From assembly GCA_035559815.1 (NCBI GenBank), contig DATMAT010000014.1, positions 1-45,165 on the forward strand: 45,165 nt of DNA. Reading direction: 5' to 3'. The translations under genes and the position numbers were made by a program. The notes under the pieces are model-generated. The model searched no databases. It was not told where the DNA came from and saw only the letters and a program-made list of their open reading frames with translations. This DNA is from Thermodesulfobacteriota bacterium (lineage in GTDB: Bacteria > Desulfobacterota_D > UBA1144 > Nemesobacterales > CSP1-2). Of this stretch, positions 1-45,165 are shown in pieces (within the stretch, counting starts at the first letter, position 1; every line of letters starts with the position of its first letter).

Positions 1-184
1 ATTATTCGTAACATTTGACCAAAAATACTGCTATACTTGTTCACGGGATGCCTCCTTCAGGTGGTTGTTTTGTTGTTGCAAATAAATCAATTCTACCTGT
101 TGGAGCTCCCTTCCCTTAAAACCTATTTTGGACAGATATGGCCTTGACCATCTTTTTTATGCAAAGTATATCCGCTTAACGGAC

Positions 185-1054
185 ATGGGCAATTTGACCA
201 AGAGGGTTCTTACGGCAGTCTTTGGAGTTCCTCTCCTCCTTTTTATTTTCCATATAGGCGGAATCCCTTTTCTCCTTCTTATACTGGCCATTATTCTCGC
301 AGGTCAGGTCGAGCTTCACAAGCTTCTCAAGGAAAAGGGTGTCTCGTATCAGCCGATGCTGGCTTTCCTGTCCGGTGTAGCTCTGGGCATGGCTGCTTTC
401 TTTGGATATATACCTCTTCTTGCCATCTTCACAATCGTGACGGCGCTGGCTTTTATTTTGCGGCTAGGTAAGGGGGACTTGTCCGGGTCCATCTCAGAAA
501 TAGGCGCCACACTTTTTCCAGTAGTTTACCTGGGATGGTTTCTCAGCCATTCCATCCTGCTAAGGAACATAGACCAAACCCCGGCCCTTAAAACCTACGC
601 CGAAACGGTGCAGGGGCTCGGGGACCCCGGGTTTTTCTACGTCGTCCTGGTCGTCGCCTGTACATTTTTGAACGATACCGGGGCATACTTCGTGGGGAGA
701 TGGAAGGGAAGGAGAAAGCTAACCCCGGTGCTGAGCCCCGGAAAGACGGTTGAGGGAACCGTAGGCGGGTTGGTTTTGTCGATTATTACCGGAGAGGTGG
801 TAAACCTTATTTTTAAGTCCCCGCTCGAGTTCTACTGGGCGTTTTTCTTCGGTTTTATAGTCGGGGTCATAGCCGTATTCGGTGATCTTGTAGAATCCAT
901 GCTCAAGAGGAGTGTGGGGATAAAAGACTCAGGCGGGATACTTCCCGGGCACGGAGGGGTGCTCGACCGGTTTGACAGCCTTATACTGGTCTTTCCTATC
1001 TCTTATTACGTGGTCTTGTTTTATTACTGGTTAAAAGGGGTTTTCTTGATTTGA
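185..1054 (+). CDS. cdsA: Phosphatidate cytidylyltransferase (CDP-diglyceride synthase)
   Basis: This integral membrane enzyme makes CDP-diacylglycerol from CTP and phosphatidic acid, the branch point of phospholipid synthesis. The 289-residue protein is almost entirely hydrophobic helices. Near residues 238-264 it carries the full CdsA family signature: SMLKR, then KDSGG, then PGHGGVLDRFD, which supplies the metal and nucleotide ligands. The frame is open from a TTG at 128, but the ATG at 185 gives the usual basic start (MGNLTKRVL), so I chose it. No clear Shine-Dalgarno sequence is visible. uppS, often the upstream partner, is not recognisable in the 184 bases before it. Identification is very secure; the start is moderately sure. 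Confidence 0.95.
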   Translation: MGNLTKRVLTAVFGVPLLLFIFHIGGIPFLLLILAIILAGQVELHKLLKEKGVSYQPMLAFLSGVALGMAAFFGYIPLLAIFTIVTALAFILRLGKGDLSGSISEIGATLFPVVYLGWFLSHSILLRNIDQTPALKTYAETVQGLGDPGFFYVVLVVACTFLNDTGAYFVGRWKGRRKLTPVLSPGKTVEGTVGGLVLSIITGEVVNLIFKSPLEFYWAFFFGFIVGVIAVFGDLVESMLKRSVGIKDSGGILPGHGGVLDRFDSLILVFPISYYVVLFYYWLKGVFLI

Positions 1055-1392
1055 AGAATGGTATGCCCAGTAAACCGGGATTGTAATAATCGGAATTTGA
1101 GTTTAAAGATTCCTCACAAGCTCCCTCGAGTTAGTTCGAGAGAGGCTCTTCATCAAGGCCTGTGGTGAGCCCTTCGATGAAACTCAGGACAGGCCTGTCG
1201 AATAGGGGATTCCTTACATTTTAAATTCATACTTCGACAGGCTCATTATGAGCGGATTAGCATCCGCTAGAAAAGAGGGATAAAAATCCGTTCACCCTGA
1301 GCGCAGTCGAAGGGTGAACACATCAAGAGAACCATCCTTCGATTAGACTCAGAGCCCGTCCTGAGCACTTCGCTTCTAGCAGACGCAGCGAA
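1055..1392. repeat. Intergenic cluster of palindromic repeats
   Basis: No gene is seen in this 338-base gap between convergent cdsA and the YihY-family gene. It is filled with short inverted repeats. AGGCCTGT at 1156-1163 pairs with ACAGGCCT at 1189-1196. AGCGGAT at 1251-1257 pairs with ATCCGCT at 1262-1268. GTTCACCCT at 1290-1298 pairs with AGGGTGAAC at 1311-1319. Variants of a CTTCGA(C/T)-AGG-CTCA word recur on both strands, for example near 1171-1200, 1232-1244, 1300-1312 and 1337-1365. This looks like a patch of dispersed REP-like elements that may also serve as a bidirectional transcription end. Confidence 0.7.
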
Positions 1393-2730
1393 TTATATAT
1401 CTTTTTTATGAGAAAGTACTATGTCCTTGATAGTTTCCTCACCGAGGGCGCTTCCGATGGATTCATCAACCCTTTCCACAACCGAATCAACTTCCGGAAC
1501 TGAGTAAATTTTATGTTCTAAATGATTATTTTGGCCGTCGGCTCTGGTGGAATCGAGTATTTCTTTAAGCCTGATGGTTTCAAGGTCCCTCGCCGGAAGA
1601 TATGTGGGGGGTTCATCCGCCGTCTCGATGACCAGCTTCTTCTTCTCTAGCTGGCTCAGGGCGTTCTGGATGGGCTCTTCCGGAAGCCCCAGGCGGTCTA
1701 CCAGCAAGTCCAATGTCCAGCGGTGCCTATCGTGGTAGTAGTTATAGCCGATGAGGAACATTATCAGAAAAGAGATTTTCTCTTTCAACCGGTTGCTTAA
1801 GTGAAAAGCCTCTTTTTTCAAGGTCAAGAATTTCAGATTCTGGTGGCAGAAAGAGATTTGAGCACCTATCAAAAGTATGAGCCAGCTCAGGTATAGCCAT
1901 ATCATGAAAAGTATGATCACTGCAAAACTGGAGTATATTGCCGGATATTTTGTCGATGATGCTACAAAAGAGGTGAACGCCCAGCCGGTGGTCTGCCACA
2001 TTACCCCGGCAACCACGCCGCCCAAGAGTGCGGAATCTATCTTCACCTTAGTGTTGGGTATTATCATGTAAACGAAGGTATGGGCTATGCTGACCACGAT
2101 GTACGGAACCAGTTTGCTCCCGTAGTAGATCAGCGTGCCGAAGGGTTCTATGGCGATCAGTTTTTGCACCATGGCATTGCTGGAAAGAGAGGCATTGAGT
2201 CCGATTGCGGTGAACATAAGAACCGGGCCGATTATGATTATGCTTATATAGTCGCTAAGCCTTCTTACAACACTCCTCCCTTTTTTTATCTTCCATATGT
2301 GGTTTAGCGCGTCTTCAATCTTTTGGACGAGGGATATGACCGTATAGATCAAAATTGCCAGTCCGAGGGAACCCAGAACGCCGACTTTCATATTCTCTAC
2401 GAACTCTAAAATCTTCTGGGCTATTTCATTACCCTGAGGGCCGAGCGGTTCGAGGAAATTGTAGAGTAATGGCTCTAGTTCGTTATGAACCCCAAAGGCT
2501 TTGAGTATGGAGAAGCTAAAAGCAAGTAGAGGGACCAGGGAGAGAAGGGTGGTGTAGACGAGGCTCATGGCCCTCAACGTGAGTTCACCCTCGGAGAACT
2601 CACGGACGGATACATAAATTAGCCTGAGTACCTTTACCAGGAAAGCCCGGAAACCATCGAGGGAGCCGGTGTCAATATACCAGAGCTCCCTGGCCAGGAA
2701 GTCGTTCAGTCTTCTAACCAATTCATGCAT
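1393..2730 (-). CDS. YihY/RNase BN-like inner-membrane protein with C-terminal winged-helix-like region
   Basis: This is a 445-residue member of the YihY (UPF0761, formerly called RNase BN) family of polytopic inner-membrane proteins, whose biochemical role is unsettled. Residues about 30-300 hold the family core: the N-terminal amphipathic segment, FSEGELTLRAMSLVYTTLLS around 45-64, and about six transmembrane helices ending with WLILLIGAQISF near 283-294. Residues about 335-400 form a soluble tail that looks like a winged helix (DLLVDRLGLPEEPIQNALSQ, then LEKKKLVIE), as in longer members of the family. It is divergent from the His-rich lipoprotein gene and converges on cdsA. It is not a nuclease by sequence: no nuclease motif is visible. 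Confidence 0.88.
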   Translation of the reverse strand: MHELVRRLNDFLARELWYIDTGSLDGFRAFLVKVLRLIYVSVREFSEGELTLRAMSLVYTTLLSLVPLLAFSFSILKAFGVHNELEPLLYNFLEPLGPQGNEIAQKILEFVENMKVGVLGSLGLAILIYTVISLVQKIEDALNHIWKIKKGRSVVRRLSDYISIIIIGPVLMFTAIGLNASLSSNAMVQKLIAIEPFGTLIYYGSKLVPYIVVSIAHTFVYMIIPNTKVKIDSALLGGVVAGVMWQTTGWAFTSFVASSTKYPAIYSSFAVIILFMIWLYLSWLILLIGAQISFCHQNLKFLTLKKEAFHLSNRLKEKISFLIMFLIGYNYYHDRHRWTLDLLVDRLGLPEEPIQNALSQLEKKKLVIETADEPPTYLPARDLETIRLKEILDSTRADGQNNHLEHKIYSVPEVDSVVERVDESIGSALGEETIKDIVLSHKKDI

Positions 2731-2829
2731 GATTCTTTGACTCTTTGTTATTCTATCATCTAAAAGGGGGAAAAGTAACTGAATCGGTGTTACTTACTTG
2801 CAGGATGAAGCATAAATCTGTTTTGTCTA

Positions 2830-2876
2830 CCCCCTTTGAATTACCCCCTTAGTAAGGGGGAACTAAAGAGGGGTTG
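2830..2876. repeat. Nested palindrome, CCCCCTT-AGT-AAGGGGG
   Basis: CCCCCTT at 2844-2850 and AAGGGGG at 2854-2860 form a perfect 7-bp stem with a 3-base loop. A looser outer pair (CCCCCTTT near 2830 and AAAGAGGGG near 2865-2873) surrounds it. It lies in the divergent gap between the YihY-family gene and the His-rich lipoprotein gene. It resembles dispersed C/G-rich palindromes of many bacterial genomes. A role as terminator is unlikely because no U-tract follows and no gene ends here. Confidence 0.55.
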
Positions 2877-3022
2877 CTATCTCTTTGTCCATCATCCGGG
2901 CCCTTTGATTACCATCACATGAACTCTGATAATGAATCTCTTATTTTGACCAGTTTGCAATGAAACTTTAAGTCGGGTTTCGGAGTTTATATGAACGAGA
3001 ATACCGGATAAGGAGAATACAG

Positions 3023-3229
3023 ATGAGAAAATATTCCTTTTTATTGATAGCGGTTTTTGCGCTCGGCGTCATGATTTTAAGCTTGGGTTGTCATTACTAC
3101 GATCCCGGCCACCATGGCTACAGTTATAACTATCGCAGCCATCATTACCATAACTATCACGGGCATAAACATTATAAACATCATAAACATGGGTATAAGC
3201 ATAAAGACCACCGCTCTTACTATCGGTAA
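3023..3229 (+). CDS. Small His/Tyr-rich lipoprotein, putative metal binder
   Basis: A 68-residue precursor. Residues 1-23 are a lipoprotein signal peptide (MRKYSFLLIAV...) with lipobox LSLGC. The mature part of about 45 residues has 14 His and 11 Tyr and is otherwise basic (HHKHGYKHKDH), with no predicted fold. AAGGAG lies 8 bases before the ATG, so expression is likely. The composition suggests binding of Ni, Cu, Zn or haem at the cell envelope. That is inferred from composition only, and I know of no named family. It lies just upstream of ccmA, so a role in metal or haem handling is possible but unproven. Confidence 0.75.
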   Translation: MRKYSFLLIAVFALGVMILSLGCHYYDPGHHGYSYNYRSHHYHNYHGHKHYKHHKHGYKHKDHRSYYR

Positions 3230-3298
3230 ATTGCAAGATCTTTTCTTTTAGGGTACTTTACCAAATCCGGGTTTTCGATATTCAAGGACAATGCCTAG

Positions 3299-4015
3299 GT
3301 GGAAAGCAGCGAGTTAGATATAATTGCCGAGGGTGTAGCGAAATCCTACGGAAATTTTCAGGCTCTCAAGGGACTAAATTTAAGAGTAAAAAAAGGTGAA
3401 TTTCTTTCCATCTTCGGTCCCAACGGAGCGGGCAAAACAACACTCATAAAATTACTTTCCACGCTTACCAAGCCTACTTCGGGAAGATTAATCATATCCA
3501 ATCATGATATAAAAAAAGAGCCGGATAAGGTGCGTAGTCTGGTCGGTGTAATCTCCCATGACCCTTATCTTTACGAAAGTTTGAGCGCCGTAGAGAATAT
3601 TAGATTCTTCGCCGAAATGTATGGTCTCCCCCATCCGGTAGAGAGGGCCTTCGAGTTGGTCAAAGAGGTCGGACTGGAGAGCAGGATGTACGACCTGGTG
3701 AGGACCTTTTCTCGCGGGATGAAACAGCGCCTGGCCGTTGCCCGGGCGATTGTCCACGCCCCCAAGATTCTACTCCTGGACGAGCCCTACACCGGTTTAG
3801 ACCAGAATGGGGCCAGGATATTTGGGGAGATGCTCAGATGGCTTAAGTCGGACGGCAGAACGATTATAATGACCACGCACAATATTGCCGAGGGACTAGA
3901 GATAAGTGACCGGGTCTCGATTTTAAGCGGAGGCAGAATCGTTTACGAAAGTCAAATAGATGGAGTTGAAAAGGAAAGGTTCAATGAGATTTATCTTGAG
4001 AAGGTGAACTTATAA
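3299..4015 (+). CDS. ccmA: Haem exporter ATP-binding protein CcmA
   Basis: This is the ATPase subunit of the CcmAB(CD) transporter of cytochrome c maturation System I, which drives release of holo-CcmE from CcmC. The 238-residue protein has Walker A GPNGAGKTT (about 40-48), ABC signature FSRGMKQR (137-144), Walker B ILLLDEP (157-163) and switch His in MTTHN. The Q-loop position reads ISHDP, with His instead of Gln. The start is GTG with AAGGA about 10 bases upstream. ccmB follows on the same strand after 65 bases. The call as CcmA rather than a generic ABC ATPase rests on the adjacent ccmB and on ccmC-F 8 kb downstream. Confidence 0.9.
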   Translation: MESSELDIIAEGVAKSYGNFQALKGLNLRVKKGEFLSIFGPNGAGKTTLIKLLSTLTKPTSGRLIISNHDIKKEPDKVRSLVGVISHDPYLYESLSAVENIRFFAEMYGLPHPVERAFELVKEVGLESRMYDLVRTFSRGMKQRLAVARAIVHAPKILLLDEPYTGLDQNGARIFGEMLRWLKSDGRTIIMTTHNIAEGLEISDRVSILSGGRIVYESQIDGVEKERFNEIYLEKVNL

Positions 4016-4028
4016 CCATAACTACACT

Positions 4029-4055
4029 AAGACGCGAAGTTTTTCTTTGTGTCTT
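4029..4055 (+). repeat. Hairpin between ccmA and ccmB
   Basis: AAGACGCGAAG (4029-4039) and CTTTGTGTCTT (4045-4055) form an 11-bp stem, allowing two G-T pairs, around a loop of five T. It sits between the ccmA stop and the ccmB start. The sequence belongs to the type of dispersed 'CACGAAGACACAAAG' repeats seen between genes in many bacteria. It could affect the relative expression of ccmA and ccmB, but that is inference. Confidence 0.55.
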
Positions 4056-4080
4056 GGAGACTTCGTGGTTAAAAAATCCA

Positions 4081-4749
4081 ATGAAAAAGATCTGGGCGAT
4101 AGTCTGGAAAGACATAATAACCGAACTGAGGACCAAGGAGCTTTTCTCCTCCATGTTCACCTTCGCTCTCCTGATTATGGTTATCTTTAACATTGCTTTT
4201 GATTTTTCGGCCGAGCTTATCCCTGTCGCCGCCCCGGCCATACTCTGGGTGTCATTTACCTTTGCCGGGGTTTTAGGCCTAAGCCGGTCGTTTGCCCTGG
4301 AGAAGGAAGGCGATGCGATTCAAGGGCTTCTGCTCACCCCTACGGACCGAAGCCTCATCTTCTTTGGAAAGATGGTCGGCAACCTGATTTTTGTGTTTGT
4401 AGTGGAGATGATTATTCTTCCCCTCTTCGTACTCTTCTTCAACTTCGATTTGAGCAATCACTTGTTACCGTTACTCCTGATTATTTTTCTGGGTACGGTA
4501 GGGTTTGTGTCCGTAGGAACCCTGTTCTCGGCGATAGCCCTGAGCACAAAGCTACGCGAGGTGCTTCTGCCGATTTTGCTTTTTCCCATAATCATCCCGG
4601 TAATCGCAAGCTCGGTAAAGCTCACCACCGCCATATTGGACGGCAGGACGATTGGTGATGCTTTGTCTGCTTTTAAGGTTCTGGTTTCTTTCGACATAGT
4701 TTTTGTGGTAGTTTGCGCAGTTATTTTTGAATATGTACTTGAGGAATAG
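4081..4749 (+). CDS. ccmB: Haem exporter membrane protein CcmB
   Basis: This is the membrane subunit of the CcmAB transporter in System I cytochrome c maturation. The 222-residue protein has a short cytosolic N-terminus (IVWKDIITELRTKE), then six hydrophobic segments, and ends with the typical CcmB tail LVSFDIVFVVVCAVIFEYVL. The family landmark LGLSRSFALEKE, followed by GLLLTP, is present near residues 66-86. The frame is open from a TTG at 4054, but the ATG at 4081 gives the family-type N-terminus. The DNA of its last 75 bases or so recurs at 12413-12487 at roughly 80% identity, in a broken ccmB copy just before ccmC. Confidence 0.93.
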   Translation: MKKIWAIVWKDIITELRTKELFSSMFTFALLIMVIFNIAFDFSAELIPVAAPAILWVSFTFAGVLGLSRSFALEKEGDAIQGLLLTPTDRSLIFFGKMVGNLIFVFVVEMIILPLFVLFFNFDLSNHLLPLLLIIFLGTVGFVSVGTLFSAIALSTKLREVLLPILLFPIIIPVIASSVKLTTAILDGRTIGDALSAFKVLVSFDIVFVVVCAVIFEYVLEE

Positions 4750-4800
4750 GGTCTTGAACAGCACTCACGGTGAAGTTTTATCGAATTATACGAGCGTTTG

Positions 4801-5238
4801 CTACTTTAGAACCGTCGGGTCTTTCTCATGCTTACGAGCTGTCCTTGAATTTGTCGATCCGCCTTTTCTATCCCTTCCATATGAATAGCACACGCCACAC
4901 GTCTCGACCGCCTTTCGCCAGGAGCCGAAGTGATACGTGGCTGCTGACATTAAACTTATCATCCCATTGTCTCTAAAATTCCTTGGCCTTAAGCTTTGAC
5001 CACTTTCATATAGTTTTTTTATCTCCTTTAATACTTTTTCCCGAGACCATTTCTTTCGATTTCTAGACTCTTCATAATCTATCCCGCAGGCCTCTAGAGC
5101 TTTCCTCCACGAACCGAAAACCTTCCGGGCCTTAAGGTAAAGCCTTGGGTGTTCCTTAGCCACATTGGAAGGTTTTTTACCGGGGACTCTATATAGGGCG
5201 TTAATCTCGCTTCTTATTTTCTCGGCTTGTTTCTTCAC
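4801..5238 (-). CDS. Small protein with homing-endonuclease-associated (HNH_repeat) motifs
   Basis: This 145-residue basic protein has two copies of a repeat ending in FGSWRKA(L/V)E(A/T)CG, at residues about 8-55 and 68-115. This matches the HNH-associated repeat often found next to HNH or homing endonucleases and thought to bind DNA. No HNH nuclease motif is present. The GTG start lacks a good Shine-Dalgarno sequence, and the frame overlaps an upstream 73-codon frame (5235-5456) by GTGA. It may be the remnant of a longer gene. It sits at the left edge of the cytochrome cluster, where it could mark a mobile insertion. The domain is fairly clear; whether the gene is intact is not. Confidence 0.55.
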   Translation of the reverse strand: MKKQAEKIRSEINALYRVPGKKPSNVAKEHPRLYLKARKVFGSWRKALEACGIDYEESRNRKKWSREKVLKEIKKLYESGQSLRPRNFRDNGMISLMSAATYHFGSWRKAVETCGVCYSYGRDRKGGSTNSRTARKHEKDPTVLK

Positions 5239-5801
5239 GTAATAAACAAGCGCAAGAGGGGTGCCAAAACGTAACTCACTATAGAGACTGTCATTTTAAG
5301 GAAGGCTCTATCAAATAGTTGCCCGATTTTCAGACAACTTACAATCTTTAACCTTGCTCTTTTGTATTGTCTTCTGAGATGTACGCCCAGATCTTTATGA
5401 TACGCATAACCCAAATAAGCTTGGAGCCGTAGCCTAACCAGGGTTTTCCACTTCACGCGTCTCAGGTTTTTTCTTCCTAATTCTAAGGGTTTTACCTGAT
5501 TGTTCCATCTGAGTAGAGCGTGTATAAGCAGAAGAAGGTAACAGTGCTTGAATGTTTCAACAGGGTTAGAAAAAAGTAAAAAAGAGAGGCTTTTATTAAG
5601 TTTTATTCGTATCCTAATCAGGTGACATCTAGAATTTGATTTTACTTGCAGCTCAATCCATCTCTTCCCAGATTTTAATCCTAGAAGGGGAGTGTATTAA
5701 TTGTTAGTTTTATTAGGTTATCACTAAAATTGTCCCTTGATTCAGGAAGCATTTTATAATAAAAAGTGAGTAACAAAGATAAGCTAGGAGAGGGTGGGGA
5801 A
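5239..5801. other. AT-rich spacer before the decahaem cytochrome gene
   Basis: About 560 bases with no gene I can support. An open frame on the minus strand (5235-5456, 73 codons) shows no recognisable domain and no ribosome binding site, so it is not called. The stretch must hold the promoter of the electron-transfer cluster if that is transcribed separately. I see no confident -35/-10 pair, operator or riboswitch. Confidence 0.4.
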
Positions 5802-8195
5802 ATGCTTGCTATTTTTCAATATTTTCTGAAATGTTCTTTTTATTTCTCTCCATTATTTAATCTTGTCTTGATATTTATATTCTCTTTCGGTCTCATCGGC
5901 GGTTGTGGTGGTGGGGGTGGAGGTGGTGGGGGAGTGGTTCCTCCTCCGGAAGTAACTGGAAATAAGCTTAATGTGGAGATCATCGGGGCTTCGATATCGC
6001 CTGACAGAAGACCGATCGTAACTTTCAGGCTTACGGATGATGAGGGAGACCCGATAGGAACGGACGGGGTTAGCATGAATTGGGTAATTTCCAGGATCGA
6101 AAGAGGAAAATCCGAGTACATTGACTATATTACCCGGGTTCAAACAAGCCCTACTACCGGCGAATCAGCCGTACAGGCCAGTTCAGAGAGTTCGTCAGAG
6201 GGTAGTTTTCAGAACCTGGGCAACGGGGTATTTACCTACACATTTGCTTTTGTTCTTCCGGAGAACTTTGATAGCAATATTACTCATACGGTGGGTGTTT
6301 ATGCGACTAAGACTATAGGAAGCCAGAGATTTGTCTCAAACGCCACTTTCGATTTTATACCTGCGGGCGGTCAGGTCTCGACCGTTAGGGATATAGTAAG
6401 AGTGGAAACATGCAATACCTGCCACGACCCGTTAGAAGCGCACGGAGGTGCTAGGAGGGACGTTAGACTATGCGTGCTTTGTCATTCCACGGAGATTGAA
6501 GACCCGTCTAGCGGAGAAATTGTAGAACATATAGACCCGGGAACCGGAAACAACATCGGTTTTGAAATCATGATCCACAAGATTCATTACGCCGAAGAAC
6601 TCCCAAGCGTCCAGGCTGGTATTCCTTACCGGTTCGAGGCTTTTATGGATCAAATACTGGACTTTTCACATGTAGCCTTTCCCCAGGATGCGAGGAACTG
6701 CACCAAGTGTCATACCGGGGCAACCCAGAGCGAGAACTTCAAGAATAACCCCACTAGAAATGCCTGCGGCTCTTGTCATGATGATGTTAACTTTGTGAGT
6801 GGAACAAACCATGGCGGAGGTATACAGCTCGACGATAACAATTGTTCCGGATGCCATATTCCGTTCTTCGGTAAGGAGTTTGACCTGTCGGTAGAAGGCA
6901 GTCATACGATACCGGTGAAATCGGCGCAGATTGCCGGAGTAAATTTTGAGATTGTGCGGGTTGAGAGTGCAGAAACCGGAGCCTCCACGGTAAAACCCGG
7001 CGAGCATCCCAAGGTCACCTTTAATATCACCACTGACCTGGGAGAAACAATACCACCCACGGATATGAATTTTTTAAGACTTACCCTAGCCGTACCGACA
7101 AGGGAATATTCGGGCCAGGATTACAATGGTGACGGGGAGATAGTGTCAGGCGACCCGACAAGCCCCTGGACGCCCGGTGGGGAGAATTATATACAGGAGA
7201 CGATTAATGTACCCGGTGCAGCCGAAGGCCCTGACGCCGACGGTAATTTTACTTATACCTTTAAAGCCATGATACCTAACGATGCGTCTGGAAGCGGAGC
7301 CGTGGGGATTGAAGGCTATAAGTGCGCCACTGTTCAGGGAGCGAATCAAAGAAGGGGAGGGATAGCATGTACTCCCCCTCCTAATTCGCCGGACCTCAAT
7401 GGAAATGGAATAGAGGATGTAGGCGAGGTGTTTAACGAGGTCCGTTTTGCTGGACACAACGTGGTTTCTTATTTCCCTATAACCGATGAAGAAGCCGTTC
7501 CGCGGCGGATGGCGGTTGATACCTCTACAAAATGTATAGCTTGCCACGGGGTATTTTCCAGGGATTTCAGTGTCCACGGCAACATTAGAAACGACAGTGA
7601 ATACTGTGCCCTGTGCCATAACCCTTCGCACGACACGTTGAGCCGACAACTCCCTCCCGTAGGTGAGACCGCTTTGACCAATTCCCTCGATTTTAAGGTC
7701 TTTATTCATAAGATACATACTGGAGAGAATTTAACTAAGCAACCGTATTTACTATATTCGCCACCGGGCGGTACTTTCCCCAACCAGTCTGAAAGGGCGG
7801 TTAATTTTGGGGAGGTTCGCTATCCCGGCAATACAGCAGACTGTGAGGCATGTCATTTGAGGGGGACAAATACCCTAATTCCAGGAACCGGTGTTTTGGG
7901 GGATGACGTGTTGCCATCTACTAACCACGAGTTCACAAGGGGATTTAACACCAAGACAATCACAGAAACCTTCTTTACTCAACCGGTTATTTCTGTTTGC
8001 ACCTCTTGTCATGACAGTCTTGGAGTGAGTGCGGACGGAGAAGCGTTAACCGGGGAAGGCCATCTTGCCGGCCCGCAGGCCGAGGGTGATTGCGCCAACT
8101 GTCACATAGCTGGTGATCCACTCGGCGTGGAAGAGGTGCATCTGCCTCCACTTCCGCCTGAGGAGAGAATAATTCGTCCGCAACCGGTAGATTAA
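5802..8195 (+). CDS. OmcA/MtrC-family decahaem c-type cytochrome, surface lipoprotein
   Basis: Predicted outer-surface terminal reductase of an extracellular electron-transfer conduit. From the ATG at 5802 it has 797 residues. A signal peptide ends in lipobox LIGGC at about residue 35, followed by a run of nine Gly as a flexible linker. There are ten CxxCH haem sites in two groups of five: CNTCH, CVLCH, CTKCH, CGSCH, CSGCH (about 204-352) and CIACH, CALCH, CEACH, CTSCH, CANCH (about 578-768). Each group follows a beta-rich domain, the MtrC/OmcA four-domain plan. The frame also opens at a GTG (5766), but AGGAGAGGGTGGGGA directly precedes the ATG. Downstream neighbours supply the barrel and periplasmic haem proteins. 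The electron acceptor (metal oxide, partner cell or other) cannot be told. Confidence 0.93.
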   Translation: MLAIFQYFLKCSFYFSPLFNLVLIFIFSFGLIGGCGGGGGGGGGVVPPPEVTGNKLNVEIIGASISPDRRPIVTFRLTDDEGDPIGTDGVSMNWVISRIERGKSEYIDYITRVQTSPTTGESAVQASSESSSEGSFQNLGNGVFTYTFAFVLPENFDSNITHTVGVYATKTIGSQRFVSNATFDFIPAGGQVSTVRDIVRVETCNTCHDPLEAHGGARRDVRLCVLCHSTEIEDPSSGEIVEHIDPGTGNNIGFEIMIHKIHYAEELPSVQAGIPYRFEAFMDQILDFSHVAFPQDARNCTKCHTGATQSENFKNNPTRNACGSCHDDVNFVSGTNHGGGIQLDDNNCSGCHIPFFGKEFDLSVEGSHTIPVKSAQIAGVNFEIVRVESAETGASTVKPGEHPKVTFNITTDLGETIPPTDMNFLRLTLAVPTREYSGQDYNGDGEIVSGDPTSPWTPGGENYIQETINVPGAAEGPDADGNFTYTFKAMIPNDASGSGAVGIEGYKCATVQGANQRRGGIACTPPPNSPDLNGNGIEDVGEVFNEVRFAGHNVVSYFPITDEEAVPRRMAVDTSTKCIACHGVFSRDFSVHGNIRNDSEYCALCHNPSHDTLSRQLPPVGETALTNSLDFKVFIHKIHTGENLTKQPYLLYSPPGGTFPNQSERAVNFGEVRYPGNTADCEACHLRGTNTLIPGTGVLGDDVLPSTNHEFTRGFNTKTITETFFTQPVISVCTSCHDSLGVSADGEALTGEGHLAGPQAEGDCANCHIAGDPLGVEEVHLPPLPPEERIIRPQPVD

Positions 8196-8205
8196 GGGTA
8201 ATTAA

Positions 8206-8505
8206 ATGAAGAGGTCCCTGCTTGTAGCGTCAGTCTTTCTACTTCTCGGTTGTGTAGGCGGTGACGACGAGGGGCAAGATTTCGGCAACATATTCGAGGG
8301 TACTGACGGACTAATCTTAACTCAGGAAGACCACCCGGACGGCTGGGGTCGTTCGGATTGTTTTGCCTGCCATCCCATAAATGAGATACATAGGGTAGAC
8401 CGAACCGGAGGGCTTCTCCCTTTGGAAGATATACAAGAGTTTGTCGAGCAGGAGGGGCTTGATAGCTGTCCCATATGTCACGGGGATAATGGAGTGATGG
8501 AGTAG
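8206..8505 (+). CDS. Dihaem cytochrome lipoprotein
   Basis: A 99-residue protein with a short lipoprotein signal (MKRSLLVASVFLLLGC) and two haem sites, CFACH near residue 53 and CPICH near 89. The middle is acidic. It starts 10 bases after the decahaem gene, and its TAG stop abuts the GTG of the barrel gene, so it is part of the same operon. Its small size and lipid anchor suggest an accessory haem carrier at the outer membrane, on either face. I do not recognise a named family, and its role is inferred from haem content and context. Confidence 0.85.
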   Translation: MKRSLLVASVFLLLGCVGGDDEGQDFGNIFEGTDGLILTQEDHPDGWGRSDCFACHPINEIHRVDRTGGLLPLEDIQEFVEQEGLDSCPICHGDNGVME

Positions 8506-9807
8506 GTGAGAAAGACACTTATAGCCGCAACATTTTTTGCTTATATATCAATATCTATCAATGGTGTAACAGTTTACGGTCAAGTCTATGGTCAGGGCGA
8601 GGTATTTTTACCCCAATCCTTGGGCTTCTTTGGAAATTTTTATTCGGTATTCCAAGCACCTAGTCCTTTACTTCGGCCGGATGGAACCGAAAAAAACATT
8701 TATCCTTTCTACCAGTATCTGGAATTCAACACCGTCAGCCCGGACGGGCGTGTCTCGTTTAACACCTTTTTGAGAGGAAGGGAAATCTTCAACGGAGAGG
8801 ACTATTCCTTTGATGTGTATAATGCTTTTTTTCAGTTTAACAATACCTCCAGGTCTCTCGAATTGCGATTGGGAAGGCAAATCATCACCGAGAGCTTTAA
8901 TTTTTTCCTGCTGGACGGGGGGCTGGTCCGGTATCGTCCGGTCGATGGAATCGAGCTTGTGGCCTATGGGGGTTATCAGGACAAGGATATTCAACCGGAG
9001 CCTGAAGAGCCCCTGGAGAGTTCTACCGTGTTCGGTGTCAAGATCAAGTCCGATAAGCTTCTCGGCTCGATAATATCCCTCGGTTATGAATTCTTCAACC
9101 CGGACGATTTTTCCACCAGACATTTCATTAACTTTGCCTTCAACCGGGTGATTCCCTTCACCAAATCTGCGGACATTTATAGTTTGGTCGAGTTTGACGT
9201 CGGGGAGGGGAATCTCGCCCTCTTTACCGTCGGCGTCGGGATTACCCCGCTCAAATCGGTGCATTTAAACCTGGAATACGATACCTACAAACCGGATGAG
9301 GACCGTGATGAATACCTGATAGATGCCATCTTTGACCTGTTTTCTATAAGTCGGCTTCACGAGGCCAGGGTCGGGGTTACGTACTTACCTACCAGTTATC
9401 TCGAAGTTTCGTCGAGTTTTTCGTATGCACACTATGATGTATTAGAGGGGACATCGACCAATGGATACATCTTTAAGCTCGGGTTTTCCTGGGACTTCTG
9501 GCGGGAGATTGGCCTCCGGGCATTTCAAGGTTTTTATTACATGGATGCCCGGGACGATGACCGGGCAGTAGGATTAAATTTTGGAATATCGGAAGAAATA
9601 TTCAGAGGGCTCGACCTTCAGTTCTCTTTTGCCTACGCTCACTTTGAGACAATCACTAATAAAGACGGCAACGCCTTCAGCTACATTATGGGGGCTGAAT
9701 ACCTCTTAACCAGAGACCTGGTATTAAAGGCTGGAGTGGAAATAAACACCAACCCGGATTTTGACAAGGATATAAGAACTAACTTAGGAGTGAGCTATTA
9801 TTTCTAA
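8506..9807 (+). CDS. Outer-membrane beta-barrel of the cytochrome conduit (MtrB-like role)
   Basis: A 433-residue protein with a signal peptide ending near YGQVYGQ, then regularly alternating amphipathic strands with acidic turns and a C-terminal GVSYYF. A terminal aromatic is typical of proteins inserted by the BAM complex. It is flanked by decahaem, dihaem and heptahaem cytochromes, so it most likely forms the sheath that lets haem proteins pass electrons across the outer membrane. It is much shorter than classical MtrB/PioB (about 650-700 residues or more), and I see no N-terminal CxxC motif as in Shewanella MtrB, so it is probably an analogue rather than a close homologue. The start is GTG directly after the previous stop. 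Confidence 0.8.
   Translation: MRKTLIAATFFAYISISINGVTVYGQVYGQGEVFLPQSLGFFGNFYSVFQAPSPLLRPDGTEKNIYPFYQYLEFNTVSPDGRVSFNTFLRGREIFNGEDYSFDVYNAFFQFNNTSRSLELRLGRQIITESFNFFLLDGGLVRYRPVDGIELVAYGGYQDKDIQPEPEEPLESSTVFGVKIKSDKLLGSIISLGYEFFNPDDFSTRHFINFAFNRVIPFTKSADIYSLVEFDVGEGNLALFTVGVGITPLKSVHLNLEYDTYKPDEDRDEYLIDAIFDLFSISRLHEARVGVTYLPTSYLEVSSSFSYAHYDVLEGTSTNGYIFKLGFSWDFWREIGLRAFQGFYYMDARDDDRAVGLNFGISEEIFRGLDLQFSFAYAHFETITNKDGNAFSYIMGAEYLLTRDLVLKAGVEINTNPDFDKDIRTNLGVSYYF
9786..9802 (+). promoter_or_regulatory. Shine-Dalgarno sequence suggesting an ATT start
   Basis: AGGAG at 9786-9790 lies inside the end of the barrel gene. It is followed 6 and 9 bases later by two in-frame ATT codons (9797 and 9800) of the heptahaem frame. 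Nothing similar precedes the GTG at 9821. This position fits translation from ATT, as known for infC and pcnB in other bacteria, with coupling to the barrel gene. Confidence 0.4.
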
Positions 9808-9820
9808 TAAGAAATTATTC

Positions 9821-10438
9821 GTGGGAGTTCTTTTTATTGTTTCTTTTCTCATCGCGGCCTTGTATGGGTGTCCCACGCAGGATGGGGAGACGGAATGGGG
9901 ATGGAAAGCCAAGCGGCCTCAAAGGATGCAGGATACCTTCTCACACGAGGTGCATAAAAAGGTTTTTGAAAAAGAGGGCTTTGGCTGTTCTGTCTGCCAT
10001 ACAATGGGGATAGAGATTCCGGAAGAGACAGAGGAAGAGAAAATGGTTGAGATTTCTAAGGAGGCGTTCTTCCCGGGGAAAGAAACGTGTCATTTTTGTC
10101 ACTACAACCCGCAGGCGGGCAACAGGGCACCGGATGAATGTGGTTTATGTCATTTCAACCTCAGGGAGATTCAGCCGGCCAACCATAACTTCGACTGGAT
10201 GACCAAGCATGCCGTCTTTGCCAAGGCCGATGAAGAGGACTGCCAAAGCTGCCACAGCCCCCGGTTCTGCGAGGACTGCCATAAAAGAAGGGATCTTCCG
10301 ACTCTTAGGTTTCATGACCGGAATTTCCGGTTTGTTCATGCAATCGAGGCCAGGGCAAATCCCCGGGCGTGCGGGAACTGCCACGAACTCAAGTCTTTCT
10401 GTGTTAAATGCCATACGGAGGGTGGGTATGACCGGTAG
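9821..10438 (+). CDS. Heptahaem c-type cytochrome lipoprotein
   Basis: Seven haem sites are present: CSVCH, CHFCH, CGLCH, CQSCH, CEDCH, CGNCH and CVKCH, in about 205 residues. The signal peptide ends at lipobox ALYGC, so the protein is a lipoprotein, probably the periplasmic side of the conduit, handing electrons to the barrel and decahaem proteins. From the GTG at 9821 the signal peptide has no positive charge and no Shine-Dalgarno sequence. The same frame is open back to ATT codons at 9797 and 9800, placed 6-9 bases after AGGAG (9786-9790), and these would add a normal basic n-region (SNKKLF). The true start may therefore be a rare ATT overlapping the barrel gene's end. The 3' end overlaps the next gene by 11 bases. 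Confidence 0.9.
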   Translation: MGVLFIVSFLIAALYGCPTQDGETEWGWKAKRPQRMQDTFSHEVHKKVFEKEGFGCSVCHTMGIEIPEETEEEKMVEISKEAFFPGKETCHFCHYNPQAGNRAPDECGLCHFNLREIQPANHNFDWMTKHAVFAKADEEDCQSCHSPRFCEDCHKRRDLPTLRFHDRNFRFVHAIEARANPRACGNCHELKSFCVKCHTEGGYDR

Positions 10439-11024
10439 GTCGTTGGTGCTCAGTCTCTTATTAATATTATTGCCGGCGGGTCTTTCTGCCCAGGAAGATG
10501 AAGAGGTAAACCCGCACAAGGAGATGCTGGAGGACCAAACGGTGTGCCTAGACTGCCATACGAAGGTTCCCAAAGAAGGTGAGACCAGCCCTGATTATTT
10601 TCTGGTTGACCTTCCGTCGGAAAACTGTCTCGGCTGTCACGAGGAGATGGAACATGCAGGGGTAAAGGAGCACCAGGGGAAAGAGGCCAAGCCTCTTCCC
10701 GGGGATGAAAATGGAAAAATCGCCTGTTTCTCCTGTCACGACCCCCATCCGGAAGGGGCGATAAAGGGAAGGGTCGTATATGATGCCGATATTAACGAAA
10801 GGAGCAGAAGGTTTATTGAACTGGTCGTAGTACCGTACGTCGAGGAAGAGGTTGAGGATAAAATTAAGGTAGAAGAAAATAAGGAAGTTTATCTAAGGCT
10901 TCCCATAGCTAATAATGAGCTATGTGCAAAGTGCCATGAAACTTTTAAAGATACTGATTGGAGGAGGTATGTAATATGGGACAAGTTTTATGCTCCGTTT
11001 TCTATAGACCCGTTCTCATACTGA
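10428..11024 (+). CDS. Periplasmic tetrahaem c-type cytochrome
   Basis: A 198-residue protein with a Sec signal peptide (MTGRSLVLSLLLILLPAGLS) and four haem sites: CLDCH near 40, CLGCH near 65, CFSCH near 100 and CAKCH near 167. The long spacing between haems 3 and 4 contains an E/K-rich stretch (VEEEVEDKIKVEENKE). The frame is open far upstream, but the ATG at 10428 has GGAGGGTGGG just before it and gives the signal peptide; it overlaps the heptahaem gene by 11 bases. It is probably a soluble shuttle between the quinol oxidase and the outer-membrane complex. It resembles doubled-CxxCH periplasmic cytochromes in general; no closer family is recognised. Confidence 0.88.
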   Translation: MTGRSLVLSLLLILLPAGLSAQEDEEVNPHKEMLEDQTVCLDCHTKVPKEGETSPDYFLVDLPSENCLGCHEEMEHAGVKEHQGKEAKPLPGDENGKIACFSCHDPHPEGAIKGRVVYDADINERSRRFIELVVVPYVEEEVEDKIKVEENKEVYLRLPIANNELCAKCHETFKDTDWRRYVIWDKFYAPFSIDPFSY

Positions 11025-11482
11025 GTGTTTTCGTTTTCTCAGCCAGCCTGAGCTGGGCGCAAGATAAAAGCCAGGTTGACGCCGGGCGCAAGATCTTCAT
11101 CGAGAAGAGGTGCTATACATGCCATACGGTAAACGCCGAGGCAAAGTTGATCGAGAAGGAGAAAGAGGAGTTTGCCAAGGCCAAGGGGGTAGAGGTCAAA
11201 CCGAAGGAAGAGGACGAGGACGGTGAGGAAGACCAAAAGACCGGCGGCGACCTCTCCGCAGTGGGTAAGATGAGGAGTGCAGAGTGGATAGAGAAATTTG
11301 TCCAGGATCCCAAGCCCTATTTTCAGGACAACCCGGAATGTGCCAAGAAAGCGAAGAAAAAATACAGAAAGAGGTTCAAAGGAACGAGCGAAGAACTCAC
11401 TTCACTGGTTGCATTCCTGTCGAGCCTTAAATATGAAGAGCAGCAGGATAAGGATTTCAAGTCCTGCCTGAAAGAGGAATAG
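10976..11482 (+). CDS. Monohaem cytochrome c with charged insert and no clear distal Met
   Basis: A 168-residue protein. The signal peptide ends near residue 29 (ASLSWAQ) and one haem site, CYTCH, lies at 46-50. An E/K/D-rich insert (about 57-88) separates the haem site from a class I-like C-terminal helix (GTSEELTSLVAFLSSLK). In related domains the segment before that helix has an MP motif that supplies the sixth haem ligand; here it reads YRKRFKGT, without Met. The ATG at 10976 follows GGAGGAGG and overlaps the tetrahaem gene by 49 bases, so the two are probably translationally coupled. Likely a periplasmic carrier, but haem ligation may be altered. Confidence 0.85.
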   Translation: MGQVLCSVFYRPVLILSVFVFSASLSWAQDKSQVDAGRKIFIEKRCYTCHTVNAEAKLIEKEKEEFAKAKGVEVKPKEEDEDGEEDQKTGGDLSAVGKMRSAEWIEKFVQDPKPYFQDNPECAKKAKKKYRKRFKGTSEELTSLVAFLSSLKYEEQQDKDFKSCLKEE

Positions 11483-11523
11483 ATGTAATTCGTATAACCA
11501 CGGTTTTGGACTAGAGGGCCCCG

Positions 11524-12150
11524 ATGCACGGTATGGAGTTAGGCTTAATAAAATCGGTTATAGTGGCGCTATCCGTTGCGACCATAATCCTGGTTGTCTA
11601 TTCCGTTTTTATCAGGAAGAAGAATTTCATAGAGGATACCAATTCTAAGTGGCTTCTTTTTATCGGGTTTTTTCTTCTTTCTCCTCTGGTTTACTTCCTG
11701 AATTATGGTAAAGCGCTCGAGCAGTCAAAGACGGTTGATTTCTGCAACTCCTGCCACGTAATGAATGGATATATTGAGGACCTTAAAAACCCGGACAGCG
11801 AGCATATAGCCGCCCTTCATTACCATTACCGGTGGATATCGGATAATCAGTGCTATCAATGCCACAGCGAGTATGGGCTTTTTGGGACCTTTAAAGCAAA
11901 GATGTCCGGGATCGGGCATATAATGTCTTACTACGTGGTGGGTTATGAAACTCCACTCAAATTAAAAGGGACCTACAACAACCAGATTTGTCTTCACTGC
12001 CACGGCCCGGTGAAGGAGTATCAAGAAGTTTCAGAACATGAAGAATACGAGCAAGATATAGAGCTGAATAAGCAGTCCTGTTTCGGCGCGGAATGTCACG
12101 TATCACCGCACCCAGAGGATGCTTGGAAGGGTATTAATAATGGAGAATAA
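11524..12150 (+). CDS. NapC/NrfH/CymA-like membrane tetrahaem quinol dehydrogenase
   Basis: Probable entry point of electrons from menaquinol into the conduit. The 208-residue protein has two hydrophobic helices (about 10-30 and 43-61) before the haem domain, where classical NapC has one. Haem sites are CNSCHVM at 74-80, CYQCH at 110-114, CLHCH at 156-160 and CFGAECH at 186-192. The first has the CxxCHxM signature in which Met is the distal ligand in NrfH/CymA. The last is a CX4CH site, unusual in this family but known in cytochromes c3. The ATG at 11524 follows a 41-base gap after the monohaem gene. The 3' end overlaps the next small gene. Confidence 0.85.
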   Translation: MHGMELGLIKSVIVALSVATIILVVYSVFIRKKNFIEDTNSKWLLFIGFFLLSPLVYFLNYGKALEQSKTVDFCNSCHVMNGYIEDLKNPDSEHIAALHYHYRWISDNQCYQCHSEYGLFGTFKAKMSGIGHIMSYYVVGYETPLKLKGTYNNQICLHCHGPVKEYQEVSEHEEYEQDIELNKQSCFGAECHVSPHPEDAWKGINNGE

Positions 12151-12346
12151 AAAGTTCAACAGTATTATAGTGCTTGCCGGGATATTGAATATTCTGGGCT
12201 TGCTTTCGATAGTCCTGACTGCTTTTAACCTAACCCCTATTACGCTCATAATCTCGCTTACATTTGGCGGCGTCTTGATAGGCCTTGCGCTGGTTCTTTA
12301 CTTATATGTAGTGATTCAGGACCTGAAGGCCAGGAAGGTTCTTTGA
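12140..12346 (+). CDS. Small two-helix membrane protein
   Basis: A 68-residue protein with two hydrophobic helices (about 8-30 and 34-58) and a basic C-terminal tail (QDLKARKVL). The ATG at 12140 is preceded by GGAAGGG and overlaps the end of the NapC-like gene by 11 bases, so translation is probably coupled. I recognise no family. Its position suggests a subunit or assembly helper of the NapC-like protein. Its TGA stop is followed, in the same frame, by the broken ccmB 3' end. Confidence 0.7.
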   Translation: MENKKFNSIIVLAGILNILGLLSIVLTAFNLTPITLIISLTFGGVLIGLALVLYLYVVIQDLKARKVL

Positions 12347-12514
12347 GCCGGAGCTTCGGTAATAAATCCTGCACGAGGAAGGGTGAATTTAGTCAGAGCC
12401 TTTTTAGGTATATTGTCCGCTTTGAAAGTTCTGGTTTCATTCGATATAATCTTTTTGGTTATTTGCGCCGTTATTTTTGAGTACGTGATAAGAGTAGACA
12501 CGGATGCAGGATAA
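12347..12514 (+). pseudogene. ccmB: Remnant of a second ccmB (3' end only)
   Basis: Translated in the frame after the TGA at 12344-12346, this stretch reads ...LSALKVLVSFDIIFLVIC, then AVIFEYVIR, and ends at TAA 12512-12514. The intact CcmB ends LSAFKVLVSFDIVFVVVC, then AVIFEYVLEE. At DNA level, 12413-12487 matches 4663-4737 at roughly 80% by eye. There is no start codon, no ribosome binding site and no 5' three quarters. It lies 55 bases before ccmC, where an intact ccmB stands in typical ccmABC operons. It is therefore a leftover of a duplication or rearrangement that placed the cytochrome cluster between ccmAB and ccmC. Confidence 0.85.
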
Positions 12515-12569
12515 AAGATTAATCCTAATATCGTGTACCATTAGTGGCTAAATAAAGAATTCTTCCAAG

Positions 12570-13232
12570 ATGATAAAAATTCTTCTGGGTTTAACCTTTG
12601 TTTCTATGATAGCGTCTCTTTATGCGGTGTTTATCTACGCCCCGACCGAGGCGGTTATGGGGCATATTCAGAGGATCTTCTATTTTCATATGGGCACGGT
12701 GTGGGTGGCCACGGTCGCATTTATCATTGTGTTCATAGCCAGTATTCAGTACCTGAGAAAGGAGACCCGTTTCTGGGACATCCTAGCCTTTACCTCTGCA
12801 GAGATCGGCGTTCTGTTTATCACCCTCACTATCATAACCGGGAGCATCTGGGCAAAGCCGGTATGGGGCACCTGGTGGACATGGGATCCCCAGCTTACTA
12901 CTACATTCATTCTCTGGATGCTTTACATCGTCTACCTGATATTACGCTCAGCGGCAGGAAACGATTTAAAGAAGGCGAGGTACGCCGCCGTATTTGGAAT
13001 AATCGCTTTTCTTGACCTCCCTCTGGTTTATGCCTCGGCCAGACTGATGCGCGGCATTTCACCGGTAGTCTTTGGCGGGAGAGGAGGGGGCATAGCCCCG
13101 GAAATGATGGTGGCCCTTTTGATCACCCTTTTTGCGTTTACTCTTTTGTTCATCTTTATTCTTATAGAGAGAATTAATTTGGAGAAAATGAAAGATGATA
13201 TCGCCAGGATCAAGCTCGAGGAGGCTGCGTAG
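12570..13232 (+). CDS. ccmC: Haem handling protein CcmC
   Basis: CcmC is the membrane protein that binds haem at its periplasmic face and transfers it to CcmE. The 220-residue protein has six hydrophobic helices and the tryptophan-rich haem-handling motif WAKPVWGTWWTWDPQLT (about 94-110). The first axial His is in FYFHMG (His40). The region that normally carries the second axial His reads RLMRGISPVVF, with Ser where His is expected, so haem ligation may differ from E. coli. It is followed after 5 bases by ccmD. The family is certain; the missing His deserves checking by alignment. Confidence 0.93.
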   Translation: MIKILLGLTFVSMIASLYAVFIYAPTEAVMGHIQRIFYFHMGTVWVATVAFIIVFIASIQYLRKETRFWDILAFTSAEIGVLFITLTIITGSIWAKPVWGTWWTWDPQLTTTFILWMLYIVYLILRSAAGNDLKKARYAAVFGIIAFLDLPLVYASARLMRGISPVVFGGRGGGIAPEMMVALLITLFAFTLLFIFILIERINLEKMKDDIARIKLEEAA

Positions 13233-13237
13233 TAGGG

Positions 13238-13408
13238 ATGCCATATTTATTCTGGGCGCAACTAGTTTGTTGGTTAGGTTTATTCATATACACATTCATT
13301 CTTTTCAGGAAAAACCAAATTTTAAGAAAAGAGATAGAGGCGCTCAAGGGTGCTAATCACAAAACCGGCCAGCAGGGTGCTGGCTGGCATAGCCAGGGGG
13401 CGAATTAA
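13238..13408 (+). CDS. ccmD: Haem exporter accessory protein CcmD
   Basis: This 56-residue reading frame between ccmC and ccmE is easy to miss because of its size. It starts MPYLFWAQLVCWLGLFIYTF, a single transmembrane helix, followed by a basic turn and a short coiled coil (RKNQILRKEIEALKG) and a Gly/Gln-rich tail. That is the CcmD pattern: one helix, then a charged cytosolic segment. CcmD binds CcmABC and helps release haem-loaded CcmE. It starts 5 bases after ccmC and ends 3 bases before ccmE. Call by position and architecture; the sequence of this family is poorly conserved. Confidence 0.8.
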   Translation: MPYLFWAQLVCWLGLFIYTFILFRKNQILRKEIEALKGANHKTGQQGAGWHSQGAN

Positions 13409-13411
13409 GAG

Positions 13412-13825
13412 ATGCTTAGAGGAAGGATCAAATTTATCATAGCGATAGCGGTTATCGTCGTTACGCTGTCCTATCTGGTATACGGCGGGGTGAAGGAGGC
13501 CAAGGTTTATTACCTCACGGTAGGGGAGCTAAAGGAGGGGGTTCCTTCCGTGTACAAGGATAAAGTAAGGGTTTCGGGAACGGTAGTTCCAGGCTCGATA
13601 AAGAAGGACTTGGATGGTAGCCTCGAATTTAAGATCACCGATGGAGAAAAGACATTAGATGTTCATTATAAGGGAATAATCCCGGATATATTCAAGGATG
13701 AGGTAGAGGCGGTGGTGGAGGGGGTATACACGCCGGAGAATGTGTTTCAGGCGAGCGTGCTCCTGGCCAAGTGCCCAACCAAATACGAATCGCTTGACCG
13801 GTTAGAGAAGGGAGAGAACATCTAA
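13412..13825 (+). CDS. ccmE: Haem chaperone CcmE, Cys-type variant
   Basis: CcmE carries haem covalently from CcmC to CcmF in the periplasm. The 137-residue protein has an N-terminal anchor helix (about 7-24) and the beta-barrel domain (KVRVSGTVVPGSI; DVHYKGIIPD; VEAVVEGVY). The haem-attachment motif is AKCPTKY, C121-x3-Y125, instead of the usual HxxxY. Cys-type CcmE is known from a variant System I of archaea and some Deltaproteobacteria that lacks CcmH, and no CcmH with an LRCxxC motif is seen in this window. It is packed between ccmD and ccmF with 1-3 base gaps. Confidence 0.93.
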   Translation: MLRGRIKFIIAIAVIVVTLSYLVYGGVKEAKVYYLTVGELKEGVPSVYKDKVRVSGTVVPGSIKKDLDGSLEFKITDGEKTLDVHYKGIIPDIFKDEVEAVVEGVYTPENVFQASVLLAKCPTKYESLDRLEKGENI

Positions 13826-13826
13826 G

Positions 13827-15836
13827 ATGGTCGAGACCGGGGTCATTTCTGTATTCCTGTCGTTCATAATTTCCGTTTATATCCTGATTGCATCTCTGGC
13901 CGGGGGAAAGACCGGAAGGCGTGAGTTAATAAAGAGTGCGGAGAACGGGGCAGTCGCCTTATTCTTTCTCCTGACCCTGGCTTGTATTTCATTGATAAAT
14001 GCCCTTCTCACTCGTGATTTCAGCCTTAAGTATGTAGCATTGAATTCGAGTAGGGACCTTTCCACCATATACACTGTCACCGCCCTCTGGGCCGGGCAGG
14101 CCGGTTCACTACTCCTCTGGTCATGGATACTCTCAATCTATATGGCGCTGGTGGTTGTTCTAAATAGGGAAAGAAATAGGGGGCTGATGCCTTTCGTCCT
14201 GGGGGTTCTGGCGGCGGTATCCTGTTTTTTCACCTACCTGATTGGGTTTGTGGAGAGCCCGTTTGAGAGGCTTCCTTTTGTTCCTGCTGATGGGAATGGA
14301 CTTAATCCTATACTTCAGAATCCCTACATGGCTATTCATCCGGTTACGCTCTACATAGGTTATGTGGGGATTACGGTTCCCTTTGCCTTTGCCCTGGGAG
14401 CCCTTATCAGCGGAAGGTTGGGAGACGAGTGGATAAGAATCTCCAGGGCCTGGACTATCTTCTGCTGGACATTTTTGAGCCTAGGTCTACTTTTGGGGGC
14501 GCGCTGGGCTTACCTGGAGCTGGGCTGGGGAGGATATTGGGCCTGGGACCCGGTGGAGAATGCGGCGTTCATGCCCTGGCTAGTGGCAACTGCATTTCTT
14601 CACTCGGTCATGATTCAGGAGAAGAAAGGAATGTTGAAGAAATGGAACATGGCTCTGGTAATACTCACCTTTTTCCTGGCTATATTCGGGACGTTTATCA
14701 CCAGAAGCGGCATAATCTCCTCCGTTCATTCCTTTGCCCAGTCCGATATAGGGCCTTATTTCTTGGCTTTTATCGGCGTAATACTGCTCTTTTCCTTCGG
14801 TATGTTCATACTCAGGCTCGATGACCTGAAGAGCGAGGATCATTTCGATTCTATCCTTTCCCGGGAGAGCGCCTTTTTATTCAACAACCTCATTTTCTTG
14901 GGCGCGGCCTTTTCCGTATTCCTGGGGACCATATTCCCGATACTGACCGAGGCGATCAAAGGGGAAAAAATACTGGTGGGTCCGCCCTATTTTAATCGGG
15001 TAAACGTGCCGATGGGCTTGATTTTGATATTGCTCATGGGGGTGGGGCCGCTGATATCGTGGAGAAAGGCGTCCAGGCAAAATCTAACGAGGAATTTTTT
15101 ATATCCGACCATTTTCGGTCTTCTGACCGGGATAGTGCTATTCATTCTCGGTATCAGAGAAATCGTAGCGCTGGTCTCTTTCGGTCTCTGCGCGTTTGTT
15201 TCTGCTACCGTGTTTACCGAATTCTTCAGAGGGGTAAGGGTGCGCAGCAGCCGCGGTGAAAATTATATGATTGCTCTTTACCGTCTCATCTCCAGAAACC
15301 GGAGAAGGTATGGCGGGTACATAGTTCATCTGGGGGTGGTGCTGATAGTGATAGGTATAACTGCATCGTCGGCTTTCGTTACTCAGAAGGAGGCGACCCT
15401 TAAAAGAGGCGAAACACTGAGCATAGGAAAGTACACGATGAGGTTTGACCAGCTTAGGCGGTACAGTACTCCGGCAAAGGATGGGACGGCGGCCACCCTA
15501 ACGGTATTCAACCGAGAAAAAGAGATCGGGAGTATGGTACCGGAGAAGAACCTTTATAAATACGAGGGGAACCGGGAGATAAACCAGGAGACGGAGGTGG
15601 CGCTCCGCTCCACTTTTAAAGACGACCTTTACGTCATTCTTACCGGCGTGGACGATACCGGGGCGGCAAATTTCCGGGTGCTGATAAACCCGATGGTCAG
15701 TTGGATATGGGCAGGGGGGGTGGTGCTCCTTCTCGGGGCGATCGTAACCATGTGGCCGGCCGGAGTGGAGAGGAGGGCGGAAGCGGGTGCGAGGTATAGC
15801 GTAGGGGTTTCGAAGGATACCATAGTCAAAGCCTGA
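13827..15836 (+). CDS. ccmF: Haem lyase subunit CcmF
   Basis: CcmF is the large membrane protein that attaches haem from CcmE to CxxCH sites of apocytochromes. The 669-residue protein has many transmembrane helices and the periplasmic tryptophan-rich loop LGWGGYWAWDPVENAAFMPW (about 232-251). The four conserved His of the family are present: H171 (AIHPVTLY), H259 (AFLHSVM), H301 (SVHSFAQ) and H501 (YIVHLGV). The soluble C-terminal domain follows (about 515-620), with a last helix near 632-650. The ATG starts one base after the ccmE stop. It is of normal length and intact. Confidence 0.95.
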   Translation: MVETGVISVFLSFIISVYILIASLAGGKTGRRELIKSAENGAVALFFLLTLACISLINALLTRDFSLKYVALNSSRDLSTIYTVTALWAGQAGSLLLWSWILSIYMALVVVLNRERNRGLMPFVLGVLAAVSCFFTYLIGFVESPFERLPFVPADGNGLNPILQNPYMAIHPVTLYIGYVGITVPFAFALGALISGRLGDEWIRISRAWTIFCWTFLSLGLLLGARWAYLELGWGGYWAWDPVENAAFMPWLVATAFLHSVMIQEKKGMLKKWNMALVILTFFLAIFGTFITRSGIISSVHSFAQSDIGPYFLAFIGVILLFSFGMFILRLDDLKSEDHFDSILSRESAFLFNNLIFLGAAFSVFLGTIFPILTEAIKGEKILVGPPYFNRVNVPMGLILILLMGVGPLISWRKASRQNLTRNFLYPTIFGLLTGIVLFILGIREIVALVSFGLCAFVSATVFTEFFRGVRVRSSRGENYMIALYRLISRNRRRYGGYIVHLGVVLIVIGITASSAFVTQKEATLKRGETLSIGKYTMRFDQLRRYSTPAKDGTAATLTVFNREKEIGSMVPEKNLYKYEGNREINQETEVALRSTFKDDLYVILTGVDDTGAANFRVLINPMVSWIWAGGVVLLLGAIVTMWPAGVERRAEAGARYSVGVSKDTIVKA

Positions 15837-15890
15837 AAAGTGTTCCTGCCAGGTTATTAAAATCACACAGTTTCCCCAGTAGGAGTAGTC

Positions 15891-16421
15891 GTGGAAAAGA
15901 TATTTATCCTGATAATAGTTATGGCAGTAGCGGTTTTTATATCCCTTCCTTTTTTCAGGGGGAGGGTTGAAGAAGACTCCGAAGACCCGGATAGGCCGAA
16001 GGGTGATAGGGAAGCCGAATTAAAGAGACTCAACGCGGAGAAGGAGTCTCTTCTCGCTGCGATCAAAGAGGTCGGTTTTGACTATGAAGTGGGAAAGCTT
16101 ACGAAAGAAGACTACCAGGAACTGGAGACAAAATACAAGACTGAGGCAGCCTTGCTTCTCCAGAATATAGAAAAGCTGGAAGCAGAAATGAATGATGCTG
16201 GTTTAAAAGACGGGTTAGAAGAAGAAATTAGAAAGACTCGAAGGACCAAATTGGCTGATGACAAGGGGCTCGAAGAGGAAATTTTGCGTGCTCGCAAGTT
16301 GAGGTCTAAGGGCCTTGAGCATCTTTGTTCCAAGTGTGGGGCTTCTTATCAGCCCGAAGACAGATTTTGCTCCAAGTGCGGGACCAAATTAGGTGAGGAT
16401 CAAACTAGACAGGCGTATTAA
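15891..16421 (+). CDS. Membrane-anchored coiled-coil/zinc-ribbon protein of the ccm cluster (CcmI-like)
   Basis: A 176-residue protein with one N-terminal transmembrane helix (about 3-22), a charged coiled-coil region with the helical-hairpin motif FDYEVGKLTKEDYQELETKY (63-82), and a C-terminal zinc ribbon, CSKCG...CSKCG (C146, C149, C160, C163). The GTG start has AGGAG 6 bases upstream. Such proteins occur in ccm clusters and recall the membrane-plus-helix part of CcmI, which presents apocytochromes, but the zinc ribbon is not part of classical CcmI and no TPR region is seen. The next gene overlaps it by 29 bases and shares the hairpin motif. Confidence 0.7.
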   Translation: MEKIFILIIVMAVAVFISLPFFRGRVEEDSEDPDRPKGDREAELKRLNAEKESLLAAIKEVGFDYEVGKLTKEDYQELETKYKTEAALLLQNIEKLEAEMNDAGLKDGLEEEIRKTRRTKLADDKGLEEEILRARKLRSKGLEHLCSKCGASYQPEDRFCSKCGTKLGEDQTRQAY

Positions 16422-17889
16422 AAATTCCGGCAGGGTATTTTTTCTTATGCCCTTTGCCATTCTTTTACTTTTTACATACCTAGTTCTGATTCAAGGGGTG
16501 TACGCCCAGGATAATCCGGCCACGCCATTAGATGGAAAGGGCCTGTTCATAGAAAACCGCTGTGTGAACTGCCACACGATCGGCAGGGGAAGGTTCGTCG
16601 GGCCAGACCTGGAAGGAGTCGGGGCCAGATACGAGCGGAAGGAGATAGAGGAGTGGATGGTCAACCCTCAGATGGTTTATCAATCAAAGGGGAAGATGCC
16701 TCTGAATGAGGGATATCCTCCGATGCCCCCTATCGGTGTCCCGCCGGAAGAGGCAAAACTGATAGCCGATTATCTGCTCTCGGTGAAAATCACGGATGTT
16801 TCAAAGCCGGAGGGAGGCGTCATAAAGGGACGGGTGATGAACGAGACCGATGAAGATATCCCCGAAGAGATGGAGTTAACCCTAACCTCTTACTTGGGCG
16901 ACCGGGCCATGGAGGAGAGAAAATCGAAAACCGACAGTAAAGGTCAGTTTGAGTTTGCCAACCTGCCCTGGGACAGGAGCTACACCATCTCCCTCAATTA
17001 CAAGGGTGCGGAGTACACGACGGATAAAATGGTTTTCTATCCTGAGGAGAATACCAAGACTCTTGAATTACCCGTTTACGAGCCCACCGAGAGTAACCAG
17101 CACATTAGCGTGAATGCCGACCACATGATTATTCAGGTTTCCGACGGGCAAATTTCCATAGCGGAGATAGTAGTTTTTCACAACGGAAGCAAGCAGATCT
17201 ACGTCGGCAAAGAAAACAAAGACGGCATCAGAGAAACTCTCAGATTTGACCTTCCGGAGGGGGCGGAGAATATCCAGTTTATGGACGGGCTGGCTTCTGA
17301 AAGCGTGGTTCGAACTGAACGGGGTTTTATCGATACTACTTCTTTCGGTCCGGGGATCAGAAGGGTGATATACGCCTATCAACTCCCGTTTAAAGCCGGC
17401 AAAAACATGATTGAGAAGAGGATAATATACCCAACCGGGGGGTTCGTTCTTCTGGTCTCTGATACTGGTGTGGATATAAAGGTTAACGGCCTCGGCGGGA
17501 GTGAAAGGGTGAACATAAACAATGAGAGATTCATCCGATGGACCGGTTCCGGTCTAGAGCCCGGGTCGGAAATAAAAATCGAGTTAGGGCAGTCCGTATT
17601 GAGCGAGAATTTTCTCAAATGGGTAGCGTTTGGGGTGGTGCTTTTATTAGTGGGCATAGGGGTTTTATATTCCTTCCGGGTTAAGAGAAGTTCTGCTCTG
17701 CTTAAAGATTCTACTTTGAAGGAAGAGAATTTAGCAGGAGAGAGGGAGAAGCTTATTATGGAGATTGCCGAGCTTGATGATAAGTATGAGGCAGGGGAAA
17801 TCGCTGAAGACGAATACAGGGAGATACGCTCAAACAAGAAAAAAAGGTTGGTATCGGTAACCGAGAGAATCAAAAAAAGCGATGTCTAG
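16393..17889 (+). CDS. Membrane-bound multidomain cytochrome c (haem, carboxypeptidase-like fold, helical hairpin)
   Basis: A 498-residue protein. The N-terminus has a signal or anchor helix (about 15-38). A class I cytochrome c domain follows, with CVNCH at 57-61 and distal Met in GKMPL (M102). Residues about 143-205 look like a carboxypeptidase-regulatory beta-sandwich (GVIKGRVMNET; GQFEFANLPW), followed by a longer beta-rich region. A transmembrane helix (407-428) leads to a cytosolic coiled coil with LDDKYEAGEIAEDEYREIRS (461-480). That hairpin closely resembles the one in the upstream protein. The GTG start at 16393 overlaps that gene; an ATG at 16447 is an alternative but would cut the basic n-region. 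Likely tied to cytochrome maturation or the electron conduit; exact role unknown. Confidence 0.8.
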   Translation: MRIKLDRRIKNSGRVFFLMPFAILLLFTYLVLIQGVYAQDNPATPLDGKGLFIENRCVNCHTIGRGRFVGPDLEGVGARYERKEIEEWMVNPQMVYQSKGKMPLNEGYPPMPPIGVPPEEAKLIADYLLSVKITDVSKPEGGVIKGRVMNETDEDIPEEMELTLTSYLGDRAMEERKSKTDSKGQFEFANLPWDRSYTISLNYKGAEYTTDKMVFYPEENTKTLELPVYEPTESNQHISVNADHMIIQVSDGQISIAEIVVFHNGSKQIYVGKENKDGIRETLRFDLPEGAENIQFMDGLASESVVRTERGFIDTTSFGPGIRRVIYAYQLPFKAGKNMIEKRIIYPTGGFVLLVSDTGVDIKVNGLGGSERVNINNERFIRWTGSGLEPGSEIKIELGQSVLSENFLKWVAFGVVLLLVGIGVLYSFRVKRSSALLKDSTLKEENLAGEREKLIMEIAELDDKYEAGEIAEDEYREIRSNKKKRLVSVTERIKKSDV

Positions 17890-17947
17890 TTCACCAGAAT
17901 TAAATTAATTTCGCATAACTACCACTGGAACTAAAAACTTTTAAGGG

Positions 17948-20254
17948 CTAAATCTCTTTTTTCTTCCCTTTTTTAATCTCTTTCATCAGATGCACCAATA
18001 TAATCACAAAGACAAAAACCCAAATTAAGGCAACAACCAACCCAACACCCGCTTTAACCCGGGGAAGATGAGATGAGAGCCAATGGTAAAAGTCTTCGAG
18101 TAGTACTCGAAAATAAAGATGGTCCGAATAGACACCCTCCACATCGGTTATTCTCCCGAGCAAGGATCCCCTTTCCCCCCCTTCTCCTAGTTCAAGACCG
18201 GTGACTGCTACTCTGTTGAGTTTTATGAGATGACCCTGTTTATTAAACACTCCCCAAATGGCGTGTATCGCATAAGGCTTTCCTTTATCTTGTCCCAAAT
18301 AAAGCATGATGTGTCCGGGGAGGCGAAGAAGCGTTACCCCGGGCTCCCAGTGTTTTATCGTATAGAGCTTATCCTTGGCCGGTGTTCCTTCCTTGAATGA
18401 GGCGATATCGGTGCCAACCTTTGCCTGCCAGCCTGAATTTCTGGGAAGTTTTATACCGAAGGTGCTGAAGATATCCTGTACGAATAAAGAACAGTCCCAA
18501 CCGGTTTTTTCCCCACCCCAGCTATAAGGTCCGCCTAGTAGCTTGAATGCTTGGGTCAGAGCATTGCGCTTTGTGTAGGGAAGAAACCCCTCGTTGACTC
18601 CCTCGTGGCTCAAAAAATCTTTAACAAATGTGAGTTTGCCGTCATTCCCTTTAGTGGGAATGTTTATGTCAAAGCCGTTATCATAGTTTTTTACTAATGG
18701 GATTTGGGTTCCCATTTCTAGATTAACTCCTGATTTTGTTTGTTTCGAGCGGGATGTAATAATCAAAAAGGGTGAGCCCGGGTAAGCGTTAGCTTCCTCA
18801 CGGGTTGTCAGGGCCAAATGTTCTTTTTTAATCCATCCGTGGAAATACTGTGTACGTATAAAAAACCATTTGCCGTCTCTGGAGGTATGGAGCACTGCGA
18901 CCGGGGTTCCCAAGTAGATAGCACTCTGCTCAATCGCATTGAATTCATAGTCGTATGGTTTACTCATTATTAGCTCATCGATAGGCCATGCAAATACGTC
19001 TGTCCTCTCTGTGACCAAGGCGTAGCGTATCCTCACTTCATCCGAAATTTTATCCAGGTTAAGCTTATATATTAGGTCGTAATAGAAATTTTTGGAAAGG
19101 AGATTATTATTACGGTCATATCTTATTAGTAGTTCATGGCCGACGTTTATAGTTTTTGGCTCGATAAATGAATCATTATTAGTTTGGTATTTTGTAGCAA
19201 GTGAAGAAAGCCCGGAGGCCTCTACGATCTTATCTATTACTTCCCTCCCGGATAGCGAATCCGGGAAGCCAAAAATATCTATTCCACCGCTTATAAGCAG
19301 GGCACGCCTGTTGAAATAATTAATTTCGGTATCCGTCATGATTACCTTATCCGGGTCAGAGAGCTTTGAAATCCAGTAATTAGGGTCAAGAATCTTGGAT
19401 GGTGGCTGGGGGGGCACAACTATGGTCAATTCCCTTTCTTTAGATGACCGAAAGCCATATAGCTCTTCTAGAGCCAGGTCGTATTTATGTTTGCTTATCC
19501 AACCCCTTTTAAGCAATCTTGAGGATATAATCCGAAATCTTTCCTTCACGTATTCATCAGTACCATCAAGGGGGGAAAATCGGTACGGATTAGGTATAAT
19601 CGCAGCTAGTCGAACGGCATCGGATAAACTCAATTCAGCAGCAGGTTTGTTAAAATAGGCTCGAGCTGCGGCTTCTGCCCCATAAATTCCATCGCCCCAC
19701 TCAACCGTGTTTAGATACAATTCCAGGATCCTTTCCTTAGTCAGGTTCTTCTCAAGCTGATAGGCAATGAAAGCCTCCCGTATTTTTCGTCCTAGATTGG
19801 GGGATGGTTCTAAGAAAAGGTTCCTTGCCAGTTGTTGAGGGATACTTGAGCCTCCTCTGGTAATTCGGACTTTGTATAAGAGGGCCTGCCATCTAAATTC
19901 CCGGTTGAATCCCTGGTGCCCAAAGAATTCGCCATCTTCTGCGGCAACAACGGAGTGAATTAAATAAGGTGATACTTGTTGAAGTGAAACCCATTGCCAG
20001 CGTCTCTGCACCGGCTTGCCCGCAGCTTTTTTTCTGCTCTCTCTATAACGTATAATCGCCGTCTCCTGTGGGTTTGTGGTCTGTAGCCATCCTACCTCCG
20101 GGTTTTGCCACCAGAAAGAGACAGCTATACCGAGTATGAGTATAAAAAAAAGGAAGAACAGAACGCCAAAGGCAAACCCATACCTTAAAACCCCGCTTTT
20201 CCGGATTAAACGTGGTAGAGAGAAAGATGCCGACCGGTTCTTGAACTCTTTCAT
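17948..20254 (-). CDS. Fused peptidoglycan glycosyltransferase (GT51) and NlpC/P60 endopeptidase
   Basis: A 768-residue membrane protein joining a peptidoglycan polymerase to a hydrolase. An N-terminal anchor helix spans about 25-47. The GT51 domain (about 85-235) has catalytic Glu106 in VVAAEDGEFFGHQGF, GGSSIPQQLARNLFL, RKIREAFIAYQLEKNLTKE, and ILELYLNTVEWGDGIYG. No transpeptidase domain follows. Residues about 415-485 are a bacterial SH3-like region, and 565-670 are an NlpC/P60 domain with GWDCSLFVQDIF (Cys588), PGHIMLYLG (His648) and a third polar residue near His664. A second transmembrane helix lies near 735-755. MtgA-type enzymes normally stop after GT51 (about 240 residues). It lies 123 bases ahead of, and on the same strand as, nothing clearly related to cell wall except the glycosyltransferase upstream. 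Confidence 0.85.
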   Translation of the reverse strand: MKEFKNRSASFSLPRLIRKSGVLRYGFAFGVLFFLFFILILGIAVSFWWQNPEVGWLQTTNPQETAIIRYRESRKKAAGKPVQRRWQWVSLQQVSPYLIHSVVAAEDGEFFGHQGFNREFRWQALLYKVRITRGGSSIPQQLARNLFLEPSPNLGRKIREAFIAYQLEKNLTKERILELYLNTVEWGDGIYGAEAAARAYFNKPAAELSLSDAVRLAAIIPNPYRFSPLDGTDEYVKERFRIISSRLLKRGWISKHKYDLALEELYGFRSSKERELTIVVPPQPPSKILDPNYWISKLSDPDKVIMTDTEINYFNRRALLISGGIDIFGFPDSLSGREVIDKIVEASGLSSLATKYQTNNDSFIEPKTINVGHELLIRYDRNNNLLSKNFYYDLIYKLNLDKISDEVRIRYALVTERTDVFAWPIDELIMSKPYDYEFNAIEQSAIYLGTPVAVLHTSRDGKWFFIRTQYFHGWIKKEHLALTTREEANAYPGSPFLIITSRSKQTKSGVNLEMGTQIPLVKNYDNGFDINIPTKGNDGKLTFVKDFLSHEGVNEGFLPYTKRNALTQAFKLLGGPYSWGGEKTGWDCSLFVQDIFSTFGIKLPRNSGWQAKVGTDIASFKEGTPAKDKLYTIKHWEPGVTLLRLPGHIMLYLGQDKGKPYAIHAIWGVFNKQGHLIKLNRVAVTGLELGEGGERGSLLGRITDVEGVYSDHLYFRVLLEDFYHWLSSHLPRVKAGVGLVVALIWVFVFVIILVHLMKEIKKGKKKEI

Positions 20255-20313
20255 ATCCCGACAGCGTAAGCGTCTTTCATAATGATTACTTTACTTGATA
20301 ATTTTCCGGGCTT

Positions 20314-22137
20314 TTATTCAACGACTTTATCGGGTTCAGGAACAAATTTATAAATAAAGGCGTAATTAGGCCCAACCCTTATAGTCTTGATTAACTTAAA
20401 ATTTGATTTATCTCGTCCATCACCAAGCTCTGATATTAAGTGTATTTTATTTGCTTTGTAGTAATAATAATCTTGAGGGTATTTGCCATGATGAGAATTC
20501 CAGACGACATAGGTGACTCCCCTGCTCTTTAATTCGCTGATGAATGACTCATATGAAGATGCGTTGAAACTCCCTAGGGAGAGAAAGTTCCCGTGGTTAT
20601 CGACATAGGGTCCCGAGACTGGAACCTTGCGATTTACGGCTATATCTCTTGACGCTATCATTAAGTTGTAGTAATAACCAGCTACTCGCGGTACTGTTAC
20701 CACAATCTTTTCACCATCATTTATATTCAGGGAAAGCCACTCCCCAACCAGCCTCAATTCGGACTTTGTATATGCAGCATTTTCCATTCTTTCCTGTGTT
20801 AATAATATATTTTTTCCAAGAATGAAACTTAAGACGGGCAATAGTACGATTATTAAAAGCCGGTTCTTCGGAATCTGTGAGTCGTATGAAATGATTACAA
20901 ACCACAACGCCAGGATAGAGGGCAAGATATAGAGAATCCAAAATCCAAAAGTATGGCTATCCATGGTGCTCAGGCTGGATAAGAGTAAACTGGCAGTCAT
21001 TAGTACGAAAACCAGAATATAGAACCTAGGTTTTGTTGGAGATCCATATCTCAGATGATGACTGATGGGTGATTTGAGAAGGGTTTTTTGCATAGACTTT
21101 GCTATGTATATTATCCCTCCCGCAATAGCCAGGTAACAGATCCAAGAGATGAGGAAGAAATGTTGCTCGGCCAGAGCATAGAATATAAAGTGGATGGTAA
21201 GATGACCAATCAAGAACAAAAACAAGAGAAGGGTATTTCTGAAGCTTTTTTTGAAGAATGAGTAAAACCCAATCGCACCCAGAGTTAGTGCCAATGTGCC
21301 CAACACTTCTCTCACTAGAAAACCACTCGGGATGAAATTCAGTAATCCGGCTAGCTTCAATTTAATGTATGGTATGGCAGCGGAGCTGAGCTCACCTGCA
21401 AGGTTCCTTCCGATTTCATCTCCATGGTAATTATGATAGGGATTTATGTGCCCAGAAGCACGGTAATTTAGTACTACCCAAGCTATGATTCCCAGAGCTG
21501 AAAAAAGGCAGAGCAGAACAATCAAAAACCTTCTCTTGGAAAAAATAACGTCCTTGATCAGCAGAGAAACTATAAAGACTACTCCTTCGTACCTGGTTAT
21601 TGCTGCTAAAAAACCGCATAAATAAGACGAATATTTGTCCTCAAAGCTCAACCAGAATCCGGAGAGGATAAGCATAAGAGTCAGCATTTCTGCTCTTGGC
21701 TGAATGGTCATGTGGGTGGTTAGCGGATGAAAAGCGAACAACAATGCGACGAAGAATGCACTTTTCCCGATAAATCGGTGTGAGATTAAGTAAATTAGCA
21801 GTATGGAGGCAATAGAGCTTACTAGATTTATAAACTCCGCGGCAAAAAGAATCGGCTCTCTAACCGGCAGAAAGATGGATAAAAAACCCATTAATACGGA
21901 ATAAAAGGGTAGGCGCTGATAGCTTTCGGGTTTGTTGGGAAGCGTTAGATTTGTGAACGATATTGCCTTCTCCCTAAAATCAAAGAAATCGGTATCTGGT
22001 ACCAGGAATGAGTTAAAGTAGTAAAGATTGTAGATGAGAATAAATATGAAAAATGAAAATATTAGAGTCCTGGAACTAGTCAGTTCCTTTCGTATCCGGT
22101 GTACCCAAACCTTTCTAGATGTGCTTTCTATCTCCAT
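20314..22137 (-). CDS. Polytopic membrane glycosyltransferase (GT39/ArnT-like superfamily)
   Basis: A protein of about 607 residues with roughly eleven to twelve hydrophobic helices and a soluble C-terminal domain (about 480-600). After the first helix the periplasmic loop begins LVPDTDFFDFREKA, with acidic residues where PMT/ArnT-type enzymes hold the catalytic Asp, followed by SYQRLPFYSVLMGF. These enzymes move a sugar from a polyprenyl-phosphate donor to a lipid, glycan or protein in the periplasm. The frame is open to a TTG at 22158, but the ATG at 22137 gives a basic, cytosolic N-terminus. It ends 60 bases before the fused GT51 gene, so the two may be co-transcribed. Substrate unknown. 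Confidence 0.75.
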   Translation of the reverse strand: MEIESTSRKVWVHRIRKELTSSRTLIFSFFIFILIYNLYYFNSFLVPDTDFFDFREKAISFTNLTLPNKPESYQRLPFYSVLMGFLSIFLPVREPILFAAEFINLVSSIASILLIYLISHRFIGKSAFFVALLFAFHPLTTHMTIQPRAEMLTLMLILSGFWLSFEDKYSSYLCGFLAAITRYEGVVFIVSLLIKDVIFSKRRFLIVLLCLFSALGIIAWVVLNYRASGHINPYHNYHGDEIGRNLAGELSSAAIPYIKLKLAGLLNFIPSGFLVREVLGTLALTLGAIGFYSFFKKSFRNTLLLFLFLIGHLTIHFIFYALAEQHFFLISWICYLAIAGGIIYIAKSMQKTLLKSPISHHLRYGSPTKPRFYILVFVLMTASLLLSSLSTMDSHTFGFWILYILPSILALWFVIISYDSQIPKNRLLIIVLLPVLSFILGKNILLTQERMENAAYTKSELRLVGEWLSLNINDGEKIVVTVPRVAGYYYNLMIASRDIAVNRKVPVSGPYVDNHGNFLSLGSFNASSYESFISELKSRGVTYVVWNSHHGKYPQDYYYYKANKIHLISELGDGRDKSNFKLIKTIRVGPNYAFIYKFVPEPDKVVE

Positions 22138-22630
22138 GTTTAAGCCTATGCAAAGCAAATAGAATTTTTTATTCTTTAAAGTAGTGAAGCACCGCTTCGT
22201 CTCAAGCGAAAGGTGTCAGAAACCCCTTTACTATTCAATCAAATTTGGGCAATCAAGTTCAATTGGACTTTAGTATTATTTTCTTAGCTGGCATAGTCAA
22301 TACTTTTGTTATAGATGTTTCTGATTCTTCAAATATCTTTTACCCACCTGCAGAATTTCAGGGTCTGGTAATTATAGAAAGTCTCAAGTTTTACCTTTAT
22401 TTTACATTCAATCAATAACCGGGCCGATAAAATTAACTGTTCTTAGATGGATTTTCCGTGCTATATTATCAGTAATAGAATCACGACCTATCTTCGGTAA
22501 ATATCAGGGACATTTTCCCTGGGCAAGCGAAGTGATAGGAACTATAAGTTTATAGACCAGAAACTATCACCAGCATAAAGCTCTAAAGCATGGCATTGAA
22601 AAATTCATCGATTTCCGGGTCGCAAACAGG
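22138..22630. other. Spacer between divergent genes
   Basis: About 490 bases, AT-rich, with no supported gene on either strand. A small hairpin, CAGGGA-CATTT-TCCCTG, lies near 22507-22523. I see no clear promoter or riboswitch. Confidence 0.4.
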
Positions 22631-22986
22631 ATGGTTGCCCTGAGGATTCGCATATTTATTTCCCTAATATTTTTTTATCTGGGTGCTCTTTTCGTGTAGT
22701 TGATCTAGAGCCGGAGTCGAGACTTCCGAAACCCGATTCATTCAATACCGTTGCCGAACCCGTAGTGCCCGTACAGGCTCCCTGGTGGGCATCTTTTAAC
22801 GATGTAAAGCTTAACGTTATCTTGAATGAGGTGCTCTACAATAATTTCGATGTAGCACAAGCCCTAGCCCGCTTTGAGCAGGCTTCGGCACTGACCAAAG
22901 AGGCGAGGGCGGCGCGGTTTGCAGCAGCGTATGCCCAGGGCTTATTCGGCGTGGAATGGAGAATAACGAAGATTTCAATAGCCTGA
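22631..22986 (+). pseudogene. Broken outer-membrane efflux lipoprotein (NodT/OprM-type), N-terminal part only
   Basis: The 3' half of this stretch encodes APWWASFNDVKLNVILNEVL, then NNFDVAQALARFEQA, the typical start of the mature domain of RND outer-membrane factors of the NodT/OprM/CmeC type. Upstream, the ATG at 22631 opens a signal peptide (MVALRIRIFISLIFF) that runs into a stop. A run of seven T at 22670-22676 lies at the switch point: adding one T would join the signal peptide to LSGCSF, a perfect lipobox, and continue into the mature frame. The reading frame then stops at 22986, after about a quarter of the usual length of 450 or more. No membrane-fusion or RND pump gene is nearby. Most likely a decayed gene. 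Confidence 0.75.
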
Positions 22987-23294
22987 CTGAAGCTGGCGGC
23001 CTGCTTTTTTCGAGTATAGCTGTCCTGTTCGTCGTCTCGACACTACGTCTGGTAGTTGCGGACGTTCAGTCATTTTTCTCCGGGACCTCATTCAGTAGAA
23101 TCTCCAAGTGGTCAGGGAATGATAATCGCTTTTTCCTTGAGATGAAACAGGCAGAAGGGCCGGAGAACAGCCTAGCGTGTTCAAGAAAACTTGAAAAAAA
23201 CCTTAATGAGTTTACTGGTGGTTTTTACCGTCGGGCTCATCCTGGAAGATTATTGGCTCGTGAATAGAAAGTAGATAATGATGAAAGTAACCGG
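22987..23294. other. Degenerate stretch after the broken efflux gene
   Basis: A frame is open at 22956-23267 on the plus strand, but its product shows no recognisable domain and it has no ribosome binding site. Near 23190-23268 another frame would encode a hydrophobic stretch, SLLVVFTVGLILEDYWLV. This is probably scrambled remains of the efflux region rather than a gene. It ends against the convergent ligD stop. Confidence 0.4.
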
Positions 23295-25880
23295 TCAAAA
23301 AACTGCCTTATTCAGACGCTCCAGGCATTTTTCCAGGTCAGTGCCCTTTCCTAAAATTCTTGAAAAAATATCTCCTGTATTTTTTATACGCTCGACCGCG
23401 TTGTGAATATTAAAATCGGAGGGTTTCAAGCCGCTTTTCACCTCTCTCCACCTCGAAGGCATAGACACCGGCGCGCCCGGACGCGGCCTTAGGCTGTAAG
23501 GCGCAGTAATGGTTTGTCCTCTGCGGTTTTGGAGGTAATCCAGGTAGATGTGTTTTTTCCCTCTTTTTCTCAGATTTCGCTTAAGGCTGGTAAAATCAGG
23601 TAACTGCTTCTCTGTAAGCTTGCAAACATGATAAGCGAAATCTTTAGCCTGTTCGTATGTATATTTCTTGCCCAGAGGCACATAAACGTGCAAACCCGTA
23701 GCACCCGATGTTTTGCAATAGCTGGCGGCCCCTGCTTTATCTAATATTTCCTTAATCATATTAGCTGTCTCGATGACTTGCTCGAAAGTGTTCTTTTCCG
23801 AGGGGTCAATATCAATTACCAGGTAATCGGGATAATCAAGCGCCTTTATGGTTGAATGCCAGGGGTTGATTTCGATGCAGCCTAGATTATTGAGGTAGGC
23901 GAGCGTGGCTTTGTCGTTGCACAGAATATAATCAATATCTTTATTAGCAGATGCTGAAAAAATCTTTATGCTCTCCACCCATTCAGGCGCTTCGTCGCCG
24001 GCATCTTTATGAAAAAACCCTTCGTCTTTTATTCCGTTAGGATTTCGCTTCAGCGATTGCGGACGGCCTCTCAGGTAAGGCATGATATAATCAGCTATTC
24101 TCAGATAGTAATCAATCACATCGCCTTTGGTAAGACCTTCTTCCGGCCAGAATATTTTATTTCGGTTGGTAATTTTCACCTTAATCTTTCCAAAAGAAAT
24201 TTCTTTCGCATTCTTTTTTCTCCTCAACCTGATCTCTTTGACAGGTGATTTGCTCTCCTTCTTCGATGGATTTTGTTTTTGGGTTTTGCCGTCCGCTGTT
24301 TTCAGTCTTTTTATATCTGGCATGGTAACTTCTTTTGCATTCTTATCGTCGCGCAGTCGCATGAATATAGGATGCCGCAATCTTCCATCATGGGTAATCT
24401 CGGTATATTTTACTTCGCAAACCAAAACGGGTTTTACCCAGGTAGCAGGCATATTGGTCTTGACCGGTTCATCAAACGGTGATTCTTCTTGTATCAAAGG
24501 CTCGAGCAATTCGCTTATTTTCTTGAGTGACTGTGTGTTGAAGCCTGAACCCGTATGTCCGATGTATTTGAGCCTGTCACCATCTTTGACCCCTAGTACC
24601 AGCGCCCCAAAATATTTTCGTGAGCCGCGCGGTTTGGTGAACCCGGCAATTATAGCTTCTTGTGCCTTATTATGCTTGATTTTTAACCAGTTGCCGGTGC
24701 GCACGCCGGAATAATAAAGAGAATCTTTCTTTTTTGCCATGATACCTTCTAAACCCTTCTTGCCCGCGGCATCAAAAAAATCAATGCCGCTCTTCTCGAT
24801 GTGGTCCGAGTATTTCACCGATTCGTTTTTTTTCAGTAACTGCTTTAGAGTTCTTTTTCTTTCCAATAATGGAAGCGAGCAGATATTTTTGCCTTCAACA
24901 TATAACAAGTCGAACACATAATAGATAAGAGGGTATTCATAGTTATAATTCTGCAATAACTGGAAGCTGGGAAGCCCGTTTTCGTCTAGCACCACTATTT
25001 CGCCGTCCAGGACCGCATGAATATTGAGTCGTGATAATGCTTCAACTATAACCGGGTAGGAATCGTTGAAAGTGTTGCCGCTCCTGGAATATAAGAGCAC
25101 ATTTTTGTTGTCCACCTCGGCAATAGCGCGATATCCATCCCATTTAATTTCAAATATCCATTCCTGGTCATCAAAGGGTGATTCGGTTTCCTTGGCCAGC
25201 ATAGGCGGTATATGATTCCTCAGCTTTTTTCCTTCCGGGGATGAATGTGCTTTTGTTTTCTGCTTTCCGTTAGATGCACTCTTGGCTCCGACTTTTTCGG
25301 CAGGTCTATTTTTTGCCAGCCATTCATTAATCGGCGAGTCTTTAGGAGTATAATCTTCGCTGTTGTATTCTTCATGCACGGCGTATTCATCATCGGGTTT
25401 AATCAACAGCCAGGAGTTATCTTCCTTTCCTTTGAGTCTCACCAAAGCAAATTCTCCTTTCAATTTCTTCCCATAGAGCCTGAATTTAAGACTGCCCGAT
25501 TTTAACCCGGCTTTCAGCTTTTTTTCGGCGGCCGTCTTTTCGGAATTATCGATATCGGAATAAAAACCGCTGTCCCAGATTTCCACGATGCCTGCTCCGT
25601 AATTTCCTTCAGGAATGACGCCCTCGAAATCTTTGTAATTATAAGGATGGTCTTCGGTCATCATGGCCAGGCGCTTGTCTTTGGGATTTAGTGAAGGCCC
25701 TTTAGGTATTGCCCAGCTTTTCAACACACCAGCCATTTCTAGACGGAAATCGTAATGCAAATGGGAAGCTTTGTGGCGTTGGATGACAAAGGCCAGCCTA
25801 CGAACAGTCTGGCGTTTTTTACCGAAAGGCTCCGGGGTTTCTTGGAAATTTCTCTTTTTATTATATAGCCGTAAACTCAT
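23295..25880 (-). CDS. ligD: ATP-dependent DNA ligase LigD with phosphoesterase and polymerase domains
   Basis: LigD is the multifunctional enzyme of bacterial non-homologous end joining: it cleans, fills and seals double-strand breaks held by Ku. The 861-residue protein has the order 3'-phosphoesterase (about 25-180, HKASHLHYDFRLEMAG, DHPYNY), ATP-dependent ligase (about 225-525, adenylated Lys246 in EIKWDGYRAI, LDGEIVVLD, TGNWLKIKH) and primase-type polymerase (about 565-861, GFFHKDA, catalytic Asp pair D690/D692 in VIDIDPSE, KTSGATGLHVYVP). That is full length, in the PE-LIG-POL order of one LigD subtype. It starts 3 bases after the ku stop, so the two are co-translated. Confidence 0.96.
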   Translation of the reverse strand: MSLRLYNKKRNFQETPEPFGKKRQTVRRLAFVIQRHKASHLHYDFRLEMAGVLKSWAIPKGPSLNPKDKRLAMMTEDHPYNYKDFEGVIPEGNYGAGIVEIWDSGFYSDIDNSEKTAAEKKLKAGLKSGSLKFRLYGKKLKGEFALVRLKGKEDNSWLLIKPDDEYAVHEEYNSEDYTPKDSPINEWLAKNRPAEKVGAKSASNGKQKTKAHSSPEGKKLRNHIPPMLAKETESPFDDQEWIFEIKWDGYRAIAEVDNKNVLLYSRSGNTFNDSYPVIVEALSRLNIHAVLDGEIVVLDENGLPSFQLLQNYNYEYPLIYYVFDLLYVEGKNICSLPLLERKRTLKQLLKKNESVKYSDHIEKSGIDFFDAAGKKGLEGIMAKKKDSLYYSGVRTGNWLKIKHNKAQEAIIAGFTKPRGSRKYFGALVLGVKDGDRLKYIGHTGSGFNTQSLKKISELLEPLIQEESPFDEPVKTNMPATWVKPVLVCEVKYTEITHDGRLRHPIFMRLRDDKNAKEVTMPDIKRLKTADGKTQKQNPSKKESKSPVKEIRLRRKKNAKEISFGKIKVKITNRNKIFWPEEGLTKGDVIDYYLRIADYIMPYLRGRPQSLKRNPNGIKDEGFFHKDAGDEAPEWVESIKIFSASANKDIDYILCNDKATLAYLNNLGCIEINPWHSTIKALDYPDYLVIDIDPSEKNTFEQVIETANMIKEILDKAGAASYCKTSGATGLHVYVPLGKKYTYEQAKDFAYHVCKLTEKQLPDFTSLKRNLRKRGKKHIYLDYLQNRRGQTITAPYSLRPRPGAPVSMPSRWREVKSGLKPSDFNIHNAVERIKNTGDIFSRILGKGTDLEKCLERLNKAVF

Positions 25881-25883
25881 GCA

Positions 25884-26657
25884 TCAGGACGCTTTCTTCT
25901 GCTTGAGACTGGCTTTCAACTGGTCCATTAAATCATCGGATTTGCTATGAACCAGCCTTAGCTTTGGACGCCTGTATTTAGTTCCTTTTGCTCTCGATTT
26001 GACCAGCTTCATTAATTCTCCGGTGTATGTGTCCTTATATTGTGAAATGTCAAACTTACCGGAAAGTTCATCGATAAGGTTGATAGCCATTTTCAGCTCA
26101 GCCGGTTTAACTTTTGATTTTGAGGGCAATTCAAGCTCTTTTGTATTCCTGATTTCCTCCTCAAAGCGGATACGGTTTAAAACAATCGCATCTTCTTTTG
26201 CCTTCAGTACGGCCAGTGTTTCCTTGCTTCGCATCACAAAAAGAGCCACTCCCACTTTTCCCGTTTTCAACAAAGCCTCCTTGAGCAGCACATAGGCCCG
26301 CTGTCCGTTTTTGTCCGGAGCAAGATAGTAGGGTGTTTCATAATAAATAGGGTCAATCTCGCCGGGGTCGGTAAATTCGGTAATTTCAATCAGTTTGTCT
26401 TTTTTTGCTGCGGCCTGTTCGAAATCCTTATCTGTGAGCACCACGTAATCGTCATTGGGGAGCTTATATCCTTTCACAATCTCTTCCCATTTTACTTCCC
26501 TGCCCGTTTTCTCATTGACGCGCACGAAGCGTATCTTAGATAGGTCTTTGCTGTCGAGCATATCCAAATCCAAAGTATTCGACCGTGTGGCCGGATACAT
26601 CTTGACCGGAATATTCACCAGCCCAAAGCTTATTGAACCCGTCCATACCGGTCTCAT
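25884..26657 (-). CDS. ku: Non-homologous end joining protein Ku
   Basis: Ku forms a homodimeric ring on DNA ends and recruits LigD. The 257-residue protein has the bacterial Ku core: MRPVWTGSISFGLVNIPVKM at the start, the KGYKL...DDYVVLTDKDFE segment, PYYLAPDKNGQRAYVLL near 120, and ELKMAINLIDELSGKFD near 180-200. It ends in a short Lys-rich tail (LKQKKAS). It starts 2 bases after the upstream small basic gene and ends 3 bases before ligD, a tight repair operon. AAAGGG precedes the ATG. Confidence 0.96.
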   Translation of the reverse strand: MRPVWTGSISFGLVNIPVKMYPATRSNTLDLDMLDSKDLSKIRFVRVNEKTGREVKWEEIVKGYKLPNDDYVVLTDKDFEQAAAKKDKLIEITEFTDPGEIDPIYYETPYYLAPDKNGQRAYVLLKEALLKTGKVGVALFVMRSKETLAVLKAKEDAIVLNRIRFEEEIRNTKELELPSKSKVKPAELKMAINLIDELSGKFDISQYKDTYTGELMKLVKSRAKGTKYRRPKLRLVHSKSDDLMDQLKASLKQKKAS

Positions 26658-26659
26658 GG

Positions 26660-26845
26660 CTACTGCCCTTTCTTATGGCCCTTTTTCTTGTGTTGTTTCA
26701 GCACTGTTCTTGCGGCAACTTCTTTTGCTCGCTTACCGTAGCGTCCTTCCTTCTGGGCTTTTTGCTTGATATGCTCATACTGACGTTGTTCTTTTTCACT
26801 AACGCCGCGTAAGTGCTTTTTTCTCGGTCGCTTCTTTCTAGGCAC
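26660..26845 (-). CDS. Small basic protein, plasmid-stabilisation-like family
   Basis: A 61-residue, strongly basic protein (Lys, Arg and His make up nearly half). The central pattern EKEQRQYEHIKQKAQ...AKEVAARTVLKQ resembles small proteins annotated as plasmid-stabilisation proteins (K-Q-x-RQ-x-EHI ... A-x-x-x-A-x-x-TV-x-K), but the charge bias makes this tentative. A good Shine-Dalgarno sequence (AGGAGG) precedes the ATG. It is tightly linked to ku, with a 2-base gap, so a nucleic-acid-binding role during repair is plausible but inferred. Confidence 0.7.
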   Translation of the reverse strand: MPRKKRPRKKHLRGVSEKEQRQYEHIKQKAQKEGRYGKRAKEVAARTVLKQHKKKGHKKGQ

Positions 26846-26883
26846 GGTAATTTACCTCCTGACCTTACGGAATCAGGCGATTC

Positions 26884-27399
26884 TTAACGATTTGGAGGTT
26901 GGGCGGCCTCGACATTGATCATGGTCTCTGCAAGCAGAGTCAGTTTCTGATCGGTCTCTTTTTCCTCGTCTAAGGTCTGTTGAAGTAAATTAGCCGCTTT
27001 ATCGTGTCCAAGCATACTGGCATAAGTGCGAACGGTTCCATAGCCGGCGATTTCGTAATGTTCGACTTTTTGAGCGGCAGCGACTATACCGGCGTCCAAT
27101 GCGTCCGGGTTGCTGTTCGTTTTCCCCTTGCTTATCAGCTCCTGGCCTTCCTCTATAATTCCTTCTATGCCCTTACACTTCTTGTTTCTAGAAGAGACCT
27201 GAAGCATGTCAAAGATTTCGTCAAGACGGTCTATATGGTTCTTACTCTGTTGGAGATGCTCTTGAAAAGCGTCCTGAAGCTCGGATGAGGAAGCAGCCTT
27301 AGCCATCTTTGGTAAGGCTCTAACAATCTGCTTTTCTGCACTGTATAGGTCTTTCAATTCGCTAATGAATAAATCGTGTAAAGTATTAAATTTCATCAT
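26884..27399 (-). CDS. Ferritin-like DUF892 (YciE/YciF) protein
   Basis: A 171-residue, all-helical protein of the DUF892 family, a ferritin-like fold linked to stress responses. Family landmarks are LHDLFISELKDLYSAEKQ at 7-24, EHLQQSKNHIDRLDEIF near 47-63, and KVEHYEIAGYGT near 111-122, with Glu and His residues placed as di-iron ligands. The start uses ATGATG after AAAAGGGGG. It lies 38 bases upstream of the small basic gene and on the same strand as ku and ligD, so it may lead that operon. Confidence 0.9.
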   Translation of the reverse strand: MMKFNTLHDLFISELKDLYSAEKQIVRALPKMAKAASSSELQDAFQEHLQQSKNHIDRLDEIFDMLQVSSRNKKCKGIEGIIEEGQELISKGKTNSNPDALDAGIVAAAQKVEHYEIAGYGTVRTYASMLGHDKAANLLQQTLDEEKETDQKLTLLAETMINVEAAQPPNR

Positions 27400-27540
27400 G
27401 GCCCCCTTTTATAATTTTTACTTTATGTTTATTTTTTTACCGAATCTATAATTTCCAATCAATCACCAATTCATTGTATTTTATCTGCGGTGAGTATGTA
27501 GCTCTGGTTTTTAGTTTCATATCACGGGTTTCGTGGCGTA

Positions 27541-27999
27541 TTACAACTCATCATTCTTCTGCTTAGGGATGATGGAGATGCTGCCATTACTCTCTAGTAC
27601 GGCGTACTTAATCTGTTCCATACGTTGTAATCCTCGCAGTTTACGTGCCGCCGCCAATATATCGCGCTCGTCTATTCTCGCTTTATAAATACGGTCTTTA
27701 AGCGGTTGACCGTCTTCGACAACGATTAGCGGTACCCCTTCGAGCAATTTTCCCATTAGAGGCGATTCTCGTTTCCATAGCGATAAGCCGACATCAAGCC
27801 CGATTAACGTCACTATGAGTAAGAAAGAGTGTGTAATTGAGGAGTCTTCGCCCAGCAGCCCCTGCTGAACTGTTTCTCCGATAATCAACAATAGGACGAA
27901 ATCGAAGCTGGTCATTTGTCCTAGTGTTCGTCTTCCGGCAAAATGAAGGATTAATAACAAGAAAAGATAAACTGCAACTGCGCGTAAAATGCTATCCAT
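27541..27999 (-). CDS. DUF421/YetF-family membrane protein
   Basis: A 152-residue protein with two to three N-terminal transmembrane helices (about 4-75) and a small soluble domain of the YetF type. Landmarks are FAGRRTLGQMTSFDFVLLLI (20-39), GETVQQGLLG (42-51), GVPLIVVEDGQPL, and IYKARIDERDILAAARKLRG. The biochemical function of the family is unknown. GAGGAGG lies 6 bases before the ATG. It starts 35 bases after the stop of the next gene on the same strand, so the two are likely an operon. Confidence 0.88.
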   Translation of the reverse strand: MDSILRAVAVYLFLLLILHFAGRRTLGQMTSFDFVLLLIIGETVQQGLLGEDSSITHSFLLIVTLIGLDVGLSLWKRESPLMGKLLEGVPLIVVEDGQPLKDRIYKARIDERDILAAARKLRGLQRMEQIKYAVLESNGSISIIPKQKNDEL

Positions 28000-28034
28000 T
28001 CAAAACCTCCTCTCTAATAAAAGATATGACCGCA

Positions 28035-28547
28035 CTATGGGTAAATTAATTGACCAAAGCTCAGGGATGGTCCGTCTACTAATCCCAAGCGAGCCGACAG
28101 CACACCAGGTTTTTCGGGCTTCAGGCGGAATATAACTAACGTAGATTTGTCTCGTTCTGCTACTTTGAAAACATAAATAAACCGGTCTGAAGCGACCTCC
28201 ATATTCTTCGGTTGTGGTATTACCTGCTCGATTTGGACTCTCTCTAAGTAGTAGCGACTCAGCCAAATCCGTGCCCTTCCGTTTGATGCAACCCCTGGTC
28301 CCAGGTGAACGGAGAGCACGGTTGGAGTCTTAAGGCGTTCAAAACGGTCGTATTCAAGCCACATTGGTCCCTCTTTATCTCCCATCATAGCACTGCTAAA
28401 TGGTCCCGACCCAAACAGTCCTAACGACGCTGCTAATAGAACTGTTACTATTATTATCCAACTTATCCTTTCTATCATCCAATAGCGGGACTGAAAATCA
28501 AGGTCTTGATTGATTTCTATGTTGTCTTGGCGCCTCTGATTCCTCAT
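28035..28547 (-). CDS. Single-pass membrane protein, DUF421 partner
   Basis: A 170-residue protein with a basic N-terminus (RNQRRQ), one transmembrane helix (about 28-46) and a beta-rich periplasmic domain (MWLEYDRFERLKTPTVLSVH...). I recognise no named domain. It sits directly upstream of the DUF421 gene on the same strand and probably works with it. No strong Shine-Dalgarno sequence precedes the ATG. Confidence 0.7.
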   Translation of the reverse strand: MRNQRRQDNIEINQDLDFQSRYWMIERISWIIIVTVLLAASLGLFGSGPFSSAMMGDKEGPMWLEYDRFERLKTPTVLSVHLGPGVASNGRARIWLSRYYLERVQIEQVIPQPKNMEVASDRFIYVFKVAERDKSTLVIFRLKPEKPGVLSARLGLVDGPSLSFGQLIYP

Positions 28548-28631
28548 AACACTATGACCGCCGGAATAGGACTGCTAATCATTTATAACCCGATGGCTCC
28601 GGCAATCCCATCGGAGCATTATGTATAGGCT

Positions 28632-29591
28632 TCAACCAAGAAACTCAGTCAAGATATTCCGTTCATAGAACTGGAAGAAACCTTCCTGATTGGGGCCAAT
28701 CTGGTGTATGTATATGTGATCATAACCCGCATCAATAAATTTCTCGATTTCGGAAATATGCTTTTTTGGGTCGGGACCACAGACAACCGATTGTGCCACG
28801 TCTTCCTCACGGACCATTCCGGCAGCCTGTTCGAAATGAGCAGGTGTCGGCAATTCTACCCACAACTCACCTTTAATGGCGGTATTTGGCCACCACTCGT
28901 ATGCGGTCCGGCGCGCCTCCGCATCGGTATTTGCCCAGCAGACGGTTAGTTGACCGTAGCGTGGTTTTCCTATACCACCATTAGATTCAAATTGCTGGAT
29001 AAGTTCTGCATCTGGAGCAGTGGTTATAAATCCGTCTCCAATTTTCCCAGCGAACTCTGCGGCTTTGAGACCACTGGCCGCAATCATAATTGGAGTCTCA
29101 TTATCAGGAAGGGTATAAATGCGGGCATTCTCGACCGTATAGTAATTCCCCAGATAGGTTAATGTATCGCCCTCCCAAAGAAGACGAATAATCTTGATTG
29201 CTTCCTCCAGCATATCCAATCTGATGTCAGCGGAGGGCCAATGTTCGCCCAAGATATGCTCGTTAAGATTCTCCCCCGTACCTACTCCGAGGAAAAAACG
29301 CCCCGGCATCATCGCTGCCGCAGTAGCTGCTGCTTGAGCAATAATAGCTGGATGTATTCGCATTGTAGGACAGGTTACACCCGTACCCAACTTTAGGCGC
29401 TCCGTAACCTGGGCGATTCCGCCTATAACGCTCCAAACGAACGGAGAATTACCCTGGCGATCTATCCATGGATGATAATGATCGGAAATTAAAGCAAAAG
29501 TAAAACCTGCTTCTTCTGCTCTTCTGGAATATTTAACCAAATCGTTAGGAGCATGCTCCTCGCTGGAAAGGGCATAACCTATTTCAATCAT
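28632..29591 (-). CDS. F420-dependent luciferase-like (LLM) oxidoreductase
   Basis: A 319-residue flavin/F420 oxidoreductase with a TIM-barrel fold. It starts MIEIGYALSSEEH and shows DHYHPWID (about 43-50), GTGVTCPTMRIHPAIIAQAA, GRFFLGVGTGENLNEHILG and PIMIAASG. These are hallmarks of the F420-dependent glucose-6-phosphate dehydrogenase-like group, though the substrate cannot be read from sequence. The frame is open to an ATG at 29684 that would overlap the upstream small gene; the internal ATG at 29591 gives the family N-terminus and avoids overlap. No F420 biosynthesis gene is in this window, so cofactor choice (F420 or FMN) is inference. Confidence 0.85.
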   Translation of the reverse strand: MIEIGYALSSEEHAPNDLVKYSRRAEEAGFTFALISDHYHPWIDRQGNSPFVWSVIGGIAQVTERLKLGTGVTCPTMRIHPAIIAQAAATAAAMMPGRFFLGVGTGENLNEHILGEHWPSADIRLDMLEEAIKIIRLLWEGDTLTYLGNYYTVENARIYTLPDNETPIMIAASGLKAAEFAGKIGDGFITTAPDAELIQQFESNGGIGKPRYGQLTVCWANTDAEARRTAYEWWPNTAIKGELWVELPTPAHFEQAAGMVREEDVAQSVVCGPDPKKHISEIEKFIDAGYDHIYIHQIGPNQEGFFQFYERNILTEFLG

Positions 29592-29650
29592 ATCTATTCT
29601 TCTATTCTCCTTTTTGGGTTTATACCATGAATCTATGCTTTTAGTAGAAC

Positions 29651-29857
29651 TTAAGACTTGTCTTTTAACCAATTTTCCATCCATGATTTTGTTTCTTCAG
29701 CCAGTTGTCTACTAGACGTATAGGATATCTGCTCATTGTTGAGATAGATTCCCCAATAAACGACTGGTTTTTTGGATTTTTCCTGGTCATTCTTGAATAA
29801 ATACAGTTTGAGTTCGGCCTCTGAGCCAATCGTAAAGAGACTTACGGTTACGGTCAT
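29651..29857 (-). CDS. Small protein of unknown function
   Basis: A 68-residue soluble protein (VTVSLFTIGSEAELKLYLFK; VVYWGIYLNNEQISYTSSRQ) that could fold as a small beta-sheet with a C-terminal helix (AEETKSWMENWLKD). AGGAGG lies 6-7 bases before the ATG, so it is probably translated. No family recognised. It lies upstream of the LLM oxidoreductase gene with a 59-base gap and may share its transcript. Confidence 0.6.
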   Translation of the reverse strand: MTVTVSLFTIGSEAELKLYLFKNDQEKSKKPVVYWGIYLNNEQISYTSSRQLAEETKSWMENWLKDKS

Positions 29858-30170
29858 TTGTGAACCTCCTAACCCCTTGCTTTGGGGCCATTAACTACCT
29901 TTCACCAGTTATCATTTTGGCTATCTGTTTACTATAATTCTCTCTAGAATGAAATATGGATTCAATCGGATAATCTTGGTATTTCAAACACGGCAACTTA
30001 GTATTTCATGTTTAGTTTTGCGTGAGATAAATTAAGTATGCCTATTTCGATGAGAAGTGTTTCTCGTCAGTAAACTTTATCCAATATCTGATGACCTTAT
30101 AACGTCAGCGAATCGATTTGGAGACGAGTCTTCTATTTTTAATTGGTAGATTATGGACCTAGTAATTTGC
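29858..30170. other. Spacer without a recognised gene
   Basis: About 310 AT-rich bases between two small minus-strand genes. It should contain the promoter of the small gene at 29651-29857. No confident promoter, repeat or RNA motif is seen. Confidence 0.4.
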
Positions 30171-30368
30171 TCACTGCATCCGCCGGGGCAGAATTTTCGT
30201 CTTGCTCCCGGAGTTTAATGTTGATAAAGTCTTATGATGTAATCGCTGCTGTGAGTAACCTTTTGTCAACCTTCGGGCAGTGTCGATGACCTTCGTTTCT
30301 CTTTTTGAATTTGTTTCATAAGTAAGCCAATAATCTAATAAGCGGATATCTATATCGTTACGTTCCAC
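30171..30368 (-). CDS. Small basic protein of unknown function
   Basis: A 65-residue basic protein from a GTG start that has AAGGAGG 6 bases upstream. The frame is open further, but the extension has no such site. The first half (VERNDIDIRLLDYWLTYETN) may form a helix, followed by KVIDTARRLTKGYSQQRLHH. There is a faint resemblance of the DYWLTY...ARRLTK pattern to VYWGIY...SRQLAEE in the neighbouring small protein, too weak to claim kinship. No family recognised. Confidence 0.5.
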   Translation of the reverse strand: MERNDIDIRLLDYWLTYETNSKRETKVIDTARRLTKGYSQQRLHHKTLSTLNSGSKTKILPRRMQ

Positions 30369-30694
30369 GTTACACCTCCTTAACTTCATTCCTTCCTCGA
30401 TAGTAAAAAGCACTACTGTCAAATTTCGTTTTCGTTACCTGCGTGGCGCATTCGAACATTTTTTTCTAGAACGCCGTGCTCTGGTATCTCTTCAAAATTT
30501 TTTTTAACCCGCTTGAGAATGAAAATCAATCAGGAGATCCTAGTATTCTTTTTACGGCAATTGTGTATTTTGAGAAAGGCCCATTTAGTCGATGAGTCAA
30601 TCAAATCAAGTGGGAAAATCTTCCAGATTAATGAATATAATACTTAAAGACCTCATATCTCATATCCAACATTTTTAGGAAAAGTCAAAAATTA
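30369..30694. other. Spacer without a recognised gene
   Basis: About 325 AT-rich bases between the small basic gene and the end of the AI-2E family gene. No terminator hairpin with a T-tract, no RNA gene and no repeat is evident. Confidence 0.4.
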
Positions 30695-31789
30695 CTATTT
30701 ACCTAAGAACTCTCCAATTGGTGCCAGCGGTTCGATATGATCGCAGATTATTTTAAAGATGGCCATCATTGGAACAGCGATCAGTGCGCCGGGAATTCCC
30801 CATATCCAAGCCCAGAAAGTCAAGCTAAAGAATACTATCGCCGGATTAAGTGTGAGGCGGTGCCCCAGAACTATAGGTGTAATAAAATTGCTTTCAAATG
30901 CGTGAATTACAAAGTATGCAGCAGGTACAAGAATTATGTGTCCTATGTTTTCAAATGACGAGAATGCAACTAATCCAACCGTGGCGATACCTACTATCGC
31001 GCCAAGTAAAGGAATGAAATTTAGAAGCCCTGCCATTACACCCCAAAGCATCGGGTTGGGCATTTTCAATAGGAACATGGCCAGCCCAATCGTTATACCT
31101 AGACCGGCATTAATGATACTAATGGTTAAAAGATAGATAGATATGTCTCGTTCTGTCTGGCGGGCAATTTCTACGGCTCGCTTTTTGTCTTTCAATCGGG
31201 GCAATACCCTAACTAACTTTAACAGGAATAAATCTCCAGAGGCAAGGAGGAAATAAAGAAGGATGATTATCAAGGCTGTCTCGACCACGAATTCCCAGGT
31301 CCGGTTTAACAGTATATCGCTATAGGCAGTTTTTTTAGCTTCTATTTTCTGTGTCTCATTATCATCATCTATTTTTGCCAGTTTCTCGGCTTGTTTTGTT
31401 GCTTCGGTAACTTGTTCGACTGGTTTTTTCCACTTGCTGAGTTTGTATTCAATATCTTTTAGAGTTTCAGGAGCCTTTGCTATCCATTCTGAAGCAGGTT
31501 TAGAAAGACTGTAGAATCCATAAAACACGCCCCCTAATAGTAGGAGTAGTAATAAAGCTGCTCCTAACGCCTCCGGTACTTTTAATCTTTTCAAGCTGCG
31601 CACTAACGGTGTTAGCATAAAACTTAATAGCAAAGCTAAGACCAGGGGTAAAAATATGACTCGAGCGAAGTATAGCGTATAAAAAAAGGCAAGTAAGAAA
31701 ATCCCGGCAAGAAATAATGATTGTATATCGATGGGCATCCGCGGAGGCTTGCTTACCTTTGGTATGTCAGACTGAGAACTTTTTTTCAT
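30695..31789 (-). CDS. AI-2E family (PerM-like) membrane transporter
   Basis: A 364-residue polytopic protein of the AI-2E transporter/PerM family, whose members export or exchange varied small solutes. Features are the two N-terminal helix pairs (about 22-105), a soluble segment with SEWIAKAPETLKDIEYKLSK, and the C-terminal family core: INAGLGITIGLAMFLLKMPN, WGVMAGLLNFIPLLGAIVG, ESNFITPIVLGHRLTLNPAI and WGIPGALIAVPMMAIFKI. Length is typical. Its substrate cannot be predicted. It is a single gene, divergent from the small lipoprotein gene at 31984. Confidence 0.9.
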   Translation of the reverse strand: MKKSSQSDIPKVSKPPRMPIDIQSLFLAGIFLLAFFYTLYFARVIFLPLVLALLLSFMLTPLVRSLKRLKVPEALGAALLLLLLLGGVFYGFYSLSKPASEWIAKAPETLKDIEYKLSKWKKPVEQVTEATKQAEKLAKIDDDNETQKIEAKKTAYSDILLNRTWEFVVETALIIILLYFLLASGDLFLLKLVRVLPRLKDKKRAVEIARQTERDISIYLLTISIINAGLGITIGLAMFLLKMPNPMLWGVMAGLLNFIPLLGAIVGIATVGLVAFSSFENIGHIILVPAAYFVIHAFESNFITPIVLGHRLTLNPAIVFFSLTFWAWIWGIPGALIAVPMMAIFKIICDHIEPLAPIGEFLGK

Positions 31790-31983
31790 CGGAATTAATA
31801 ACAGGGGAGCCGTTCCCCATGTAAAAACCCTCCTTTATATAGGGATTATTATAGAATTTAGTATTCAAAAAGATATACGTAGTTCCCCTAAATGAAATAC
31901 CATAATAACCCGATTGAATGACAGTGTGCTTTTTGATATATATGTTTTGGACGACAAGATTAAGGAAGTTCCGAGGAGAAAAA

Positions 31984-32172
31984 ATGAGAATTAAAAAAAT
32001 AATCTTAGCTTCTATAGTAAGTTTGCTACTTGTTATGAGTTATGGTTGTGGATTCCTGGTGGGAGCGGCAGCCGGCGGTGCGGGTGGGTACATCTTAAGG
32101 GATCAGGGTTATAAAGTTCAGTCTCCGGTCGAGGACGTACAATCCCCGGTCAAGAAGGAAGGAGGAGAATAA
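31984..32172 (+). CDS. Small glycine-zipper lipoprotein
   Basis: A 62-residue precursor with a lipoprotein signal (MRIKKIILASIVSLLLVMSY then GC). The mature part starts with a Gly/Ala-rich segment (FLVGAAAGGAGGYILRDQ) like that of small outer-membrane lipoproteins, then two near-copies of VQSPV(E/K). The frame is open further upstream, but GAGGAG sits 5 bases before the ATG at 31984. Its TAA overlaps the ATG of the next gene (TAATG), so the pair is translationally coupled. Confidence 0.75.
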   Translation: MRIKKIILASIVSLLLVMSYGCGFLVGAAAGGAGGYILRDQGYKVQSPVEDVQSPVKKEGGE

Positions 32173-32579
32173 TGGTGAAAAAGTTTTTTATATTTTGCAC
32201 ATTGCTTATAACATTTTTTATCTTGGCTTCCGGTGTCAGGGCAGAAAACTGGGTTAATGTAGCAACGGCAAAGGATGACAGTGTAAAAGCCTACGTGGAT
32301 GAAGACAGCATTACCGTGGAAGGGAATAAAAGGAAATTTTGGATGTATCACGATTTTAAGGGTGCACAGTCGGCGGACGGAAAACCCATAGAAAAAGCCT
32401 ACGGCCATAGCGTCGTTAACTGCGAAGCCAAGACAATCGGTTATATGGAGACAATTATCGAATGGGCTGACGGTAGCAAGAAAAAGAGCAGGGAAAAACT
32501 CCAAGAAGAGCCGGTAAAACCGGGAAGCATTGATGCCGCTATCTTGAATTACGTTTGTCAATATAAAAAGCAAGGATAA
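32172..32579 (+). CDS. Periplasmic surface-adhesin-E-like protein
   Basis: A 135-residue secreted protein. Signal peptide about 1-24 (ITFFILASGVRAE). The mature part (ENWVNVATAKDDSVKAYVDE; KFWMYHDFKGAQ; GHSVVNCEAKTIGYMETIIE) matches the small beta-sandwich seen in surface-adhesin protein E-like families, with two Cys (about 89 and 130) that could pair. GGAGG lies just upstream, and the ATG overlaps the previous stop. Function unknown; it is probably a partner of the upstream lipoprotein. Confidence 0.7.
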   Translation: MVKKFFIFCTLLITFFILASGVRAENWVNVATAKDDSVKAYVDEDSITVEGNKRKFWMYHDFKGAQSADGKPIEKAYGHSVVNCEAKTIGYMETIIEWADGSKKKSREKLQEEPVKPGSIDAAILNYVCQYKKQG

Positions 32580-32773
32580 AGGTCTTCAGAAACGTTATAG
32601 AGCGAATGGTAATTTCAGGCAGTATTCGTTGATGGCTTTATGCTTTAGTGACAGGCTTGTGCGTTTGTGTTCAGAACAATTTTAGTTCTTTCCATTTCGA
32701 GCGGTGCTTTCTGACTTCTGTTAGTAGGAAATTCCAAATACCTCAGATTCTATAATCAGAAGGAGATGTTGAA

Positions 32774-33043
32774 ATGTCTAGAATCGAGATCACTGTCTTT
32801 CCCAAAGACGGGGAGGGTATTTCCAGGATAGGTGATTTTGGGGATTACTGTTTGAATGTATCCAGGATTAGAGGTGTTGAATGCCGGCTTACGGAGAATG
32901 GGACGGTGATAGAAGGCGATACTGCTACTCTTTTAGAAATTCTACATGAGCTTGATAATAGCTCTTTTATCATTGGAGCTAAAAGGAGGGTGGTGGTCAT
33001 ACTGAGGATCGATGAGAATAAGAGCGAGCACCCCCCCAAATAA
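32774..33043 (+). CDS. MTH1187/DUF77-like thiamine-binding-type protein
   Basis: An 89-residue protein resembling the small ferredoxin-fold MTH1187/DUF77 family, some of which bind thiamine. Matching features are the N-terminal strand (IEITVFPKDGEG), the ECRLTENGTVIEGD turn (about 36-49) and the final strand with IIGAKRRVVVILRIDE. AAGGAG lies 8 bases before the ATG. Near the stop there is a run of seven C (33031-33037). A one-base slip there would extend the protein by about 45 residues to 33179. No thiamine gene or THI-box is close by, so the ligand is uncertain. Confidence 0.75.
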   Translation: MSRIEITVFPKDGEGISRIGDFGDYCLNVSRIRGVECRLTENGTVIEGDTATLLEILHELDNSSFIIGAKRRVVVILRIDENKSEHPPK

Positions 33044-33413
33044 GGGGAAATGGAATCGCCGAGCGGGTTCTGAGACCGATGAAGTCGAGAAACCGGCAAA
33101 AATAATAACAACTGTTGTCGGGATGAGCGGCTCTCCTGGTATTGCCAGAGACCGGATGAACTACGGCAAAAACTACTAAAATCAGCCTATTTCTGGGCGG
33201 CTATTTCGTATCTATTCTCTTCTCTGCATATCCGAGCAGGACTTTGGTTGTTAAATGGATCTCTTACCAAGATTAGAAACATGGGTACTATCCACATATA
33301 AAATACAATGACTTACTAATTGATTCGGAATCGGCAACTTTGATAGAGTAGGTTCTGAATAGAAAACAGCGGGCTTCTCCGATGAAACGGCCCGCCTTGG
33401 ATGGGGAGAAAAT
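33044..33413. other. Spacer before the ankyrin lipoprotein gene
   Basis: No independent gene is called. The plus-strand frame at 33042-33179 is open for 45 codons and could be an extension of the upstream gene after a frameshift at the C7 run, but a frame this long can arise by chance. A short inverted repeat (CTGG-TATTG-CCAG) lies near 33136-33148. No riboswitch is recognised. Confidence 0.4.
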
Positions 33414-33965
33414 ATGAGAAATATCCGGGTATTAGTTTTAATCCTGTTTTTTCTTCCGCTTCTCTTTTGTGCTAATGAACGGGAAGGAGCGAAGCAAGGT
33501 TTAGAAAAGATGGGGATTGAATTTAACGAACCATCTTTTTTTGAAGCTGTCAAAGGAGGAGACACCGAGGCGGTAAGATTGTTTCTAGAGGCCGGATTCC
33601 AGCCTGATGTGAAGAATGAAAACGGAAAAACTCCATTGATGCATGCCGCCGAACGAGGTTATATCGGATTAGCTAAGTTGCTGATGGAGGCTGGTGCGGA
33701 TGTCAACGCAAAGGACGAAAGTGGGAAGACCGCTTTGATGTATGCTGCAAGATCGGCGCAGATGGAACTTGTAGAAATCTTAATTCAGTCCAACGAGGGT
33801 CTGGATTCTAAGGACAAGCTTGTATTAGTCCAGGACGGTGCCGATATAAATGTAGAAGATCGGAGCGGTATGACCACTTTGACGGATATGGCTATGTCGG
33901 ATAACAGCGAGATCATTCCGATCCTTCGTAAATCCGGAGAAAAAGAGGAGGAAAGGTATAGATAA
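33414..33965 (+). CDS. Ankyrin-repeat lipoprotein
   Basis: A 183-residue protein with a lipoprotein-type signal (IRVLVLILFFLPLLFC) and about four ankyrin repeats. Two are clear: NENGKTPLMHAAERGYIGLA (about 69-88) and DESGKTALMYAARSAQMELV (102-121). A degenerate one begins DRSGMTTLTDMA near 155. An insert of about 15 residues precedes the last one. Ankyrin repeats bind partner proteins; here they would do so in the periplasm or at the outer membrane. GGGGAG lies before the ATG. Partner unknown. Confidence 0.85.
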   Translation: MRNIRVLVLILFFLPLLFCANEREGAKQGLEKMGIEFNEPSFFEAVKGGDTEAVRLFLEAGFQPDVKNENGKTPLMHAAERGYIGLAKLLMEAGADVNAKDESGKTALMYAARSAQMELVEILIQSNEGLDSKDKLVLVQDGADINVEDRSGMTTLTDMAMSDNSEIIPILRKSGEKEEERYR

Positions 33966-33991
33966 GCAAAATCTGTGGGGAGGTGGTGAAA

Positions 33992-34174
33992 GTGACGGAG
34001 ATGCTTAGATTAAAAGGTCCTGAAAAAGGAACCAAAAAAAATAAAGAAGCGCTTCATGACATGGTAATGAGGAGACTGGCAAGATACGTCGAGAATGAAG
34101 TGGAAGACACTTTAACAATTCCAAATGCTGAATTAAAGCACAGGGATGATGAAGAGGAATTTGAGGAAATGTAA
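33992..34174 (+). CDS. Small charged protein
   Basis: About 60 residues, basic in the first half (LRLKGPEKGTKKNKEALHDM) and acidic at the end (RDDEEEFEEM). GGGGAGG ends about 8 bases before the GTG at 33992, which I take as the start; ATG at 34001 and GTG at 33983 are alternatives. No family recognised. It lies between the ankyrin and DUF2934 genes on the same strand. Confidence 0.55.
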   Translation: MTEMLRLKGPEKGTKKNKEALHDMVMRRLARYVENEVEDTLTIPNAELKHRDDEEEFEEM

Positions 34175-34231
34175 CAAAGGTTCTTGAAGATTTGTGTATC
34201 TCGGTATTTAAACTCTGAGGAGGTGATTATA

Positions 34232-34414
34232 ATGGCAAAAGAGACACATAAGGGATTGAGAAATTTAAAAAAAGTAGACGAAGAGACGCTTCGCGGAATG
34301 ATTGCAAAGAAGGCTTACGAGTTGTACGAAGAAAGAGGAAAGGAACACGGCAAAGACCTGGACGATTGGCTTGAAGCAGAGAAGATTGTGAACGGAAGAA
34401 AAAGGAGGAAATAA
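34232..34414 (+). CDS. DUF2934 protein
   Basis: A 60-residue protein with the DUF2934 signature: an IAKKAYELYEERGKEHGKDL helix followed by DDWLEAEKIV. The family is small, helical and of unknown function, and is often found among stress genes. The ATG at 34232 follows GAGGAGGTGATTATA, an excellent ribosome binding site, so the longer frame starting at 34184 is rejected. Confidence 0.88.
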   Translation: MAKETHKGLRNLKKVDEETLRGMIAKKAYELYEERGKEHGKDLDDWLEAEKIVNGRKRRK

Positions 34415-34550
34415 GTATAGTAATGCTCAACTATGATCTCCTGGCCGGGGTGCATTGGATAAAAGTCTGTCTAAAATAGAAATCTGGAAATCACTTACAA
34501 TTAAAAAGCATCTGGTTTAGCACTCAGCTCAAATAAAAGGAGGATGTATC

Positions 34551-35156
34551 ATGAGGAACGTGAATAAACTTACACAATTGGTGTTATTATCAAACTCTAA
34601 GTTTTTCCTGGATGGAATCAAAAAAATTCTGGAGGATGAAGATGATATAAAGGTAATGGCCGAAGCCTTAAATCCAGCAGAGGTTAAGAAATGTATTAAA
34701 GATGTAAAGCCGGAGTTTCTCTTCATTGATAATAGAACACCGGAGCTCAATGTCCACTATCCTCTGAATCTACTGAATGGCAAAAATTGCTTCACCAAAG
34801 TTATTTTATTTGATATATACCACAGGAATAAACCTGCTTTCCCACACATTATATACATATCCAAAGAAATAAACTCAGTCGGGTTAATAGAGACCATGAG
34901 AAGACATGGTTTAAGCAATGGATTTCAAGCAAAGAAAGACCAAAGTTCAGGTTACATAAAACTAACGAATAGAGAAACTGAAATAGTAGATTTAATCAAA
35001 ATTGGGTTTAGCAATAAAAGGATAGGAAGAAGACTCTCTATAACAGAAAGAACAGTCAAATCTAACCTAACTAATATATTTAAAAAACTGAATATCCAAA
35101 GCAGATACCAGCTCATGGTGTGTGCAGCACATTTCCCGAATACGAAATTCGCATAA
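34551..35156 (+). CDS. Orphan LuxR/NarL-type regulator with pseudo-receiver
   Basis: A 201-residue protein. The C-terminal part (about 136-192) is a clear LuxR-type helix-turn-helix: KLTNRETEIVDLIKIGFSNK, then RTVKSNLTNIFKKLNI. The N-terminal part follows the receiver fold (QLVLLSNSKFFLDGIKKILE) and keeps an Asp at the phosphorylation position (FLFIDNR, D60), but lacks the usual acidic pair (LSNSK) and the conserved Lys. Phosphorylation is therefore doubtful. AAAAGGAGGA precedes the ATG. There is no kinase on its strand; the big signalling block converges on it from the right. Confidence 0.85.
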   Translation: MRNVNKLTQLVLLSNSKFFLDGIKKILEDEDDIKVMAEALNPAEVKKCIKDVKPEFLFIDNRTPELNVHYPLNLLNGKNCFTKVILFDIYHRNKPAFPHIIYISKEINSVGLIETMRRHGLSNGFQAKKDQSSGYIKLTNRETEIVDLIKIGFSNKRIGRRLSITERTVKSNLTNIFKKLNIQSRYQLMVCAAHFPNTKFA

Positions 35157-35183
35157 TCTTTTAGTGGAATTAGGAGGCGGGGT

Positions 35184-35249
35184 ATGGAGCTGCTCGCCGA
35201 CCGATATAAGAATCATGAGTTTTATCATCCTGGTCGTTGCTTTTCATAA
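35184..35249 (+). CDS. Possible 21-residue peptide
   Basis: A short frame (MELLADRYKNHEF...) has an almost perfect ribosome binding site, AGGAGGCGGGG, 2-4 bases before its ATG. It follows the LuxR-type gene by 27 bases. The product has no recognisable feature, and the ribosome-binding match could be chance in a G-rich stretch. Low confidence. Confidence 0.25.
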   Translation: MELLADRYKNHEFYHPGRCFS

Positions 35250-35252
35250 ACT

Positions 35253-35453
35253 TTAACTAGATGCAATTTTAGTGATTATAGGGGGTTTAGGTGGAGGAGG
35301 TCCAGGTGGAGGCGGTGTAGGGGGTATGGGTGGCTCAGGCGGTGGTGGTTCGATAGGAGGTTCGGGTGGCAAAGGAGGCCCAGGAGGTACGGGAGGTTTG
35401 GGTGGCTCGAATGATTCATTATGGACAATGTATTCTAAAAAGAATGTTTTCAT
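35253..35453 (-). CDS. Small proline-rich protein (PPx repeats)
   Basis: A 66-residue frame. It begins MKTFFLEYIVHNESF, then about 40 residues made of PPK, PPV, PPG, PPL, PPE and similar triplets, ending KPPIITKIASS. TTGGAGGTGAGG is well placed before the ATG. The opposite strand is also open and would give a glycine-rich protein (35272-35511, GTG start) but has no ribosome binding site, so the minus strand is preferred. It lies 69 bases downstream of the sigma-54 activator gene on the same strand. Runs of Pro-Pro stall ribosomes and need EF-P. Function unknown. Confidence 0.5.
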   Translation of the reverse strand: MKTFFLEYIVHNESFEPPKPPVPPGPPLPPEPPIEPPPPEPPIPPTPPPPGPPPPKPPIITKIASS

Positions 35454-35522
35454 TTCTAATCACCTCACCTCCAATTTCGCCAAGATATTTTACGTATGGA
35501 TTTTTAATTAAAGGCAAATTAG

Positions 35523-36899
35523 TTAATAGTGGAGTCCCATTTTTTTCATTCTGTGTATTAAAGCCTCCCTTCTCATTTTTAGCATAGCGGCTGTCTTTGT
35601 TTGGTTCCATTTATTCAAGTCCAGTGCTTTTCTTATAATCTTCTCCTCTATTCTTTGAAGAGAGGCGTCCTCTAGTGGTATCTCCAGAATAATTTTGTTC
35701 CCGGATTTCTCAACTTTTACATTACTGCCTTTCCATTCTTCGAGTTTTATATATTTAGGATTTAATATTCCATTCTCGCTCAGAATCATGGCCCTTTCAA
35801 TCATGCTTCTGAGCTCACGAACGTTTCCGGGCCAGTGATACCGCAAAAAAAGCTCTCTGACCTCTTCCGGTATAAAAATTGTATTTTTATGAAGCTCTTG
35901 TCTGAAAATTTCCGTAAAGTAATCGGTAAGAAGTGGTATATCCTCTTTTCTCTTTAGCAGTGATGGCATCTCAAAGCTTATTACGTTAAGACGATGATAC
36001 AAATCCGAACGGAAAAGGTTCTCACGAATAAGCTCCTTGAGGTCCCTATTAGTCGCAGCGATGACCCTTGCATCCACACTGATTTCACTGGTTCCTCCTA
36101 TCCTTCTGAACCTCCTTTCCTCGATTACTTTTACCAGCTTTGCCTGGAGTGTAAGGCTCATATCTCCAATCTCATCCATGAAAATCGTTCCTTTATCTGC
36201 CAGCTCAAGAATGCCTTTTTTCGTCTTTTTTGCATCTGTAAAAGCCCCAGCCTCGTAGCCGAAAAGTTCGCTTTCAAGGAGTGTTTCGGGAATCGCCGCA
36301 CAGTTTAACTCTATGAATGGTTTTTCGGCTCTTGCACCATTAAAGTGGAGGAGCCTCGCCGCCAGCCCTTTCCCGGTTCCGCTCTCTCCGGTAATAAGAA
36401 TTGTTTTACAATCAGTCGAAACTAAATTGTGAAATAGGCAAATAACATCCTGGATAGCCTTGCTCCTTCCGATAAGGGAATTGAATCCGTATTTTTCTTG
36501 CTCTTTTTCGGCTGCAGCGGTCAACGCGCTGCTGAGTGCATTCATTATAGTCACTTTTAATTTATCAATGGAGATTGGTTTTTCCATAAAATCATAAACG
36601 CCCATTTTGATAGCCGATACAGCTTCCTGGATGTCTCCCTGGTCAGTCATAATAATTGTGGTGGGCTTAGGCTCAAGGTTATCTATGCTCTTAAAAACCT
36701 CAAGACCATTCAAATCCGCTAACTTTAAACAAAGAAGAACAACATCCGGATTTTCTTTCCTAGCGTATTCGATACCGTCTTTTCCTGTCGAACTAAAAAT
36801 AACTCTGTATCCTTCTTGAAGTAAAACTGGCTCTAATTGTTTGGATAAATGTTCGTCATTGTCTATTATCAAAACAGTTGCACTCACTATATTCACCAC
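35523..36899 (-). CDS. Sigma-54-dependent NtrC-family regulator with Cys at the receiver phospho-site
   Basis: A 458-residue transcription activator. The receiver domain (about 8-120) keeps the acidic pair (IIDND, D13/D15), Thr85 and Lys107 (MEKPIS), but the phospho-acceptor position reads VVLLCLKLADLNG, with Cys57 where Asp is normal. The AAA+ domain (about 143-370) has Walker A GESGTGKG, the sigma-54 contact loop GAFTDA (218-223, a known variant of GAFTGA), Walker B TIFMDEIGD and the R-finger region. The C-terminus has an HTH_8 (Fis-type) helix-turn-helix (about 415-458). It probably activates sigma-54 promoters without receiver phosphorylation. No adjacent kinase; target unknown. Confidence 0.92.
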   Translation of the reverse strand: MVNIVSATVLIIDNDEHLSKQLEPVLLQEGYRVIFSSTGKDGIEYARKENPDVVLLCLKLADLNGLEVFKSIDNLEPKPTTIIMTDQGDIQEAVSAIKMGVYDFMEKPISIDKLKVTIMNALSSALTAAAEKEQEKYGFNSLIGRSKAIQDVICLFHNLVSTDCKTILITGESGTGKGLAARLLHFNGARAEKPFIELNCAAIPETLLESELFGYEAGAFTDAKKTKKGILELADKGTIFMDEIGDMSLTLQAKLVKVIEERRFRRIGGTSEISVDARVIAATNRDLKELIRENLFRSDLYHRLNVISFEMPSLLKRKEDIPLLTDYFTEIFRQELHKNTIFIPEEVRELFLRYHWPGNVRELRSMIERAMILSENGILNPKYIKLEEWKGSNVKVEKSGNKIILEIPLEDASLQRIEEKIIRKALDLNKWNQTKTAAMLKMRREALIHRMKKMGLHY

Positions 36900-37159
36900 T
36901 CTTGACTCAAGTAATTATCGACCTGCAAATTAGATCATATAAGTCCTCAGAGATACTGTGTATGTATTAATACCAAATCTTACGGTTACGGTTCAATCAG
37001 GAGTTCTACGTATTTTATCTACACTAACTGGGTATTTGCTGTATAAGCAAAGAATTATTATCGGCAGGTAGCTAACGAGTCTATCTGACCGACCTAGAAT
37101 AGATATGTCTAATTGTGAGTACTTTAATTTGTGTTTCTCGGGGAAATTGGTATCAGAAC
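36900..37159. other. Spacer between regulator genes
   Basis: About 260 AT-rich bases upstream of the sigma-54 activator gene and downstream of the MEDS-LuxR gene, both on the minus strand. It should hold the activator's promoter. No clear motif is seen. Confidence 0.35.
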
Positions 37160-37960
37160 TCAGCTAATGCCGTTTTGTATGGCAAACTTTACCAGGTCCA
37201 CTAATTTGTTAATCTCCAGTTTTCTCATGATATTTGCCCTGTGAGTCTCCACCGTTCTTACGCTTATAGAAATCTCTTCGGCGATGTCGTTATTACTGTA
37301 TCCATTGACGATGTATCTTAATATCTCCTTTTCCTTGTCGGTGAGAACCTCCATCTTACTGGATGCCTGGCTTAGCCGGGCCAGTATCTGGTCGGGTAAT
37401 GTGTAGAAGGGACTGTCGAATAAGGTGTTCTCGAAGACTACCAGGCGATGGGTGCTGAGAAGATTCATCAAATCCTGGCCGGCGATTTTTTTTATATCGT
37501 ACTGACACATGAATATTATAGGCATTTCCGAGGAAAGTTTATCCAGTAAAGCTTCTCGTCTGAGTAGATTTTCATGAGTGTGAAATAAACTTTCTTTATT
37601 CTTTAGTACCCTTATAGTCATGTTGCTGTTTTTTGACATTTCTTCTAGCACAGGGCTCAACTGGTCTATGAATGACTGCGGCTCCTTCATGCTATCAGCT
37701 TGTTTTTTGAAGATCGTGAGTTCTTTGAAGATGCCTTGCTTCCGGGCCTTATTAATATCTATTCCGGCGGCCTCTAAGCGGTATATAAATTCATTTGGAA
37801 TAACTCTGTCTGAAATATAAATGCATCTTTCTTTATTTCTAAATCCATGGATGATGAATTTAGAGCCTATGTCCATCCTTTCCGTATTGTTGGGGTATAA
37901 GTGGCATAGACGGTCATGCTCTTTTAAAGAGCCTAGTCTCAGGAAAATAGATTCTTTCAT
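37160..37960 (-). CDS. MEDS-domain LuxR-type regulator
   Basis: A 266-residue regulator. Residues about 1-190 match the MEDS (DcmR-type sensory) domain: DRLCHLYPNN with a conserved His, GSKFIIHGFRNKERCIYISD, then a helical part ending in an EMPIIFMCQYD strand and the LLSTHRLVVFE segment. Residues 203-262 are a LuxR helix-turn-helix (VLTDKEKEILRYIVNGYSNN, RTVETHRANIMRKLEINKLV). The MEDS domain is thought to sense small molecules or relay signals from kinases. It starts 12 bases after the receiver gene and is third in the kinase-receiver-regulator operon. Confidence 0.9.
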   Translation of the reverse strand: MKESIFLRLGSLKEHDRLCHLYPNNTERMDIGSKFIIHGFRNKERCIYISDRVIPNEFIYRLEAAGIDINKARKQGIFKELTIFKKQADSMKEPQSFIDQLSPVLEEMSKNSNMTIRVLKNKESLFHTHENLLRREALLDKLSSEMPIIFMCQYDIKKIAGQDLMNLLSTHRLVVFENTLFDSPFYTLPDQILARLSQASSKMEVLTDKEKEILRYIVNGYSNNDIAEEISISVRTVETHRANIMRKLEINKLVDLVKFAIQNGIS

Positions 37961-37972
37961 GTACCAACCTTC

Positions 37973-38515
37973 TCAGATCTTTTCGATAGACTGTTTGATC
38001 TTGTGTACTGCTCTTTGTATGATATCAATCTTGGTGATGGTTTCCCGGTCATATTTTTTAGGAGCATCCTCGAGCATAAGCTCGACGCTGCCCATGATCG
38101 CCGCCAGTGCGTTTTCGGTCTCTTCTCTTATCTTCATGAGCATCTCATGCTTATAAAGACCCATAATAATCATGGTGCTCAGGTCTTTTTCTTGAAACGG
38201 TTTAACGATATAGCCATAGGGTGCGGTTGTCTTTGCTCGCTCCAGTGTATCGTCATCGGCATAGGCCGTAAGGTATATCACCGGGATCTTAAAACGGGTT
38301 CGGATTTCTTCGGCCGTTTCTATTCCGCTATCCTTTCCCCCTAACATAATATCCATGAGCACTAAGTCGGGATTGGTTTTTTCTATTTCTTCTATAGCGT
38401 CTTCTTTAGAGTTGGCTATTCCGACAGCTTCATATCCCAAATCTGTCAGCATGTCTTGTATGTCCATTGCTACTATCTCTTCGTCTTCGACAATCAGAAT
38501 TTTCTTTTTTGCCAT
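37973..38515 (-). CDS. Response regulator (receiver plus HisKA-like helical tail)
   Basis: A 180-residue protein. The receiver domain (about 5-122) is complete: acidic pair E10/D11, phospho-acceptor Asp55 (LVLMDIMLGG), Thr83 in YLTAYAD and Lys105 in IVKPF. The tail (about 125-180) resembles the dimerisation helices of a histidine kinase (EETENALAAIMGSVELMLED) but the phospho-accepting His is missing. It may act as an inhibitor or a docking platform for the large kinase encoded 56 bases upstream, or as a phosphate relay to the MEDS-LuxR regulator. Confidence 0.9.
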   Translation of the reverse strand: MAKKKILIVEDEEIVAMDIQDMLTDLGYEAVGIANSKEDAIEEIEKTNPDLVLMDIMLGGKDSGIETAEEIRTRFKIPVIYLTAYADDDTLERAKTTAPYGYIVKPFQEKDLSTMIIMGLYKHEMLMKIREETENALAAIMGSVELMLEDAPKKYDRETITKIDIIQRAVHKIKQSIEKI

Positions 38516-38571
38516 GGCCTCGGTATCCTTTTATAGTAAATTTAAACTCTAAAAAATGACTCTTTTTTACC

Positions 38572-41500
38572 TTAAGCCGGAAATGTAATTTTAAATTCTG
38601 TCCCAGAACTCCTGTCGAGTGTGATCGTTCCCTTCAACTGTTTCGTCAATGAGCATACTAATTGTAACCCTAATGATTTTGCACTTCTGAAATCTAAATT
38701 TTGGGGAAACTTAACACCATTATTACTGACGATTAGAGTATAAGTACAGGAATCAGAGGGTTTGTCCGGAGCATTATCTGAATATACAGAGATTCTAATT
38801 TCTCCTTCTTTCCCCACTGGAAATGCATGTTTTAATGAATTTGAGATAAGCTCATTCAAGATTAGACCGCAAGGAACAGCCTTATCAATAGGCAATAGCA
38901 CCTCGTTTGTACTTATTTTCAGTCTTATTTTCGAACTTGTTTCATAAGAACGAACCAGGTTATTCGATAGATTTTTGACGTATTTCGAAAAATCAACAAC
39001 CGATATGTTGCCAGATTTATACAATCTCTCGTGGATGAGTGACATGGCTTTGACGCGGCTCCGGCTATCGTTCAACTCCTCACGAATCTCTTCATCCGTA
39101 ATGCGCCTCGACTGCATGCTCAGCAAGCTGTGGACAATCTGCAGATTATTTTTGACCCGGTGATGAATTTCTTTAAGGAGTATCTCCTTCTCTTTAAGAG
39201 ATGCTTTGAGTTCTTCCTCCGTCCGCTTACGCTCGGTGATGTCCAGTATTGCGCTCAAAACCATAATTCCCTCACTTGTTTCGATGGGATTGAGTCCTAT
39301 CTCCACTGGAAACTCACTGCCATCCTTGCGCAGACCGTAAAGATCTCGACCTTTCCCCATTGCCCTAGCCTGAGGCTCGGAGAGAAAGGCGGCACGGTAT
39401 TTGAAGTGTTTGTTTCGAAAGCGTTCGGGTAACAGAATTTCGACCATCTGTCCGATCAATTCTTCTCGGGAGTAACCGAATAACTTTTCTGTCTGGGAAT
39501 TGATAAGGACGATTTTACCCTCCTGATTAATTATCACCATAGCGTTAGGGGCTGACTCAACTGCTAGGTAAAATTTTTCTTCAGCACGCTTGCGCTCGAC
39601 CACCCGCCCAAGCTGGGTGCCGATATAAGCCATCACTTCGAGGAGTGATTGATCGGGTTCCAAAGCATGATCGGAGAAGAACTCAAGAGCGGCTACCGTT
39701 ACTTGTCCTATTAAAACAGGGAAAGCGAACCCGGCTTTAACTCCGATGTCCTTAGCCGGATTAGCTCTGATGAAATTTGGGTCTGCTGTCACATCGGTAA
39801 CCCATGCAGGCTTTCCACTGGCGAAAACTCTGCCAAGCAGTCCTCTTCCTGAAGTAATTCGGGTGGCCTCGGTGACCTCCTTGAATGTTTTAAAGCGCTC
39901 TGCATTTTCCAGATGCCATATCCTTGTGGGGACAAGTACTCCCTTTGATGTAGCGTAATAAACGTGTCCAACTGACCATCCGGTGTGGTCGCAAACTAAG
40001 TCGAGGGCGAGCTGCATTGCCTCTTCTACTGTGGGAGCTTCATTAGCGGCAGCAGCTATTTTCTGTAGCAATTCTAAAAAAGCTATATTACGATGCAGCA
40101 TCTCCTCAGCCTGCTTATGCTCTGTTATGTCTATACTGCACCCGACATAACCGACATATTGGCCAGACGGAGTAAAGCGCGGAAGACCGCGCGAAAGCAA
40201 CCAGCGCCACTGTCCATCGGCATGGCGAACGCGAACTTCAGCGGTAAACGGCTCCTTTCTCTCTGCTGTAACCTTGTACACCTCGACATAACTTTCATAA
40301 TCCTCGGGATGGACAAACCTGGTCCAACCAAATCCCAGCAATTCCTCTTCATGACAGCCAAAGAAATTGACGTACTCGCGATTGACGAACTGGCAGCCCT
40401 CCGGTCCGTTGACCCAGATCAGCACGGGGGCACTGTTGGCCAATATGCGGAAACGCTCCTCGCTTTCCCTTAGCGCCTCCTCAGCTTGCCTGCGTTCGGT
40501 TATGTCTATGGCAATTCCTCCGACTAGATTTGTCTGGCCATTCTGGTCAAAGATGGGGAATTTGTTAACGATCGAATAATGGATACCATCTTCTTGGGGG
40601 AGCGTCTCGATTGTCTGCAGGCTCTCTTTCCTGCTAATAACAATTAGGTCGTTTTTTTTGAATTGGCTGGCCGTATCCATATCGAAAACTTCATCGTCGT
40701 TCTTGCCTAGTAGGTGGCCTAATGGTTTATTGAAAATCTTTTGAGCGACTTCATTGGCGTAAACATAACGTCCCTCGATATCCTTTATCCATGCCGCTCC
40801 CGGAAAATGACGCATGAATGAACTAAAACGTTCCTCGCTTTCCCTGAGTGCCTCTTCCGCTCGCTTGCGTTCTGTAATATCGCGTCCCACAACAATTAAG
40901 TGAGTGCGGTCACCTACCCGAAGCGGGTGCACTGATATTTCCAAAACAAGTCTCTCTTGATTTTTATTCAAAATAGAAATTTCGTATCGTCCTTTCAATT
41001 TTTGGCCTAAAGATATCTTCTCTAATTGTTTACGGACTTGAGACCGCTGTTCGGGTGCAATAATGTTAAAAAAGGAGTGCAGGGATGTTAGCTCTCCAGG
41101 GCAATAGCCAGTGATTTGGTCGCAGGCCTCATTTGCATAGATGATGCGGTCATCTTCGATAATAAAGAAGCATTCTCCCACATCGCTCTGGGCTTTCAGT
41201 ATTGCTTCGTACAGTTCCTTCTGACGGCGCAGTTTCTCCTCTGCATGCTTGCGTTCGCTGATGTCGTTGTTGATTTCCAGGATTACCGAAGGGTTTTCTT
41301 CCGTAGCTGGCTGGAGGGTCCAGCGGCTGGCAACAATGACTGTCGTGCGGTCACGTTTTGTGTGTATGAGTTCTCCCTCCCAATACTCGTCACGCTCTAA
41401 TGTTTCTCTTATTTTCTCTAACGGCTTTGGGAATTCCGTTCGCAGAAGCTCGTGGATATTTCTTCCCACCGCCTCTTCTTTTGTCCATCCGTACAGCCAT

Positions 41501-44064
41501 TCGGCGCCCTGGTTCCAGTAGATGATTGTATCGTTGATGTCACGGATGAGGATAGTATCATTGGCCAGGTCCAGAATCTCGGAATGCCTACGCAGGGCAT
41601 CTTCCATACGCTTTCGGTCGGATATGTCTTCGGAGACAATCTGGGCAACGGTACTGCCGTCCAAGTTCTGTACGGCGCGGGCGGACTCTCGCATCCATAT
41701 CATGCTCTGATCTTTCTTGATTTTGCGAAATTCCCACTGAACCAGCTCCCCATGATTTTCAAAGCAATATCTGATTCTATCCAATACTTCCTTTTTGTCG
41801 GCTTCATGGATTATGTTAAGCATAGATTGCCCTATTAATTCATGGGTGGAGAACCCTAGGCGTTCCGCTCCGAATTTGTTGACGGAAAGGATCTTTAACT
41901 CCTCATTGATGGTGAAGTACATGGATGGGTTTTCATCATACAAAGCCCGATAACGCTCTTCGCTGGCACTAAGCATATCCTCTGCCCATTTATGCCAGGC
42001 AATTTCCTTCTTCAGGTTTTCGTTCAACTGGGCCAGCTCCTTCGTACGCTCCGTTACCCTTAGTTCCAGTTCCTCTTTGGATTTTTTTAGCGCTTCCGCC
42101 TGCTTGGCGTTGTTAATGGCTATTTCGATCTGTCTTGCCACGATCTCCAGCAGCTTCAATTCTTCCTGGTCAAAGGCATTCTTCTTGAAAGAATCGATGT
42201 TTATCACGCCAATCGTTTCGCTGTTCAAGCAAATAGGCATTGATAGATAGCTCTTGGCTTGTACTTCTCTTAAAGGAGGGTCTTCAACCGTAGCTAAATC
42301 TACATCCTCAATATATCTTGACTTTTCTTCTATGATTGTATTCCAGGTGGCTCCTTCCGAGTATGGAATTTTTCTGACCTGCTCGATGAACCAGGTGGGA
42401 TAACCCCTATAAGCCTTCAGTACTGCTTCTTTGCCTTCAACCAGGGAAATAAAAATGTTGTCCACATCATCTATATTTTTAAACATGGCATCAACGGCGT
42501 TTTCCATGACCTCCTGAAGATTAATTGAGCTATGGACACTACGAGTTATGGAACTAATGATAGTTTCGTAACGATTTTTCTTGTCTAATTGGATTAGTTT
42601 TTCGTTGAGTAGTTCCTCCGCTTTCTTTTGCTCGGTTATGTCTTCCACCGTCCCTTCATAATAGAGAACCGTTCCATCTTCCGCCCTGATTGCCCTTGCG
42701 TTCTCGCGAACGTGCATTGTGGTCCCATCTTTTCTTGTCCATACGGATTCTAAACCCCGGACTTCGCCCTTTGCTTCGAGGTTTTCCTTAAATCGACTCC
42801 GGGAATACCGGATAATAGCTTTTTCATCCTCCAGGTTTTGGGAGGCCAATTCATCAAAAGAGGAATACCCTAGCATTTGCACTAGTGCCGGGTTAGCCAT
42901 GAGGATTCGTCCATCCGGCGTGGTGCGATAAATCCCTACCGGAATATTCTCAAAGAGACGTCGGTAATTCTCCCTACTTACTCGAAGCGATTCCGCCTGG
43001 CGTGCGTTATTTATCGCTATCTCTATTTGTCTTGCCACTATCTCCAGCAGTTCTAGCTCTTCTTCGTCAAAGGCATCTTTGTTGAGGGAGTTTATATTGA
43101 GGGCCCCTATCGCCCTCCCTTCGGAGTAAATCGGAGTGGATAAATAGCTTTTTGTTCCGATATCCCTCCCGGCCGGGCCTATGGCAGTATCCTGGTCTAC
43201 ATCCGGTACATACCTGGACCTTCCTTCTATTATGGTTTTCCAGGTGGTTCCTCTCTGGTAAGGTATTCTTCCCGCTCGTTTCAAATAATGGTCGGGATAC
43301 CCTTTATGCGCCATCAGTACAGCTTCTTCTCCTTCCACCATATAAATAGAGACAAAATCGGTATCTTCGATGTTCTCACTGAGTGCCTTGACTGCATTCT
43401 CCATGACTTCTTTCAGGTCTAGTGACCGGTGAACGCTCTGAGTAATGGAGCTAATGATCGACTCGTAACGCTTTCTCTTGGATAACCGGGCAAGATTTTC
43501 CTGGAGTATTATCTCTCCCCTTTTTCTTTGTGTAATGTCGAGTACGGCTAATCTGTACTGGCTTAGCTTATCCGAGGCATCAAACACGGCTACACCTTTC
43601 AATTCCGCATGAAACAACGTTCTGTCATTTTTTAGCATCTTTAGCTCGCAGCTCTGCGGAGATTTAGTCTCAACAAGACGTTTTCGATAAGAATAAAATG
43701 CATCTTGGTTTTCTTTAGCAATGTAATGAGAAAACCGTTTATTGGCTAGATAGCTTCTTTCTACTCCCAATAATGCGGCACCAGCGAGGTTTACTCCGAG
43801 AATCAGAGTCCTTTTATCCAATGTGAAATATCCGACCGGGGCAAACTCATACAGGTCAGCGTATTTATTCCTCGATTCTTCGAGGTCCATTTGTACGCGG
43901 CGAAGCTCTTCATTCTGCATCTCCAGCTCGGCTTGGTGCATCCGCAGGTCGTGTATTAGTCTAGGAACATCGACAGTGGAAAACTCATCCGAGTTTTCAG
44001 GCCCGGATAGCTCTTTAGCCTGTCTCAGAATATCATACTTATTCCCTTCCGATTGCTTTCCCAT
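38572..44064 (-). CDS. Giant PAS/GAF sensor histidine kinase (HisKA_2 type)
   Basis: An 1830-residue soluble kinase with no transmembrane helix. By eye the order is: coiled coil (36-65), PAS1 (65-180), GAF1 (195-355), PAS2 (360-480), GAF2 (495-655), coiled coil (655-700), PAS3 (702-818), PAS4 (825-940), PAS5 (950-1065), PAS6 (1075-1190), PAS7 (1200-1318), GAF3 (1325-1490), PAS8 (1495-1612), then HisKA_2 with [20 protein letters not shown] (likely phospho-His 1635) and HATPase (1730-1830, [19 protein letters not shown]). GAF1 and GAF2 are near-copies, so the first PAS-GAF unit was duplicated. HisKA_2/HWE kinases usually phosphorylate single receivers; the receiver gene follows after 56 bases. 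Ligands unknown. Confidence 0.93.
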
Positions 44065-44557
44065 CTTATAAAGTCTCCAACATACTTATTGAAATAAACT
44101 TCAGCCCAATTCATTTTAATACACCACAAGTCTGAAGAGAAGTAAATCCGTAGTGACCGCATTTAGAATACGTATTTCACCTTTTTCTCCGTAATTTCCC
44201 GGAATCGGGGCATGGGATGGAAAATACCAAGTCCCCGCAGATAAAATACAAGGATTACCTGGTTGATTACCAACTATGGATTTGATAAAAACTAAAGCAA
44301 GGCGACTGAGAATAAACAAATCAAATAGCAATGAATCTTGAGTAAAGAATAGGGGGTCTAATATACTCAAGGACAGGTCAGGTAGTCCATGAAAATAACT
44401 GTAATGTAAAGATTGGAAACAAATTAACCTGCTTTTTTATTACCGGTCTCTCTGTATCCTCGATGCCGCCGCGGTTATTCCTCCTCAAGCCGCGGCGGTC
44501 TTAATAGCTTTTAGTAGGTTAAATCTGTCTCATCCGGAAAGGGGATGAAAAACAATA
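44065..44557. other. Divergent spacer upstream of the kinase gene
   Basis: About 490 bases between the giant kinase (minus) and the zinc-ribbon gene (plus). A minus-strand frame at 44116-44370 is open for 84 codons but has no ribosome binding site or recognisable domain and is not called. The only notable structure is the GC-rich hairpin at 44465-44499. The kinase promoter must lie near 44070-44200. Confidence 0.4.
44465..44499 (+). other. Strong GC-rich hairpin with CCTCCTC loop
   Basis: GCCGCCGCGG (44465-44474) pairs with CCGCGGCGGT (44490-44499), nine G-C pairs plus a G-T, around a 15-base loop that contains CCTCCTC. It is conspicuous in AT-rich surroundings. The plus-strand sequence after it is TCTTAATAGCTTTT, so it could act as a weak terminator, or as a 5'-leader element of the zinc-ribbon gene 58 bases on. 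The loop is complementary to Shine-Dalgarno sequences, which allows an anti-SD function, but that is only a suggestion. Confidence 0.5.
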
Positions 44558-44746
44558 ATGTTACTTATGTGCTCTTGGTGCGAAAGATTCATGGGGGAAA
44601 AGGAACCTTTGGACGATACATCCATATCTCACAGCATTTGCGTGCATTGTTATGATGAGGTCATAGAAGAAGTTAAAAAGTTATCCAGAGAGCGCAAAGA
44701 GAATCGGAGAATATCAGGAAACAAAACACGGCAAAGAAAAAAATGA
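44558..44746 (+). CDS. Small zinc-ribbon protein
   Basis: A 62-residue protein with CSWC (5-8) and CVHC (29-32), a treble-clef or zinc-ribbon pattern, with HSICVHCYDEV and a basic tail (SRERKENRR, KTRQRKK). Short proteins of the form CxWC...SHGICxxC are common next to signalling genes in environmental bacteria; their role is unknown, presumably nucleic-acid or protein binding. AAAGGGG lies about 13 bases before the ATG, so the ribosome site is weak. Confidence 0.65.
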   Translation: MLLMCSWCERFMGEKEPLDDTSISHSICVHCYDEVIEEVKKLSRERKENRRISGNKTRQRKK

Positions 44747-44878
44747 ATACTGTCAAATTCGAGTTATGGAACCAAGTTTTGTTATCTTCGGGACCAGGTC
44801 TTTTAGAGGTTCATAGAAAGAAGAGAAATAAAAAGGTTTTTATGTACCTCTTAAAATTCTACTAAAGGAGGATAAATC

Positions 44879-45165
44879 ATGAAGCTAGTGAGAAATAGAC
44901 TTTATAGATTATCGATAATAGTTATCGTTTTGGCCAGCTTCACCCCGGTTTCTCTCATTTCCAAGAGCGTAGAAGGGGCAATGGTCAGCTCACGGATGAT
45001 TCTGTCAGGTGGTAAGGCTGTGTCCAGGGGGATGGATGAGGAGAAGGTCCGGCGGATGCTGGAGAATAAGATAGTGGCGGAGAGGCTTAAGAGCCATGGG
45101 CTTAGCAAAGAAGAAGTAATGGCCAAGATGGATAGGATGAGCGATGAGCAGATACATCAGTTGGC
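44879..45165 (+). CDS. PA2779-family protein, N-terminal part (cut by window end)
   Basis: The frame runs from an ATG with AAAGGAGG seven bases upstream and continues past the end of the window (95 codons seen). An N-terminal hydrophobic segment (LSIIVIVLASFTPVSLI) is followed by RMLENKIVAERLKSHGLSKE and VMAKMDRMSDEQIHQLA. This is the pattern of PA2779-family secreted proteins: a signal helix, then a helical region in which a 'L..hGl...e....l..ls..e...la' motif recurs. In other genomes it usually precedes a PA2778-type cysteine peptidase, which would lie outside the window. Confidence 0.8.
   Translation, partial: MKLVRNRLYRLSIIVIVLASFTPVSLISKSVEGAMVSSRMILSGGKAVSRGMDEEKVRRMLENKIVAERLKSHGLSKEEVMAKMDRMSDEQIHQL

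Follow-up and report, generated by a model that had tools for sequence, protein, structure and literature searches.

A putative quinol-driven electron conduit with a Pcc-type core and an OmcA/MtrC-type cap in a Candidatus Dadabacteria genome

Eight co-directional genes at positions 5802-12346 of a stretch of DNA from a Candidatus Dadabacteria genome (45,165 nucleotides, the window) most probably encode all parts of an electron conduit across the cell envelope that serves extracellular respiration, driven by quinol and working outward. Judged by its sequences, the conduit appears to combine a dihaem-barrel-heptahaem core of the Pcc type with an Mtr-type surface cap and an exchangeable quinol-oxidising input. 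New here are an Mtr-type cap above a core of the Pcc type, the heptahaem cytochrome as a lipoprotein and the dihaem lipoprotein within the core. The genes are spaced by −49 to +41 nt and encode, in order, proteins with 10, 2, 0, 7, 4, 1, 4 and 0 haem motifs, together 28 (27 CX2CH and, in the NapC-like protein, one CX4CH with the sequence CFGAECH). When the region was shuffled 200 times (first-order), no ORF of at least 60 aa contained more than one CXXCH. An earlier note on this DNA had described eight same-strand genes with short gaps or overlaps, 28 haem sites and a quinol-to-surface cytochrome conduit; genes and motif count agree with what was found, and the conduit is well supported by the protein families and the conserved gene order.

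In the proposed path, quinol would be oxidised in the inner membrane by the NapC/CymA-like protein and its two-helix partner, and the electrons would be transferred through the periplasm by the tetrahaem and monohaem cytochromes. The heptahaem lipoprotein, together with the dihaem lipoprotein and lodged in the 22-strand barrel, would then carry them across the outer membrane to the decahaem lipoprotein, which would pass them to an outside acceptor, for instance another cell, humics or Fe(III) and Mn(IV) minerals. The whole set was inserted between ccmB and ccmC in this lineage. The genome (98% complete) contains several genes of the haem-copper oxidase family, and a RuBisCO large subunit was not found in it, which is compatible with a heterotroph that exports electrons as oxygen runs short.

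Proteins of the proposed conduit

The decahaem surface lipoprotein (5802..8195, +) is a true member of the OmcA/MtrC family: it scores 379.8 bits with TIGR03507 (cut-off 209.3), matches PF22113 twice, has 10 CX2CH motifs and a lipobox (IGGC), and among PDB sequences it matches MtrF (E = 1.2e-27) and also the solved OmcA/MtrC proteins. It is both the OmcA/MtrC-family decahaem lipoprotein that characterizes MtrCAB and the outer-membrane multihaem cytochrome that most Pcc clusters include. An OmcA/MtrC cap normally works on MtrAB. The dihaem lipoprotein (8206..8505, +; 2 CX2CH) is part of the conserved core; its lipobox is kept across the Dadabacterial copies, and its homologues adjoin barrel and heptahaem genes in Dadabacteria, UTPRO1 and Nitrospirae.

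The Pcc-type outer-membrane barrel (8506..9807, +) has 22 predicted strands in an AF2 model of moderate quality (pLDDT 75, pTM 0.62). For the barrel no Pfam match exceeded the cut-off, and for barrel and heptahaem protein there was no good match in NCBIfam or among PDB sequences, the PDB searches giving nothing meaningful. Foldseek with the moderate barrel model returned generic porins and FimD ushers, MtrB not being among the 50 matches listed, which with a model of this quality carries no weight as counter-evidence. The MtrB/PioB barrel (PF11854) is absent from this genome and 11 relatives (12 Dadabacterial genomes). Pcc clusters are defined by a porin-like outer-membrane protein of 18-22 predicted strands adjoining a periplasmic cytochrome of 5-14 haems (PMC4245776); here the AF2 model has 22 strands and the neighbour 7 haems.

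This neighbour (9821..10438, +; 7 CX2CH, lipobox LYGC) presumably inserts into the barrel from the periplasmic side. In the earlier note it was listed as a periplasmic cytochrome. Its lipobox is, however, conserved with the pattern L-[YVI]-G-C, and the protein is therefore a lipoprotein. Six non-motif histidines and His91, which lies inside a CHxCH motif, are invariant and are candidate distal ligands; their number would suffice to give all seven haems bis-His ligation. With a pLDDT of 43 the AF2 prediction for the heptahaem protein was unusable, and no argument on fold or complex was drawn from it. Barrel and heptahaem genes stand side by side in Dadabacteria, UTPRO1, Desulfurobacteriaceae, Nitrospirae and genome G399, which is presumably a Denitrovibrio.

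The tetrahaem periplasmic cytochrome (10428..11024, +; 4 CX2CH, Sec-type N-terminus) is likely to link the quinol oxidase to the core. The monohaem periplasmic cytochrome (10976..11482, +) matches PF00034 (E = 9.9e-8) and has partial similarity to CcoO/FixO; a lysine-rich patch and two extra cysteines are invariant among its homologues. The NrfH/NapC/CymA-like membrane tetrahaem quinol dehydrogenase (11524..12150, +) shows what is characteristic of this group, namely an N-terminal helix, a NapC/NirT domain (PF03264, 33.1 bits, cut-off 24.1) and four haem motifs, of which the first is CXXCH[VI]M and the fourth is a CX4CH kept in all homologues. Its best NCBIfam match is TIGR03153 (NrfH; 43 bits, E = 4.4e-11), below the cut-off of 134.2, and assignment as the curated NrfH equivalog was rejected. 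Directly 3′ of its gene lies that of a small two-helix membrane protein (12140..12346, +), a position kept in 8 genomes.

The ccm locus and exchanges among relatives

To the left of the conduit lie ccmA and ccmB (3299..4749, +), to the right ccmC, ccmE and ccmF (12570..15836, +). CcmB (E = 3.4e-27), CcmC, CcmE and CcmF were identified by Pfam; ccmA is named by position, since Pfam shows an ABC ATPase only. The layout of ccmAB and ccmCDEF given in the earlier note is thus borne out except for ccmD, for which a short ORF between ccmC and ccmE (13238-13408), lacking a Pfam match, is a possible candidate. Just before ccmC, the 3′ end of ccmB is present a second time as a remnant (12413..12486, +). 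Its 74 nt are 82% identical to the ccmB stretch 4663-4736 (E = 4e-18), and it is the scar of the insertion of the conduit into the ccm operon. The embedding is real but lineage-specific: what the earlier note had seen holds for this genome and HR37, whereas in other families of the order ccmABC are contiguous without the conduit between them. The insertion ties the genes of a 28-haem conduit to those of the apparatus by which these haems are attached. A further cytochrome at 16393, which had been counted with the conduit haems, belongs to the ccm locus because it follows ccmF in every relative examined, including those with the conduit elsewhere.

Scans for promoters and terminators gave results near chance; the best promoter-like match (12422-12450) falls inside the ccmB remnant. 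Divergent from the conduit, a small HNH_repeat protein (4801..5238, −; PF18780, E = 1.6e-11) is encoded, which is a candidate DNA-binding regulator; its gene lies divergently beside the decahaem gene in 6 of the 9 loci whose flank could be used.

The cluster is conserved across the Dadabacterial lineage and is complete also in one MAG labelled Polyangiaceae. The same gene order, for which a search in other genomes had been proposed, was found in three Dadabacterial families and the UTPRO1 MAG. The quinol-oxidising end varies: in G002, G004 and G005 the place of the NapC-like and two-helix genes is taken by genes for a Rieske protein, a cytochrome b and two pentahaem proteins. In B48T1B5 the monohaem gene is not followed by a NapC-like gene, which speaks against the proposed conduit. 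The tetrahaem proteins of G002, G004 and G005 form a separate clade (66-78% alike among themselves, 40-52% versus the rest), and yet the G005 barrel is still 81% like that of the window's genome. Since Rieske/cytochrome b genes replace the NapC-like gene and the decahaem cap also recombines among relatives, both the input module and the cap look exchangeable. Gene-to-gene distance correlations were confounded by the species tree and were kept out of the evidence.

Known conduits and alternative readings

In G067, which we take to be Desulfurobacterium thermolithotrophum, matches to the barrel (E = 8.8e-20) and to the heptahaem protein (phmmer E = 5.4e-43) are neighbours, a sequence relationship to Pcc systems. 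By sequence matching the pair resembles that of Pcc group III, in which a barrel (21-25% identity) and, as the next gene, a heptahaem lipoprotein (about 35-39%) also stand together. Group III clusters (Shi et al., 2014, PMC4245776) occur in D. thermolithotrophum, Thermovibrio ammonificans and Denitrovibrio acetiphilus and are known from genome analysis alone. The Desulfurobacteriaceae loci differ in that they are without the OmcA/MtrC decahaem cap and the dihaem, monohaem and NapC-like genes; instead they contain a 7-haem protein, an 8-motif membrane cytochrome, a b561-type cytochrome and a 24-28-haem protein. A 364-aa protein of G067 has six CX2CH and two CX3-5CH motifs, as reported for Dester_0351, and 22 histidines versus the reported 24, perhaps owing to a start-site difference.

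With MtrCAB-CymA of Shewanella the cluster shares the OmcA/MtrC-family surface decahaem protein, the NapC-family quinol dehydrogenase and the overall logic. In contrast, there is no MtrB/PioB barrel, the barrel here having fewer strands than MtrB, and heptahaem and dihaem proteins replace the 10-haem MtrA, no MtrA-type decahaem cytochrome being found among the 7-, 4- and 1-haem cytochromes of the cluster (TIGR03508 below cut-off). Clusters similar to OmbB-OmaB-OmcB/ExtABCD of Geobacter were seen via G365, termed Geobacter-like only from its above-cut-off matches to a Geobacter cytochrome c7 model, and the link is weaker than that to Pcc group III. The barrel profile there finds a 403-aa barrel with 8-haem and 9-haem cytochromes (E = 1.9e-27) and an 11-haem, barrel, 5-haem, 5-haem set (E = 3.1e-11), which differ in haem numbers and caps and are without a NapC-like gene. 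OetABI, the conduit of ANME-partner sulfate reducers, likewise has a barrel with a periplasmic and a surface cytochrome; by description, which is all that was compared, its extracellular partners are unlike OmcA/MtrC and resemble OmcX/OmcS (PMC10553843). The earlier note had matched barrel and heptahaem protein to no known set and suggested a distinct conduit type. The lack of good database matches is real, but because the pair is distantly related to the Desulfurobacterium/Thermovibrio Pcc pairs the conduit is not wholly unknown: rather than a type entirely of its own, it is a new variant in which a Pcc-type core bears an MtrC/OmcA cap.

That the barrel is an ordinary porin merely sitting among cytochromes is hardly credible: its best PDB folds are ordinary porins and ushers, but with low TM-scores, and against this stand the adjacency to heptahaem genes described above and the fact that all 16 of the 16 domain-wide barrel-profile loci examined adjoin multihaem cytochromes. 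Proteins of the CymA type, and conduits too, are able to run in either direction, and the genome has several genes of the haem-copper oxidase family. With a partner cell, an electrode or Fe(II) as donor, the same conduit might carry electrons inward to the quinone pool or to oxidases, as Pio/Mto do. We consider this rather unlikely, however, because without a RuBisCO large subunit there is no sign of Calvin-cycle lithoautotrophy, and because outward Mtr systems typically have a decahaem cap at the surface, while iron-oxidising Mtr clusters often do without one (PMC4245776).

Alternatively, the electrons might go not to minerals but to an extracellular reductase dedicated to the conduit, or to a soluble acceptor such as sulfur, selenite, iodate or nitrite; a nitrite-type reductase would then be fed by the NrfH-like protein. 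Such a role would suit the NrfH model as best, if sub-threshold, NCBIfam match of the NapC-like protein and the Desulfurobacterium and Thermovibrio relatives, which are sulfur reducers (PMC4245776). It is nevertheless improbable, given that the cap is of the OmcA/MtrC type and that in the loci examined neither the cluster nor its surroundings showed a recognisable reductase gene.

Implications for Mtr and Pcc conduits and for Dadabacteria

According to earlier work (PMC4245776, PMC12133095), Mtr and Pcc conduits are not related phylogenetically, and for Desulfobacterota the question has been raised of what MtrC does without adjacent MtrAB (PMC12133095). An MtrC-type cap over a Pcc-type core in a genome without MtrB bears on this question. 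Chances seem about even that the conduit represents a modular hybrid class, in which a fixed dihaem-barrel-heptahaem core would be combined with an OmcA/MtrC cap and, via a matching tetrahaem adaptor, with a NapC-like or a Rieske/cytochrome b input. If this is true, parts of Mtr and of Pcc conduits can replace one another in nature. The input and the cap, which look exchangeable, offer natural part-swaps that can be tested. The host is a little-known bacterium of soil and subsurface, and with the conduit the mostly uncultured Dadabacteria gain a concrete, testable respiratory trait.

Genes and protein families of the conduit

The eight co-directional genes at 5802–12346 (+), which the earlier note had read as a conduit from quinol to the cell surface, are separated by gaps of −49 to +41 nt and contain 28 haem motifs (27 CX2CH and one CX4CH), whereas in shuffled sequence even one CXXCH per open reading frame almost never arises; the genes are thus real, and the reading as a conduit stands. 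The decahaem protein, which caps the conduit, belongs to the OmcA/MtrC family (TIGR03507; 379.8 bits at a cut-off of 209.3), has MtrF as nearest solved structure, and is the sole OmcA/MtrC-type protein found in the genome, its two PF22113 domains being the only above-cut-off matches genome-wide. The NapC-like protein (208 aa) is of the NapC/NirT family (PF03264), with NrfH as top, sub-threshold NCBIfam match. For the barrel, the dihaem protein and the two-helix protein, Pfam and NCBIfam searches gave no family above cut-off. The heptahaem protein has seven haem motifs, and an outer-membrane lipoprotein is a better description of it than a soluble periplasmic cytochrome, because Dadabacterial copies whose N-terminus is complete share a conserved lipobox; several copies from Desulfurobacteriaceae carry a similar x-S/G-C.

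In the monohaem cytochrome (10976–11482) two extra cysteines and a lysine-rich patch are invariant across all homologues; an obvious conserved Met ligand was not seen. In six loci a small HNH_repeat protein (PF18780), possibly a dedicated regulator of the conduit, is encoded divergently beside the decahaem gene: at 4801–5238 (−) in the window, and in loci cut from other genomes at L062 1191–1628, L024 13121–13579, L025 6540–7055, L026 14723–15115 and L068 1916–2509.

Kinship of the core and distribution of the cluster

The barrel and the heptahaem protein do have known relatives, contrary to what had been supposed: their homologues are adjacent in one Nitrospirae MAG and in Desulfurobacteriaceae, of which Desulfurobacterium thermolithotrophum and Thermovibrio were already placed in group III of the porin-cytochrome conduits (Pcc) (Shi et al., 2014; PMC4245776). 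In the Nitrospirae locus the genes run 6-haem, barrel, heptahaem, dihaem, tetrahaem; the dihaem protein thus accompanies the core. A domain-wide search with the barrel profile gave matches in 41 of 387 genomes, and a multihaem cytochrome adjoins the barrel homologue in all 16 non-Dadabacterial loci examined (16/16). Among the weak but significant matches are two clusters of a Geobacter-like genome, which by haem count resemble the OmbB/OmaB and ExtAB arrangements (comparison counts from PMC6148476 and PMC4245776). With 22 strands, the predicted barrel model would fit the range published for Pcc porins (18–22) and fall short of the 28 given for MtrB (PMC4245776); MtrB/PioB was absent from the 12 Dadabacterial genomes searched.

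Some loci have features of their own. In L112 (genome G188) the barrel homologue (5382–7037) itself contains four CXXCH motifs, possibly as a fused cytochrome-porin; next come a heptahaem protein and one with 17 haems, and a divergent ccmF is close by. Clusters of Desulfurobacteriaceae (L027 14972–18046; L070–L080) end in a 24–28-haem protein (890–1025 aa) adjoining a propeller-like protein (about 266 aa). In L081 (SXOM01000172), from a GC-rich "Proteobacteria" MAG, relatives of the heptahaem, dihaem and OmcA/MtrC-family decahaem proteins occur together in a stretch of 10 kb; this may be yet another variant.

The search for the same gene order in other genomes found it across Candidatus Dadabacteria (CSP1-2, B48T1B5, RIFCSPHIGHO2_12, CR_Sed) and in bacterium HR37 and AH_259_B03_O07 (AH_259), which by computed kinship are of the same family; relatives in family f6, whose genomes are small, gave no match. 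The order decahaem, dihaem, barrel, heptahaem, tetrahaem, monohaem is kept where contigs are long enough and the tetrahaem protein is of the window type, and the NapC-like and two-helix genes come next in HR37, AH_259, G008, G019 and NAT122. The last, labelled "Ectothiorhodospiraceae", is probably mislabelled, since its barrel is 81–82% like those of the Dadabacterial G008 and G027. The complete eight-gene set is also present in UTPRO1 (Polyangiaceae, Myxococcota, according to NCBI) with 48–57% identity over the five proteins compared, which makes a transfer between phyla likely, although this MAG may instead be contaminated or misclassified. It should be noted that the presence of conduits in Dadabacteria is not new: porin-cytochrome operons related to those of Geobacter were reported there by the FeGenie authors in 2020 (PMC7005843). 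A description of the present architecture was not found in the openly readable literature, to which the search was confined.

Insertion into the ccm operon and apparent exchange of parts

In the window ccmB and ccmC are separated by the conduit and the divergent HNH_repeat gene, and 74 nt that copy the 3′ end of ccmB (82% identity) survive shortly upstream of ccmC, at 12413–12486. In HR37 the ccmB C-terminus at the contig edge is followed by the HNH gene and the conduit and then directly by ccmCEF. The embedding noticed earlier thus holds for these two, but not for G007, G008, G019 and G027, where ccmA, B, C, E and F are consecutive (some with one or two additional genes) and the conduit lies elsewhere; in G003 ccmB adjoins ccmC. 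G002 and G005 still have a monohaem homologue (weak in G005) upstream of ccmC; the same strand of that contig carries the conduit at a distance of about 25–36 kb. In G004 a degenerate fragment of ccmB stands before ccmC. These observations point to what was probably a single insertion, in the ancestor of some members of family f1, with further ones later. Within the ccmB remnant falls the region's best promoter-like match (TTGAAA-17-TATAAT, 12422–12450), which could perhaps serve as a new promoter for ccmC. The protein at 16393–17889, in which a cytochrome c is joined to carboxypeptidase-regulatory-like and membrane parts, is, judged by gene order, part of the ccm locus, because every relative examined has it after ccmF and a gene for a zinc-ribbon CcmI-like protein.

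Trees pair the barrel of the window with that of G005 and the barrel of AH_259 with that of G004, while the tetrahaem proteins of G002, G004 and G005 form a separate clade (66–78% identity within, 40–52% to outside proteins) with a support of 1.0; the statistics here consist solely of FastTree supports from short alignments, and contig ends truncate some of the conduits. In these three genomes the tetrahaem gene is not followed by NapC-like and two-helix genes. A monohaem gene with Rieske, cytochrome b and two pentahaem genes follows it in G002 and G005 and lies about 10 kb downstream in G004. The cap changes partner as well: that of AH_259 is 80% like that of G019 and 54% like that of G004, whereas its barrel is 73% like that of G004. 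Most simply, these sequences can be read as a constant core (dihaem, barrel, heptahaem) whose cap and input are interchangeable. The points of interest are a hybrid of Pcc core and Mtr cap, an apparent exchange of input modules and a scarred insertion into the ccm operon.

Proposed electron route

By analogy with the known families, the NapC-like protein would pass electrons at the inner membrane to the tetrahaem and monohaem cytochromes, these to the heptahaem and dihaem proteins inside the barrel, and these via the decahaem protein to an outside acceptor. The decahaem cap and the NapC-type input favour outward flow, as does the absence of a RuBisCO large subunit from the genome. Since the genome carries several genes of the haem-copper oxidase family, the bacterium probably breathes oxygen and would use the conduit when oxygen is short.
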